DNA of 64,000 nt from Aphrocallistes beatrix (taxonomy: Eukaryota; Porifera; Hexactinellida; Sceptrulophora; Aphrocallistidae): assembly GCA_963281255.1 (NCBI GenBank), contig OY725490.1, positions 3,782,001-3,846,000 of the forward strand, given 5' to 3'. Both the position numbers and the translations under genes were made by a program. Positions 1-64,000 of this stretch are shown here, one piece after another (position 1 is the stretch's first letter; every line of letters starts with the position of its first letter). A model generated the notes under the pieces. It searched no databases, had not been told where the DNA came from, and worked only from the letters and a program-made list of their open reading frames with translations.

Positions 1-110
1 TCGGAATGTTGAAGTGAAAGTGAAAGTTAATTGAAAGTGAAAATGAAAGTGGGATTTTTCTATTTATACTTTGTACCCCAAGTCCAAGTAGGGTTTAAAA
101 TGAGCTAGAA
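1..110. repeat. Purine-rich dispersed repeat, partial copy
   Basis: Contains repeated GAAAGTGAAAGTTAATTGAAAG-like text followed by a CTATTTATAC...ACCCCAAGT segment. The same arrangement recurs at 24205-24320, where it is bounded by TTTAACCCGAG and CTCGGGTTAAA as short inverted ends. The copy here is cut by the window edge. From 110 to about 400 I see nothing recognisable. Confidence 0.6.
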
Positions 111-401
111 TAGCAGCAATTTCGCTCTAAAAAGAGCCTATTGCGAATCACATGATGACATATCAACTCTTTGACAGCTGAATTGCATACCTTGATACGA
201 TGTTTGTATAATACATTTCAAAGGTCTATCGTATACAAATTTTGATTTATCGGCTTAATTAAACTTTTAACTGTGTTAAAACTGGCCTTCTATTTTTCAG
301 GCCTTCTAGGTGATATACACGGCCGTCTATTGGCCATGAATTATCAAAATAGTATACCATATATAAGATGATACCATCAGTAATCAAATTGTCGTTTCAA
401 A

Positions 402-812
402 ATGGAATACACATTAGATTAATATAAGCAGTGTCGGGAGTGTTAAATATATTAAATCCAAAATTAAGGAGAAATATATGTACCTTAAATGCGTCTTATT
501 CAGTAATGGCTACTTGATCATGAATACAAATTTGATTAGATCTTTAAATTCAGATAATCATAATGTTAAAAAGTACAAAACAGGAGACTATCAATTAAAA
601 ACAAAATGCAAAACCATGGAGAAATCGGAAACTAACAAAGATTTTGATAACATTACTAGAAATGATCCTTTTGCATGTCTCATCTCGTCCACAAAATGTG
701 AGTCATCTCTGTATCGAGCTAGACGAACGTTACTATTCAAAATTCCACTTTCAGCTCCCGAGTTCGTTGAGATGCTGCCAACGACAATGGGAAATACTAC
801 AAGTTTAGCGTG
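402..812 (+). pseudogene. MULE transposase relic (N-terminal FLYWCH-like segment)
   Basis: The frame from 478 reads YLKCVLF, then TNLI, KCESSLYRARR and EFVEMLPTT. These line up in order with residues 35-143 of the better MULE transposase at 59391-60981 (YLKCVLF, DTNLISP, SECESSMYRSRR, EFSEMLPTT). The ATG at 402 begins MEY as in that copy, but the next stretch is full of stops, and the catalytic DDE part is absent. It is a decayed 5' fragment of the same transposon family. No terminal repeats of the 31-bp type are seen around it, so it was probably truncated before or by the element that begins near 886. Confidence 0.75.
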
Positions 813-1331
813 ACCAAAAGTGAACAAACAGGAGTGATCGTTTTTTCTGAGCAGAGGCAAACCCATTTGAATGAAGTGACTAATTAGTCAGGTCAAAATA
901 GGAAGCAAATAGTCCCAACCCAAAAAAAATTGCAAGAAATAGTTTTATTGCATTTTTCAGTTGTATCATGTCTTAGGAGTAACATACTAAAAGTTTACCG
1001 AAATCATAATATCAGAAAGTGTTTTGGCACGACCCTGTCGTTGACCCCGGACTATAAAAATCGCCGGTTTTGTAAACTGAGATTTAAGCTTTCAAATGAT
1101 TGCAAATCAGTTTTTATTGTCATGTTCGTGCTCAGCATCAAACTTCCGGAAATTTGTTATGAGTATATTGACTATATTTTGACCCCTTGTTTTTCTCGGC
1201 TATGCTGCTGAGTACGAATTTCTTAATATAAGTCTAAACGTTAGTTTTAAAATATTATGGTTTGCGGCTGGTGGTATTTATGTATTTTTAACGGGAAACA
1301 TACTAATACATTTTTATTTGTCCCTTTAACT

Positions 1332-1768
1332 CAGTGTTTCCCATCCTTTATCTTTGTAACGCCCCCTAAAGTGCTTAAAACCTTCAGGAGGCCCCCATAC
1401 TTCATTATTTATTAAGTCAGAATATAATAAAATGATGAATTGGATGATGCTCTACCATATGTTCATCTGAAATTATAAGTATTAGTCTAAGTTGGAACTG
1501 TTAACTGGTAAGGATCAACTGTTAAGTGCTTGGCGCTTGGCGATCAAATGCTGACGATGTACGTTGCGGAGCTCGTTGTTATTGAGCTAGAGACACTACG
1601 ATATATGCAAGCAGCATTATATGTTGTCAAAGATAATTTAAACGTGTCTACTATTACATGTGTAACAATAAATTCTAATTCAGTGCCCCCTTCTCAACGC
1701 TCCCCACAACGCCCCTTCCTCTCCAGCGCCCCCCTGAGGCAAGCAAACGCCTCTGTTGGGAACCACTG
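1332..1768. mobile_element. hAT-type MITE inside the left arm
   Basis: The ends are CAGTGTTTCCCA and TGGGAACCACTG, typical hAT terminal inverted repeats. It is flanked by near-identical 8-bp duplications (TTTAACTC and CTTAACTC). The matching right arm of the host element lacks this segment at the corresponding point (near 3170), which shows directly that this is a later insertion. It has no transposase. Confidence 0.85.
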
Positions 1769-1871
1769 CTTAACTCCTATATGAAATATAAGAATGGAAA
1801 ATTTAGGTGGCATTGATGGATTGATATGTTCACATTTCAATTTCATCTTCGGTTTCATCATCCGATGCAAT

Positions 1872-2090
1872 TCATTCTCTCATATTGCCACAGTTGGCAT
1901 CTTGGCATCGTCCGGATGCTTGGGAACAGTTGAGTCTTTGTTTTCTGCAGCTACATCTGAGACTACTACAGCCTGTGGAACAGTTACAGTGGATCATTTT
2001 CAGGAGTGCTTCGGGTGCAGGACTACTGTCCAACATGACTGGGATTAGGCTGTTATCTTGGCAGTTCCATCCCCATTCGGTGACCACCAT
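1872..2090 (-). pseudogene. CXC cysteine-domain coding end duplicated in left arm
   Basis: Encodes VTEWGWNCQDNSLIPVML, PEALLKMIHCNCSTG and CSCRKQRLNCSQ, then further C and N residues, in the order C.C...C.C...C...C..C...C.N. This resembles tesmin/TSO1-type CXC zinc domains. It is almost the same protein text as the plus-strand copy at 2818-3054 and lies in the inverted arm. On its own it has no start and is not a gene; it is a coding end captured by a long terminal inverted repeat. Confidence 0.7.
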
Positions 2091-2136
2091 CAGCCGTGCC
2101 CATCCATAACATCACCTGGAAATAGCACCTCAGAGA

Positions 2137-3054
2137 GTGAAATTTCGTGGCGGAGGCTGTATTAATAAGGAGGATTCCTTTTCTAATCAAACTAACAAAC
2201 AGGCCCTCATCCGTATCGTTTCTGAAGATGAGAGAAAGAGGGTGTGCCTTGTAATACAGACTGAGAAGGATGCCGATGTTGACATTGTGAAGGCAGCAGT
2301 ATCAATGGCATCCTTCAAGACAACAACTCTCAAGGTGAGGATACGGATCTATCGGTTCTGTTGCTGCACTACACTCCTAACAACAATGCGAAGAAGATAT
2401 ACTTCCGCTCGGATAAAGGGAAACCAACCGTAGTGTATGACATCAAGGTGATAAAGCAGGTGCTTGCGGACGAAATCTGCCACAGCCTGCTTTTTCTGCA
2501 TGCATTCACCGGGTGTGACACCACTTCCAGCATTTTCGGGATCGGAAATAAGTCTGCTCTGTCTGTAAGTTCAAAGAGGATTCCATCTTAAAAAGCTATG
2601 CTAGGTGTTTTCTGCACCAAACCAAGACCCAGTTGTGATATAAAGCACTGGTTATAAAGTAATGATCGCGTTGTTCATGCAAAACATGTGGACATGTCTT
2701 CGCGACTTGAGATACACTATCCTCTGCAAGAAAGTGAGTGCAGCACCCGAAAGACTGTCACCTACAGCCTCCACCACGAATTTCACGCTGAGGTGCTATT
2801 TCAAGGTGATGATGTGGATGGGCACGGCTGATGGTATGGAGGTCACCGAATGGGGATGGAACTGCCAAGATAACAGCCTAATCCCAGTCATGTTGGAGAG
2901 TAACCCTGCACCCGAAGCACTCCTGAAAATGATCCACTGTAACTGTTCCACAGGCTATAGTAGTCTCAGATGTAGCTGCAGAAAACAAAGACTCAACTGT
3001 TCTCAAGCATGCGGACGATGCCAAGATGACAACTGTGACAATAAGAGAGAATGA
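2137..3054 (+). pseudogene. XPG/FEN1-like nuclease plus CXC domain, broken
   Basis: Read in pieces: DADVDIVKAAVSMASF (2270-2320), the acidic patch of XPG-type nucleases. Then KKIYFRSDKGKPTVVYDIKV and LLFLHAFTGCDTTSSIFGIG (2390-2550), which matches the FEN1/XPG helix-hairpin block (compare SGCDY...GIG). Then DLRYTILCKKVSAA, WMGTADGMEVTEWGW, and the cysteine-rich CXC end (2930-3050). The pieces lie in different frames (changes near 2335-2360 and between 2590 and 2660), so this copy is inactive. The nuclease fold is inferred from motif order. The fusion of an XPG-like nuclease to a CXC domain within long inverted repeats is the notable point. I cannot say whether the nuclease is the transposase or a passenger. 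Confidence 0.65.
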
Positions 3055-3854
3055 ATTGGATCGGATGATGAAACTGAAGATGAAATTGAAATGTGAACAT
3101 ATCAATCCATTTAGTTACCTATCCATCTATGCGACCTAAAATTTCCATTCTTATATTTCATATGAGTTAAAGGGACAAAACAAAATTTTATGAGTTTTTA
3201 AAAATACATGAATACCACGCCGCAAACCATAATATTTTAAAACTAACGTTTAGACTATTTCTATTAAGAAATTCGTACTCAGCAAGCATAGCCGAGAAAA
3301 ACGAGGGGTCACTCGATATGGCTAAATCAAATTTGGAGATCGGAATGTTTTACATTCCAGGTTGCTGCTAGGGAGGCCCCAAATTTTTTTGCTCAAAATA
3401 TATATCAAATTTCCGGAAATTTGATGCTGAGCACGAACATGACAATAAAAACTGATTTGAAACCATTTGAAAGGTTAAATCTCAGTTTTCAAAACCAGCG
3501 GTTTTATCGTCCGGGGTCAACGACAGGGTCGTGCCAAATCACTTTCTGATATTACGATTTCGGTAAACTTTTAGTATGTTACTCCTAAGACATGATACAA
3601 CGGAAAAATGCAATAAAACAATATTGACCTGACTAAATGTTCAATTTGATTGTACCTTCTGCACTGTTTTTACCCAATTCTCTCAGCTATGATGCATGGG
3701 CGTAGGAAGCTAATTTCTATTGGCCCGGCGGAGATTTTGACATTGTTGGACTTGATGAATAACATTGTAAAGTATTATAAAAATTGGTCAATTACATTGA
3801 GATTTCTCATTAACAATTCGAGATGTACTGTTTTCATGCAAATTTCAATTACAA

Positions 3855-3955
3855 CAAGGGCGCTTCGCTTGCTTGCGTTGCGCGGCTGGCGGACACTTTG
3901 TGTCTGCCGGAGGCGCCCTTTGGACGCCTGGGGTTACATTGATTAATTATAACAT
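3855..3955 (-). mobile_element. Helitron-like 3' end fragment
   Basis: Begins ACAAGGGCGCTTCGCTTGC and contains GGCGGACACTTTGTGTC, the two adjacent hairpins that mark the 3' end of the Helitron-like family in this window, in reverse orientation. Only about 100 bp remain, up to TGATTAATTATAA. Confidence 0.7.
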
Positions 3956-4289
3956 CCAGCGCATTTGGGCTACTAATGGCAATCCCATTTTTGTATCTCT
4001 AAGTATCCCCATTTTCAATTTCCTCCTAATTCCAACTTCATACAAAATGTTGAAATGTTAAAGCTTGAAAAAAGAAAAAGAGGGATACGTCAAATATCTC
4101 CCGAAGAATTTCCTATTTATGAAATTAACATTGGACTTTCATGGAACTCTCAATGACATTATCCAGGATACAAATAATGATATAGGATGATTACACGTGG
4201 GCAGAGAAATCAGCAGGCCACGAAAAAAACGAGATATTAATAAAATGAACGTTGAAGTATTTGTCCACAGTATTAAAGTAAATATCGAA

Positions 4290-4740
4290 TAATATGCATT
4301 ATAGGTCTAAAGAATATATTAACAACATATACCGTAAACATGATATCAAAGTGCCCATATTCGTGTCCAAATTAGGGATAATTAGTCATCATACCATTGC
4401 GCAATAGCTATACGTATTTAAGACAAATTCTGCTGATTTTTTGACCTGTTTTAAGCACATTTTTAACCATTATTAACAGATGATTTTCGCACAGAACCAA
4501 GTTCAGGACCAGTTAATACGAAAATTTTCAAGGGATGTTGGTACATTCCAGCGTTGCTATGGAAATCCATCTTCAGCAATTAAGGTTATATCTTAAAAAA
4601 TATAGCAGTTAGACATTTTAATTCGATCTAATATAAAAGGGAACACCCTACTTCCTATTAACAATACAATTCATATTTCTAAATTCAATTGTTTTGTTTT
4701 TTTATTGAGGTCATTAATGTCACTGGCATGTTTACTCATA
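4290..4740. repeat. Single arm of the 1-kb palindromic repeat family
   Basis: Matches in order the arm of the palindromes at 30672-31668, 35222-36340 and 38925-39990: ATGATATCAAAGTGCCC, ATTAGTCATCAT, TTGCGCAATAG, GACCTGTTTTAAGCACAT, TACATTCCAGCGTTGCTATG, AGCAGTTAGACATTTTAATT and CTACTTCCTATTA. The return arm is missing, so this is a half copy. The stretch before it (3955-4290) shows nothing I can name. Confidence 0.65.
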
Positions 4741-4763
4741 ACATGCTGAGAACAAACATAATA

Positions 4764-5849
4764 TCCTTACTATTAAAACTCGATTAATGTTTGTATATAT
4801 ACAAGCGCGCTTCGCTTGCTTGCGCTGCGCGGCTGGCGAACACTTCGTGTCCGCCAGAGGCTCCCTTCGGTCGCATGGAGGTGACATTGGTTAATTATAA
4901 GGGAGTGAACACCTCTAAATATGCCAACTCATCATGGAATTATGACGTCATTGTCACATTTTTAAAAGTTAAGCAACACAGTTATTCGAGCATAACTCAG
5001 CCATTATATGAGCAGGCTGAAATTTTAATAGAATATGTATACTAACATATCTCACATATGATGCAACTATTAAAAAATGATGACTCATCACTCTGTTATG
5101 ACGTCATCATTACTCATCAAAATTTTAAAAATTGACAAATTTGGTGATCTTGCGAGTGATATCGATTTTAAAACTAAGATGGACATATTTAGAGATGATA
5201 TCTCCCTTATAATTAACCAATGTCACCTCCAGGCGACCGAAGGGAGCCTCCGGCGGACACAAAGTGTCCGCCAGCCGCGCAGCGCAAGCAAGCGAAGCGC
5301 GCTTGTATATATATATATATATCTGTAACGAATTGATTGAAGAAACTGTCAGGCCCAGAAAGCTGATTTTTGGCATGCGGGAGTCTTTTAGCTATGGCTC
5401 CAGTAAGTTCTGAGCTCAGACCAAAATGTCGACTCATCATGGAATTATGACGTCATTGTCACTTTTTTAAAAGTTAAGCAATACAGTTACTCGAGCATAA
5501 CTCAGCCATTATAGGAGATAGAAGGCTGAAATTTTAATAGAATATGTATACTAACATACCTAACATATGATGCAACTATCATCAAAAAATGATGACTCAT
5601 CACTTTGTTATGACGTCATCATTACGCATCAAAAATTTTAAAATTGACAAATTTGGTGATTTTTCGAGTGATATTGATCATCACAGTAGGACAGACATAT
5701 TTAGAGATGTTATCACCCTTAAAATTAATCAATGTGACCCCAGGCGACCGAAGGGAGCCTCCGGCGGACACAAAGTAACCGCCAGCCCCGCAGCGCAAGC
5801 AAGCGAAGCGCGCTTGTATACATTAATCGAGTTTTAATACTAGTAAGGA
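4764..5849 (+). mobile_element. Composite Helitron-like element with both end motifs
   Basis: Starts TCCTTACTATTAAAACTCG and ends with its complement (CGAGTTTTAATACTAGTAAGGA), flanked by TA on both sides. Inside lie one inverted hairpin end (4803-4920), one forward hairpin end (5200-5310) and a full forward unit (5320-5815) that begins at a TA microsatellite plus CTGTAACGAATTGATTG and ends GAAGCGCGCTTGT. Between them is AT-rich filler with several TTATGACGTCATCATTA palindromes. No coding capacity beyond chance frames. Confidence 0.65.
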
Positions 5850-6287
5850 TATATATATATATATATATCTCCAGTAAGTTCTGAGCTCAGACGAAAATGT
5901 CGACTCATCATAGAATTATGACGTCATTGTCACATTTTTAAAAGTTAAGCAACACAGTTATTCGGGCATAACTCCGCCATTATAGGAGATAGAAGGCTGA
6001 AATTTTAATAGAATCTGTATCCTAACACGTCTCACATATGATGCAACTATCATCAAAAATGATGACTCATCACTTTGCTATGACGTCATCATTACTCATC
6101 AAAATTTTAAAAATTGACAAATTTGGTGTTTTATCGAGTGATATCGATTTTAAAACTAAGATGGACATATTTAGAGATGATATATCCCGTTTAATTAACC
6201 AATGTCACCTCCAGGCGACCGAAGGGAGCCTCCGGCGGACACGAAGTGTCCGCCAGCCGCGCAACGCAAGCAAGCGAAGCGCGCTTG
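5850..6287 (+). mobile_element. Helitron-like non-autonomous copy, 5' shortened
   Basis: After a TA microsatellite the sequence joins the family at CTCCAGTAAGTTCTGAGCTC and follows it through GTCGACTCATCAT and the TGACGTCATCATTA palindrome to the two terminal hairpins, ending GCGAAGCGCGCTTG before T. The first 50 or so family bases (CTGTAACGAATTG) are missing. No protein is encoded. Confidence 0.7.
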
Positions 6288-6364
6288 TAATTTATAAAGC
6301 CCTCAGTAACAGTAAATCAGCTCCATATAAGTATATATAAGTAATTCATAATGTCTTCTTTGGT

Positions 6365-6887
6365 GGGGTTGTGTTTGACAAAAATGGTCCGGGGGGACCA
6401 TTTCTGATAAATATCCATGGTTCATGACAGAAATTGTCCCCCTTTCATAGGCGCCGAACCCAGGGGGGATGGGGGGGCTCGAGCCCCCTGGATTCGAAGA
6501 TGGCCCATAGACGCAATACAAAATTTACGGTCGAGCCCCCCCTGGAACCCCGAAATTATCCTTAGATTTCGAAAAGTTTGGCGCCCCTGCCCCTTCTTTT
6601 GCTAGATTGTCGAGTCATCCCTGCTAACATGATAGTCTTTATTTAACTATTACGCTATTATCTTCTTACTTATTTTCCCAAAATTCACTTAATTAATAGC
6701 AAGTTAAAACGATAGAGTAATTGCGTAATAGCCAAGTAAAGAGTATCATGCTAGCAGGGATGACTCGACAATATAGCAAAAGAGGGGGACCAAATCTGTA
6801 GAGGGGACAATTTCTGTCATGAACCATGAATATTTGTCAGAAATGGTCCCCCCGGACCATTTCTGTCAAAACAGAACCACTGTTATA
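6365..6887. mobile_element. Fold-back element with a nested insertion
   Basis: The left arm begins TGGGGTTGTGTTTGACAAAA and continues GGTCCGGGGGGACCATTTCTG. The right arm returns the same text in reverse complement and ends near CTGTCAAAACAGAACC. The inner arm GATTGTCGAGTCATCCCTGC pairs with GCAGGGATGACTCGACAAT. Between about 6447 and 6595 the left arm carries a GC-rich piece (GGCGCCGAACCC...) absent from the right arm, so it is a later insertion. From 6890 to 7330 I see nothing supported. Confidence 0.7.
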
Positions 6888-7329
6888 ATGATTAATAATG
6901 ACTTTTCACTATAGTAAGTAACATTTTTTGAAAGTGAAGAAATGAACCAGGAATGTGATGTTCTAGTTATTTCTATGGAATTTTTTTACTGGGTTGAATT
7001 CACAGCAGATTATGTGTGTCGTATCGGGAGTAGTTAGAAATTTGGTCTCTCGCGTATAAGATGAGATACGTATAAGTGAACATATGATTGGTGCAATGTT
7101 TTGTACGGATTACTTATTATGTGTCCCAAAAATTCAGAATTTTGAACCAAATAGTTTGATCACAAATGTTTACAATAAAAAAATAAGTAATTTGGAGATA
7201 ATATGGTCCCGCAACGTAGACTCCTCCTCGTGCAGATTTACAATGGGATATGTCCGGTTGGGGGCTAAAAATTGCAAAAGGCGTACTTCTGATAGGCAAA
7301 GGAACTAGCAATTATAGGGATGGTTTTAT

Positions 7330-7453
7330 ATCAGCTAATAGAGATGTTATTTCCCTTATAATTAATCAATGTGACCCTAGGCGCCTGCAGGGCGCCTCCG
7401 GCGGACACAAAGTGTCCGCCAGCCGCGCAGCGCAAGCAAGCGAAGCGCGCTTG
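7330..7453 (+). mobile_element. Helitron-like 3' end fragment
   Basis: Joins the family at GAGATGTTATTTCCCTTATAA and runs through GGCGGACACAAAGTGTCCGCC to AAGCGCGCTTG, followed by T. About 125 bp remain of a unit that is about 500 bp when whole. Confidence 0.75.
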
Positions 7454-7759
7454 TTTATGATTAATATTTGATGATCAATGCAAGCTATTTGAACGGTGTG
7501 CATATAAATATTCAAACTTACGAGTTTTTGGGACACCCTAGTACAGCTGACTCATGATGACAAATCTATGATTACTATTATTTAAAAAGTGCATATCATC
7601 CAAATTGTAAGAGATAAAACAAAATTTATGAGGTATAAAATGTTCAGTATAGATAACTTATTATGCTAACATCATGATGATGTCATGATGACACAGCAAA
7701 AAATTAAATCCATGTCTTATCGTAAAAGTACTAAATCATACTAATTATTAGTGACTAAA

Positions 7760-7872
7760 CTCCCCCCACAGACGGGATATGACTGTGCTTCCACATTTCA
7801 TGAAATAGTAACTTAACATTTATGTATGGCACCATCTCAGGAAATGTGGCACAGTCCCATCCCGTCTTTCGG
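7760..7872. repeat. Short inverted-repeat relic
   Basis: CAGACGGGATATGACTGTGC pairs with GCACAGTCCCATCCCGTCTT around a short loop. A related sequence occurs at 17290-17410 (ATTATGCTAACGTCATCATG, then CATCCCGTCTGTGGGAGG), matching 7655-7770, so it belongs to a dispersed family. Class unknown. Confidence 0.5.
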
Positions 7873-8147
7873 AAGAATTTTTGGATTGAATTGTTACCAT
7901 TGGAGAAATCCCAAAATCCATCGCTGAAGTTATATCTAAAATGTTGAGTAGGGTGCGTTATAATTGTGTGCCAAGTTTCAGGCTCTTATCATACAAGGCA
8001 CAATTAGGGAAAACTTATCGACTGGACTAAAAGTATGAAGTTACTATCAATGAACAATGTCGATGAGAAATATACACAAAAATATAATCAACAGTTCATT
8101 ACTTCAATATATACTATGCGTTTGTGGCAAACATTTGTTCACAATTA

Positions 8148-8393
8148 TTACGCGTTTAACAGAATAATATCCACATTATCGTGAACACCCTGAAGCAACA
8201 GTTCACCTTCGTATGAGATGAACTTCTTCCGTTTGGCTGCCTTTAAAGTCCCAACAAGCGCCTCAAATAAGTTAGCACATTTGTCATCCGAGAAGATGAC
8301 ACCAAACTTCACTACTATTTGACCGTCAGCATTAGGGGAGCCAAGTCTTTTGATTTCCTGAATCAGAAGCTGTATTTCATGTTCTACATTCAT
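8148..8393 (-). CDS. ABRACL: Costars family protein ABRACL
   Basis: A complete 81-residue frame that closely follows vertebrate ABRACL, a small costars-domain protein of the same length. The diagnostic stretches VKFGVIFSDDKCANLFEALV and GTLKAAKRKK, then ELLLQGVHDNVDIILL, are intact. The costars domain is a winged-helix-like fold also found at the C-terminus of the actin-binding Rho-activating protein ABRA. ABRACL is cytoplasmic and is linked to actin dynamics and cell movement. The start is fixed by length and by the conserved MNV-HE-- opening. There is no intron in the coding region. Neighbours are repeats on both sides (pogo-like MITE at 8677-9114), so the gene is isolated. A retrocopy is possible because no intron is seen, but the intact frame argues for a working gene. 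Confidence 0.96.
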   Translation of the reverse strand: MNVEHEIQLLIQEIKRLGSPNADGQIVVKFGVIFSDDKCANLFEALVGTLKAAKRKKFISYEGELLLQGVHDNVDIILLNA

Positions 8394-8676
8394 CTTTTAT
8401 AATTTACTATGAAAGCTAGAGATAAAAGAAAAAGATAATCCAATCATGTACAGAGAAATCAAAATTATTAAATCTCGTTTCCGTTCGGCTGTCACGCTTT
8501 GCTACCCCCGTACCCCCCTTGGAAGCGTTACGTAATGTTTGAACGACAGAAACAGCTGTCAATTCAAATTCTAAATAAAGCACAAATATCAAGTGTTGTA
8601 CCTATTATCAAATATATGTATAAATATTGGGAGAAGTTTGTTTGTTTACAAATATTTGGGGATAAATTATAAAATA

Positions 8677-9114
8677 CAGTCGAACCTGCTATAACGGTCA
8701 CCTGTCTATAGCGGTCACCAATGAACAGTCCCGTCCGAAATTCCATAATATTGAACCTGTGTATAGCGGTCACCTGCTCAACGCGGCCAGCGGCCACCCT
8801 TTTGTAGTCCCTTACTGACCCTTAAACTGTGTATAACGGCCATCACCTGTCTATAACGGCCACTACCTGTCTATAACGGCCACCACCTGTCTATAATGGC
8901 CATCACCTTTTTCACCTTTTTATGTGTTTATTACAGGACATGTTACGAACGATAAACAAGTTTCATGTAATTTCTTCAAGTAATGGAACTACATGTAGTA
9001 ACTATGTTTCATTCTAGATAGGGTTAAGACAATCACCTGTATATAACGGTCACCTGTGTATAACGGCCAATTTTGTCCAGTCCCTTGGGTGGTCGTTATA
9101 TACAGGTTTCACTG
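8677..9114. mobile_element. pogo/Tigger-like MITE
   Basis: The ends are CAGTCGAACCTGCTATAACGG and a return end reading ...TATACAGGTTTCACTG, each flanked by TA. The interior is built from repeats of CCTGTCTATAACGGCCA and GGTCAC. It carries no transposase. It is one of a set in this window with related CAGT-(G/C)-AACCTC ends (19733, 21909, 40521, 48941). Confidence 0.75.
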
Positions 9115-9307
9115 TATTTCATTTTGGAAATTAGTTATATTATCCCATTGAGCGTAGCCTCCTGATTTTGTGGAGAGTACGCCCCTCAGAGGGGGGTTGG
9201 CACGGTTAAGTCTAAAAGTAAAGGAACGCTCCGAATTAATGCCCCTTATGCAGCAAAATCTGCGCCCCCTTTGGTGTCCCGGTTTTCAAAAATGTAGGAG
9301 CGAATAT

Positions 9308-9493
9308 ATGCGAGTAGGAATAAGACCTAAACCATTCGAATTAGGAATAAAATCTAAAATATTTTAAAAGTATGAATAAGACCTAAACCATTGAAGTAGG
9401 AATAAGACCTAAAACGTGTGAAGTAGGAATAATACCTAAAATTGGGGAATCGGAACAAGACCTAAACCATTCGAAGTAGAAATAAGACCTACA
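9308..9493. repeat. Degenerate tandem repeat, unit about 33 bp
   Basis: Five to six imperfect copies of GTAGGAATAAGACCTAAACC with a variable tail. It lies just left of the nested MITE at 9500-9735. No function seen. Confidence 0.7.
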
Positions 9494-9499
9494 CAGTGG

Positions 9500-9735
9500 C
9501 GGCGCTAGAGATGGGGCTTGATGGGGCTTGATGGGGCTAGAGCCCCATCAAAAAAAATTATCAGCCCCATCCAGGCCCGGCGGAAGCAACTTTTTATTGG
9601 TCCGGCCAAAGCGGAAGTTGGTCCGGCCAAAAGCAAATTTGCATATGAAAATAAGCCATAATGGCATAAAATTGGTCCGGCCAAAGCCGGACCAGTTCCG
9701 CCGGCCCTGCCATCACTTGATGGGGCTGAGAAGAG
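9500..9735. mobile_element. Nested MITEs (GGGGCTTGATGGGG and CAGGCCCGGCGGAA types)
   Basis: An outer repeat of GATGGGGCTTGATGGGGCT is interrupted at about 9571-9713 by a second element with ends CAGGCCCGGCGGAA and TTCCGCCGGCCCTG, and inner repeats TTGGTCCGGCCAAA. CCATC occurs on both sides of the inner piece. The inner ends look hAT-like (CAG...CTG). Short tandem copies of TGTAGCATCAAATTTCGATA follow at 9800-9890. From 9890 to 10460 nothing else is seen. Confidence 0.6.
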
Positions 9736-10479
9736 ACAGACTAGGGAACTTTTAGAAAAAATATTTAAAACATGAACTTTTATTATTGAAAATTCATTAT
9801 TGTGTAGCATCAAATTTCGATAATCACCATTGTAGCATCAAATTTCGATAATCACCATTGTAGCATCAAATTTCGAATAATCACCATTGTAATACTAACT
9901 AGTAATTATTCAATATTGTTTTGTGCAATTTTAAGTAACGCATGCGCTGCATTTAGTTAATAAGTAGCGCTCTACATTATGAAATTTTGAACACTGACTT
10001 CTCTCGAATTTTCTACCATTTTTATCTAGCTTTCAGGGTTGATACTCAACGTATGTTTTATTACATCATAAAAACACAGGGCTGTTAACCGATTTCTTGA
10101 AATATTTCATTTTTAATCTGTCCAAATTTGTGCATCTTTCCCAATAGGTAAATGTATTACAACAACACTATACTTTTTAGAGAGAAGTGATTGTGTAAGG
10201 ATAAGACTTTTGACACAATGACTGTCTTTTCTGTTTGATTCAGTCGATTCCACCAGATTTCACCAATCAGTCACACCCGACATTTAGTAATATGTATTCC
10301 TACTTTCTAACGTTTGAATGTTACTTTTATTCGAATTAAATCATTATATTAAAATATTTCTGTCATCAATTCTATACACATTCGGCTATTAGTTCTTAAT
10401 AAAAGAAATTAGCGTTACATGCTTTAAAAGTCGAAATTGTTTGTATCATTTTATGGGCAGAATCATTAGTGCGGGACAT

Positions 10480-10600
10480 ACCTAATTTACGGAATGGAAC
10501 GGAACCATTCCGGAAAATCTGAATACCTAATTTACGGAACTTGACGGAACGGTTCCGGAATTGTAAATGCCTAATTTACGGAATATTCCGTAAATTATCC
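10480..10600. repeat. Threefold repeat with palindromic cores
   Basis: Three copies of ATACCTAATTTACGGAA-like text alternate with GGAACGGTTCCGGAA-type palindromes, ending in TTACGGAATATTCCGTAA, itself a perfect palindrome. It may be the end of an unrecognised MITE. Confidence 0.5.
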
Positions 10601-10754
10601 TGAGTAGCACGCTCTTATTTTTGAGGAGCGCACTCCTTTTAATAAAGCTTGTTCCTTTATTAGTATTCATACTTTATTTTTTTCTAATATTGTTTGAATT
10701 TTGCAAGAAAATATCGTATAACCCATATTTTCCAAAAATTTTAAAGGGGTATTT

Positions 10755-11560
10755 TAAAGGACCGCGAACGAACAGTTATCGAATTCGTGAGATATTAGTG
10801 AGTAATGGTCTCATACTACAGCGAAAATCGTGAGACACACGACGAGATCGTGAGAGTTAAGAGACCTGGAAAACGATAGCTAGCTATCATGAGGGCGATT
10901 TGAAGCTGAGGAGACTTTAATTAAAAGAAAGTAACTTATCTGAATAGTTTTTTGAACTACAGAATCCGAACATTTCATGATAAACACAAGGAGCACCTCG
11001 ATATGGTTCCTGTCAAGTTCGAAGATCAGGTATGTTGTCACATCCTTGCCGTTGCTCAGGAATTGTAGAAAAGCTTTCTCTAAATATGGTCAATATACTC
11101 ATCAAAAGTCTTGAATTGAATTCTGAGTACGAATCTGGCAATAAAGAGCTAATTTGAACGGATCTTAAGTGATGCCTTGATTCCCAATACCTGGATTTTT
11201 AAGGGAATCTAATTTTAGCTGGCAATATTTAGTATTGTCCAATATCATATTCTGGACCTATCAGGCTTCTCAACTCTCACGATCTCGTCGTGTGTCTCAC
11301 GATTGAGAATCACTGTTCGTAATACTATTTCCCATGTCTCACGATTTTGTAATACTATTTTCCATGTCTCACAATTTTGTAATACTATTTTCCATGTCTC
11401 ACAATTTTGTAATACTATTTTCCATGTCTCACGATTTTGTAATACTATTTTCCATGTCTCACAATTTTGTAATACTATTTCCCATGTCTCACAATTTTGT
11501 AATACTATTTTCCCATATCACACGATTTGTCACTCGCCATCACGCGATTTAATTAATAAT
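10755..11560. repeat. Inverted repeat with a 30-bp tandem array
   Basis: GTGAGACACACGACGAGATC (about 10830) returns in reverse complement at about 11280-11305, and CGAACAGT occurs at both outer sides. Beyond the right arm, 11318-11525 holds about seven head-to-tail 30-bp units, TTGTAATACTATTTTCCATG plus TCTCACAAT. Because 30 is divisible by 3, this array gives frames with a 10-residue period, but they have no gene-like start or relative. It looks like an expanded subterminal repeat of a non-coding element. Confidence 0.65.
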
Positions 11561-11690
11561 ATATTACAGGTTGAGAGGCCTGGACATAGATGCCATCAGT
11601 TAGCACCAAAAGTATTATTGATACACAACTTCACGTATACCCAAAAGTTCCCTTAGTTCCTCTCGAATAGCTAAGGGATTTAATTTTTAC

Positions 11691-11856
11691 AAGCGCGCTT
11701 CGCTTGCTTGTGCTGCGCGGCTGACAGATACTTTGTGTCCGCCAGAGGCGCCTGGGCTCACACTGATTAATTATAAGGGAGATAACATCTCTAAATATGT
11801 CTGTCTTACTGTTAGAATCGATATCACTCGAAAAATCATCAAATTTTTAAATTTTG
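11691..11856 (-). mobile_element. Helitron-like 3' end fragment
   Basis: Reverse-oriented family end beginning CAAGCGCGCTTCGCTTGC, then the damaged second hairpin (CTGACAGATACTTTGTGTCC) and TTATAAGGGAGATAACATC. About 165 bp remain. Confidence 0.7.
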
Positions 11857-12197
11857 ACAATAATAATAATAAATTAATAATATACATTTTTTCGGAGGGA
11901 GAAGATTCCACTCAACAGGCGCAACTAAAGTGAATGCACGATCACCCAGAGTTTTGGAAGATATGATAGTAGGATGTTCAAGGAGGATGGCATTGGATGA
12001 TCGTAGAGTACGATTTGATGTCTTAACCTGTATGAGTTGGATAATATAGTCCGGAGCAAGAGAATGGATGGCTTTATTTATAATTTTTTGATTTATAGTT
12101 GTATCATATGTGAAGAATATTAATATACACCTACATATTTTATTATAATTTCAACCTTCTATCACCTAAAATGGCGGAGTTATAGCCGAAAATACAG

Positions 12198-12275
12198 TAT
12201 AATTCGGTTAGTACGTACTCCGGAATACAACGTAGTTCCGCTTCCCGGAGGGGTACGTACTAACCGAGTTCTACA
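12198..12275. repeat. Short hairpin, pogo-like MITE relic
   Basis: AATTCGGTTAGTACGTACTC pairs with GTACGTACTAACCGAGTT, each with an adjoining CCGGA, around a short centre. From 12280 to the MCMBP start no further feature is supported. Confidence 0.5.
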
Positions 12276-12868
12276 CAGGATTTTCACAATACGTAAATTC
12301 AATATCGCCGACACCTAATTTTTTTGATATCACATTTTATAAATTTGTATAAAATGCCATCATTTTTAGTTATTAAAGAATTATCTAAATGAATATTGAC
12401 AGCGGTGAACCCATGGACTTCATCCAGCTTTTCTAGGATTTACGCTTAAAACATCCCTCTGATTAATTTCATCCACCCATAGCATCCATGGTCCAGATTT
12501 TGAATAGAGTGCCATTGCCTTAGTATATAGAATGCTATGATCCACCCAACCTACATTTAATGATAATATTACGATTTAGGTTTAGTCAAATTGCCTAGAT
12601 CAATATTTGTTTACATTTATTTATTAGGGCTAGATGAAGCCTTGGGTTAACCAGTTAATCACCTGGAGGTATAGACAAATAAGCGAGCCCAAAGATGTGC
12701 TGACCAACCCCAGCTCCGCTCTGTTGAGTATTTAATTAAATATTGTAGCTCAATCTCCATACTATTAGTATTACAATGCAACTCTACATACGATAACTTA
12801 GCTTTATACGAAGTCTCCCTGAATGTCACAACATCTTATTTTAAATTAGTTATTGTAAATAAGGTTAG

Positions 12869-14386
12869 ATGGCCAGTATAGGATATAAGGAGTTTGATGA
12901 TCTCATCTCTAATCCCATTCCAGTTCTTCACTCTCTTGCAAGCGACCACACAGATATTCAATCTCTCCTTTGTGCATTCCAATCTATCATCAGACCTCAA
13001 ATCGATTCTATTCCTTTACTGGGAGATGTTCAAATGTCGGAATCTGAAAATAGACTTGTTAGGTTTAGAGGTATGGTACAGAATATTTCGGATCCGGTAT
13101 ACTACCTATCCACTTTATCAATTGTAAGTGAGAATGGAAATGAGTCGCGTTCTTTGCCGACTATTTTTCCAGATAGCTTCGTGCTATCAGAGGGATGGAA
13201 ACGGCAGGAAAAGTTCCCAAATCCTACAGATGAATACCACACAATTCATTCCATCTCGCCTCCCAATGAAACTGAATGGTGTAAGTCAGAATGGATGTCC
13301 AGATTTCGCAGCAAGCAGAATGAGTTCCTCAAAAGCGGGAATTCTATCAATATGCTGATGTACACTGGAGTGGATAAAATCAAACTCAATCAAGTGCTGC
13401 TCTTCTACGGCATCATCACTACAGCTGAGGACACACCCACACTACACTGTCTGCTGCACGATGTGCTCTATTACAACAACCCTCTGCTCCCGATACAGTC
13501 TTCCAATATTGATAATAATTTCATTCCTCACATGTCCATCCTCGAAGTCAGACATAAACTCCTCGAACGGCTACGATTTTGTGTTTCCGGTGATGGCCTT
13601 GCAGCAGAATATCTGTTATTCAATCTGCTCTCTCGCATCTCAGCCCGTCGCGACATCACGTTACTCGGGAAGTTTTCACTAAACATTTCACAAAGTTCCT
13701 CCGTCATCTCTAATCACCTGTCCTTCCTTTACCCACAACTCTTGACTCGCTTTCTCTACATCCCTATCTCCATCAGATCCCTCCAGGAGAAGCAGTTCGT
13801 TCCCAGCAAAGACTACTCAACTGAAAAGCTGACTACAGGCTATTTACAATTGGTAGACGATACACTAATCCTCTTGGATGAAACAAAGCTAGAGAATGGG
13901 AAGTTGGATTCCTCTGGATTGACAGCTCTCGGCGCACTCTCTGAGCTAATCAAAACTCAGTGTATCCAGTATGACTTTTCTTTCCACACTCTCCCTTTCA
14001 ACGTAGATGCTCCAGTGCTGGTAGTTACTGATGGGAAGAAGTCTATCTTTCCAGTTGATATCATTATACCGCTAGTTCCATCTGGAGATATTTCGAGTCG
14101 TCCTGAGCTATCAAAAGTTGATCTGGGTCAAATCCGTCTATTTCTGTCTGCTCTAAGGTATTTCCCCTACGATCTCGATGGAGAGTTGCAGACGATCATA
14201 CAGAAGGACTGGGTAGAGATGAGGAAAAAGGACACTGGTCTAGGTCCAGACGATCTCTCCATGCTACTTACCGTCGCTAGGTATCTAACTCTTTCCAAAG
14301 GGGAGACGAAGCTAAGTAATAAAATCTGGTCTGAAGCTAGAGACTTGGAAAACAAGAGAAATTTGAGATTAAAATCATTGAAGTAG
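12869..14386 (+). CDS. MCMBP: MCM-binding protein (mini-chromosome maintenance complex-binding protein)
   Basis: An intronless frame of 505 residues colinear with animal MCMBP (human about 642). VRFRGMVQNISDP (64-76) matches the conserved N-terminal block, CVSGDGLAAEYLLFNLLSRI (238-257) and RRDITLLGKFSLNIS the middle block, QFVPSKDYSTEKLTTGYLQL and LDETKLENGKLD the next, and the end has DWVEMRKKD and the LTVARYLTLSKGET-LS--W-EA--LE--R block. The shorter length comes mainly from the reduced low-complexity linker after about residue 145. MCMBP binds MCM3-7 and helps assemble and unload MCM2-7 complexes in the nucleus. The ATG is the first in frame. An AATAAA lies at 14703. The lack of introns next to a many-exon neighbour could mean a retrocopy or ancestral intron loss; the frame is fully open. 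Confidence 0.95.
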   Translation: MASIGYKEFDDLISNPIPVLHSLASDHTDIQSLLCAFQSIIRPQIDSIPLLGDVQMSESENRLVRFRGMVQNISDPVYYLSTLSIVSENGNESRSLPTIFPDSFVLSEGWKRQEKFPNPTDEYHTIHSISPPNETEWCKSEWMSRFRSKQNEFLKSGNSINMLMYTGVDKIKLNQVLLFYGIITTAEDTPTLHCLLHDVLYYNNPLLPIQSSNIDNNFIPHMSILEVRHKLLERLRFCVSGDGLAAEYLLFNLLSRISARRDITLLGKFSLNISQSSSVISNHLSFLYPQLLTRFLYIPISIRSLQEKQFVPSKDYSTEKLTTGYLQLVDDTLILLDETKLENGKLDSSGLTALGALSELIKTQCIQYDFSFHTLPFNVDAPVLVVTDGKKSIFPVDIIIPLVPSGDISSRPELSKVDLGQIRLFLSALRYFPYDLDGELQTIIQKDWVEMRKKDTGLGPDDLSMLLTVARYLTLSKGETKLSNKIWSEARDLENKRNLRLKSLK

Positions 14387-14819
14387 ACACTTTAAAAAAA
14401 TAGATTTAGAGATTCATCACTTATAATACCGCAAATGTTTGCTATATGTATGATGCTAGTTTAATTTGTTGATCTGTATTAATTTTTATTTTATAGATTG
14501 AATGTGTAAAATTTACATATACGTAGTAAAGATATAATTTTATCTAGTAATTAATTAGTATGACCAAAAATCACTCACCATTCTACAACATGTTCAATCT
14601 TTCGTGTAAGTAGGGATTCCAATTCCGGGGTATTTTACAATCCCAGGATTTCGGGACTAGCATCTTGTGAGACAATGGTGCAAACGCAATTACCAACAGA
14701 GAAATAAATCCTATTTGATCCCCCAACCAGCATTCCGATATCTCAGATTAAGCCTGAACGAATCCGACCCCCCCCGAGATCTTAATTGAACTCCCTAGGT
14801 AATACATCCCACCTGAAGG

Positions 14820-16620
14820 TTAAATTTGATCCTATTTGATAGCCAATAAACTGAGGTATTGAAAAGTCGAGAGAGCGTGCTCGTTAAGTCCAGAGAGCAT
14901 GCTCATTAGGTCGAGAGAGCATGCTCCTTACATTTCTACCTTCTTTATATTCAAAAAAGTATTTACTGATTTGAATCTACTACATGCGTCCTAGATACTA
15001 TACTTCCCGTAGGGAGTATCACCTATAAAAATCCTGATGTAAAATTGGTTTAAATTAGTTCGAGAAGTTTCATATATGTAATAACTTCCTACTATTATAA
15101 GTAGGTATGATGTGGTAACCAATGGAGGAATGGCGGAACTTTCGTCCCCTGAAATGCCCTTTTCGCACCTATTGATCTCTCAATCAAAATGCCTCATTTT
15201 CACCCTTTTTTTCAAACATACTCCACTTCAAAAGCCTCACTTTCCGTTCCTTACATATTAGTGCCCGTTTATTTTAGTCTCTAATGAGACAAAAATTCCG
15301 GGGACGAAAATTCCAGGGACGAAAGTTCCGCTTACCTTAATGGAGTATACCAAGGGCTATTAGCTAATGGAAAACCTATCAATTATGCTGTGGTTTATGG
15401 AAGCCTTTTAAAAGTTTGTTACTCATATATGGCAGGAGTAATTTACAATTGAGCAATGGATGTCTCCTACCACAATAGAATGCATGTATTATTGACCTGT
15501 AAACGGTAATAACATTAGGCATTGAATAAATGTGATGAATTTGTAGAACATCCTATTTAGACCTGTTGCGTGGTATTCTGAGGCACCGTGGTATTCTGAG
15601 GCACTAGTCAAATTAACCATGGATATTCAACTTGCGTGGTATTCTGAGGTACCGTGGTATTCTGAGGCAACACCAACCTGTGATCATGATGCGATCATTT
15701 ACATAGTTCTAATTTAGACAATGACTTTCCATTTGAGTAGTGATACTTGTATGTTTTCCCTGCTCTAAATAGTGTATTGTGCTTCATGACCTGGAATGCT
15801 TATTAAATAATATGTTTATTCGTCTCATTATTCAGGACATACAATACAAATAGAAAAAAATCTGTGAGTACTGTTGCGTGGTATTTTGAGATATATCGTA
15901 GTATTCTGAGATTTTGTTTCGCTTACTCAAATGGCCTTGTGGTTCAATCGGTTTCATCGTAACCTGATAACCACTGCCACCAAATTGTGGAACATGACAC
16001 AATTTGATGGCACGCGACACAATTTACTATGGTAGAACCCCATATGGACCATGAATGAAACATATACTTTATCCATGGTCCATATGGGGTTCTACCATAG
16101 TAAATTGTGTCGCGTGCCATCAAATACAATTTGGTGGCAGTGGTTATCAGGTTACGATGAAACCGATTGAACCACAAGGCCATTTGAGTAAGCGAAACAA
16201 AATCTCAGAATACTACGATATATCTCAAAATACCACGCAACAGTACTCACAGATTTTTTTCTATTTGTATTGTATGTCCTGAATAATGAGACGAATAAAC
16301 ATATTATTTAATAAGCATTCCAGGTCATGAAGCACAATACACTATTTAGAGCAGGGAAAACATACAAGTATCACTACTCAAATGGAAAGTCATTGTCTAA
16401 ATTAGAACTATGTAAATGATCGCATCATGATCACAGGTTGGTGTTGCCTCAGAATACCACGGTACCTCAGAATACCACGCAAGTTGAATATCCATGGTTA
16501 ATTTGACTAGTGCCTCAAAATACCACGGTGCCTCAGAATACCACGCAACAGACCTAACGAGCATGCTCTCTCGACTTTTTATTATAAGAATAAACTACTT
16601 CCTATTAAGCAATAATATAA
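14820..16620. repeat. Inverted-repeat region with GAGAGAGCATGCTC motifs
   Basis: AAAAGTCGAGAGAGCGTGCTC and two further GAGAGAGCATGCTC copies (14870-14935) face GAGCATGCTCTCTCGACTTT at 16560-16580. Outside these, TCCTATTTGATAGCCAATAA and CTACTTCCTATTAAGCAATA belong to the 1-kb palindrome family. The 985-bp hairpin at 15565-16549 appears to have landed inside this older repeat. From 14940 to 15560 I see only a run of GGGACGAAAATTCC-like repeats (15290-15335). Confidence 0.5.
15565..16549. mobile_element. 985-bp fold-back element, nearly perfect hairpin
   Basis: The two arms (about 490 bp each) are almost identical in reverse complement, with only a loop of about 20 bp near 16060 and one small indel near 15990. 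The ends are GTTGCGTGGTATTCTGAGGC and its complement, and AGACCT flanks both sides as a likely 6-bp target duplication. The ends contain direct repeats of CGTGGTATTCTGAGGCA. There is no gene; the frames inside are arm shadows. The high arm identity suggests a recent origin or gene conversion. Confidence 0.8.
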
Positions 16621-17655
16621 TATGTCTAAATTCAATGGTTTAGTTATTAGACAATTTATCATATTGGTCACATTTGGTCATTTGTTTAACTCATAAACCA
16701 TGGAATTTTGACTTAGAAATTATATTATCCCTTAATACCATTATTGCAGTGTCCATTCATATTTCAGGAGCTGGGAATTTATTACTATTTATTGAGTTAT
16801 ACTACAATCCATATAACTAGGCATTTCAATATATCAATAGTTATTGAGACTTCAATGCGTTTAATTAGAAGTTTGTATTGCAAATCATCAGCCTTGACTA
16901 TATTATCAAATAATGATATAATTATAATGAGATACCGCCCTCCCGCATCCCCATTGAAGGTCTTTTTGGAGCTGAAACAAGGTTCCTATTAACAGTAGCT
17001 TTTGATAAATTCATGGTACATTTCCGATGCTTATAAACAACTATGATGTACATCTTAGATTAAGACAAATATTTGGAACTAACGGCAACATCACCGAAAA
17101 TTTGGACTAATGCCAATTTTGATATTTGAACTAACGACATGTGAAATTTGGACTAAAATTTTGACGTTATACATATGTACTACTAGTAGGCCATGGTAAA
17201 CGTATGTGTGATAAAATCGAAAATCCGCTCCATCTTAACTAATAAGTTCTATTATCTCGCGAATAAAACGAGATATCAATAAACATGGTTTAATAGGATG
17301 TTTAGTATGGTTGTCTCTACAATATTATGCTAACGTCATCATGATGATGTCATGATGAGTCAGCAAAAATTCAAAAGTTGGAAGCACACTCCCATCCCGT
17401 CTGTGGGAGGATTATTTTGTATACCGTATTAGGTTAATTTAGTTTAATGCTACATTATATCTTGCGCAATGAAATTTTATAAGATTGAATTGATTTATTG
17501 ATTCTGAAAATCCCTGAAAGTCAATTTCTGAAAGTTTTTCTGGGGAACAAGCCCCCCCAGCCTCTCATTTGGCCGTTCGCTACGAGTTTGGATGATATTT
17601 TTCTTTGCAAAATTATGTTTTTAGTTTAAAACATTCCATTTGTATATGCTTAATG

Positions 17656-17992
17656 CAGTGATTCTCAAAGTGGGCCGTAGAGCCCCCAGGGGGCGCTGAA
17701 AGGTTGTTGGGGGGCGCTAATGTGTTTTGTACAATACATCTACGATATTTGAACCTCAAAAAAATGTGTATTCCAGAATATTGATGGTCAATCTTTGAAA
17801 CAAATTTCAACATTCACTGTAGTTGTTAGAGCTAGAAAGTACAATAATCACACTGTCAATGGTTTCCCGTGACTAATTAATACAATAATTACACTGTTGA
17901 TGGCTTACGGATCATGAGTAAGGGGAGGGGGCGGTGTCGACACTAAAATCCTGATTAGGGGGCGGTGTGCTAGATTAGTTTGAGAAACACTG
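17656..17992. mobile_element. hAT-type MITE with exact 8-bp duplication
   Basis: The ends are CAGTGATTCTCAAAGTG and AGTTTGAGAAACACTG, flanked by GCTTAATG at 17648-17655 and 17993-18000. The GGGGGCGC-rich interior is typical of this kind of non-autonomous hAT repeat. No protein is encoded. Confidence 0.9.
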
Positions 17993-18168
17993 GCTTAATG
18001 TATGAAGAGTTGTTACACAGCATTTATGGGTGTGGGTACCACGATGAGTCAAAGTACAAATTTTTCCTGTCATCAATGTAATACCTATGAGACAGACTGA
18101 CTGTGTAGTATGTACATACGTATGTACTATACAATGGCGAAACAACAGGTTCGACGGGTATGTGAGAG

Positions 18169-18508
18169 CAGAGTTGCACGCGGGCCGTGCGGGCCGAATA
18201 TAATAGTTTGTGGGCTCCACGGGCCGGAAATCTTGGTATGACTCCCCGCGATGGCAACCTAGACGACGTTTTTAATTGTCACGAGGTACCAATTAAGGAA
18301 TACTTACGTAAATGGAACTTTGTTAGTTTCCACTTATTTGTGTTTGCAGAAACTCACTCCCATAAAAGGATTCCCAAAGTGTCTCTCTATAGTTAGTAAC
18401 TTACAAAGCGGGCCAAAAATATTTATGCGAGCTTCTTGCGGGGCCGCGGGCCGGGTTAACTTAAAATTGCGGACCGCGGTTACAAATTTCGGCCCGCGTG
18501 CAACTCTG
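18169..18508. mobile_element. hAT-type MITE with exact 8-bp duplication
   Basis: The ends are CAGAGTTGCACGCGGGCC and GGCCCGCGTGCAACTCTG, flanked by TGTGAGAG on both sides (18161-18168, 18509-18516). The interior is rich in GGGCCG. A related GGGCCGCGGGCC element lies at 50280-50700. Confidence 0.9.
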
Positions 18509-18722
18509 TGTGAGAGCCGTGTCACTTTTTGGAGTGGTCTTACTATAGCATAATGATTGAGGATGCTAATTTACACGGACCCAAGATTATTTCTCTTAAA
18601 ATGCTTTGTTTTTGTCACGAGCTATACTAACTTGATACAGTACATCTAATCACTCGAAAACCGGGGCGCTCACTAATCGGAACAAATTCACTAGTCTGAA
18701 CAATTTTTTCGATCATTGGTAC

Positions 18723-18881
18723 AGAGCATCATAGCCGCCAAGTGTGGGTACCTGGGGATGCCGTGGTGCTAGTCAATGGAGCAGTGGAAGAAGCTGTGGT
18801 ATGGCAGGACTCCACACAAACTTATAGGTTACTTGTACAACTAAACCACAAAATTATGTTAATTGGGTCTGAATATATCCC
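18723..18881 (+). CDS. Possible coding exon before the assembly gap, unidentified
   Basis: After a pyrimidine-rich stretch ending in ACAG, an open frame reads HHSRQVWVPGDAVVLVNG, then EEAVVWQDSTQTYRLLVQLN, and runs into the gap. Codon use looks protein-like and the pattern (W.PGD.V....G..EAVV..D....Y) recalls a small beta-barrel such as a Tudor or SH3-like fold, but I do not recognise a family. It could be an upstream exon of the sorting nexin, or part of an element. Low certainty. Confidence 0.3.
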
Positions 18882-19081
18882 NNNNNNNNNNNNNNNNNNN
18901 NNNNNNNNNNNNNNNNNNNNNNNNNNNNNNNNNNNNNNNNNNNNNNNNNNNNNNNNNNNNNNNNNNNNNNNNNNNNNNNNNNNNNNNNNNNNNNNNNNNN
19001 NNNNNNNNNNNNNNNNNNNNNNNNNNNNNNNNNNNNNNNNNNNNNNNNNNNNNNNNNNNNNNNNNNNNNNNNNNNNNNNNN
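18882..19081. other. Assembly gap (200 N)
   Basis: A run of exactly 200 undetermined bases, probably a fixed-size placeholder. It probably hides part of the 5' half of the SNX19-like gene. Confidence 0.98.
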
Positions 19082-19105
19082 GTCATTTCTACTAGTTTCC
19101 TACAG

Positions 19106-22100
19106 AGACTATTTGAAATTTTCTCTAAGCCTCAATTCATTTATCAGTGCTTAGCTTTTGTATTCTCTCCTCAGTTTAATTCGAATTCCAACCCAACACG
19201 AATTCCACGTTGCAGTCCACGAAAGATAATTGCAGATGATGCAAATACTGAAATCTTCGAAGATTCGATCTCAGTTACACGAAACAGGTTATTTCAGAGT
19301 AAGAAGAGTAAATCATGCGACACTCCCGATAAATATACTCGTATCGGGAATAAGAAGTCATCGCAACCCACGAATACAGCTTGTGACATTGACACACTTC
19401 TGAGGATGAAGAAGGCTGAAATGACAATGAATGTTCCGCTTAGAGCTAGACGGGATTCTATCTCTATATTCGACCATGAGGTCGTCCGTGAGGCTAATTC
19501 ATCTCCTTACTATGTCTACTCCATATGGGTAAGTGGCTACAATATGTAGTAATACAATATAAAGAATACAATGTAAATTGGTTAGGTTGCATTTAATTTG
19601 TTTCATTGATTTTATTTAAAGCATGTTTTGATTCCTATACTTCCTATACTATTGCGCTTTCTATACTGTTATATAGGATCTATGATAGGATCTATGAAGA
19701 TGTTCAATATAGAGAGGTTTGACCGTATATATATACGGTCAAACCTCTCTATATTGAACATCTTCGGGACCCGAGTTTTTGTTCACTATATCGAGGTGTT
19801 CAATGTTAATTAACCAGAGGTTCATTTTAATTGATATAATAGGTTGTGTTCAAAATAAGGTGTTCACTAAACAGATGTGTTCACTATTGGAGGTTTACTG
19901 TACCAATACAAGTGCACAGTCCTAAAATGAGTGTTAGTAATGCCTCCCTGACGATGTTTTTGTGTGATGATGGACATTATGTGTAGATTTGCACCTAACC
20001 CTTCGATTTTCAAAATATGCTAAATCATCATGATTACGCAGCATTTTGTGATTTTATTCTTCCGCTTCTTAAACTAGAAAACTATCCAGCATATTAAGTC
20101 AATATTCATATCAAAGATTTACTGACCTTATAAAAGCATAATTTAGTCTAAAATCAGTCGAACGTTGGCCCGCTCAGTTATATGCGGTTAAAGATATTCA
20201 AATTCTTCTTAGCTAAGCATTTGAAACCCAAAAGTTTTTGTCAGATTCGAGGAAAAACATGTTTCAATCAATTCGGATAAACAGACAATATCACAGTAAA
20301 ATCATTAAAACGAATGGACAAAATATTATCTATAATGATGTTAATGTATAAATTTGAATATTAAATGATTAAACCTTTCACCATCAGATAATCATTTTCT
20401 AAATATTTTCTAATATTATTAATTCCAAATGTGAATAGTATGATTGTAACCTTTAACCAGTTATCTAATCAAATGAATGTATCTTAAGAATATTAGATAA
20501 CATTGTTTAATATGACAACAGTTTGGCTGCAGTAGAGAATCTATTCTGCCTGATTCAATTACTGCTCTTCAGTAATCTTTGTTAAGCAGACACGTGTTTG
20601 CGAGCGCTTGTGTTCATTAGCATAGATTAATAAGTTCTCTTGAACTCGCACATATTGATGGTCATGCAGGTTATCAGTCATCTCGTGTGCTTGGTTCTGA
20701 TAGATTGTTCTTTTATTCTATTCTCAAGACTTTAAGAACCCATAAACTTTACTCGAGCGAAAAAGGCTAACAATTAACACATACTACACTGCCTGGCCAA
20801 AATAACACCACAATATTTTCGTCATAAATAGCACTAAAATGGGTATATCCTTTGAGGACAAATTACCCAAACTATGACAGCTAATAATCATTTGACCAAA
20901 TTTGAAACCTCCTTATTCGATTCACCCAATTTAGAAGCTCTCCATAAATGAATTATTCCAAAACTATCATCTGTGCCACCTTGTTCCAACTTTCCACCAG
21001 TCATGACCATTATCTAGTATGATGATAACAAGTGGATCAAGGTGGCACAAGTGATATTAATTACCAAAACATCGAGTTTTTAATATGTTTACTCAACAGA
21101 CATTCTGTCCTTCGATAAAACGATGGATTTTAAGTTTCTGGGTTTTAATTCCTTGAAATATGCACATCTGTTACCAATGAATATTTCATCATCGAATCAT
21201 ATATATTTTTTCGCGATATACATGTCTATCCAGTGTTTTTTTTAAGCTAAATTAGAGGGCCCAAAAGGACCTCTAATTTCTCTTCAGGGACCTCTAATTT
21301 CTTAACATTCGTAATGTACTGAATATCATAAAATGTAGTATTCCAGGTAAGGGACCTCTAATCTTTTGCAGGGCCCTCTGAGCAAATCCTTAAAAAACCC
21401 CTGTGTCTATCCCATATTTTCCGCAACTATATGCTTTTGAGCTGTACTATCGGTCGGCAAAATCTTTTTCTAATTCATTATAAACATTTTTCTCAGGTCC
21501 CAAATATGATAGCCAATCGTTCCAGTCACTCAGATGGATTTATAATGAAGCATAGGTTCAGAGAGTTCGAACAGCTCTACAAAACACTTCAGAACAAGTT
21601 CAAGTCATTGATGCGAGGTAATATTTGTAATTTACACTTTTTAAGTTTGAGAGATCAACTTATCCCAATTATTCTAAATTAATTCCTACGTAGATATTAT
21701 TGTAGTGTACAACCGCGCTTCGCTTACTTGCGCTGCGCGGCTGGCGGACACTTTGTGTCCGCCAGAGGCATCCTATGGACGTCTAGGCTCACATTGATTA
21801 ATTATAAGGGAGATAACATCCCTAAATACGTCTGTCCATAGCATTCCATATTCTAAGGCAATGGCAGTCACCAAAAAATTAGTACCATGGATTGGTTATA
21901 TATATATAGACTCGAACCTCTCTTATCCGGACCTCCGATATCCGGGCACCTCTCTCAACCGGGCAGCCCTTTCGACATTTAGTCAATATGCATTGTCCTA
22001 TTTTCAAGTCAATTATTAACCACAATTCCAGCAATCATTATCATGTAATATTATTTAATGAACTTTGATAATGAATTTGGAAGAAATTGCGAAATCTAAT

Positions 22101-25100
22101 ATATTCAAGGGTAAATACTGCTTAAAATGTATTAATCAATCGCAATGGAATAGTTTCTTTTCCTTTATAGAATATCTATTTTACAATCACCTCTCTTATC
22201 CGGAACTCAAATTTTGATAACCTCTAAGTTTCGGGCACTAGATATTGTTTAAACTCACCCATTATACAAATTGACAGTTTTAACACTATAAACTGCTATT
22301 CAAGTTGATTTCGGAGTTACGGGCACCTCTCTTATCCGGACCTCCGATATCCGGGCACCCTCCGGTCCGGCACTGCCCGGATAAGAGAGGTTCGAGTGTA
22401 TATATATATATATATATATACAGTAAGACGACATAATTATTTAGAATCAAAGAATTCTCGAGTTCACTATATTAAATAGTCTATTTCCTGAAACGAATAG
22501 TCATAAGAAAAGTTATTTGTTAGTATTTCAATATTTAATAGGGTATCCACTATTATTCACTACCATTCTACATCTTTTGGGCATAGAATGCCAATATGGT
22601 TCCAAAAATTCCGGACTTATCCCATTCCAAATCTGTTTCAACTTGAACTCCAGTGCGGAAACTGTAGTAGGCCTTCGGTGCGGGAGCCTATTGAGTTGAT
22701 ATTTAATCCAAGCGAATAAATTCTCTATTGGATTAATATCAGGGCTTTGACTTGGCCAATCTAACAACTTCCGAGGCATATTTTCTTCCATAAACGTCTT
22801 CACAACTTTGGACGTGTGCTTAGGGTCGTTATCCTCTACAAGAAACCAGCTATTTTGATGGAAAACCTCTGCCTGGGATAGTAAATGCCATTGTAGGATT
22901 TTGCAGTATAAGACTCCTGTTAAATTCTGACGGAATATACATAAGGGAAAAGTTCCCATTGACGAAAATGCCGCCCAGATGTGCACCTTTTGGCTATGCT
23001 TCGGGACAGGTTGCCAGCGTTTTTTTCCAGCTTTTGTCCACATCTTCACCCTACCTCCATGCAACCAAAAGGAAGCTTCATCGCAAAAGATAGCATTCCT
23101 CCAGTGTTTTTCTCGTATTTCCTTGCCCAATCCATTCTTTTAATACGGTTCTTCTCGGATAGCATGAAGGTTTTAACCGGAAAGACCTTCTTGCACTGGA
23201 GTCTTGCAAGTGCTCGCTCAACAGTACGTTTACTCACGGGAATCTTTAAATTTGCATGCATATCCTTGATAGTTTTTGCTCCTTTAGACCTACGAATCTG
23301 TTGCGAACGACTTCCTTTTATTGCCTGGTACTTTACTGCTGGTCTACCCGCACCTACCCCATGTTCAAGAGTGCGGCCTGTCTTAACGCGGTTGAGTGTA
23401 TTGTAGACCGTTGCCAGACTAACGGATAAAAGTTGAGATATAGCCCTAGGAGTGTGCTTACCAACTTCGGATAATACTTGTATTTGTTCCCGCTTATGTT
23501 TCTGGGACATTAGAGAAAGTTTGTAAGCTATTTAATGAAAATATATTTAATAAAAACATAAAGATTGAAAAAAATGACAAAAACTATGAAACCTCTCAAG
23601 ATTCCACAGCCGCATCCTGTAAAGTAAAGTGCAAGTTGCTATCATAAGCAATCTAGTAGTTCCATAATACATAGAAATATAAATAAAATTGATTTCGTCT
23701 ATGACCATAACTTATTGAATTGATAGCACTTGGTTTTCTAACAAAAACAAAATTCTAAATAATTATGTCGTCCTACTGTATATATCCTTACTATTAATAC
23801 TCGATTAATGTTTATATATCATACTTGCCAACTGTCCCGTTTTTGGCGGGACGTCCCGCTTTTTTCACTCTTCTATTTAGCTAATTTTCTCGAATGTCCC
23901 GCTTTTACATGAAATTTCCCTATTATGTCCCGCTTTTTTTTACTAATGTATATTACTTTTCTATTGCGTCCCGCCATGTCCCGTGAAATTCAACGCTGCG
24001 TCCCGTTTTTATCATTGCTCAGGTTGGCATGTCTGATATATGTACAGTCGATTCCGCTTAATAGGATCACATCGGTCAGAGGACATTTTGCCCCGATATA
24101 GCGGAGAACTCTATTAACCGTAAATATTTTGTATTAGCTTCTATGTATGAGAAGTTCCAGGGTTGTTTTCAAAAATAGGATTTTTTTTATTTAACCCGAG
24201 CACGTCCAGGAATGTTGAATTGAAAGTGAAAGTTAATTGAAAGTAAACTGAAAATGAAAGTGAAAGCTGGGTCATTTCTATTTATACCTTTGACCCCAAG
24301 TAATCCTCGGGTTAAATCGAATTTTTTTTTTTAATTGCTTTTTGTGATCCATTTCAGATTTTGTTATATTATTTTGCTAATAAATCCACAATATTGAGAA
24401 TCAGATAGTTTAATAGCATATTTATGATTAATTGCAATAGGAAAATATAGAAGAGAAAATTAGTACGAAGTTTGTACCCGGACAAAAGTATTCGATCATC
24501 ACAGAAATCTCCATGCAAATAGTATTAAAGTGGATATATTCATAAAGGAATGTGTACTCAAACTGTTATAGAAATATTTTTTGATTTCTAATTCCTAATC
24601 TATACATTCCAATCACTCATAATTGAGATCCTCAACTCATTACTAACTCCCAACATTATAAATATCTACCTTTGATACTTGATGCTACTTGTCCTGAGTC
24701 ACGGTCATCATATATGATGGTGATGAGTGACACAAAATGGCAGAGGTTGATAATTTTCTACATGAGTTTTAGTATTTTTATTGAAAGTTTCAAAATTAGT
24801 AATTCAGATGTGTAGTTTACGATCTGAAATTAAAAATAGAATATTTCTTCTGTTTGAGTGCATATTCCATTATGAATAGATCCACTTTAATACTATTTGT
24901 ATGGAGATTTTCGTGGTGGTCAAATACTTTTGTCCGGGTAGTGTATATATTCACAGACATTAATCGAGTTTAATAGTAAGGATTATAATTAATTTCCTCT
25001 TCAATTACCATAATTAATTCCAGAAAAATGTTCCTAGAGCACAGTTCTAACATAGATAGGGGTTTTCTTTAATATTTATTTCTTCGCTAGTGATGAAATG

Positions 25101-28100
25101 TTCAAAATGCACGAACTGATGTGATTTCTTGATTGCGTATATTTTGTTAGGTATATCTTTTCCAAGTAAAATTAGTCAGATTCGGATTGGAAGTTTAACT
25201 CCTCACTTTATAATGAGAAGAAGAATGCTGTTGGAGAACTTCCTTAAGGTTAATTACTTGTATTAATTATTTGATTTTTGATTATAATTAACTCCATCCT
25301 AGCAATTTCTATTTTCATTTAATTCGGTATAATTTCCCTGGTATATGGGTTATCATGATTTGTAGATATTTAATGCATGTAGCAGGTATTCTAATGCTCA
25401 TAAACTGAACGGTGATTGTCGTTATAGTAATCAAAACTCAAGCAACTCAGCCGTTCCATCAGCCATAGAATTAACATTGTTTTGTAAAAATTGTAGTGCA
25501 GCCAAGGCCTCTCCAAATCTGACGACCTTGTATAGGGAAGCCGTAGGCCATGAAGCAAAACTGTGTCCCTCGCAGTGAACGGGCATAATATGTATGTGCG
25601 CCAGATAGGATGTCGTGAGGCTAATAAATGAAGCTTTCTAATTCAAATAGGAATGTGGTTGTCACTCTCAGTCTATCGAACTACTATTCTATTTTATTAT
25701 TATTTGATAATTATATAAATGTTGTCATTATGCTATGAACTACATGCTTGAATATTTTCTCTATAGGCTGTGTGTGTACGAGTGCAGCTCTTGCAAGCAC
25801 CAGATTTGCAAGCTTTTCTAGGTCTCTCTTCACGTAGGACGCAAGTATGTGCCTATATATATTAATTTACTCTTTATGTAGCGTATACTATGACATTGCA
25901 ATTATGAATTTTAGATGTATTTCTGTTAGGAGTCTTTGAGACAGAGTAACAGAATGAGTCGAGTTGGTAAGTTATGTGAACTTAGATAACTATGAACTAT
26001 TTCTTATCATCATCTGACAGTGACGAGTTTAGCATTCTGATTGTATTGCAGTCAAATTAATTGTTATATTAATTAAATTTTCACGGCGGACCATACCTAT
26101 TACCCGGACCAAAAATGGCTGAAATATTTGATCCGCTATAAAAAATTGTCCGGGCGGACCGAATTCTATACGGACCAAATATTTCGTGAGAGCACCTTAC
26201 TTCATATGATGATATCATCATGAAAAAAAATGCTGAGTCATTACTTATTATAACCTCTTCATTACGCATCAAAAGTCGAAAAATTAATGGGTGGGTCACG
26301 CGCGCTGAGAGAATTAAGTGATACAAACATTGAAACGAATACATACGAATAATATATTCTACATGACTTCTCTATTCATAATAAATAATGCTTGCTCATT
26401 CTGAATGATGGCGTCATTATTCGTGTGCTTACTAAACACTTATATTGGCTCTATGATCCAATTAATAGTATAGGTTTCTAAAATAAGTGCTGGTGTCCAG
26501 CAGTCCATAATTCCTTGTCAATCAAACTTTCAAAAGATAATCGACTTGATATTTTTGTGTAGGTGGGCTAGTACAAGTACTATATGCAAATTTGCGGAAT
26601 ACTGGCTATTCTATACGCAACAATTCGTTGCAATACTGAATGCTACCGTACGCATTGTGTACGGATTAATTAGTTCGTTATTTAGTTTTTGATCAGAAAA
26701 GTACTGGATCATATCACATTAGTTGAGATATTTTAATTTTGAATTTTAGAGTAGGGTAAACCTGTATTCCGTAGCGTACTTAGTAATTACTATGATTTAA
26801 ATTGAAATATTTTATTGAAATTTCCTTTTTTAATGTAGAATAAGATACATGAATAAGAAAAATAATGATGATCATAACTATTCCTTAATCTAATGACCAA
26901 AATGCGTTTCCGTAGCAGCGATATAATGCTCTATTTTGCATGGTTAATGATTTAGGCAGTTCATGTATTAGTTCAGCCATCTTCGACCGCATTCCTGGTC
27001 CATTTTTGAGGCTTATATTCTATGATCCGATCTGTTATGATGAAGTTTTCACTGAAACCATTTAGTTTGTGTTGAATGAACCGACATGGATTGTAATACA
27101 TCAAATTCTTATTGTATCGAACAGTCGGTATCCCAAATTGCACCAAATGATATTCAAAATCTGCTAAATCATCACGATTGTACATCATTTTACTTGATTC
27201 CTTTGCTTATACACGTAAGTAGAAAACTATTAAACATAATGATTTCACATTCATACCTACGTAAGGTAGATAGTGACCTCATCCAAAACCGATTCCACTC
27301 TCAATTCATTCCACGCAAACTTGTTTGTGGTTAAGAATTTGAACGCATCATTTAACAGCATTTAATATCAAAAGGTTCATATCTTACGATTGGTGAGAAA
27401 TAGGATAAATCCACATTTTATCTTAAAAGTATTCTTTACACCAAATTAGTGGCGAAAAAAGCTCCCACCAAGGCGTAGCTAGCATTTCTCGTTTGGGGTT
27501 TCTGATAGTGGAAACCATTAATTGCTGGGGTTGCCAACAGTTCCCAGCTATGCCTATACTCTCCACAGCTCCCCGCATATGCAGTTGAAGAATGTTTCCA
27601 AATTTTGGGTTGGTAAGGCCTCTTAAAATATTATTGTGTTATCAACTCTGGAATGTGGAAGCACCATTTCTGCGGGCAGGCATTTTTATTACGTATCTGA
27701 AATTTACTTATCTATCCAAAGTTTAGGGTTGTATGCAATGTTCCTCATGCTATTAGTAACGTAGTAGTAACGTATTTTCCATACTGTAACGTATTTTCCA
27801 TACTCTATATTTTATATTCATTCATTTGTCTGTAGTGAATAATAGCGATCCCACAACAACTCAGAATGTGGAGGTAATAATTTAATTTATATATTTATTT
27901 CTACAAAGGTTACGACCGATCGTTCAATATTTGGTTAGACCAAATACTACTATTCGGTGAATAGTTGATTTTCGGTTGGGAACCGAATATCTGTATTCGT
28001 ATTTGGTTAGAGTAACCGAATATTATCAGTATTCGTATTCGGTTAGGGAATATTCATGAATACTTATATCCGATTCAAAAGTTTCAAACTTGGCGATAAT

Positions 28101-31100
28101 CAGTGGTGTAGTGCTCAAAATTAAAGTGGGGAGCGCCTGTAAAATAGTATTTTACATCAAAATGATGATAGGACATAATAGCTAAATGGAATTAAAAGTT
28201 TGAGAAAGCAGTTATTCACAAAAGGTTTTTCGATCGCCGCTCCTACATAATATTGCGAAAGAATAAGACAACTCAAGAAAATAGAGATAATTTACGATCA
28301 TTAAAAATATAATGTACCAATCCGTCAAGGAAAATGTTAAATGCTGTATCTATTTGAAAATTAGTGAGGGAACAACCGCTCCCCCTTGAAAACTTAGTAA
28401 GGGAGCACCGCTCCTCCGCTCACCCTGCACTACACCCCTGATGATAAGATATTTTCTAACGAATTTACCTATCATATCCAGTCAGTATCTGTAAAATAGA
28501 TCAACGTACACTACTAGAACAATTGACTGTCAAATTAATGAATATTTCAGCCTCGCAGTATGAGAATTTATGAAGTACCCGAATATTATCGATATGGTTT
28601 GTCAATGTTTATAAAGTGCATCATTTGTCAGAAGACGTCATGAAATTCTAAGAAATACTTCTAAGCTTTTTACTTTCTTTAACGGTTAGAACGTATAGTA
28701 CATAAATTATTTATTGATAAAATTTCTTACCAGGATATAGTACTGAAGCTGAGAGTATTTGTGACAAAGCATCTTCTCTATGCTAACGACAGCAATGATA
28801 CAATTCGATTGCAATCTATTGAAGATTCTGATTCTGTATTCATTTCTCTTTCTTCACATACTACCGCCCTCCCCACTCAGCCACAAGATATCCAAGCCCT
28901 ATCAACTGATTCAAAAGTTAACCTGAAAGATGATGTATTCGATTCTAAATCATGCCGCTGTCAATATTCTTTACGGAATCTTATTCAAACAAATTTATTG
29001 AATGTTTTAAATGGAGTCGATATCCAAAGCCAGGACCAGGCGGGATTTCTGATGGAAAAACTTCCCTTCACGAGTTCGCTATATCTCTTCGGAGTCACAG
29101 CTCTCAGGAACAAGCAACTCTGGCTACACAATGAGACCTTCTCCATTCTGCTATTGGAGATGCTTGGAGAATCCACTAAACAGTCAGTTTGAGTTTTGAC
29201 TTCCTTTTTGTTCACCAATAATGTGCTTCTCCATACTAACGGTAGATTTACAGGCCATGACCCTAAGGATGTACAAGATAAGTATAGATTTTAGAATTGT
29301 AATATATGAATTTTAAAGTGCCGGATTATCCATAGCGCAAATGGCGAAATTGCTATACGACCAGCATAGGTGGTATTGGATTGGATTTGAATTGGATTCT
29401 CCCTCAGTGAATTTTTGCCAAAATTTGATAAAATTTAAATCTAGAGCCATGAATCTATTAATGTTCTATATTCGATTGACTTGTTCCATGTAATAAATAC
29501 CTATTTGTATGCTCTTCAGTCCAGGGATTTACTTGCTACTTACTATTTTTTTATTTTTTTGAGGAAATTAAAATGTACTGGACATGGTTAAATTAAGAAA
29601 ATTCTGATTCTGAAATGCTCAAATATTTCTGCAAATCGCTCGATGTACATTCGTTTCGGTCTTATACTACACGATCAATAATTTCTTTTCCTCACGCCAA
29701 CTAAATGCCGGTAAAAAAATAAGTTGCAAGTAGAAAAAAAGTAGTGAGTGAGTAAAACTAAAACTAAAATGGAGGAAAAAATAAAGTAGTAAGTAAACGG
29801 TTGGCAAAAAAAAATCCTTTTTTTGCTAGTTCTGGAATCCCTGCTTCAGTCAGCATTCTATATAACTTCAAATATAGATCTCTTCAAACTAAAATGGATG
29901 CACTGAATACGAATGAGAGATTGTGCATTTACTTTGAGATGTTAGAGAACAAATTCTTTCCGAATGGAAAGTTGGAGTTATCTGGGTCTGATCCTCCTTC
30001 TAAGGCAGAGCTAGAGAGGATGAAGTCTATGGCATGTGGGGCTATCTACAACTTTATACCAGGTAATTCACTACATATTCCACAGATACACTACTATTTG
30101 TAATGTATTTAAAGTTTGACAAGCCTTATCTCTTTTTAGAATTGATAAAATATGCAGTTGGAGAAAACGAGTTGAAGAGGACTATCTATTACTGCTTGGA
30201 CTGCCTCTCAAGTCCAGATATGAACAGGTATCATTGATTGGAACTGTTATAATGGGCGAAGTAAATGATAAATTACAAATTTTATGGAAGACCATGGATA
30301 AATATGTAAAAGGTTACTACGTAAATCAAAAAATTCAGGCATACGAAGGAAGTATCAATCTACGTAGATACTGTCAAACTGCATTCAGTCTGAAACCTAA
30401 TAGTTCAGCTCGTGGGCTGCTGGGTTAATTATCTTTCTGTGGCCGAGGATTTAAGGGAAGGTTCAATGCATAAAGGTTGTATTAGATCCATGAGTTAGCA
30501 GCTTAAACGAGTGGGTCTCATGCCCTCGAGCTATCCTGGGCTTGGTTTCGCTTTGCGTTAGTGGATGCCTCCTATGCACACCATATGAAACCAAGTAGGA
30601 AATCTAAAATCAGCTCTATATACGTATGTACCTTCCAGCTTCCTCAATTACTACCGTACATATCAAATAATACTAATGCATAACCTACTACATATAAGGC
30701 TTCACAGTAACTTGCGGATTTGGGACTAGGGATGAGGTAGAAGATGGTTGAACTAATACATGAGCTGCCTTAAATCATTAACCACGCACAATAGAGCTTA
30801 GGAATGTATTACCAGCATATATAAATATGGTGTCAAAGTACTCATATCCATTGTTAAAATTTAGATTAGTCATCATATGATTCCGCAATAGGTTATATTT
30901 GTGACAAATTTAGTGATTTTGAGAGACGGTTTAAGGGCACTTCAAAGTGTTTTTATAATGTTTTTTTTTCTTATAGAAGTGAGCCGTGAATGGGTTGGTG
31001 CGAAAAATTGGAATTTTCCATGGAATGTTGCTACATTGCAGCGTTGCTGTGGAAGTATTTTGATAAGTTAGGGTCATATCTTGGAAACCGCAAGAGCTAG

Positions 31101-32733
31101 ACATTCAAATTTAATTCTATTTGATAGCCAATATACTATTTCTTATTAATGTCTAAATTCAATGGTTTACGAGATATTCGACAAATTAACAAATGTGACC
31201 AAGATGATAAATTGTCTAATAACTCGAAAGCCATTGAATTTAGACATATAAATTATATTATCGCTTAATAAGTAGTATATTGGCTATCAAATAGAATTAA
31301 ATTTGAATGTCTAGCTATTGCGGTTTTCAAGATATGACCTCAACTGACCAAAATGCGTTTCCATAGCAGCACTAGAATGTAGCAACATTCCATGAAATTA
31401 TTATAAAAACACTTAGAAGTGCCCTTAAACCGTCTCTGAAAATCATTAAATTTGTCACAAATATAACCTATTGCGCAATCATATGATGACTAATCTAAAA
31501 ACGGATATGGGTATTGTGACACCATATTTATATATGCTGGTAATACATTCCTAAGCTCTGTTGTGCGTGGTTAATGATTTAAGGCAGCTCATGTATTAGT
31601 TCAACCATCTTCTACCGCATCCATAGTCCAAAATCAAGTTACTGTTAGGCCTTATATGTAGTAGGCTATGACTAATGTAATTAATAAAATTATATACATG
31701 AGTGTTTGCATCACATAGATTTCTCCAATTACGTACAATTATATCTGTGATTTATCCTAACATAATAAATTAACCACGACTCATCATATGGGGTTGAAAG
31801 TCATATTGCGAATTTGATCGAATATGTAACGTCCTTATCTTGCATTGATTTAAAACAAATTCTGCGGAATCGTGATTACGTATTTAGAAAATGTCGGGAA
31901 TAATTGTAGCATATATGCAATTATAAATAGTTGGTGCAAATCTACATGTACAGCAGTGCTCGACAAACCCGATGGTTTGGTTGGAGATAGCCCAGATTCC
32001 TCAAATTTGGACGAGATAAATACAATTTTTTCAAAAAATGTAGTTTATTCACTCCTGATGGGAGTGCGAAATACTACTAGAAATAGAAAAATTGCTTAGG
32101 GGGCATTGCCCCAGCAGTAGTTTGAAAAATCGGGTTCACAAACTGGTGCGTGCACAATTTTACAAAAGAATAAAAATCGAGTTGGGTTCACGTGGACCTG
32201 TGAACAATGCGGTGTATTCCCCTTTATTAGCTACCGCCAAATACTATTAATACAGTTCAAACCGAAAGTTTGAATAAACCAACTTGTACCCTTAGTTGTG
32301 ACAACGGTCAAGTGATAATAGAAGAGAAGAGAATAGCTAAAAAAGTGATGAAAATTAATTATAATAACGAATTGAATAATATGTGCATTAAAAATTCGTT
32401 AGAAAAAAACGATAGTTAGAAAACCCCGGTTTCGACTGTGTTATCAATCGCTGATGTACAGCCTCACCTTCACAAACAATTTCAAGTCATTATTTAACTC
32501 TAACAGGAGAGCAGTTATGCCTTTCCGGTCGGATGAACAGATCTTATTTAATAGTTATTATCCAGTGCAAAAGTCTTGTATGTTTGTTAGTTGATCGCTG
32601 CCAATAAATAATTTACCTTTACTTTTACAGACACCTCTTATTACGACTCTTCGACATTATCCTACTCTACCTTGTCCCAGAGATGAGTGAAGCAAACTTC
32701 CAACGTTTACTTGAGATTGGAACACCCTGCTAA
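19106..32733 (+). CDS. SNX19: SNX19-like sorting nexin (PXA end, PX, Nexin_C), 5' incomplete
   Basis: Nine exons with GT-AG borders: 19106-19528, 21497-21617, 25151-25248, 25767-25844, 25930-25966, 28741-29182, 29830-30062, 30140-30227, 32631-32733. Their lengths sum to 1623, exactly 541 codons, with all phases matching. LFEIFSKPQFIYQC is the end of a PXA domain. YYVYSIWVPNM, HRFREFEQLYKTLQ, ISFPSK and RRRMLLENFLK...LQAFLGL form a PX domain (phosphoinositide binding, endosomal membranes). RLCIYFEMLENKFFPNGKLE, YNFIPELIKYAV, SSPDMNRHLLLRLFDIILLY form the Nexin_C end and follow human SNX19 (YFQMLRESLWPGG, INRHLIYCLGDIIL). AATAAA follows at 32945. The N-terminal membrane anchor and most of PXA are not seen; the gap at 18882-19081 is one place they may be. 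SNX13/14/25 share domains, but the last block is closest to SNX19. Introns are full of MITEs. Confidence 0.9.
19690..19905. mobile_element. pogo-like MITE with an inverted end duplicate
   Basis: ACGGTCAAACCTCTCTATATT opens a unit that ends GGAGGTTTACTGTA, with GTTCACTATATCGAGG-type inner repeats. Just left, the first 40 bases are repeated in inverse orientation, making a perfect hairpin centred on ACCGTATATATATACGGT near 19732. It lies in intron 1 of the visible SNX19-like gene. Confidence 0.65.
21231..21403. mobile_element. hAT-type MITE with exact 8-bp duplication
   Basis: CAGTGTTTTTTTTAAGC at the left and CCTTAAAAAACCCCTG at the right, flanked by TGTCTATC on both sides. The interior has repeats of GGACCTCTAATTTCT. 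It lies in an SNX19-like intron, 94 bp before the exon at 21497. Confidence 0.9.
21711..21838 (-). mobile_element. Helitron-like 3' end fragment
   Basis: ACAACCGCGCTTCGCTTAC, then GGCGGACACTTTGTGTCCGCC and GATTAATTATAAGGGAGATA: a reverse-oriented family end of about 130 bp. Confidence 0.7.
21909..22398. mobile_element. pogo-like MITE
   Basis: ACTCGAACCTCTCTTATCCG at left and CGGATAAGAGAGGTTCGAGT at right, in a TA-rich setting. The interior repeats TCCGGACCTCCGATATCCGG. No transposase. It directly abuts the TA microsatellite before the Tc1-type element. Confidence 0.8.
22421..23778 (-). mobile_element. Tc1-type transposon, nearly whole, DD35E spacing
   Basis: The terminal inverted repeats are CAGTAAGACGACATAATTAT at left and ATAATTATGTCGTCCTACTG at right, each followed by TA, the Tc1/mariner target duplication. 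Length 1358 bp, normal for the superfamily. It carries one transposase gene on the minus strand (22528-23510) with a single frame break. End identity is high, so the insertion is probably young. It lies in an intron of the SNX19-like gene in antisense orientation. Confidence 0.92.
22528..23510 (-). pseudogene. Tc1-type transposase, one frameshift
   Basis: The N-terminal part (23510 to about 23100) reads MSQKHKREQIQVLSEVG and a paired helix-turn-helix with SQLLSVSLATVYNTLNRVK, GRPAVK and SKRTVERAL. The C-terminal part reads AIFCDEASFWLHGG, LVEDNDPKHTSKV and LDWPSQSPDINPIENLF. Catalytic residues are the D of FCDE, the first D of DNDPKH and the E of PIEN, with 35 residues between the last two; classical Tc1 has 34. 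The two parts are in different frames, joined near a run of A at about 23110, consistent with a single one-base change. Otherwise the protein is complete to YPIKY. It would cut and paste its own element. Confidence 0.9.
23786..24984. repeat. Pair of TCCTTACTATTAA ends around unrelated repeats
   Basis: TATCCTTACTATTAATACTCG at left and CGAGTTTAATAGTAAGGAT at right are the same end motif as the Helitron-like family, but the interior has none of its hairpins. It holds a TGTCCCGCTTTT-repeat block (23840-24010), a truncated pogo-like end (24052, CAGTCGATTCCGCTTAATAGG), the purine repeat (24199-24320) and a Tc1-type MITE (24473-24950). It may be one composite element or two ends brought together by nesting. 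Confidence 0.5.
24473..24950. mobile_element. Tc1/mariner-type MITE
   Basis: GTACCCGGACAAAAGTATTCG pairs with CAAATACTTTTGTCCGGGTA, and the next 50 bases of each arm (GGAGATTTTCGTGGTGG and partner) also pair. The core has TCACGGTCATCATATATGATG. The arms have diverged by several bases. No transposase. Confidence 0.75.
26080..26185. repeat. GGACCAAATATTT repeat, MITE relic
   Basis: CGGACCATACCTATTACCCGG and GGCGGACCGAATTCTATACGG flank copies of GGACCAAA and AAATATTTG. A short degenerate inverted arrangement in an SNX19-like intron. From 26185 to 27930 only a fragment of the 1-kb palindrome family end (about 26940-27020, GGTTAATGATTTAGGCAG) is recognised. Confidence 0.45.
27930..28070. repeat. 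Clustered ATTCGGTTAG repeats
   Basis: Five or more imperfect copies of TATTCGGTTAG or its complement within 140 bp, alternating in orientation. Probably the end of a hAT-like MITE whose partner I could not place. Confidence 0.4.
28110..28440. mobile_element. hAT-type MITE
   Basis: CAGTGGTGTAGTGC near 28111 and GCACTACACCCCTG near 28440 form imperfect inverted ends. Inner GGGGAGCGCC and GGAGCACCGCTCC also pair. The flanks share only GATAA, so no full target duplication is confirmed. Confidence 0.65.
30672..31668. mobile_element. 1-kb palindromic repeat, copy A
   Basis: Arms of nearly 500 bp. ACCTACTACATATAAGGC pairs with GCCTTATATGTAGTAGG at the ends, then GATGGTTGAACTAATACATG pairs with CATGTATTAGTTCAACCATC, and so on to a centre near 31180. 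It lies in the last intron of the SNX19-like gene. Near the middle of each arm is ATTCCAGCGTTGCTATGG-like text (TGCTACATTGCAGCGTTGC here). No coding frame. Confidence 0.8.
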
Positions 32734-33272
32734 TAGCTAGGATAGCACTTTGAAGTACTCAGACAAAAGAATTCTCCTGCAATCGCATTCTAATATGAAG
32801 AAGAGTTGATTCTAATCCCCTCATGATCCAGAATTCTTCTTGCTTTTTATTAAATATATATTATCGATCCAGTATATATGTTGTTATGTTTCTTGTATGG
32901 CGAATTGATCTGAACAAATATTCTTTTTTGTAGTACAGCGCATTAATAAATAAACAATGTCTGAAATGTTTGGTCAAAATCGGACCGTTAGATTGCACAG
33001 TAGTACGCGTACGTACATATTACATACATCATACGTACAGCGGTATGGTACGCAGTCCATGCCATTAGGGCATCTCCCTACAGGGTCTGCACTAGAAACC
33101 GATAGTAAGAAAAAACGATAAGTAAGAACCACGGAGGAAAATATTGTTATGACTGTACTTGACAATGTGTAGTAATCCCACTTTGCTCTGTGTTAAGTAG
33201 GAATAAAAAATACAAATAATTCCAACTTATAATAATCGCTTCCTTGAAAATATTATTTCTTTCCTAATTTTA

Positions 33273-34034
33273 GAGAATTTATCTCAATCAACAATGTGCC
33301 TAACTCAGAATACCACCAGAAAAGATTTAATTTCAGAAGATACGCATATTTTTTGTAGCAGTCTATATGATGATGCAAAATCTCCTCGACCTTCAAAACT
33401 TTCATCTTATATACAAGTGAAGGGGACATACTACTCTGAAGTTATTGAAAATGTCGATGAGAAGCTTTTATCGTTTGAAAGTCATTCAAATAATTCGGCA
33501 AGCAATATAAATAGTTCATTTAATTTTTCGAGTTATGGCTGTGATGGAATTTCTAAAAGTGATAGCATTAATCTAATTCCAGATATGACTCCTGAAAACT
33601 TTTCATTATCTCCACCTCTCTCAGAAAATTTGCCTGATATTCTTGCTTCTAAAATGCTTCATTCACAAGCTATAGACATAGATACTTCTGAAAATGTACT
33701 ACCATGCTGCCTTATCCCTGCAATTTCAGATTATTCTCACCCTGATCCTGGCTACCTCCAATCCTCGATAGAAACGGATTTTGCGCACTTGAAAGTTTCA
33801 CAAATCTTTGATGAGAATAGAATTAATGATTTCAAAGGCTTAGATCTCAATTCAGAAATTCTTCGATCTTCGCCTCATAAGGAAGACAGAATGTATCATC
33901 ATTTTTTTTCTCCCGAATTAAAATTTTCACCATTTGATCTTATAAAAAGTTTAAATACAATTTCTTCACTAAACTCTGATAATATTGGCAAGCTATTTTC
34001 TGACACTGATGTTATTCATTCGAAGATACGATAG
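33273..34034 (+). CDS. Serine-rich protein, terminal exon, unidentified
   Basis: A 246-codon open frame from ATG 33294 to the stop at 34032-34034, preceded by a polypyrimidine tract and AG (TTCTTTCCTAATTTTAG), with the frame open back to that AG. The protein is rich in Ser, Asn and Asp, contains no membrane segment or motif I know, and looks disordered (for example SNNSASNINSSFNFSS, PENFSLSPPLSENLPD). An open frame this long in AT-rich DNA is unlikely by chance. It could be the last exon of a gene whose other exons lie upstream, or a gene with an intron in its leader. It begins about 540 bp after the SNX19-like stop, on the same strand. No function is assigned. Confidence 0.55.
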   Translation, partial: ENLSQSTMCLTQNTTRKDLISEDTHIFCSSLYDDAKSPRPSKLSSYIQVKGTYYSEVIENVDEKLLSFESHSNNSASNINSSFNFSSYGCDGISKSDSINLIPDMTPENFSLSPPLSENLPDILASKMLHSQAIDIDTSENVLPCCLIPAISDYSHPDPGYLQSSIETDFAHLKVSQIFDENRINDFKGLDLNSEILRSSPHKEDRMYHHFFSPELKFSPFDLIKSLNTISSLNSDNIGKLFSDTDVIHSKIR

Positions 34035-34474
34035 CTCATTTGAATAATTTGATTGAATATCATTTTCTTATATTTACAGTCCTAATCACTTACTTGTCTT
34101 TGTGTCAATTTTTGTGCACTTGAGTTAAGTAGTAATGATGCTATTCTGTGGCCTTATTCACTAAACTACTTGGACTTAAAACATATACTTAAAATAGGTA
34201 AATACTTAGTTTTGTACTTAGTATTGAGTAAAACTAAGTACAAAACAAAATATTAAATAAGGTATTTTCAATACTTAGTTTACTTAAGTTTAAGGCATAG
34301 ACTCCTTTAAGTAAGGACTGTAGGCGTTCAATCTCGGGTCCTAGAACTTGGGTCCATTGTGTATTATTGATATCTCGTAATACGCTCAAGTTAGATGGGA
34401 AATGTATTATTGTTAAATAGGAAGTCATATTCCGTTGGTTTTTCACACCTGTTTTTCACAAATTTAAGGATACA

Positions 34475-34997
34475 CCCTTACTATTAAAACTCGATTAATG
34501 TTTATATATATATATATCTGTAACGAATTGATTGAAGAAACTGCCAGGCGCAGAAAGCTGATTTTTGGCATGTGGGAGTATTTTGACTATGGCTCCACTA
34601 AGTTCTGAGCTCAGACGAAAATGTCGATTAATCATGGAATTATGACGTCATTGTCACATTTTTAAAAGTTAAGCAATACAGTTATTCGAGCATAACTCAG
34701 CCATTATAGGAGATAGAAGGCTGAAATTTTAATAGAATCTGTATATTAATATACCTCACATATGATGGAACTATCATCAAAAAATGATTACACATCACTC
34801 TGTTATGACGTCATCATTACGTATCAAAATTTTTAAAATTGACAAATTTGGTGATTTTTCGTGCGTTATCGATTATAGTATTATGACAGACGTATTTAGA
34901 GATGTTATCTCCCATATAATTAATCAATGATGACTACAGGCGCCTCCGGCGGACACAGTGTCCGCCAGCCGCGCAGCGCAAGCAAGCGAAGCGCTTG
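34475..34997 (+). mobile_element. Helitron-like non-autonomous copy
   Basis: Starts CCCTTACTATTAAAACTCG, then a short TA run and CTGTAACGAATTGATTGAAG. It follows the family through GTCGACTAATCATGG-like text, TTATGACGTCATCATTA and the hairpins, ending GCGAAGCGCTTG before T. The first hairpin is shortened (GGCGGACACAGTGTCCGCC). Confidence 0.8.
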
Positions 34998-35014
34998 TTT
35001 TGGTAACATTCTGA

Positions 35015-36340
35015 CCTGTTTTAAGCACATTTTAAAGCGTTATTAATGTATGATTTTCAAAGATAATCAAGGTAGGAATGGGTTAATTCGAAAAATTTGA
35101 ACTTTTCTAATGGAATGTTGCTACATACCTGCGTTGCTATGGAAACGTATTTATACCATTTGAGCCTATATCTTGAAAACCGTAACAGTTAGACATCCAA
35201 ATTTGACTGTATTTGATAGATAATAAGGTGTGGTCCAGGGATGTTGTCGAAGATGGTTGAACTAATACATGATCTACCTAAAATCATTAACAACGCAGAA
35301 TAGAGCTTCGGAATGTGCAAGTATTACCAGCATATATAAATATGGTGTCAAAGTACCCATATCTTATTAAAATTTAGATTAGTCATCATATGATTCCGCA
35401 ATAGATTATAGTTGTGACAAATTTAGTGATTTTGAGAGGCCTTTTAAGGGCACTTCTAAGTGTTTTTATCTACATTTTTTCATGGAATGTTGCTACATTC
35501 CAGCGTTGCTATAGAAATGTATTTTGCTCAGTTGAGGTCATATCTTGAAAACCGCAATAACTATACAATCAAATTTATAGCCAATATACTACTCCTATAA
35601 AGCCATATTATATTTTCCACATCTAGATTCAATGGTTTACGGGTTATTATACGATTTATCACTTTGGTCACATTTGGTAATTTGTCTAATAACTCGTAAA
35701 CTACCGTAAACTGGGGCGACTTTGGCCCACAATAGCAATTTTAATAAAATAAACTCAAACTTAGAAATATTTCGGTTTAAATACCTTTGGATATATTGAG
35801 AGTTTCGTTCAACATATTATCAATGTGATTAAATTGATTCATTAAGTTTGAGTATATTTTATTAAAATTGCTATTGTGGGACAAAGTCGCCCTAGTTTAT
35901 GGTATTGAATTTAGACGTGGAAATTATATTATGGTTTTATAGGAAGTAGTGTATTAGCTATCAATTAAGATCAAATTAGAATGCACAGTTATTGCGGTTT
36001 TCAAGATATGACCTCAACTGAGCAAAATACATTCCCATAGCAACGCTGGAATGTAGCAACATTCCATGAAAAAATGTAAATAAAAACACTTAGAAGTGCA
36101 CTTAAAAGGCCACTAAAATCACAAAATTTACCCCAAATATAACCTATTGCGCGCAATCATATGTTGACTAATCTAAATTTTAACAACGGATATGAGTACT
36201 TTGACACCATATTTATATATGCTGATAATACATTCCGAACCTCTATTGAGCTTGGTTAATGATTTAAGGCGGCTCATGTATTAGTTCAACCATCTTCCAC
36301 CGCATCCCTGGTCCATTTTTGAGATTTAGATGACAGGCCT
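35015..36340. mobile_element. 1-kb palindromic repeat, copy B, with an extra arm piece
   Basis: 35222-36340 is a palindrome of the same family as copy A: CCAGGGATG, GATGGTTGAACTAATACATG, ATGGTGTCAAAGTACCCATA and the return arm. Just before it, 35015-35215 is a separate piece of an arm (GACCTGTTTTAAGCACATTT to TTTGATAGATAATAA). A mariner-type MITE (35704-35902) has inserted at the centre. Confidence 0.75.
35704..35902. mobile_element. Tc1/mariner-type MITE
   Basis: CCGTAAACTGGGGCGACTTTG at left and GTCGCCCTAGTTTATGG at right, flanked by TA. Without it the centre of palindrome B would read ACTCGTAAACTATTGAATTTAG, as in the other copies. The arms extend about 80 bp (AATTTTAATAAAAT and partner). 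Confidence 0.85.
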
Positions 36341-36369
36341 TTTATACAGAGGGATATGCATAAAGATAC

Positions 36370-36780
36370 CCCAATTTACCTCCACCTTTATCATACAGTC
36401 GCCAGTCAGAGATCCCACCAAAGCGCCGGGATACCAAGCAGGGGTTTATCTAGGTGCTTAGCCGGCACTTATAGGTGCCAGCCTGGTATCGTCCTAGGTG
36501 CTTGCAGTGTGATTCGATTTTGGTGTTGAGTTACTACCACCCATGGAATTACAAGATAAACCACTGTTTGGGTGCCATATAACTTTAATCACCTTCAAAA
36601 AAAGTGCCGGACTGGGAAATCCTAGATAAACCCATGATACCAAGTGAGTATAGTCTTGCTCAATCATTGATCAAATAAGTCCCACTATGCAAAACGATAC
36701 TCACTTGGTATCCTAGCGCTTTTTGGGATCTCTGGCTGGCGACTGCATGATAAAGGTGGAGGCAAATGGGGTACCTTTAT
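36370..36780. mobile_element. Inverted-repeat MITE carrying a nested hAT MITE
   Basis: TAAAGATACCCCAATTTACC and CTCCACCTTTATCATACAG pair with CTGCATGATAAAGGTGGAG and GGGGTACCTTTA. The next arm segment (CGCCAGTCAGAGATCCCACC) also pairs. The left arm is split at 36439-36636 by a second element. Confidence 0.8.
36439..36636. mobile_element. hAT-type MITE with exact 8-bp duplication
   Basis: CAGGGGTTTATCTAGG at left and CCTAGATAAACCCATG at right, flanked by ATACCAAG at 36431-36438 and 36637-36644. It lies inside the left arm of the 36370-36780 element, which dates it as younger. Confidence 0.92.
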
Positions 36781-36943
36781 GATATTTTTGTACATGATAG
36801 AATAATTAACGAGTCATTATCTCAAGATCATAAAGGTTCTACCATAGAAAGGTGTTGTGATGCTTAATGAACAATTCATTTCAAGTAACCTATTCTCTAT
36901 CTCTTCTCTTTTTTAAGTAATGCCATTTTTAACACCTCAGGTG

Positions 36944-38038
36944 TAGGGTTGCAAAATTCCCGGGAATTTTCAAATGTGGAAACTTTCCAGGAAAGTTTCC
37001 GGGAATTTATGGGAAGACCTGGAAATTTCTGCATAGTGTTTAAATAAATCTGATTGTTTCCGAGGCATATCTCTGAGGAAAATAAATTGAATTCAATTAA
37101 AACCTTTCTTTATTTGCCTCGAAATACTCAAAAAATAAAGGAAAAATGTTAAAAAAATGTAAATTATACAACCAGTGCCGAACTGATTCAAGATAGATCA
37201 ATAATACATAAATGTAATACAAAATCGAATACTAGTTGTAAGTATAAGTTATCCGATTCTTCTATATAAGTATAACAATCGGGAAACCTATCAAATAGTC
37301 TAACAATACGTTTCTGACTAGTTATCAAGTTAAAACTGATATAAGATAAACAGAAGTTTATAGCTTATAATAATATATTGGTTACAGCTCTAGTCAATAA
37401 ATATCTGACAAATTTTAACCGAGTTTTATTTAACCTCATTGAAATGAAAAGTATATTGGCTATAATTGTTCTGAATCTTGTGATTCTCGTGAATGACATT
37501 ACAATTCAAAATATTGAATACAAAAATTGTGGCTGGTTGGAAAATCGTATACCGAGATGCAAATTAGATGGACTTTTCATATCTACTTGCCCATAGCATT
37601 CTATACTCTAAGGCAATGGTGCTGATTGGTGGACTTTTGGACTAGAGATTGGTTAGATCAGTTAGTTTACTTGTATATCAAAATTATAATACAACTTTAA
37701 ATTTACTGTAACTACCCATATTTAGAAATAATTAATAACCTACTTCCCTTCAATAAAATCATGAATGTCTGGAGATAATTTTATATATAGTCTATAGAAT
37801 GCTATAACTTGCCAAATGTAATGTTAATGGTGTAGCCAAGACAGGTCTATTGACAAATACAAACAAACAAACAAAATAATGCATTTTAGAACTGGGCCAC
37901 TATACAATATTATAGTCGGCACAGTAAAATCTTTGAATATTTCTCAGTATTAAAGAAAAACTAAAATTCCCGAAAATTTCCAGGTCTTATAAATTCCCGG
38001 GAATATTCCCGGAAAGTTTTCCACCCTTTACAACCCTA
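36944..38038. mobile_element. hAT-type element, 1.1 kb, with exact 8-bp duplication
   Basis: TAGGGTTGCAAAATTCCCGG at left and CCACCCTTTACAACCCTA at right, flanked by CTCAGGTG at 36936-36943 and 38039-38046. Both ends carry TTCCCGGGAA and GGAAAGTTT repeats. The only frame of note is a 72-codon one at 37378-37596 with a hydrophobic stretch (SILAIIVLNLVILV) and no transposase motif. It appears non-autonomous. Confidence 0.88.
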
Positions 38039-38046
38039 CTCAGGTG

Positions 38047-38920
38047 TGAAAAATTCCCGGCCCAGATGCTAAAATGCACATATAATTTCAATTTAATTAA
38101 GTGACATTTTTATAATTTCAAATTGCTTTCATTTTTTAGGATATTATCCTAGTAAAAACTTGGAGGATTCTAGTCCTAGTATTTGGCCCCCCCCCCAGAT
38201 TTATCAGCCACACGACTCCACAGATAAAGATTTAGAAAAGGTGTAAACTATTTTCTATCTTGTAGAAGTGTGAAAAATTCGTTTTGATATTTCCAGCATT
38301 TTATGGGTTCGGACCACTTTTGATCATAGAATGTGGTCACATTCGTGTGTTGTCAAGGAAGTTTTTTTTCAGAACACCTTCAATATACACCCTTAAAAAT
38401 TCAATTTTTACCCGAGTACAAATATTCGGGTTAAAAGCCGATAATTACCATACATTGGCAATTTTAGTCCAAAACAACAATTTTTGTTTTTTGCCCAAAA
38501 TTGCAAATGTATGTCTTCAAAATAATGAATATGATTATAAAAACTCATTAGAATCTTCATTTGGGAAAATCGGACAAATTAATTAATTTGCCCGAATTGA
38601 TCGGACAGAAAGGAATAAAAGGCCATATTTTATTTAGTAAATGCAGTGGATATGGTCTGTTTACCGAAGTTTTTCCAGTTCAGGAACGTATTTTACATTA
38701 GAAAAACATCACTCATGACCTACTTAATATTAAGTAGGCCATGGTTAAGTTAAACCAACATTAATTTGATAATCCCCAATTTCTACATTCAAAACAATTG
38801 ATTCTTACATTTGAAAACAATCTGCATTGGCCTTAGTTAGATCAAGTTAAAATGGTACTCTGCAATCGAATTTAGCAGTCTCCAAGATCGACTTTTTAAA
38901 GACCACCATCCTAGTAATAC
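38047..38920. other. Stretch without recognised gene or element
   Basis: AT-rich sequence with a C(11) run near 38190 and a 100-codon frame at 38284-38586 that has no recognisable motif. ACTTAATATTAAGTAGGCC near 38720 is a short palindrome. I see nothing I can support as a gene. Confidence 0.5.
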
Positions 38921-38924
38921 AAAC

Positions 38925-39990
38925 CTTGTCCATAGCCTACTCTAATAATGCCTCACAGTAGACTGAAAATCATGGACTAGGGATGAAGTAATAACCGAAT
39001 GGATTAATACACGATTAGTCTAAAGTCGTTAACCATGCAGAATAGGCATTAAGAATGTATTACGAGCATATATAAACATGGCATCAAAGTACATATATCC
39101 GTTGGAAAAATTTCGATTAGTCATCATCTCATTGCGCAACAGGTCATTCTAAGGACAATTTTAGCGATTTTCTAAGCTGTTTTAACCCTATTTCTAAATG
39201 CTATTAAGGTGTGATTTTTGTGTAGAACCAAGATTGGTATAAGGTGATTTGAAAAATTTAGAATTTTTCAATGGAATGTTGTTACATTCCTACGTTGCTA
39301 TGGTCAAGCATTTTGATCAGTTTGGGCCATTTCATGCAAACTGTAATGATTAGAGCTCCAAATTTGATTGTGTTTGATAGGCAATGGACTACTTCCTATT
39401 AGGTGATAATACACTTGAACTTCTAAATTCAACGAGTTTTGAGTTATGGGTTGATTTTAAGAATGTGACCAAAACACTAAATTGTCGCATAACTCTGTAG
39501 TCTGTGAATTTAGAAGTAAAATTTGTATTATTACCTAATAGGAAGTAACCAATTGCCTATCAAATACGATCAAATTTGAAGACCTAGTTCTTACAGTTTG
39601 CAGGATATGGCTTAAACTGATCAAAATGCTTTACCATAGCAACGCAGGAATGTAACAACATTCCATTGAAAAATTCTAAATTTTTCAGATCAACTCGTAC
39701 TAATCTTAGTTCTAAGCAAAAATTATACCTTAATGACATTTAGAAGTAGGCTTAAAACAGCTTTAAAAATTGCCAAAATCCTCCATATAATGACCTGTTG
39801 CGCAATGATATGATGATTAATCGAAATTTTGACAACAGATATATGTACTTTGATACCATGTTTATATATGCTGGTAATACATTCTTAATGCCTATCATAC
39901 ATGATTAACGATTTTAGGCTAATCGTGTATTAATCCATTCGGCTATTACCGCATCCTTGGTTATTTACTGTGAGGCATTATTAGAGTAGG
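38925..39990. mobile_element. 1-kb palindromic repeat, copy C
   Basis: CATAGCCTACTCTAATAATG pairs with CATTATTAGAGTAGGCTATG at the outer ends, GTATTACGAGCATATATAAAC pairs near 39860, and GGAATGTTGTTACATTCC occurs in both arms. The centre is near 39455. The arms are about 530 bp with scattered differences. No coding frame. Confidence 0.8.
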
Positions 39991-40106
39991 CTATGCCTTG
40001 TCTTTATTGAACTTCTACAAATGCATAGCAAAAACCAAGTCGTGATTATCATTTTTTGAAACCTGAAATGAATGACTAGAATTCCATCCTCATCTATTAA
40101 TTAATA

Positions 40107-40937
40107 CAAGCGCGATTCGCTTGCTTGCGCTGCACGGCTGGCGGACACTGTGTCCGCCGGAGAAGCCCTTCGGGCGCCTGTGGGCACATTGAAATTATAA
40201 GGGAGATAACATCTCTAAATACGTCTGTCCTACTGTTATAATCGATTTCGCACGGAAAATCATAAATTTTGATGCGTAATGATGACGTCATAACAGAGTG
40301 ATGAGCCATCATTTTTTGATGATAGTTGCATCATATGTGAGGTATATTAATATTCACATTCTATTAAAATCTCAGCCTTCTATTACCTAAAATGACTGAG
40401 TTAGAGTCGAAAAACTGAAATTTCTAATAATAAAAAAGGTGACAATGACGTCATAGTTCCATGATGAGTCGACATTTTCGTCTGAGCTCAGAACTTAGTG
40501 GAGCCATAGCCATGTATATAATGGAACCTCCGTAATCCGACATTTCTCTAAACCGACATTATTTCTGTTCACGGATCGTTTTTCTATAGAAAACAACCTC
40601 TATAATCCGACACCTCGCTATTCCGGAATCCGACAATTTAATGATTTTCCAGTAATGCAAATTCGACCTGTATAATCCGGCAATTTTTTCGTCTATCAAA
40701 TAATGTCGGATTATAGGTTATTTTACCTCTTTGATCAGACAAATTATTCGTCTGTCAAATATTGTCGGATTGTGGAGGTTATTTTACCTCTATAATCCGA
40801 CATTTTGTTGATTTTCCACAAATGCCGGATTATGGAGGTTATTCGATAATCCGACAATTTTTTTCGTCTCCCATTGAATGTCGGATTATGGAGGTTCCAC
40901 TGTATACACATTAATCGAGTTTTAATAGTAAGGATAT
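40107..40937 (-). mobile_element. Helitron-like copy with an inserted pogo-like MITE
   Basis: The hairpin end (ACAAGCGCGATTCGCTTGC, GGCGGACACTGTGTCCGCC) is at the left, the family body runs to GAGCCATAGCCATG, and the end motif ATTAATCGAGTTTTAATAGTAAGGA is at the right. 40521-40902 is a separate insertion. Confidence 0.75.
40521..40902. mobile_element. pogo-like MITE
   Basis: ATGGAACCTCCGTAATCCGAC at left and GTCGGATTATGGAGGTTCCAC at right, TA on both sides. The interior alternates TATAATCCGACA and TTTTTTCGTCT repeats. Confidence 0.8.
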
Positions 40938-41998
40938 GCAAATGTAATATTTTAAAAATAAAATTGACTACAACTCGTAAAGTAGCAACTGAGAATGAAA
41001 CCCGTGTGTTTAGTTGTATTTGTAATAGTCTGTCAACTTGAAATTGGGAAGATGAATAGTTTCCTTAAATTATTTGTATGTTTTCTACGGGCTCTATTCT
41101 CTTTGTATTTGTTGTTTTTATTTGCTTCCCCTCAAATTTTGAAAAAAATTGACAGAACCAAATATATTGTAATTTAGTTTTTATTTCATTCTAGGATGTC
41201 TAAATAATCCGATAATCAGATATTTTGTCAATCCGATGATTGTTTATGTACTTGTAGCAGGTTAAATCTGGCCTTTCTCAATCAAAATCCATTGATTTAA
41301 ATTTTAAAAATTTTCAATTGGCGCACATCCGTATGATTACCCTAACTCAAAAAATATTTACATTTTAATCGCAAACATAATGTAAAAAACACGCTAAATC
41401 CTCTGATTAAGCTAGTAGCGAAGCCCGAATTTCAAATAAAAGAAAAGTTTAAAACCTGAAAATTATTTTGTCCCAAAAATTCCTGAGTAAATGGCTCGAC
41501 AAAATATTTTTCAACATAAAAAATTATTAAAGTTAAAATTGAACAAAATAGCTTCGCTACTAGCTCAACCATTCGCTAATAATGATATTTGAACAGTAAA
41601 ATCAACTTGATCCTAGTCAATAGTTAGTTATGACGAACGGCACAACCACGGATATTGTATAGGATTTAGACTTTAAGTGACTATAACTTCATATTTATTC
41701 CTAGTTCGCAACTCATATTATGCATTAATTCTTGTACTAACTAGTACTATCCATTAACAGTATAACAATGGCTGAGTTAAGACTTTGATTTTTTGGGGTT
41801 TTGTCTCCTTATAACTAATGGTAGTCATATGACAACTAAAAATATTCCTTTGTGGTGCTGAGTTTTCAGATTCCATAACATCCAACCTAGATATTTTTCT
41901 TAAATAATCTTAATATCAACAAGCGCGCTGCATTTTACTATATAAGATACTAGTTTTTTGAACATTTCCTCATTTTTCTCATCGAATCTTCAAGTTTG

Positions 41999-42985
41999 AA
42001 TTCACTTTTCGCAGTATTATGAACGAACAAGAACAGCGCAAAAATATTAAAATATTATTGACTCAGGAATTACTAACTGTATGGAGTATCTCGGAGAACT
42101 CGAATTCCAAAAAGCACTGTACTAAATATTTGGTCGTGGATCGTATATCGCACGGTTTCGAAATTGAAGGATGGTCAAACCGTGAATAGGAAGATGGCTC
42201 TGGAAAAAAGTGTCAAATCAAAGGCAATGATGCTAGATCACTTTGGCTATTAAGAATCCGAAGTTATCTGTGAGGAAATTGACTTCAGAATTTAACAAAA
42301 TACGGTGTCTATCATTCTCACATGAAGCTGTAAGGAAAGAAATGAAGCGGCGCGGCTTTACCCGAAAGGTTGCTCAGAAAATTCCGATGCTTAGACAATC
42401 CCATAAAGCTTATCGTGTTCAGTGGGCTAAGGAGAACAAGAAAACCGATTGGGAAAAAGTAGTATTTAGCGATGAGATGTCTATTTGGCTAGCTGGTGGT
42501 AGGATATGTCTCTGGTGTAAGGGAGATTCGAAAGCAGTAAAACCAAATACAAAACACTCACCTAAATTGCATTTTTGGGGAGCGTTTTCAGCTCGTGGAG
42601 CATTTCCTATTAAGATTTTCCCAGAAAATCTTACCGGACAGCTCTATTGTGACATTCTACATGAATGTCTAGTGGAACAAGTGTTTTGTATCCAGATGGG
42701 TGGATTTTCCAAGAGGACAACGACCCAAAACACACATCCAAAGTCGCCAAAGGATTCATGCAAGATAGGGGTATGTATATGTAGGATGGATTGGCCTGCT
42801 TGTAGTCCGGATATGAATCCAATTGAAAATATTTGGTCGTGGATCAAGAGAAAAATCGATCTCAAGTCACCACGGAATTTGATAGAGCTCGCTGAGGTGT
42901 TGAATGACACATGGAATTCCTTAGAACCGGAGTTTTAGAACCATTTTGGACATCAATGCACAAAAGAGTCAAACTAGTAATATCA
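41999..42985 (+). pseudogene. Decayed Tc1-type transposase
   Basis: The clear part (42243-42938) reads NPKLSVRKLTSEF, then HEAVRKEMKRRGFTRK, WEKVVFSDEMSIWLAGG, HFWGAFSARGAFPIKIFPEN and DWPACSPDMNPIENIWSWIK, the order expected for a Tc1-type DDE transposase. The middle catalytic block (QEDNDPKHTSKVAKGF) is present near 42711-42760 but in another frame, and the N-terminal helix region near 42020-42240 is split by stops. It resembles the 22421-23778 transposase in layout and likely belongs to a related subgroup. I could not find its terminal inverted repeats. From 41000 to 41990 nothing else is supported. Confidence 0.85.
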
Positions 42986-43490
42986 AGTGGTGGAATAAGA
43001 TAAATTATTAAATACAATAAATTCTTTAGTGTTAGGGCATTCTATTAAAACCTGTAGAATTAAAATAGAATAAGAGTTAGAAGGTTAGGGAAGAGAAATA
43101 TTTTCCCAATAATTTCAAGTTGACAGACTATTATTCGAATACTCAGTGGACTCGTATTTCATATCAAAGCCATATTTCTACAGTTATAAATTCTTATTAA
43201 AAAAGGCTGTATGTAGACTGCAAGTCTACAACGCTTTTACAACATTTCTTATTGAATTAATGAATATCTATACCCATTTTTTTGTCTACATCCTATATCG
43301 CGGCATGTCGCGTCATTCGATCGATTTCCTTTTTGAAAGATCATCGAGTTTGAATTATGAATTTTGATGGTGTAATACACGCTAAATATAGTTTCAATAC
43401 GTAAATCAAGATATCAATGACACAACTCTTCCTATAGCACACACCTGCTAATTATAATTTAGTATCTATAAATTGGATGAACGCAACCAC

Positions 43491-46400
43491 ATGGCATTCT
43501 CACGCACTACATTTCTTTCAACGCGTACATATAAACTACTCACTAAATCTCCTTTCTATTTCCATTTCACTTCTTACAACACAAACATGACTTTGAGCCC
43601 CAATCACCCACTCATGTCCCCCACCCTCTCACACGTGCCTGCTAACGCGATGTCGCTCCCTTTCCTCAGTCACCGCGGCGCCAGCACAGACGCGCTCTTC
43701 ACCGCCTCAGGCATTCCCAGACTCCCCGTTCCGCCTTTGGATCAGACGCTGGACAAGTATCTACAGATATTGCGTCCACTAATCTCTGCAGACGACTACG
43801 AGCGCACTGAGAGAGTGGTGGAGGTGTTCAGAAGGAGAGAAGGGCCGGTGCTGCAGACTGCCCTACAAGAGAGAGCTAGAACTAGGGACAGCTGGCTGCA
43901 GCAATGGTGGCTAGAGTGCGCATACCTCGGATTCAGACTGCCGGTCGTAGTACACTCCTCTCCCGGCATTGCTGCTCTCAAGCAGGAGTTCTCTACTCAG
44001 AACCAGATGCTCTCCTTCTCTGCGAAGGTGGTGTGCTCAGCTGTTGAGTTCTACCTGGATGTGCTGGAGGGACGATTGCCACCTGACACAATGGGTTCAG
44101 TTTCTCTTGACATGAGCCAATATTCTAACATTCTCGCTACAACACGTATACCCTGTAAAAATATTGACACTCAGCGAAGAAGCAGCCGAGGAGAGAGCAA
44201 GCATATTATTGTACTTCATCAAGGCCGCTTCTTCAAAGTACCGGTTTTCTCTCGTGAAGGAGTGCCGGCTTCTCGTGAGGCTATCAGCTATCAACTGGAA
44301 CAGGTGAGTAAAGCCTTCGATAGATCCAGGTGGTGGCTCATTCACTCAGGCCACATATCCGTCTCATGTAGAATCTATTGATTCCTATAGGTTCATAATT
44401 TCTTTAGGAATAAATTAAGTGCATTTTTTAAAAAAAGCGCTTAAAACAAAATCTCAGCGAATGTTGTTTTTAATGTAAGAGTTTAATTGCCCTCCTCACT
44501 CCCTGTAGGTGTTGCTACAGAGCAATGTTCCGGCTGAGCATAAAGTGGGAATAGTAACTAGCCTACACAGAGACAAACTGGTGTCTGTGAGGGAGGAGTT
44601 GCTCTCCTCTACGACTAACAAGCAAACACTGGATCAGATAGAGACTGCCATTTTTACTCTATGCATAGACAACCCCACCCCTCCTATCCCCGCATCAGAA
44701 CTCTCTCCCCTAGCGGACTCCATAGACACCACCTCGGCAAGGATTTCACTGCATGGAAACGGAAGTGGACTGCATTCTGGAAACAGGTGGTTTGATTCTG
44801 GTGTGCAACTGCTCATCGGGAAAGATGGGTACTACGGAATGAGCTATGAGCATTCCAATGCCGACGCTCCTCCTGTCATTAAACTGTTTGAAAGTACTAT
44901 CACAGGTTCTCAGGATCCGAGTGAGGTAGTTATTTAACTTATTTTCATTGTATGACGTGATTTCTAACTAGATTGAATTCAGGGTTGGCAGGTTTTGTCC
45001 ATGTGGTAAAAACCATAGTGGTAAAAACCGTCCTGTCCAAAACCTCCTGACTGGACAAAACTGGTCAAAACCTAATTATAATACTAATGCATGTTACTTC
45101 TTACTTGTATATTTTAATAAGATGTATATAAATATGCTGAATACATAATTGAATCAATGGGCCTTCCTCCTTGTGTCATTTCAAATTGGTCAATTCAAAT
45201 AAGATAAACAATCTGCACGATAGTATTCAATTTAAATAATATCACAAATGCTTTCGATAATTATACCCCTTTGAAAGAGCATATGTACGTATACTTTATT
45301 AGAATTTAATTGGTTGAACCACACATTTTATCACTTACTGTTTCATTGTATATGTAGTCAATAGTATATTACCAACTCAAAATAAGATATCTCAACAAGT
45401 TTTATACGTTTTCAGTTTCTTATTATTCAAGGATATAGTATTGACCAGTATTGACCGGTTTTGACCAGTTTTGACCGGTAAAAACCGGGTTTTTCCCACT
45501 TGGGTTTTGTCCTTGGGTTTGAATTCTAAATCTACAACCAGTGGTTGTATAAAGCATTTAAAAATTATTGCTGGTACCCCTCCTCCCTCCCCCCAATAAA
45601 TTAATATACAAGCAACCGACAATACATCTTCATCCGATTCTGTAATTTTTTTTCTACCAGAATTCTACATGTATACACTAAATCTCTATCCAACATTCAG
45701 TCTACTTTTGTTAGTTTGTCCACGACAAGTATGCCTATTATCCGAAATTCATACTAACCGAATCTATCCAGGGGCGGCATACCCGGTTCGGCAGGTGCGG
45801 CGAGCGCCGTACCACTTTTCAGAGCGATCCGGCGTTGCCGCACATTGATTAATTATATTATAGATAACATCTCTAGATACGTCTGTCTTACTGTTGAAAT
45901 TTATAATTATAAAAGGCGAAAATGACGTCATAATTCCATGATGAGTCGACATTTTCGTCTGAGGTCATAACTTAGTGGAGCCATACCCAAAATACTAAAA
46001 AATCAGCTTTATGTGGTCTGGCAGTTTCTTCAATGTAACGAATTGATTGAAGAAACTGCCAGGCACAGAAAGCTGATTTTTTGCATGTGGGAGTCTTTTG
46101 GCTATGGCTCCACTAAGTTCTGCCCTCAGACCAAAATGTCAACTCACCATGGAATTATGACGTCAGTGTCACCTTTTATAATTAGAAATTTCAGTTTTTC
46201 GACTATAACTCAGCCATTTTAGATGATAGAATGTTTATATTAATATATCGCAAATATGGTACACTCATCACTCTGTTATGACGTCATCATTATGCATCCA
46301 AAATTTAAAAATTATCAAATTTTGTGATTTTCGAGTGATATCGATTATGACTGTAAGCAGACGCATTTAAAGATGTTATCCACCTTGTAATTAATCAATC

Positions 46401-47691
46401 TGAGTCCAGGTGCCCAGTGTCCGCCAGCCGCGCTGCGCAAGCAAGCGAAGCGCGCTTGTATATATATATACACAAACATGAATCGAGTTTTAAAGTAAGG
46501 ATGTACCATGTTTTTGTTTACAGAAGATCTAAAAAGTGAACTCCATATCCGGTTCGTTATCCGTGTTCATACTAACAAGAGCCACTGTATGCAAGTGAAT
46601 CATAATAAAATGATCAAAACCAACAATTGAGATTTGTAATTAACTACATGTATCGTGGAGGATTTATAATTACCATGCCCTATGCCCTATGCCCTAAGGC
46701 AAAAGTTATAATCTTCTTCATGTTCATATTTAATTAATCAAACGCATTCAGTCAGTTATGTTTATGTAAATTCCACTGGTTTAAATGATGTTTGTTTGCA
46801 TTCAGGGATTTTATACAAACTCAGCTATAAAAGCATTATGATGTTAAGTATTTGATACTAGTGAGGGAGCTCACTCGAATAAATTAACCCATTTAATGTT
46901 CTTGCTAGGTAATGGGATGTCCTGATCCCCAGCTTGTCATCCCTGAGGAGCTTACATGGAGTTTGTCCCCAGCCAGCAAGAGAGATATCTCTATGGCCAA
47001 TGAAGAACTAGACTTACTGGTGGCGGATACTGACTTGCAGTCCTTCAACTTCAGAGAATATGGGAAGGAAATTCCGAAGAGTTACCGCATGAGTCCGGAC
47101 AGCTATTTCCAAGTGGCGTTACAACTAGCTTACCACAAGCTGCACTCCCGCATCCCCGCTACCTATGAGAGTGGTTCTACGCGCAAGTTTTTCCAGGGCA
47201 GGACCGAGACTATCCGATCTGCCACCACTGCCTCCACTGAGTTTGTGCGAGCTATGTCTGAGAAGCAACTCTCCAACGAGAAGAGGGCGCACCTCCTGCG
47301 CCAAGCTGTGGAATCTCACCGCAACTACACCATAGCGGCTGTGAACGGACAAGGGGTGGACAGACACCTGTTGGGACTGAAGCTGATATCGAAGGAAAAG
47401 GGTATCCTCCTCCCTGAAATATTTACTGACCCCGCCTACACACACAGTCTACACATCACCCTCTCCACCAGTCAGGTACCTTCTATCCACAAGCTCGCCC
47501 TCTCATTCGGTGCTGTGGTTCCGGACGGATATGGGGTGTGTTACAGCCCTAGAGAAAATGAATTCCGTGTATGCATCAGTTCATTCAAGAGCTGCCCCAC
47601 TACCTCCACAACCGGTTTTATTCGCTGCTTAGAAGACGCCCTAATGGAAATGCAGCACACCATGTACCTGGGACAACCAGCCAAACTCTAG
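43491..47691 (+). CDS. CRAT: Carnitine O-acetyltransferase
   Basis: Three exons, all phase 0: 43491-44303, 44509-44925, 46909-47691 (670 residues; human 626). It swaps acetyl groups between CoA and carnitine. Family landmarks: PPLDQTLDKYLQ, DSWLQQWWLECAYLGFRLPV, GRFFKVPVFS, NRWFDSGVQLLIGKDGYYG, catalytic His about residue 386 in YEHSNADAPP, RTETIRSAT, the STS motif about 596-598 in LSTSQVP, and PDGYGVCYSP. The C-terminus is AKL, a peroxisomal PTS1 signal as in vertebrate CRAT. Residues 1-33 (MAFSRTTFLSTRTYKLLTKS) have Arg, Lys, Ser and Thr and no acidic residue, as in a mitochondrial leader. A second in-frame ATG near residue 34 (MTLSPNHP) could give a leaderless form. YEHS has N-A-D where most relatives have A-E-G-like residues. 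Intron 2 holds a hAT-like MITE and a Helitron-like dimer. The coding exons are more GC-rich than their surroundings. Confidence 0.96.
44980..45518. mobile_element. hAT-like MITE in CRAT intron 2
   Basis: CAGGGTTGGCAGGTTTTGTCC at left and GGTTTTGTCCTTGGGTTTG at right. Inner repeats are GGTAAAAACC and TTTTGACCAG. TTGAATT flanks both sides, so the target duplication is 7-8 bp. Confidence 0.65.
45840..46498. mobile_element. Head-to-head dimer of the Helitron-like family
   Basis: 45840-46025 is a reversed unit (GATTAATTATATTATAGATA to CTGGCAGTTTCTTCAATG) that meets, at TAACGAATTGATTG, a forward unit running to GAAGCGCGCTTGTATATATA and ending TTTAAAGTAAGGAT. The two halves pair over about 180 bp. 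The left neighbour is a GC-rich piece (GGGGCGGCATACCCGGTTCGG) at 45775-45840. Confidence 0.65.
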
Positions 47692-47906
47692 TTCCTTATG
47701 CCATATTTTGAGCTTATTTTCTTATTTAAGTTGAGAACTAAACCTTCAACCGACCAACACACAACTTATTCTACATTATTTATGTGTTAATGATAAAACA
47801 TAAATTGTACTGATGAGATTCCGTTATCAACTGCTCTTATGGCTTTTTCTTTGTAAATTTTTATTGTTATAGGAATTTTTTGTTTATTTTGGTATTTAGC
47901 CCCCAG

Positions 47907-47912
47907 AATAAA
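47907..47912 (+). terminator. AATAAA polyadenylation signal of CRAT
   Basis: The first AATAAA after the CRAT stop, about 215 bases downstream, in CCCAGAATAAAAGC. Polyadenylation here is an inference from position. Confidence 0.55.
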
Positions 47913-50270
47913 AGCTAATTATAACCTCCTTCCTTTAAGTCCCCTTTTGGAAAGTATTTGTGGATTTTGGTTTGTATTGGACATTTGTAATGTGAAGTTG
48001 TCAGAAACTCTGGCTAAAATTACAAAGCCATATAGGCGAATAAAAATACGATTTGACTTCGAAAAATGCAAACAAAAGGTTTTACAGCATTTTCCTTACC
48101 TACTAGGTGTTTTACACGACAGAAAAAAGTCTACCAAAATCTGACCACAGGAAGTGGGTTAAACAGGGGGCAGTTCCAAAGTGACCGGCGGCTCCCTGAA
48201 AATCAGGAAGACGACTGTAACTTCCTTATTATTAAGTGTAGAACAATAATTTTTGTCTTTAAGGGATTTAGTGAAAGGAATTCATTGATGCCAACAAGAT
48301 TCCAATCTGACTCCAAAAATCGCCGGAAACTATAGTTTGGTAAAAAACTGTATCTCTCGATTTGAGTTAGGCTGCTATTCTATCTTTATAGAAGTCGCTG
48401 AGATACGAAAGTAAGGTTAAATACATCCAAATTGGGACTACATCAACTCACATTAATTTTCATGTCTAAGCCAAAGTCTATTGGAAATGTTGTAATAGGA
48501 AATGAACGCAAATTTGACGAGGCAATTAATTGCAAAATGAATGAATAAATGACACAGAAAACTACTATACTGCTACTACCAGAGGATCAACTAATCATCT
48601 ACTAGCTACAGTAATTGTGAATCCTAACATCCTCCCATCTTCTCTCTGAAATTTGGACTTGGCTTCATTGACATTCGAACTTGACTTCATAATTGGATCA
48701 CTCTGAACGTCACTATCTAAGACAACAATATATTATAAAATTAAATAAGAACAAAAATAAATAAGAACAAAATCTATTTTTAAATTTCTTCAATTTAGGC
48801 TATTGTTAATTGCAAACATGTTTCAGCTCCACCGCTCGTATCAACATTCAGCTACTGCATATATTGTCACTATTGCGATTAGCATCTTATTGTATATTTC
48901 AGGTGAGAGACTATATTAATATTGATTGAACTATACAGTCAAACCTGTCTATAACGGCCACTTAAGGGACTGGTCAAAAGTGGCTGTTATAGATAGGTAG
49001 GGGGCCAAAATATACAGTGTCAGGTTGTAACGATGCGATGCAGTGGCAATCTATAAATGCACTAGATATCACTGATGTGCGTTACTGATGCTAGAAACTA
49101 AATCATCGTTCGGAATAGGGATCGTAATAAACGCATGTATGTACTACTAGTTCTAAACATTGCCCATTTTTGAAGCTGAAACAAGTTTTCCATTAACAGT
49201 GACGTTTAGCTTTCAATCGCTCTTGAACTTAATAAAGAGTTGTAATTCGATTTGCCGGATATCAGATATAGAATTGGCAGAAATAGAAATATTTTGTTCA
49301 TTCGCCAAAGCATTTGCGGTTAGAAAACAATTAATTTAAGATAGAGGTTAACCCGAAATATTGATATTCCTCTCTCTCAAAATGGAGAGAATGAATGTGT
49401 TAAGATTATCGGGACACCGACAATTCGTGACATTTCAATTGATACAATAATTTCTCTTTAATTGCTTTCACATTGGTGAATTTGATACATGAAACTTGAT
49501 AATTTCTCCATAATTGTCGGCTCCTATTTGTCCATATATACTGATCCTTATTTACAAAATAATTATATTTCCTAAAACATAGTTTGTATATTAGAATTCG
49601 TACTGTCTAATTCTTTAATGAAGTGAACTGAGTTTCGATTGCCTTGTGGTCAAATATCTTAGATTCTTCCGAACTTGTTTGAACGAAGTTAGATTGGAGG
49701 AGTGGGAATATAAGAATCACATTCCAAGTACACTGCGGTTTTTTGATCACTGTAGAATAGATTTGTGTGGTAATTACTCGTAATGGAATGCGCATTCCAT
49801 TTGCACCTCAATTTACATCCTGATGCACGTGATTGAGTTACAAAACCTCAAATTCACATCGTACAGGATAAACCATGATCTAACCAAACGAATTTACAGT
49901 ATTTATTGGAGAATGCAGTCACTTCTGAGTATTTTAGTTAGATTTATTTAGATAGTTATTAGATAGTTCTAGTTATTAGGTAAGTAGGTAGGGTGGTACA
50001 GATAATTACTACTTTATTGAGAGGTATTTGAAGAATTTAATTAGGTAAGTAATTTGTGCATATTAAATAATTTAATATACTACGTATATAACTCTATAAA
50101 CACAATGGACCATCATCAATTAAAGGGAATCTAAATGATCTAAATCCCTTACTTTTGGTGCAGTCCCTATAGGGAGATTAGGGAGACCCTCATGATATGG
50201 ACGGTGTTCCAAGATCTCAATGACTATTATAAGTTATTCACCATAGAGAATCCAAATTCCGGATTTTTTA
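47913..50270. other. Stretch without recognised gene
   Basis: About 2.3 kb of AT-rich DNA. The frame at 47947-48144 and its neighbour at 48066 have no motif. A truncated pogo-like end (CAGTCAAACCTGTCTATAACG) lies at 48941-49015. 49920-50050 is low-complexity (GTTATTAGATAGTTCTAG). Nothing else is supported. Confidence 0.55.
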
Positions 50271-50279
50271 TCTATGCAC

Positions 50280-50700
50280 TAGGGTGCGACCCGTGCGGGC
50301 TTTATTGTAAATCACGGGCTGCGGGACTTTTTTCCACGGGCCGCGGGCCCAAAACGGGCCGAAAACAGTCAGAAAGAACAATTTAATGGTAATGAAATTT
50401 AATGGGCAAAACTTTGATAATCTCGTTCGGAACGAGATTATCAAAGTTTTGCCCATTAAATTTCACATATATTATATATATAAATTGTGCATACAATTTC
50501 CCGCATTTTATAACGCGGGAATTATATGAATTCTCAATTCTTAGAGAATACATTCACGAATTCAGTCAACGGTGTCATAAAATAAACAAATTTCGTAAAT
50601 AACTGGCTGGGGGAGATAAATAAGCGGGCTACGGGCTTTATCCGGGCCTGCAGCAGCCTAAAACGACAAATATACAGGCCCTGGCAGGTCTACCGGCAGG
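50280..50700. repeat. hAT-like GC-rich MITE with a perfect hairpin
   Basis: GGGTGCGACCCGTGCGGGC, GGGCCGCGGGCCCAAAACGG and later GCGGGCTACGGGCTTTATC resemble the MITE at 18169-18508. At 50397-50465, AAATTTAATGGGCAAAACTT and its neighbours form a perfect hairpin of about 34-bp arms meeting at CTCGTTCGGAACGAG. Confidence 0.55.
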
Positions 50701-50834
50701 CATTTGGCTACGCCCCACAGCCTACGTAACTATAGCCTTTTCTAGGTATTTAACCATGGATTACCTCAGGTCTTAAGTGCAAAATACAAATTGTATAGCA
50801 TATCTATATTTTGCTGAAATTTAATTGAGTGTAA

Positions 50835-50862
50835 TCCTTACTATTAAAACTCGATTATTGTG

Positions 50863-50917
<55 letters not shown>

Positions 50918-51411
50918 GTAACGAATTGATTGAAGAAACTGCCGGTCATAGAAAGCTTATTTTTGGCATGTGGGAGTATTTTGGCTATGGCTCCAGTAAG
51001 TTCTGAGCTCAGAGCAAAATGTCGACTCATCATGGAATTATGACGTCATTGTCACATTTTTAAAAGTTAAGCAACACAGTTATTCGGGCATAACTCAGCC
51101 ATTATAGGAGATAGAAGGCTGAAATTTTAATAGAATCTGTATACTAACATGTCTCACATATGATGCGACTATCATAAAAAAATGATGACTCATCACTTTG
51201 TTATGACGTCATCATTACGCATCAAAAATTTTTAAATTCACAAATTTGGTGATTTTTCGAGTGATATCGATTAGCACAGTAGAACAGACATATTTAGAGA
51301 TGTTATCTCCCTTATAGTTAACCAATGTGACTCCAGGCGACCGAAGGGAGCCTCCGGTGGATACGAAGTGTCCGCCAGCCGCGCAGCGCAAGCAAGCGCG
51401 AAGCGCGCTTG
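50835..51411 (+). mobile_element. Helitron-like non-autonomous copy
   Basis: TCCTTACTATTAAAACTCG, a TA microsatellite of about 50 bases (50864-50914), CTGTAACGAATTGATTGAAG, the standard body, the two hairpins, and AAGCGCGCTTG before T. A flanks the TC start and T flanks the CTTG end, as expected of an A/T Helitron target. Confidence 0.82.
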
Positions 51412-51596
51412 TGAATATTAATACAAAAGAGGTGGAAAATTGTGATAGTTCTCTCTCTTACTACAAACTAAACATGTATACGAATAGTACTTCATATTAA
51501 TTATGACCAAATCTCCCGTGGTTATGTTGGATGTTTTCTTGCTTTAGCATACTTCTTAGCCCCGATTGGGTGCACACTAGGTTTTCTAGTGCAATT

Positions 51597-51915
51597 TCAC
51601 TCATCTTGCCTCTTCTTTACCGCTGTTTCGAGATACTGACTGGATGACCCTGTAACCTTTGTTGGAGTATTACCAGTGCTAATGAGCATATCGATTGATG
51701 ATCTCGGCTGACGGCCAAACGCCAACATGTGTGGAGATAGTATTTCACTCGACGTGTTGTCCAGATTATTGCAGTAGAAAGTAATTTCTTGCAACAACGA
51801 TGGCCAGGAACCCTTTTCTAGGTGGCGTTCGAGCATCAAGCAACGTATCACTTGGTTGACGAAGTCGACATGTCTTTCGGTCATTCCATCGGACTCCGGG
51901 TGTTACGGTGTGGTG
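51597..51915 (-). mobile_element. Fossil integrase fragment of a Ty3/gypsy-type retroelement
   Basis: A minus-strand frame reads ESDGMTERHVDFVNQ, then WPSLLQEITFYCNN and SPHMLAFGRQPR. This matches the end of the catalytic core of retroelement integrases (typically SDGQTER...). Only this piece of about 300 bp is recognisable; no LTRs or other parts are seen nearby. It is a broken old remnant. Confidence 0.7.
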
Positions 51916-52279
51916 TGACGTTTAGTAATCGGCTAATCGCTAATTTTAAAATAACCCATAAGTGTTAAAAATAATGTGTAATAAGTAACAAAATTCTTTT
52001 TTGTAAATCTGTTTTCAATTTTCTTCTTTTAATTTGCCAACTCTACTAAGTATAAACTCTGAAATGGTACAACTATAGTAATGCACACCTTAAGGATTTC
52101 TTTAAGTTGGCGTAAAATGGTTGTTGTATTATTATAGAACTCGCTGAATGATGAAGATAGAACCAAAGATCACCAAAATCGGGCAAAAATTGACAAAGTT
52201 ACATTGATTTTTCCGTTTTAAGCCAAACTCTATGGGAAAATGTTGAAACTGAGAATGAAGCCAATTAAGCACCAATTAC

Positions 52280-53165
52280 TGACATTTGGTTACACTAAAA
52301 TCCGTTACACGACATTTGGTTACAGACAATTCGTTACAAGACAATTCGCTACTAATTTGATTGGCCAATTCGTAAGTAGATAAGGAATTGCTCCCCTTTA
52401 GCAGTCTGTTGATAGTCCGGAGGGAAGATGAGCTCCTCCAGGCTAAGAGGTTGTACTGGTGCTGCAAGTTCTCGCTCTCTTTGACGCTGAATAGTACGCT
52501 TGAGACTGGTTAACTTTGGTAACTTAACAGAAACTCCCTCAGACACAGTGATGAGACTATTCCCTAAGATGTGATGCGAACTATCCTGCGTTTCACTCGC
52601 TTTCCTCTTCAAACCTAGTTTTACTTCATGACAAGTAACCACCTGTGTATCTGGTTCATGGAGATGTTCATTGGTACGCTTAACAATCCATATTCCCTTC
52701 GTATGAATTCTAGCTTTGCAGACTCCTCTTCTCTCGCATTGCCAATGAATAACTTCTCCCACTCTCCTCTGTTGTCCAAAAATAAATCCTCCTTCTATCA
52801 TCTTAGAGCCCCCTCTTGATGATTCGATCAGTCTAAATGACTGGTGATTTCCTGAATTTGTAGCTGTTGCCATTTTTGATGCGAAGTAAGAAGAAATGAA
52901 AATGAACTTAATTCAAACGTTCACTATTTATTTTGTAGATGAACTAGTGTAGGAAAACCTTAAATTTCAACACAGGTGACATAAAATAATTACACACAAA
53001 TTTTCTATGATTTTAAACAATAACTTTGAAGTGTTTAGAATTGGCCAATCAAATTAGTAGCGAAATGTCGTGTAACGTAATGTCACAGTAGCGAATTGTC
53101 ATGTAACGAATTGTCTGTAACCAAATGTCGTGTAACGGATTGTCGTGTAACCAAATGTCGGTATC
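52280..53165 (-). mobile_element. Short MULE-type element with FLYWCH gene piece
   Basis: The ends carry inverted clusters of GACATTTGGTTACA, CGACAATTCGTTAC and TAGTAGCGAA. Both inner arms end at GAATTGGCCAATCAAATTAG. It sits inside the left palindrome arm and CCAATTAC occurs on both sides, an 8-9 bp target duplication, the size MULEs make. The uninterrupted right palindrome arm (AGTAATTGGTGCTTAATTG, near 53640) shows the empty site. The DDE part of a transposase is missing, so it is non-autonomous. Confidence 0.8.
52352..52873 (-). CDS. FLYWCH zinc-finger protein, N-terminal piece of a MULE-type transposase
   Basis: 173 codons from ATG 52873. Residues about 25-75 form a FLYWCH domain: GGFIFGQQRRVGEVIHWQCE, then GVCKARI, IWIVKRTNEHLHEP, giving the C..C..H.H zinc set (WQC, VCKA, EHLH). 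After a linker (GLKRKASETQDSS), residues about 115-165 (KLPKLTSLKRTIQRQRERE, LSLEELIFPPDYQQT) match the segment that links FLYWCH to the DDE core in many animal MULE proteins. The frame then ends inside the terminal repeat. It is either a shortened gene or a DNA-binding-only product; such pieces can act as repressors of the parent element, which is inference. An upstream A/T-rich leader is present, and no intron is seen. Confidence 0.8.
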   Translation of the reverse strand: MATATNSGNHQSFRLIESSRGGSKMIEGGFIFGQQRRVGEVIHWQCERRGVCKARIHTKGIWIVKRTNEHLHEPDTQVVTCHEVKLGLKRKASETQDSSHHILGNSLITVSEGVSVKLPKLTSLKRTIQRQRERELAAPVQPLSLEELIFPPDYQQTAKGEQFLIYLRIGQSN

Positions 53166-53897
53166 CCAATTACTATGTTATGTAGGTTCGATGTTATCTG
53201 CATACTATACTCACATGTTTTGCTTCTCTTTGTAGTAATGATGCAACCTAATACGTATCTTTGGTTTTTGTATTGAATCAATTATACTCGTACAACATTG
53301 CATGTCAATCATTCTGAATAATTATAGTGACATCGCTGTTTTCTTCAAGGTAGATACTTGCACTGAGAGGCTGATAGCAGCCCAGGTTGCTGGGGTGTTT
53401 ATATTAAGTAACCGAGTTTGCTGGTTAGCAAACCGTAATTAATTAATAACTACTACAAGTATCTACCTTGAAGAAAACAGCGATGTTACTATAATTATCC
53501 AGAATGATTGACATGCAATGTGTTGTATAATTGATTCAATACAAAAAACAAAGATACGTATCAGGTTGCATCATCACTACAAAGAGAAGCAAAACTTGTG
53601 AGTATAGTATGCAGATAACATCGAACCTACATAACATAGTAATTGGTGCTTAATTGACTTCATTCTCATTTTCAACATTTTCCCATAGAGTTTGGCTTAA
53701 AACGGAAAAATCAATGTAACTTTGTCAATTTTTGCCCGATTTTGGTGATCTTTGGTTCTATCTTCATCATTCAGCGAGTTCTATAATAATACAACAACCA
53801 TTTTACGCCAACTTAAAGAAATCCTTAAGGTGTGCATTACTATAGTTGTACCGCATGGCTTTGATCTCTCCACAGAGATGGCCTTGATGAACTCAAA

Positions 53898-56636
53898 GCT
53901 GTTTATGTATGTTCCAAGCATTTCAAAAATGGAGACATTGAATATACACACAAAATACCCAATGGTGACTATCGGGAAATCCCGCGAAAGTGAAAAAAGC
54001 TAAAAGAAGGTGCAGTACCATCTATTCTACCAGGATGTCCATCTTACTATTCATCACACTCAGGAACTAAACGCTCTCGTCTATCCCTCGAGTCTAAAGA
54101 TGATGAACTCCTCTCTCAAGCAATGAGTCTCAGCATAATATCAAATGCTGAGGAGAATAAGAAGTTTCTGATCTACACTTTCCAAGACCTGCAAGATAAG
54201 TTACCACTTCTTTCTATTTATGAAACATGGTCATTCTGGTATCCGAATCCAAGTACATTAGTGTTTATGCGCCCGAAGCTAGATACTAGCAATATTTCCA
54301 TTGATGTTTACTTATCAGTAGAATTTGATTTGTCTGTCAAAGCATATCGCAAAGGTGAAATCTTTCCAATATCTCAAATATATCTTAGTGACACTCGCCA
54401 ACTAGAAAAGCTATTAAAAGAAATTTCTATTTCACCTCTTAGCACTACAGAAACGAAAAATAACTCTTCCAATTCTAATTCCAATGATTTTCATATTGCA
54501 TCTGCACAAATTCGCATCCAACAAGTTATCGATAAAGTCCAGGCTAATGTGCCTGAGGACGAATTGCATAATTGTCCAGAAATTTGTAGACTTCAATTTA
54601 TTAACTGCCAACTTGAAAACAGTCTGATACCGAAAAATAGGCGGCGCTATAACATATTGACACAAATTTTGTCACTCAAAACACATTTAATTTCACCTAC
54701 GTGTTATAGATATCTCCAGCGTATGTCCTGCTTATCACTGCCACACTTTAACATTGGAAAAATTGTATTCCTCCTTTGGACTTGAGAATGTCTTTTCTTA
54801 GACAATCAACGAAATCGTTTTCCCCAGAGCAAAAGCATGTGATCATTCAAATGGATGAGATACATGTAAAATCGGATATTTCTTACAAAGGTGGTAAAAT
54901 ATTTGGTTCAAATCTCGATTCTGATGATCGTACGAAAACTGTTTTCGCCATTATGGTGTCCAGTCTATATAAGAAATGGTCTTGTATCGTCCGTCTACTT
55001 CCATGTGCATCTGTATCAGCTGAAAAGTTATTTGACATCATCAAATCATGTATTCGTGATGTTGAGGAATGTGGTCTATTCGTTCATGTCATATCTACTG
55101 GTAACTACCCCCTAAATGTTAAACTTTTCAAATTGTTTTCTACTCTCGGGAAATTGGAAACAAGGGTTCCACATCCTAATGATATACATAGAAGCCTTTT
55201 CTTGACATTTGACTTTGTGCACATTCTTAAAACAATTCGCAATAATTGGTTGAATCAACAATCTGAAAGTAAACTCTTTTCGTATCCTGATTTAAATTGT
55301 ATTTCTATTGATCAATGTACAAATCCTTTGAAAAAACACTTTGCTTCTTTTCGTGACATTCGAATGCTATATAATTCTGAAAAGGATAGCTTGGCAAAAC
55401 TAGCTCCACGTTTGACTTTAAAGTCGTGTTATCCATCCATTCTTGAACATCAAAATGTTAAGTTGGTGCTAAAAGTAATTCATGAATCCACCATTGCTGC
55501 TCTGGCTATTCAAAATGAACAACGCAGTCCAGCATTTAAGTGCCACACATCCGAATTTGTTCAGATTCTTTTATCTCTTTGGAAAATCTTTAATGTCAAT
55601 GTACCGGGTTGCATATTCGATTGAATGATCCATTGTCTAGTCCTTTGACATTTAATAATGAGCGCTTTGTTTTCTTACCCGCACTGTATATTGGTTGGAA
55701 GCTTGGCAATCACTACCTGAGAAAGTTGGGAAACTGAGCAAGCAGACCTTTACAAGCTTAAGACATACATGCCTTGCGTTGCCTGAGATTACAAATTTCC
55801 TAACTGAGAACTGTAGTTATTCTTATCTCTTAACATCTTCCTTACAGACAGACCCGTTAGAACATCTTTTTGGTTTATATCGTATGATGTCAGCGGCAAA
55901 TGATCACATTTCCTATTTTCAGATTTTAGAATTAGAGCATCGTCTTAAAGTATTCAATATCTTAAACTTGTTTTCCAAGCAAACCGTTTCTAGTACAACA
56001 TGTTTACAAGAGTTTATTCAATCCTTCTCTTCAATAGAAAGTACAGATTGTAACATTGAAGTTGATTTAGATCCATTATTGAGTACAATATCAGACCTCT
56101 CTACCATTGAGTATGACATCCAGGTACTTCAGTCCTTAGCATCTATTGCTGGCTATTCAATACCTACATCGTTACTTCAAATGTTCTCAGCTTTGTCTTA
56201 TACAAGTATGTCGGGATATCTTAACTCTCGAAAAAGATCTCTTATTGATGATATGTCTCTGGCTCAATTCAAACTATTAGACCTCTCTGATCATGGATCT
56301 ATAAAATATCCATCTGAGATGGTACTAGAATGTATCGTAATTGTCTGGAAGATTTTCGTTAACATTGAAAATGATGATGAACTCTTGATGCAATTAATTG
56401 AAGGACCATCCAGGAAAATTCTTATTGAATTATCAATACATTATATAATGGCTAGTGAACATTGTGATTTATGGAATAAAGTCTGTTCTTCTTGTGCTGC
56501 AAGTGGCTCTTACATCCTTCAGAAACTTATATTCGTAGCTGTTAACTGTTTTTTAGCAAACAAAATTAAAAATTATAATTCACTTGTAGTTGCCAAGGGT
56601 GTGGAGAAGCGGAAACTGAAAAAATTTAACAAATAG
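53898..56636 (+). pseudogene. THAP/P-element-like transposase, broken into several frames
   Basis: At 53898-53990 VCSKHFKNGDIEYTHKIPNG is the C-terminal half of a THAP zinc domain, followed by LKEGAVPSILPGCPS, the usual continuation. 54123-54785 holds the linker (NAEENKKFLIYTFQDLQDKL). 54776-55624 carries IIQMDEIHVKSDISYKGGKI (catalytic D), then HVISTGNYPLNVKLF and TFDFVHILKTIRNNW, the P-element RNase-H-like core. 55695-56636 carries SLQTDPLEHLFGLYRMMSAA (catalytic E region) and continues to KFNK. Frame changes near 54000-54120, 54780 and 55625-55695 make it inactive as it stands. It belongs to the P superfamily. The right-hand terminal repeat was not found. The left end may be duplicated in the palindrome at 52066-53852. 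Confidence 0.85.
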
Positions 56637-56639
56637 TAT

Positions 56640-57225
56640 TACCGCAATGATGCTTTCTTTGTCTTACATGTGTATAGTATTTCTTTTGTTTTATTTTCTT
56701 TAGATTAGAAGTAGAGCAGATATTCTATCTGGAGAGGGAGGATTATCCAGTGGATTATATAGTAAACAAGTGTACATTATATCATTTTGTGTTTTACTAG
56801 TGTTAGTATTGTATAATTACATGTACTGTACTTCTTGTGTAGAAATATATTATTAATATTAAAATGAAGTGTAATACGTAATGAGTAAATATTCATTTAA
56901 AAGGGTTAGAATACGTTATTACATCTACCATTAGTATTTTAAACCATTGGGTAGGGTATTATTCAATTTGATAGTTCGGACTTTCTCCGCATCCCTGGTC
57001 CAAAATCCTCAAGTTACTGTGAGGCCTTATGTATAGTAGGCTATGCTAATATATATCATACATGCTTATCTAAATTTCGGAGGTGATACACTTTCGATCT
57101 GTCGGACAGAAATTATCATTATTTCCAAATAAAATTAATCATAATCTTTCGAACCTGAAAATTTAATAGCTTTTATTCTTTGAGTCTGCTTCATGCAATA
57201 GTTTTGAAATTTATTGCATGAACCA
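56640..57225. other. Spacer with an end fragment of the palindrome family
   Basis: 56960-57050 (CCGCATCCCTGGTCC, AAGTTACTGTGAGGCCTTATG, AGTAGGCTATG) is the outer end of one arm of the 1-kb palindrome family. The rest shows no recognised feature. Confidence 0.6.
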
Positions 57226-57768
57226 TCCTTACTATTAAAACTCGATTAATGTATATTTATTTATATATATATATATCTGTAACGAATTGATTGAAGAAAC
57301 TGGCGGGCACAGAAAGCTAATTTTTGGCATGTGGGAGTCTTTTGGCTATGGCTCCAGTAAGTTCTGAGCTCAGATCAAAATGTCGACTCATCATGGAATT
57401 ATGACGTCATTGTCACATTTTTAAAAGTTAAGCAACACAGTTATTCGGGCATAACTCAGCTATTATAGGAGATAGAAGGCTGAAATTTTAATAGAATATG
57501 TATACTAACATACCTCACATATGATGTGACTTTCATCAAAAATGATGACTCATCACTTTGTTATGACGTCATCATTACGCATCAAAAATTTTAAAATTGA
57601 CAAATTTGGTGATTTTTCGAGTGATATCGATTAGTACAGTAGGACAGACATATTTAGAGATGCTTTCTCCCTTATAATTAACCAATGTGACCACAGGCGA
57701 CCGAAGGGAGCCTCCGGCGGACACGAAGTGTCCGCCAGCCGCGCAGCGCAAGCAAGCGAACGCGCTTG
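57226..57768 (+). mobile_element. Helitron-like non-autonomous copy
   Basis: TCCTTACTATTAAAACTCG, short TA run, CTGTAACGAATTGATTGAAG, standard body, hairpin GGCGGACACGAAGTGTCCGCC, and end AACGCGCTTG before T. A complete unit of 543 bp. Confidence 0.82.
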
Positions 57769-58545
57769 TACTCAATGAAGCTCCCAATTATTTTAATACA
57801 ACATTGCAAAATTTCAAATTCCTAAAAGTGGAATTTTCAATATCTTCTAAATTATAGATCCGGATATTGATATTTAGAAACATATATCGTGAAAGATATG
57901 TAGTACAGCTTCTGATAGATCGTAAAGTAAGCATTATTAAGGCGCAGTGATATTTATTTTTATAGGCGATCATGAGTCATTAGCTAAGTAGGTGCGAAAT
58001 TTATGTTTTAACCTCTGACCAGGACCATCGTTTTTCAAATTGAGAGGGTTTCCCCTCTCGATTTTTGATGGTCTTTTCCCATGAATACCGTTTTTTCAAT
58101 GCACTTTTATATATTCAATTTTTACCAAAAATATTTACTAGTACTGTAAGTAGTGTATTTATTTGGTTCTATAGAAATTTACTGAAAAGGGACACTTTCC
58201 TTGTTGTTTTTCGAAAATGTATCTCAAAAGGTGTTAAAATACAGGGTGACAAATACATACTGTTACCTTTTTCATTGGCTATTAAATCTAAAATACTATT
58301 CCTAAGGTTCTGAAAAAATCAAAGGATGTTCATAGATAGATTAAGATTCTATTTTTATAATATCACTCAAATATATCTCCTTTAGCATGAATACAATCCT
58401 TTAGACGGCTAATGAACTAGTCGACACTAGCACGCACGTGATTTTTCCTCCATTCTCGGGTCAAAGCTATCTTCAGCTCATGTTCACTCCTGTATGTTTT
58501 AGAGCAAACCTGATCTTCCAAGATTGACCAAATAGAATAATCCAT
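57769..58545. other. Stretch without recognised gene
   Basis: AT-rich DNA. The frame at 58065-58313 (82 codons) has no known motif, though AACCTCTGACCAGGACCATCG and the AGATCTTCCAAG-like text near 58510 could be part of an old repeat. Nothing supported. Confidence 0.4.
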
Positions 58546-58559
58546 GGGGACGATGCATT

Positions 58560-58815
58560 AGTTCGAATCTCAGGGTTGTCACTAGTTCGAATATCATAGG
58601 TTGTCATTAGTTCGACTCGGTTTTTGCTAGGGTTGTCATTAGTTCGACTCGGTTTTTGCTAGGGTTGTCATTAGTTCGACTCGGTTTTTGCTAGGGTTGT
58701 CATTAGTTCGACTCGGTTTTAGCTAGGGTTGTCATTAGTTTGACTCGGTTTTACTAAGGTTGTCATTAGTTCGACTCGGTTTTACTAAGGTTGTCATTAG
58801 TTCGACTCGGTTTTT
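58560..58815. repeat. Left tandem array of the MULE terminal repeat
   Basis: About seven head-to-tail copies of a unit reading TTGTCATTAGTTCGACTCGG followed by TTTTTGCTAGGG or the variant TTTTACTAAGG. The same two variants occur in the right array, in inverse orientation. Confidence 0.9.
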
Positions 58816-59184
58816 GCTAATTGATTTATGAGAATACGAGTGTGTAAATATTCCATATCATTTCAATATGCATGGCCGTAGACAAGGTGGGGCTTGAGGG
58901 GCTCAGCTCAAGTCAGTGATGTTTTTGCAAATCTTTGAAGTGGGGGAACGGTCAACTTTTCAAGTATCTGATTTATTGATTTTTGAAGCGAAATTTTGGG
59001 TTATTGACGCAATCAGATAGGTATTTATAATATTAAATATCAATTTGTGTCTGACTTTGTCACTCTTTAAGAGTGCACTTCCCAAGAATCGATAATACAA
59101 TGACAACAAAACAATAGTACATCAAAAGAATACCCGAGATCGGACGTGAAGCGTTCGCAACTGCGTAGCGCGAGCAAGCGAAGC

Positions 59185-59191
59185 GCGCTAG
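59185..59191 (+). other. Helitron-like 3' terminus with CTAG
   Basis: GCGTAGCGCGAGCAAGCGAA then GCGCGCTAG and T, at 59160-59192. This is the same terminal hairpin type as the other Helitron-like copies but with the canonical CTAG instead of CTTG. It lies inside the MULE, 200 bp past the RING coding end; its 5' side could not be traced. Confidence 0.5.
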
Positions 59192-59390
59192 TGCGTACAA
59201 AATAATTTACAGGGACAACAGGATAAATAATATGCGTAATAATTTGACAGGGACAAGATAAATATTAAATAATATGCGTAATAATTTGATAGGGGACAAC
59301 ATGGTGTTCACTATGCGTTACATAAATAACTAACAAGTGAATAAATTTAATTAACTTTAAGGGTAGGTGAAGTATCAATCACTCGTAGCA

Positions 59391-60981
59391 TTAAGATGTA
59401 TATATTTGGAAACTGTTTTCAATTGGGGTACGACACACCGGGCAAGGTAGCCCTAGTTCCTCGATTTGCTTGCTACATCCAGTACAACAATTTGCATGTC
59501 TGCAAGGTAAGAAAATCCAAGTTTCTACTCGATGATTCAGACAAACAGCACATGTATTCGTATTATTAGGCAATAATTCTTCCTCTACTTCTGACGTTTC
59601 TGAAACATCTGAATATTCTATGTCTACTGAATTTATATTTCCTATTGTGTCACTCATCGCTTTCAGGTATTCCAAAGGTGTATATATGCCCGTTGTTAAC
59701 TTATGTTTACAAACTGCGCGACGCTCATCATTGATAATGTTTTTTACCTTTTTCTTGGACGGCTGATTTCCATTCCACGACAAACCCTCTCAATCTCGTT
59801 ATCTGTATCAGCGATTATTTCGTTTAAAATTGCAATGAAGTTCCATATTCTTGGATGGCTACAAATAATTCTCGCTTTGAGCTTAGCGTGGTAGCTTTCG
59901 GCTCCATTATTAGTTGTAATATCTGAATCAAATATCGATAGTTCTTCTGCACTTATTTGACCGAGCCACCTTTTTCTAAAGTATTTCTTTAGACTTGGTA
60001 ATCGCGGTTATCAGAGAGATCAGGAGACTGTAAGAGGTTATAAGTCTGCTCTATAGCATTAGCTGGCAGAAAGGGGATAGCCATTAAACAGCGTACATAT
60101 GTTGCAAAGTCGTGATTTTCATAATACGTCTGTGCGAGACCGATCTTCTGAGTTTTTTGCCAAATACGCTTAGTAAAATGAAACCAGCAGCCAAAATTTC
60201 TTACATTTGGATAAGCTTCTTTGAATGCATTCCTTGGAGCTGCTTCCCAGTCTGACATCGATACTAGATGCTGAAAATGGGGTACAAGGGTGCGGATCTC
60301 ATGTAATACTGCCTTATATAGTTCTTGGTCTTTATTTGTCATCAGACAATGTATGCCAGGTAAAGAATAACGACCAACAGTTATAAAAATCGTCCACAGC
60401 TGATAAAATTGGACAGGTACCGTATAAAAAGTCCCATCAAATTGAATGCTACTTATTTGTGGTAAGGAATCTTTCAGTTTATTTGAGAAGAAAATTATTG
60501 CAGTATGGTTATTCACAGACACACTGCTTCTACAAAACTGCCCAAACGTCGTAGTCGGTAGCATCTCTGAAAATTCGGTAGCATTTGCTGGAATCTTAGG
60601 CTGTAACATTCTTCTGGAGCGATACATGGAAGATTCACATTCGCTAAATGAGACACTTGATCCAGCCGAATCTTCTCTTGTCATGTCATCAAAAATCTTG
60701 CGTAAGCTATCTTGCGAATTTCGAGCCTTAATTTTGCATTTCGATTTTAATTCATAAGATGCACTTTTGTATTCTACTAAGCCGTGGTTATGTGAGGCAA
60801 TCGGAGAAATCAAGTTTGTATCCATATCCAACTTCGCCGTCGCTTTACAACCATCCCTGAAGAGAACGCATTTCAAATAAGTTTTGTTTTGTTTTACTTT
60901 GCATTTCAGATATTTGTGCTCATCTGTTGTTGTAAAGACTCGCCCAATGTGACGTCGATAATAGCCAATTATGTATTCCAT
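59391..60981 (-). pseudogene. MULE transposase with FLYWCH-like N-terminus and C-terminal RING finger
   Basis: From ATG 60981: a FLYWCH-like zinc part (YLKCVLFRDGCKATAKL ... SHNHG, residues 35-67), then the MULE core with FDGTFYTVPVQFYQLWTIF (catalytic D182), SMSDWEAAPRNAFKEAYPNV (D244) and FGCWFHFTKRIWQ. The frame stops near 59989, but the next frame continues SLKKYFRKRWLGQISAEEL and TTNNGAESYHAKLKARI, the conserved N-N-x-x-E-S-x-H block with the third acidic residue. A second shift near 59770 leads into 59391-59783, which ends with a C3HC4 RING: C78, C81, C94, H96, C100, C103, C114, C117 (TCAVCLNHRVETWIFLPCRH ... PCPVCRTP). So two frame breaks, otherwise whole. A RING in a transposase tail would suggest ubiquitin-ligase activity; that role is inference. 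The relic at 402-812 is a relative. Confidence 0.85.
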
Positions 60982-61129
60982 AAAAAAATTAGTAGAAATT
61001 AATACTTTGGAGATGTTACAAAAATATTATATAGTGAATTTATGTTGCTATTGTTCTCACTATTCTTGATGAGAGACATAACAAAATCCAAACTCATCAT
61101 CGTAAGGTTTCAATACTATAGAATGTGAA

Positions 61130-62020
61130 ACCTACAAAACCGAGTCGAACTAATGACTACCTTAGTAAAAACCGAGTCGAACTAATGACAACCTTAGTAA
61201 AACCGAGTCGAACTAATGACAACCTTAGTAAAACCGAGTCGAACTAATGACAACCTTAGTAAAACCGAGTCGAACTAATGACAACCCTAGCAAAAACCAA
61301 GTCGAACTAATGACAACCCTAGCAAAAACCGAGTCGAACTAATGACAACCCTAGCAAAAACNNNNNNNNNNNNNNNNNNNNNNNNNNNNNNNNNNNNNNN
61401 NNNNNNNNNNNNNNNNNNNNNNNNNNNNNNNNNNNNNNNNNNNNNNNNNNNNNNNNNNNNNNNNNNNNNNNNNNNNNNNNNNNNNNNNNNNNNNNNNNNN
61501 NNNNNNNNNNNNNNNNNNNNNNNNNNNNNNNNNNNNNNNNNNNNNNNNNNNNNNNNNNNNNGAACTAATGACAACCCTAGCTAAAACCGAGTCGAACTAA
61601 TGACAACCTTAGTAAAACCGAGTCGAACTAATGACAACCTTAGTAAAACCGAGTCGAACTAATGACAACCTTAGTAAAACCAAGTCGAACTAATGACAAC
61701 CCTAGCAAAACCGAGTCGAACTAATGACAACCTTAGTAAAACCGAGTCGAACTAATGACAACCCTAGCTAAAACCGAGTCGAACTAATGACAACCTTAGT
61801 AAAACCGAGTCGAACTAATGACAACCCTAGCAAAAACCGAGTCGAACTAATGACAACCCTAGCAAAAACCGAGTCGAACTAATGACAACCCTAGCAAAAA
61901 CCGAGTCGAACTAATGACAACCCTAGCAAAAACCGAGTCGAACTAATGACAACCCTAGCAAAAACCGAGTCGAACAAATGACAACCTATGATATTCGAAC
62001 TAGTGACAACCCTGAGATTC
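61130..62020. repeat. Right tandem array of the MULE terminal repeat
   Basis: Continuous copies of CCGAGTCGAACTAATGACAA followed by CCCTAGCAAAAA or CCTTAGTAAAA, interrupted by the second assembly gap. It is at least three times as long as the left array, so the two ends have expanded unequally. The gap falls in the array, as expected if the assembler could not resolve it. Confidence 0.9.
61362..61561. other. Assembly gap (200 N)
   Basis: A run of 200 undetermined bases inside the tandem array. The same length as the first gap suggests a placeholder, so the true array length is unknown. Confidence 0.98.
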
Positions 62021-62499
62021 GAACTAATGCAGCGTCCCCATTTTTCCGTTGTATCATGTCTTAGGAGTAACATACTAAAAGTTTACCGAAATCGGAGTAT
62101 CAGAATGTGATTTGCCACGACCCCGTCGTTGACCCCGAACTATAAAAATCGCCGGTTTTGAAAATTGAGTTTAACCTTTCAAATGATTGCAAATCAGTTT
62201 TTTATAATTTGATACATATATAGACTATATTTTGAGCAAAATTTTGGGCCCTCCCTAGCAACAGCCTGGAATGTAAAAATTCTGATCCCCAAATTTGGTG
62301 TAAACCATATCGAGTGACCCCTTGTTTTTCTCGGCTATGCTTGCTGAGTACGAATTTCTTAATATATATAGTCTAAACGTTAGTTTTAAAATATTATGGT
62401 TTGCGATTGGTGGTATTCATGTATTTTTAGCATAGATGGATTGATATGTTCACATTTCAATACCATCTTCGGTTTCGTCATCTGATGCAATTCCTTCTT

Positions 62500-63494
62500 T
62501 CATATTGCCAATGTTGTTATCTTGGCATCGTCCGCATGCTTGAGAACAGTTGAGTCCTTGTTTGCTGCAGCTATATCTGAGACTACTACTATAGCTGTGG
62601 AACAGTTCCAGTGGATTATTTTCAGGAGTGCTTCGGGTGCAGGGTTACTCTCCAACATGACTGGGATTAGGCTGTTATCTTGGCAGTTCCATCCCCATTC
62701 GGTGACCTCCATACCATCAGCCGTGCCCATCCACATCATCACCTGGAAATAGCACCTCAGAGAGTGAAATTAGTGGTGGAGGCTGTAGGTGACAGTCTTC
62801 CGGGTGTAGCGAAGCTTTTGGCTGCACTCACTTTCTTGCAGAGGATAGTGTATCTCAAGTCGCGAAGACTGTCCCCAGGTTTTGCATTGAACAACGCGAT
62901 CATGACTTTACAACCAGTGCTTTATATCACAACTGGGTCTTGGTTTGGTGCTGAAAACACCCTAGCATCAGGTTTTTAAAATGGAATCCTCTTTGAACAT
63001 GTACAGAGCAGACTTCTTTCCAAGCCCGAAAATGCTGGAAGTGGTGTCACACCCGGTGAATGCATGCAGAAAAAGCAGGCTGTGTCAGATTTCGCCCCCA
63101 AGCACCTGCTTTATCACCTTGATATCATACACTACGGTTGGTTTCCCTTTATCCGAGCGGAAGTATATCTTATTTGCATTGTTGTTAGGAGTGTAGTGCA
63201 GCAACAGAACCATATATCCATATCCTCGCCTATGAGAGTTGTTGTCTTGAAGGAGGCCATTGATACTGCTGCCTTCACAATGTCAACATCGGCATCCTCA
63301 GCCTGTATTACATGGCACCCTCTTTCTCTCATACGTTCAGAAATTAGACGGATGAGGGGCTGTTTGTTGGCTTGATTGGAAAGGGAATCCTCCTTATTAC
63401 TACAGTCTCCGCCACGAAATTTCACCTTCTGAGGTGCTATTTCCAGATGATGATGTGGATGGGCATGGCTGATGGTATGGAGGTCACCCTGCAC
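62500..63494 (-). pseudogene. XPG/FEN1-like nuclease plus CXC domain, broken, copy 2
   Basis: From 63494 leftwards: LIRLISERMRERGCHVIQ, then AEDADVDIVKAAVSMASF and TTTLIGEDMDI (acidic XPG-type patches, clearer than in copy 1). The middle (about 62950-63160, HAFTGCD region) is in other frames. The end at 62500-62742 has GTADGMEVTEWGWNCQDN and PEALLKIIH, with the CXC cysteines partly out of frame. Inactive as it stands. Confidence 0.6.
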
Positions 63495-63670
63495 TCCTGA
63501 AAATGATCCACTGGACCTGTTCCACAGGCTATAGTAGTTTCAGATATAGCTGCAGAAAACAAGGACTCAACTGTTCTCAAGCATGCGGACGATGCCAAGA
63601 TAACAACATTGGCAATATGAAAGAAGGAATTGCATCAGATGACGAAACCGAAGATGGTATTGAAATGTGA
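63430..63670 (+). pseudogene. CXC-coding end duplicated in right arm, copy 2
   Basis: Inverse of the left-arm CXC end: GATGATGTGGATGGGCATGG, then text coding for CSTGYSS-like, QNKDSTVLKHADDAK-like and the GNMKEGIASDDETEDG tail. As in copy 1 it lacks its own start and is part of the long terminal repeat. Confidence 0.6.
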
Positions 63671-64000
63671 ACATATCAATCCATCTATGCTAAAAATACA
63701 TGAATACCACCAATCGCAAACCATAATATTTTAAAACTAACGTTTAGACTATTTATATTAAGAAATTCGTACTCAGCAAGCATAGCCGAGAAAAACAAGG
63801 GGTCACTCGATATGGTTTACACCAAATTTGGAGATCGGGATTTTTACATTCCAGGCTGTTGCTAGGGAGGGCCCAAAATTTTGCTCAAAATATAGTCTAT
63901 ATATGTATCAAATTGCCGGAAATTTGATGCTGAGCACGAATATGACAATAAAAAACTGGTTTGCAATCATTTGAAAGGTTAAACTCAATTTTCAAAACCG

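Follow-up and report, generated by a model that had tools for sequence, protein, structure and literature searches.

A 64,000-bp stretch of the genome of the sponge Aphrocallistes beatrix (C3:3782001-3846000, hereafter the window) contains a predicted XPG-type nuclease piece joined to a cysteine-rich, CXC-like tail and enclosed in long inverted arms, which raises the question of whether this arrangement is a mobile element and, if so, whether it represents an undescribed transposon family, as the preliminary description had proposed, or a form of a known one. The window was analysed within the whole assembly (100.5 Mb, 28 contigs), in which most copies were examined as 3-kb loci or as coordinates only.

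Layout and genomic copies of the element

A complete element of 2,751 bp, including a nested insert, occupies positions 885-3635 and has AAT on either side; the span first proposed for it, 886-3640, identified a real element but was off by 1 and 5 bases at its ends. Its parts, together with a second copy, are given below in window positions.

882-884, no strand: left target-site duplication, 3 bp, AAT (flank comparison)
885-3635, plus strand: whole element, with end A on the left; its right end is B-like and shortened by a small internal deletion
885-2161, plus strand: left inverted arm, comprising end A, a 3' untranslated-like stretch and the mirrored cysteine-rich coding end, split by the nested insert
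1332-1768, no strand: nested hAT-like (as read) miniature insert with ends CAGTG...CACTG, boundaries within about 2 bases
1875-2111, minus strand: mirrored C-terminal cysteine-rich coding end of the left arm (C3:3783875-3784111, minus strand; 26% identity to the L070 tail, E 7.8e-5)
2162-2762, plus strand: centre, a broken XPG/FEN1-type nuclease piece
2763-3635, plus strand: right inverted arm, including the C-terminal coding end
2938-3051, plus strand: CXC-like cysteine-rich text, then a stop (open frame to 3051)
3636-3638, no strand: right target-site duplication, 3 bp, AAT (flank comparison)
62039-64000, minus strand: second copy of the same palindromic layout, running past the window end to 64169

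The left arm measures 842 bp without the nested insert (about 1.28 kb with it) and the right arm 873 bp, so the initial estimate of 0.9-1.2 kb was roughly right; the two are 95.5% identical over 775 aligned columns. Their complementary blocks include 1816-2090 with 2836-3110 and 939-1059 with 3502-3622, at 96% each. Read outward, each arm is a C-terminal coding end with a cysteine-rich tail, and the proposal that the arms include the CXC-coding end was borne out by the text at 2938-3051 (plus strand) and within 1875-2111 (minus strand). Leaving the nested insert aside, the arms account for about 1.7 of the 2.3 kb of this copy, giving it the long inverted arms of a foldback element, and a length of about 2.3 kb is typical of the family, whose 52 end pairs span a median of 2,314 bp. 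The nuclease motifs DADVDIVKAA (2269-2298, plus strand) and HAFTGCDTTSSIFG (2499-2540, plus strand) start in different frames; the gene of the window copy is therefore broken, and owing to this frame change its nuclease-CXC piece would probably not yield a working protein. The second copy, which makes two in 64 kb as had been counted, has its far end at C3:3846169 (64169 in window numbering), lacks the outermost bases at its near end and has its nuclease text at 63025-63066 and 63267-63296 (minus strand).

The nested insert (about 436 bp) was read as hAT-like on account of its ends and an imperfect 8-bp flanking repeat, and relatives of 1334-1769 among the fetched loci were confined to pieces in L067. 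Elsewhere in the window, Pfam matches identified two Tc1/mariner-type transposase genes, one at 22528-23139 (minus strand; DDE_3), which has an adjacent frame reaching 23531 and is seemingly split over two frames, and one at 42237-42938 (plus strand; DDE_3 and HTH_Tnp_Tc3_2). A P-element-like transposase lies at 54752-55624 (plus strand) among open frames running from 53994 to 56636, with a TNP-like RNase H match at 54752-55621 and no Pfam match for the adjoining 55662-56633. Pfam also recognised a FLYWCH frame (52352-52912, minus strand), a MULE-type transposase frame (59989-61026, minus strand) and two host genes, encoding an MCM-binding protein (12869-14386, plus strand) and a carnitine acyltransferase (43458-47691, plus strand). 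At another locus, L076, a frame judged by eye to be FLYWCH/MULE-like adjoins a nuclease piece. Additionally, a short G+C-rich repeat of about 100 bp occurs in both orientations, partly as close inverted pairs, at 3854-3952 and about ten more places (for example 4801-4900, 5207-5306, 5719-5817 and 57672-57769). An Rfam search of the window gave no match at the gathering threshold.

Across the genome, a 57-residue block of the nuclease gave 127 protein matches at E<=0.001, located at 115 places (149 of 149 first-look candidates scored), and the 603-bp centre gave at least 42 DNA matches (40 of 122 candidates scored). The two termini are distinct: ends A and B have TAGTCAGGTCAA in common and then diverge for about 25-30 bp. 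Allowing up to 3 mismatches, end A was found at 95 places and end B at 100, with no genome-wide match for the reversed-pattern control of either. When these ends were paired by position, 52 facing A-B pairs were obtained within 8 kb, with no same-orientation, A-A or B-B pair at that distance. Nine of the A-B pairs span over 3.9 kb, for example C17:2045861-2050032 and C2:6461138-6466121, and may hold nested inserts or a coding partner. Target-site duplications were scored in 19 of 21 two-ended copies drawn from 69 partly overlapping loci, 16 of them of 3 bp and 3 of 4 bp. The remaining two were L010 (CTA/ATA) and L003, for which the script had taken the wrong right end; with the proper right end, the flanks of L003 are ATA/ATA. 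As a control, flanks taken from different copies agreed in 12 of 420 pairings.

The genome-wide search thus defined both termini together with a 3-bp, sometimes 4-bp, target duplication, and the original identification of a transposon stands. The outcome named as counting against it, copies showing a host nuclease-CXC gene with conserved introns and without arms, belongs to the rival reading of a host gene family with pseudogenes and with arms arising through chance or misassembly. The protein text is conserved, and a 50-codon block of it is stop-free in 31 of 33 distinct gapless sequences; the precise ends, the duplications, the numbers of end copies and the strict A-B pairing contradict this reading and leave it extremely improbable.

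Two further observations concern individual copies. L047 (C18:1858352-1861966) and L048 (C1:4096216-4099830) have identical alignment coordinates and identical arms on two contigs, which we read as a recent duplication or assembly redundancy. A second subfamily, L081-L084, consists of copies that are 96-99% alike in their main alignments and in which a single arm includes the CXC part; given this likeness, their movement was recent on that scale. Viral contigs, scanned once for relatives, yielded none.

The nuclease, its tail and the longer relatives

The protein text HA[FL]TGCDT... is familiar from automatic invertebrate gene models. The longer relatives L071 and L073 have the acidic series that FEN1/XPG enzymes would be expected to show (xDG, xD.Y, EAD, DTD, TGCDT...G), with positions that we take to correspond to FEN1 residues. 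A profile of transposon pieces (set A1; 9 supplied, 8 retained by the program) was compared by hhalign with a profile of three XPG_I host proteins (L074, L075 and L085, of which L074 was read as XPG and L075 as EXO1), giving a probability of 87.2%, a score of 47.4 and an E of 3.9e-6; a second set of 8 pieces (A2) gave 75.9%, 43.6 and 2.3e-5. The pieces included the window-family frames L014, L034 and L025. Against A1, 100 column-shuffled host profiles reached at most 0.8% and a score of 19.9, and the reversed host profile 0.7% and 19.3, these two kinds of altered host profile being the only controls. The DxD and GCD...GxGxxxA motifs, common to the FEN1/XPG/EXO1/GEN1 family and the element, fall in register between the two profiles. 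By this comparison the element protein belongs with the XPG/EXO1 family as a predicted nuclease, in keeping with the motifs first noticed. It differs from the FEN1/XPG family in lacking a Pfam XPG_I match, and the window family has a broken piece only. XPG_I itself had 5 matches over the genome, none at a known transposon copy, and searches of Pfam, NCBIfam and PDB with single proteins and profiles returned nothing convincing for either the nuclease or the N-terminal part (in PDB, 18 chance-like rows with a best E of 0.12).

A codon test was applied to the 50-codon nuclease block, using 33 distinct sequences among 48 gapless matches out of 58 loci supplied. The ratio of non-synonymous to synonymous changes was 46 to 15 among singleton variants (1.09 of neutral) and 22 to 16 among shared ones (0.49 of neutral), numbers that are too small to rely on; they hint that the source of the block may formerly have been coding.

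The cysteine-rich tail follows a CxC..C..CxC..C..C order in L070, L071 and L078 and is less regular in the window copy. This order resembles that of the CXC/TCR (tesmin/TSO1) domain, so the spacing supports the CXC-like character suggested at the outset, but the tail falls below the curated cut-off of PF03638 (TCR), with a best result of 15.3 bits against 23.5 (E 0.025, in one relative). Searched over the genome, PF03638 had one match, also under the cut-off (E 0.545), and the database searches with single proteins and profiles likewise gave the tail no match above threshold. The frame of L073 ends without a cysteine-rich tail, and the tail is therefore not universal.

The longer relatives indicate what a coding parent may have looked like. 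L073 (C2:1341500-1347500) contains an element of 4.58 kb whose terminal repeats are 348 bp long and 94.6% identical, with flanks TAC/TAC and ends reading TAGACAGGGCA, as against TAGTCAGGTCA in the window family. Within it, two long open stretches of 665 and 509 residues lie in one frame with one stop between them. Its close sibling L077 (C12:3327000-3331000) carries a frame of 626 residues, one section of which has no counterpart in L073 at the same place, so that the complete gene must be longer than in L073. L072 has 335-bp terminal repeats (97.9% identical) and flanks read as GTA/GTA, and L071 is a longer sibling of L072 with nuclease and cysteine-rich tail. In L070, terminal repeats surround a nuclease-tail gene and a target duplication is not visible. 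The terminal repeats of L070, L072 and L073 lie outside the coding frames; coding arms characterise the window family. About 2 kb upstream of the nuclease-tail element, L070 also has frames reading QQGFTKYCCFLCLWDSR... (3-540 of that locus, plus strand) without a Pfam match, a text that we take to be the transposon-like one frequent in arthropod and cnidarian gene models.

These relatives bear on a second alternative, namely that the XPG-type nuclease-CXC protein itself transposes without a DDD/E transposase and defines a separate superfamily. The nuclease is indeed the sole recognisable enzyme in the relatives, and no Pfam DDE model fits L077, L080 or L073, whereas the same library does recognise transposases of Tc1, MULE and P type within the window. 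The region upstream of the nuclease, present in L073, L077 and L080, had no match over the cut-off in Pfam or NCBIfam, and a search for a DDD/E triad in pieces of L077, L080 and L071 gave a poor alignment in which no triad was seen. However, the long upstream frames of L073 (665 residues) and L077 (626 residues) could house a diverged transposase, and FEN1/XPG enzymes are not known to integrate DNA. The duplication length and the nuclease moreover fit a described group of DDD/E elements, discussed below, and a separate superfamily is accordingly unlikely.

Homogenised arms and both orientations of the centre

Both CXC arms exceed 300 bp in 14 of the 30 loci examined, and at these 14 loci the arms of one copy are on average 95.6% identical, as compared with 92.0-92.5% for arms of different copies. 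Between copies, left arms are no closer to left arms than to right arms. An arm's own partner was its closest relative in 18 of 26 cases, a result whose observed mean was reached by none of 10,000 permutations (the identical pair L047/L048 being entered once); the other 8 of the 26 arms were nearer to an arm of another copy.

The centre occurs in both orientations relative to the polar ends. Among the 115 places, end B lies upstream of the nuclease text in 50, end A in 29 and no recognised end in 36, with no conflicting labels; counted by rows (127), the figures are 54, 33 and 40, the last group lacking a recognised end within 2.6 kb. Orientation changes 10 times, or 9-10 times in bootstrap trees, on a tree that comprises 33 labelled copies from the 46 loci supplied. 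Its labels come from 97 of the 127 rows, without 23 of the lowest and 7 higher ones, so that L064, for one, is absent. Only 4 of the 30 inner branches are well supported, and these force at least 3 of the changes, the clearest case being L036 as against L022, L023, L028 and L032 (support 100/100). Orientation labels are unclustered on the tree, shuffled labels giving values as low in 406-426 of 500 trials, which fits frequent flipping and fits a poorly resolved tree as well. Additionally, the interiors of L081 and L082 are 96.2% alike when aligned inverted, although the ends of both copies are placed alike, with B at the left and A at the right. In some copies the orientation of the centre may be an assembly error, although the 28 contigs per 100 Mb suggest a long-read assembly.

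Inversion by recombination between the arms would explain both the homogenisation of the arms and the presence of both centre orientations. Exchange of a single end by conversion would produce A-A or B-B copies, of which there were none, unless such copies are immobile.

A different reason for the persistence of the palindromic form would be silencing. In maize, Mu killer gives rise to a hairpin transcript, from which small RNAs silence the coding parent, and by analogy the palindrome could be retained here as a hairpin transcript yielding putative small RNAs against its own parent. RNA from 1779-3170 is predicted to pair nearly end to end (-844.8 kcal/mol, a value without shuffled comparison), and the arms do stay alike within copies. 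Recombination alone suffices for homogenised arms, however, and L081-L084 have spread although just one of their arms includes the CXC part, so that a silencing role appears very unlikely.

Classification and significance

Academ transposons carry an XPG nuclease and a Cys8 zinc finger. AcademH was reportedly named, and AcademX treated, by Kojima (2020, Mob DNA 11:15). Among foldback elements, FB and Galileo of Drosophila, as well as Tetris, have very long inverted arms and a short middle. Their likeness to the present family is one of layout, and the window family differs in its protein-coding arms, its polar A and B ends and its 3- to 4-bp duplication. AcademX has 3- or 4-bp target duplications and a nuclease, whereas AcademH has 9- or 10-bp duplications and a helicase, the duplication length being tied to the encoded enzyme (PMC10045372); Academ is listed among the DDD/E transposase superfamilies (PMC9587614). 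The duplications of the window family are of 3 bp in 16 and of 4 bp in 3 of the 21 two-ended copies, and the profile comparison with its controls supplies the encoded nuclease. On these two features, the window family is a likely member of the AcademX lineage of the Academ superfamily. The designation as an undescribed family is therefore probably wrong. Among the papers searched, none pairs Academ with XPG, and none pairs a CXC domain with XPG and a transposase.

The element in the window, as distinct from the AcademX elements described, is non-autonomous and palindromic, a derivative and not a founding form. No autonomous partner with the exact A and B ends was found; the upstream region of L077 has 8 matches at 6 loci, all more than 14 kb from recognised A or B ends. 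Taken as a whole, the evidence makes it likely that the family is a non-autonomous, palindromic (foldback) derivative of an Academ superfamily transposon from the nuclease-bearing AcademX lineage. In the proposed history, the terminal part of a coding parent on one side, together with the end of its coding region and the CXC-like tail, would have been duplicated as an inverted copy at the opposite terminus. An inner nuclease fragment would thereby have come to lie between the two arms, with roughly the outermost 30 bp remaining unlike as ends A and B. As the palindromic form has no complete gene, it was presumably moved in trans by the transposase of a parent, which would have made the target duplications of 3 bp and occasionally 4 bp. 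The arms within a copy may then have been kept similar by recombining with each other, a process that may also have inverted the centre again and again.

A more far-reaching possibility is that the GEN1/FEN1-like element nuclease serves in the mobility cycle by acting on branched DNA. The palindromic arms would be its substrate, extruding or pairing at excision, and resolution of the junction by the nuclease would both spread the element and flip its centre. We consider this quite unlikely; if true, the recurrent inversion of the centre would record the action of a structure-specific nuclease in transposition, beyond host recombination alone.

What is new is a palindromic derivative with polar ends, homogenised arms and a centre found in both orientations. 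The anonymous protein text can now be assigned to transposons whose ends and target duplications are defined, and a single genome holding the two ends in 95 and 100 copies makes the fate of long inverted arms, both their homogenisation and the flipping of the middle, readable. Overall, the family offers a test bed for the role of an accessory XPG-type nuclease in transposition.
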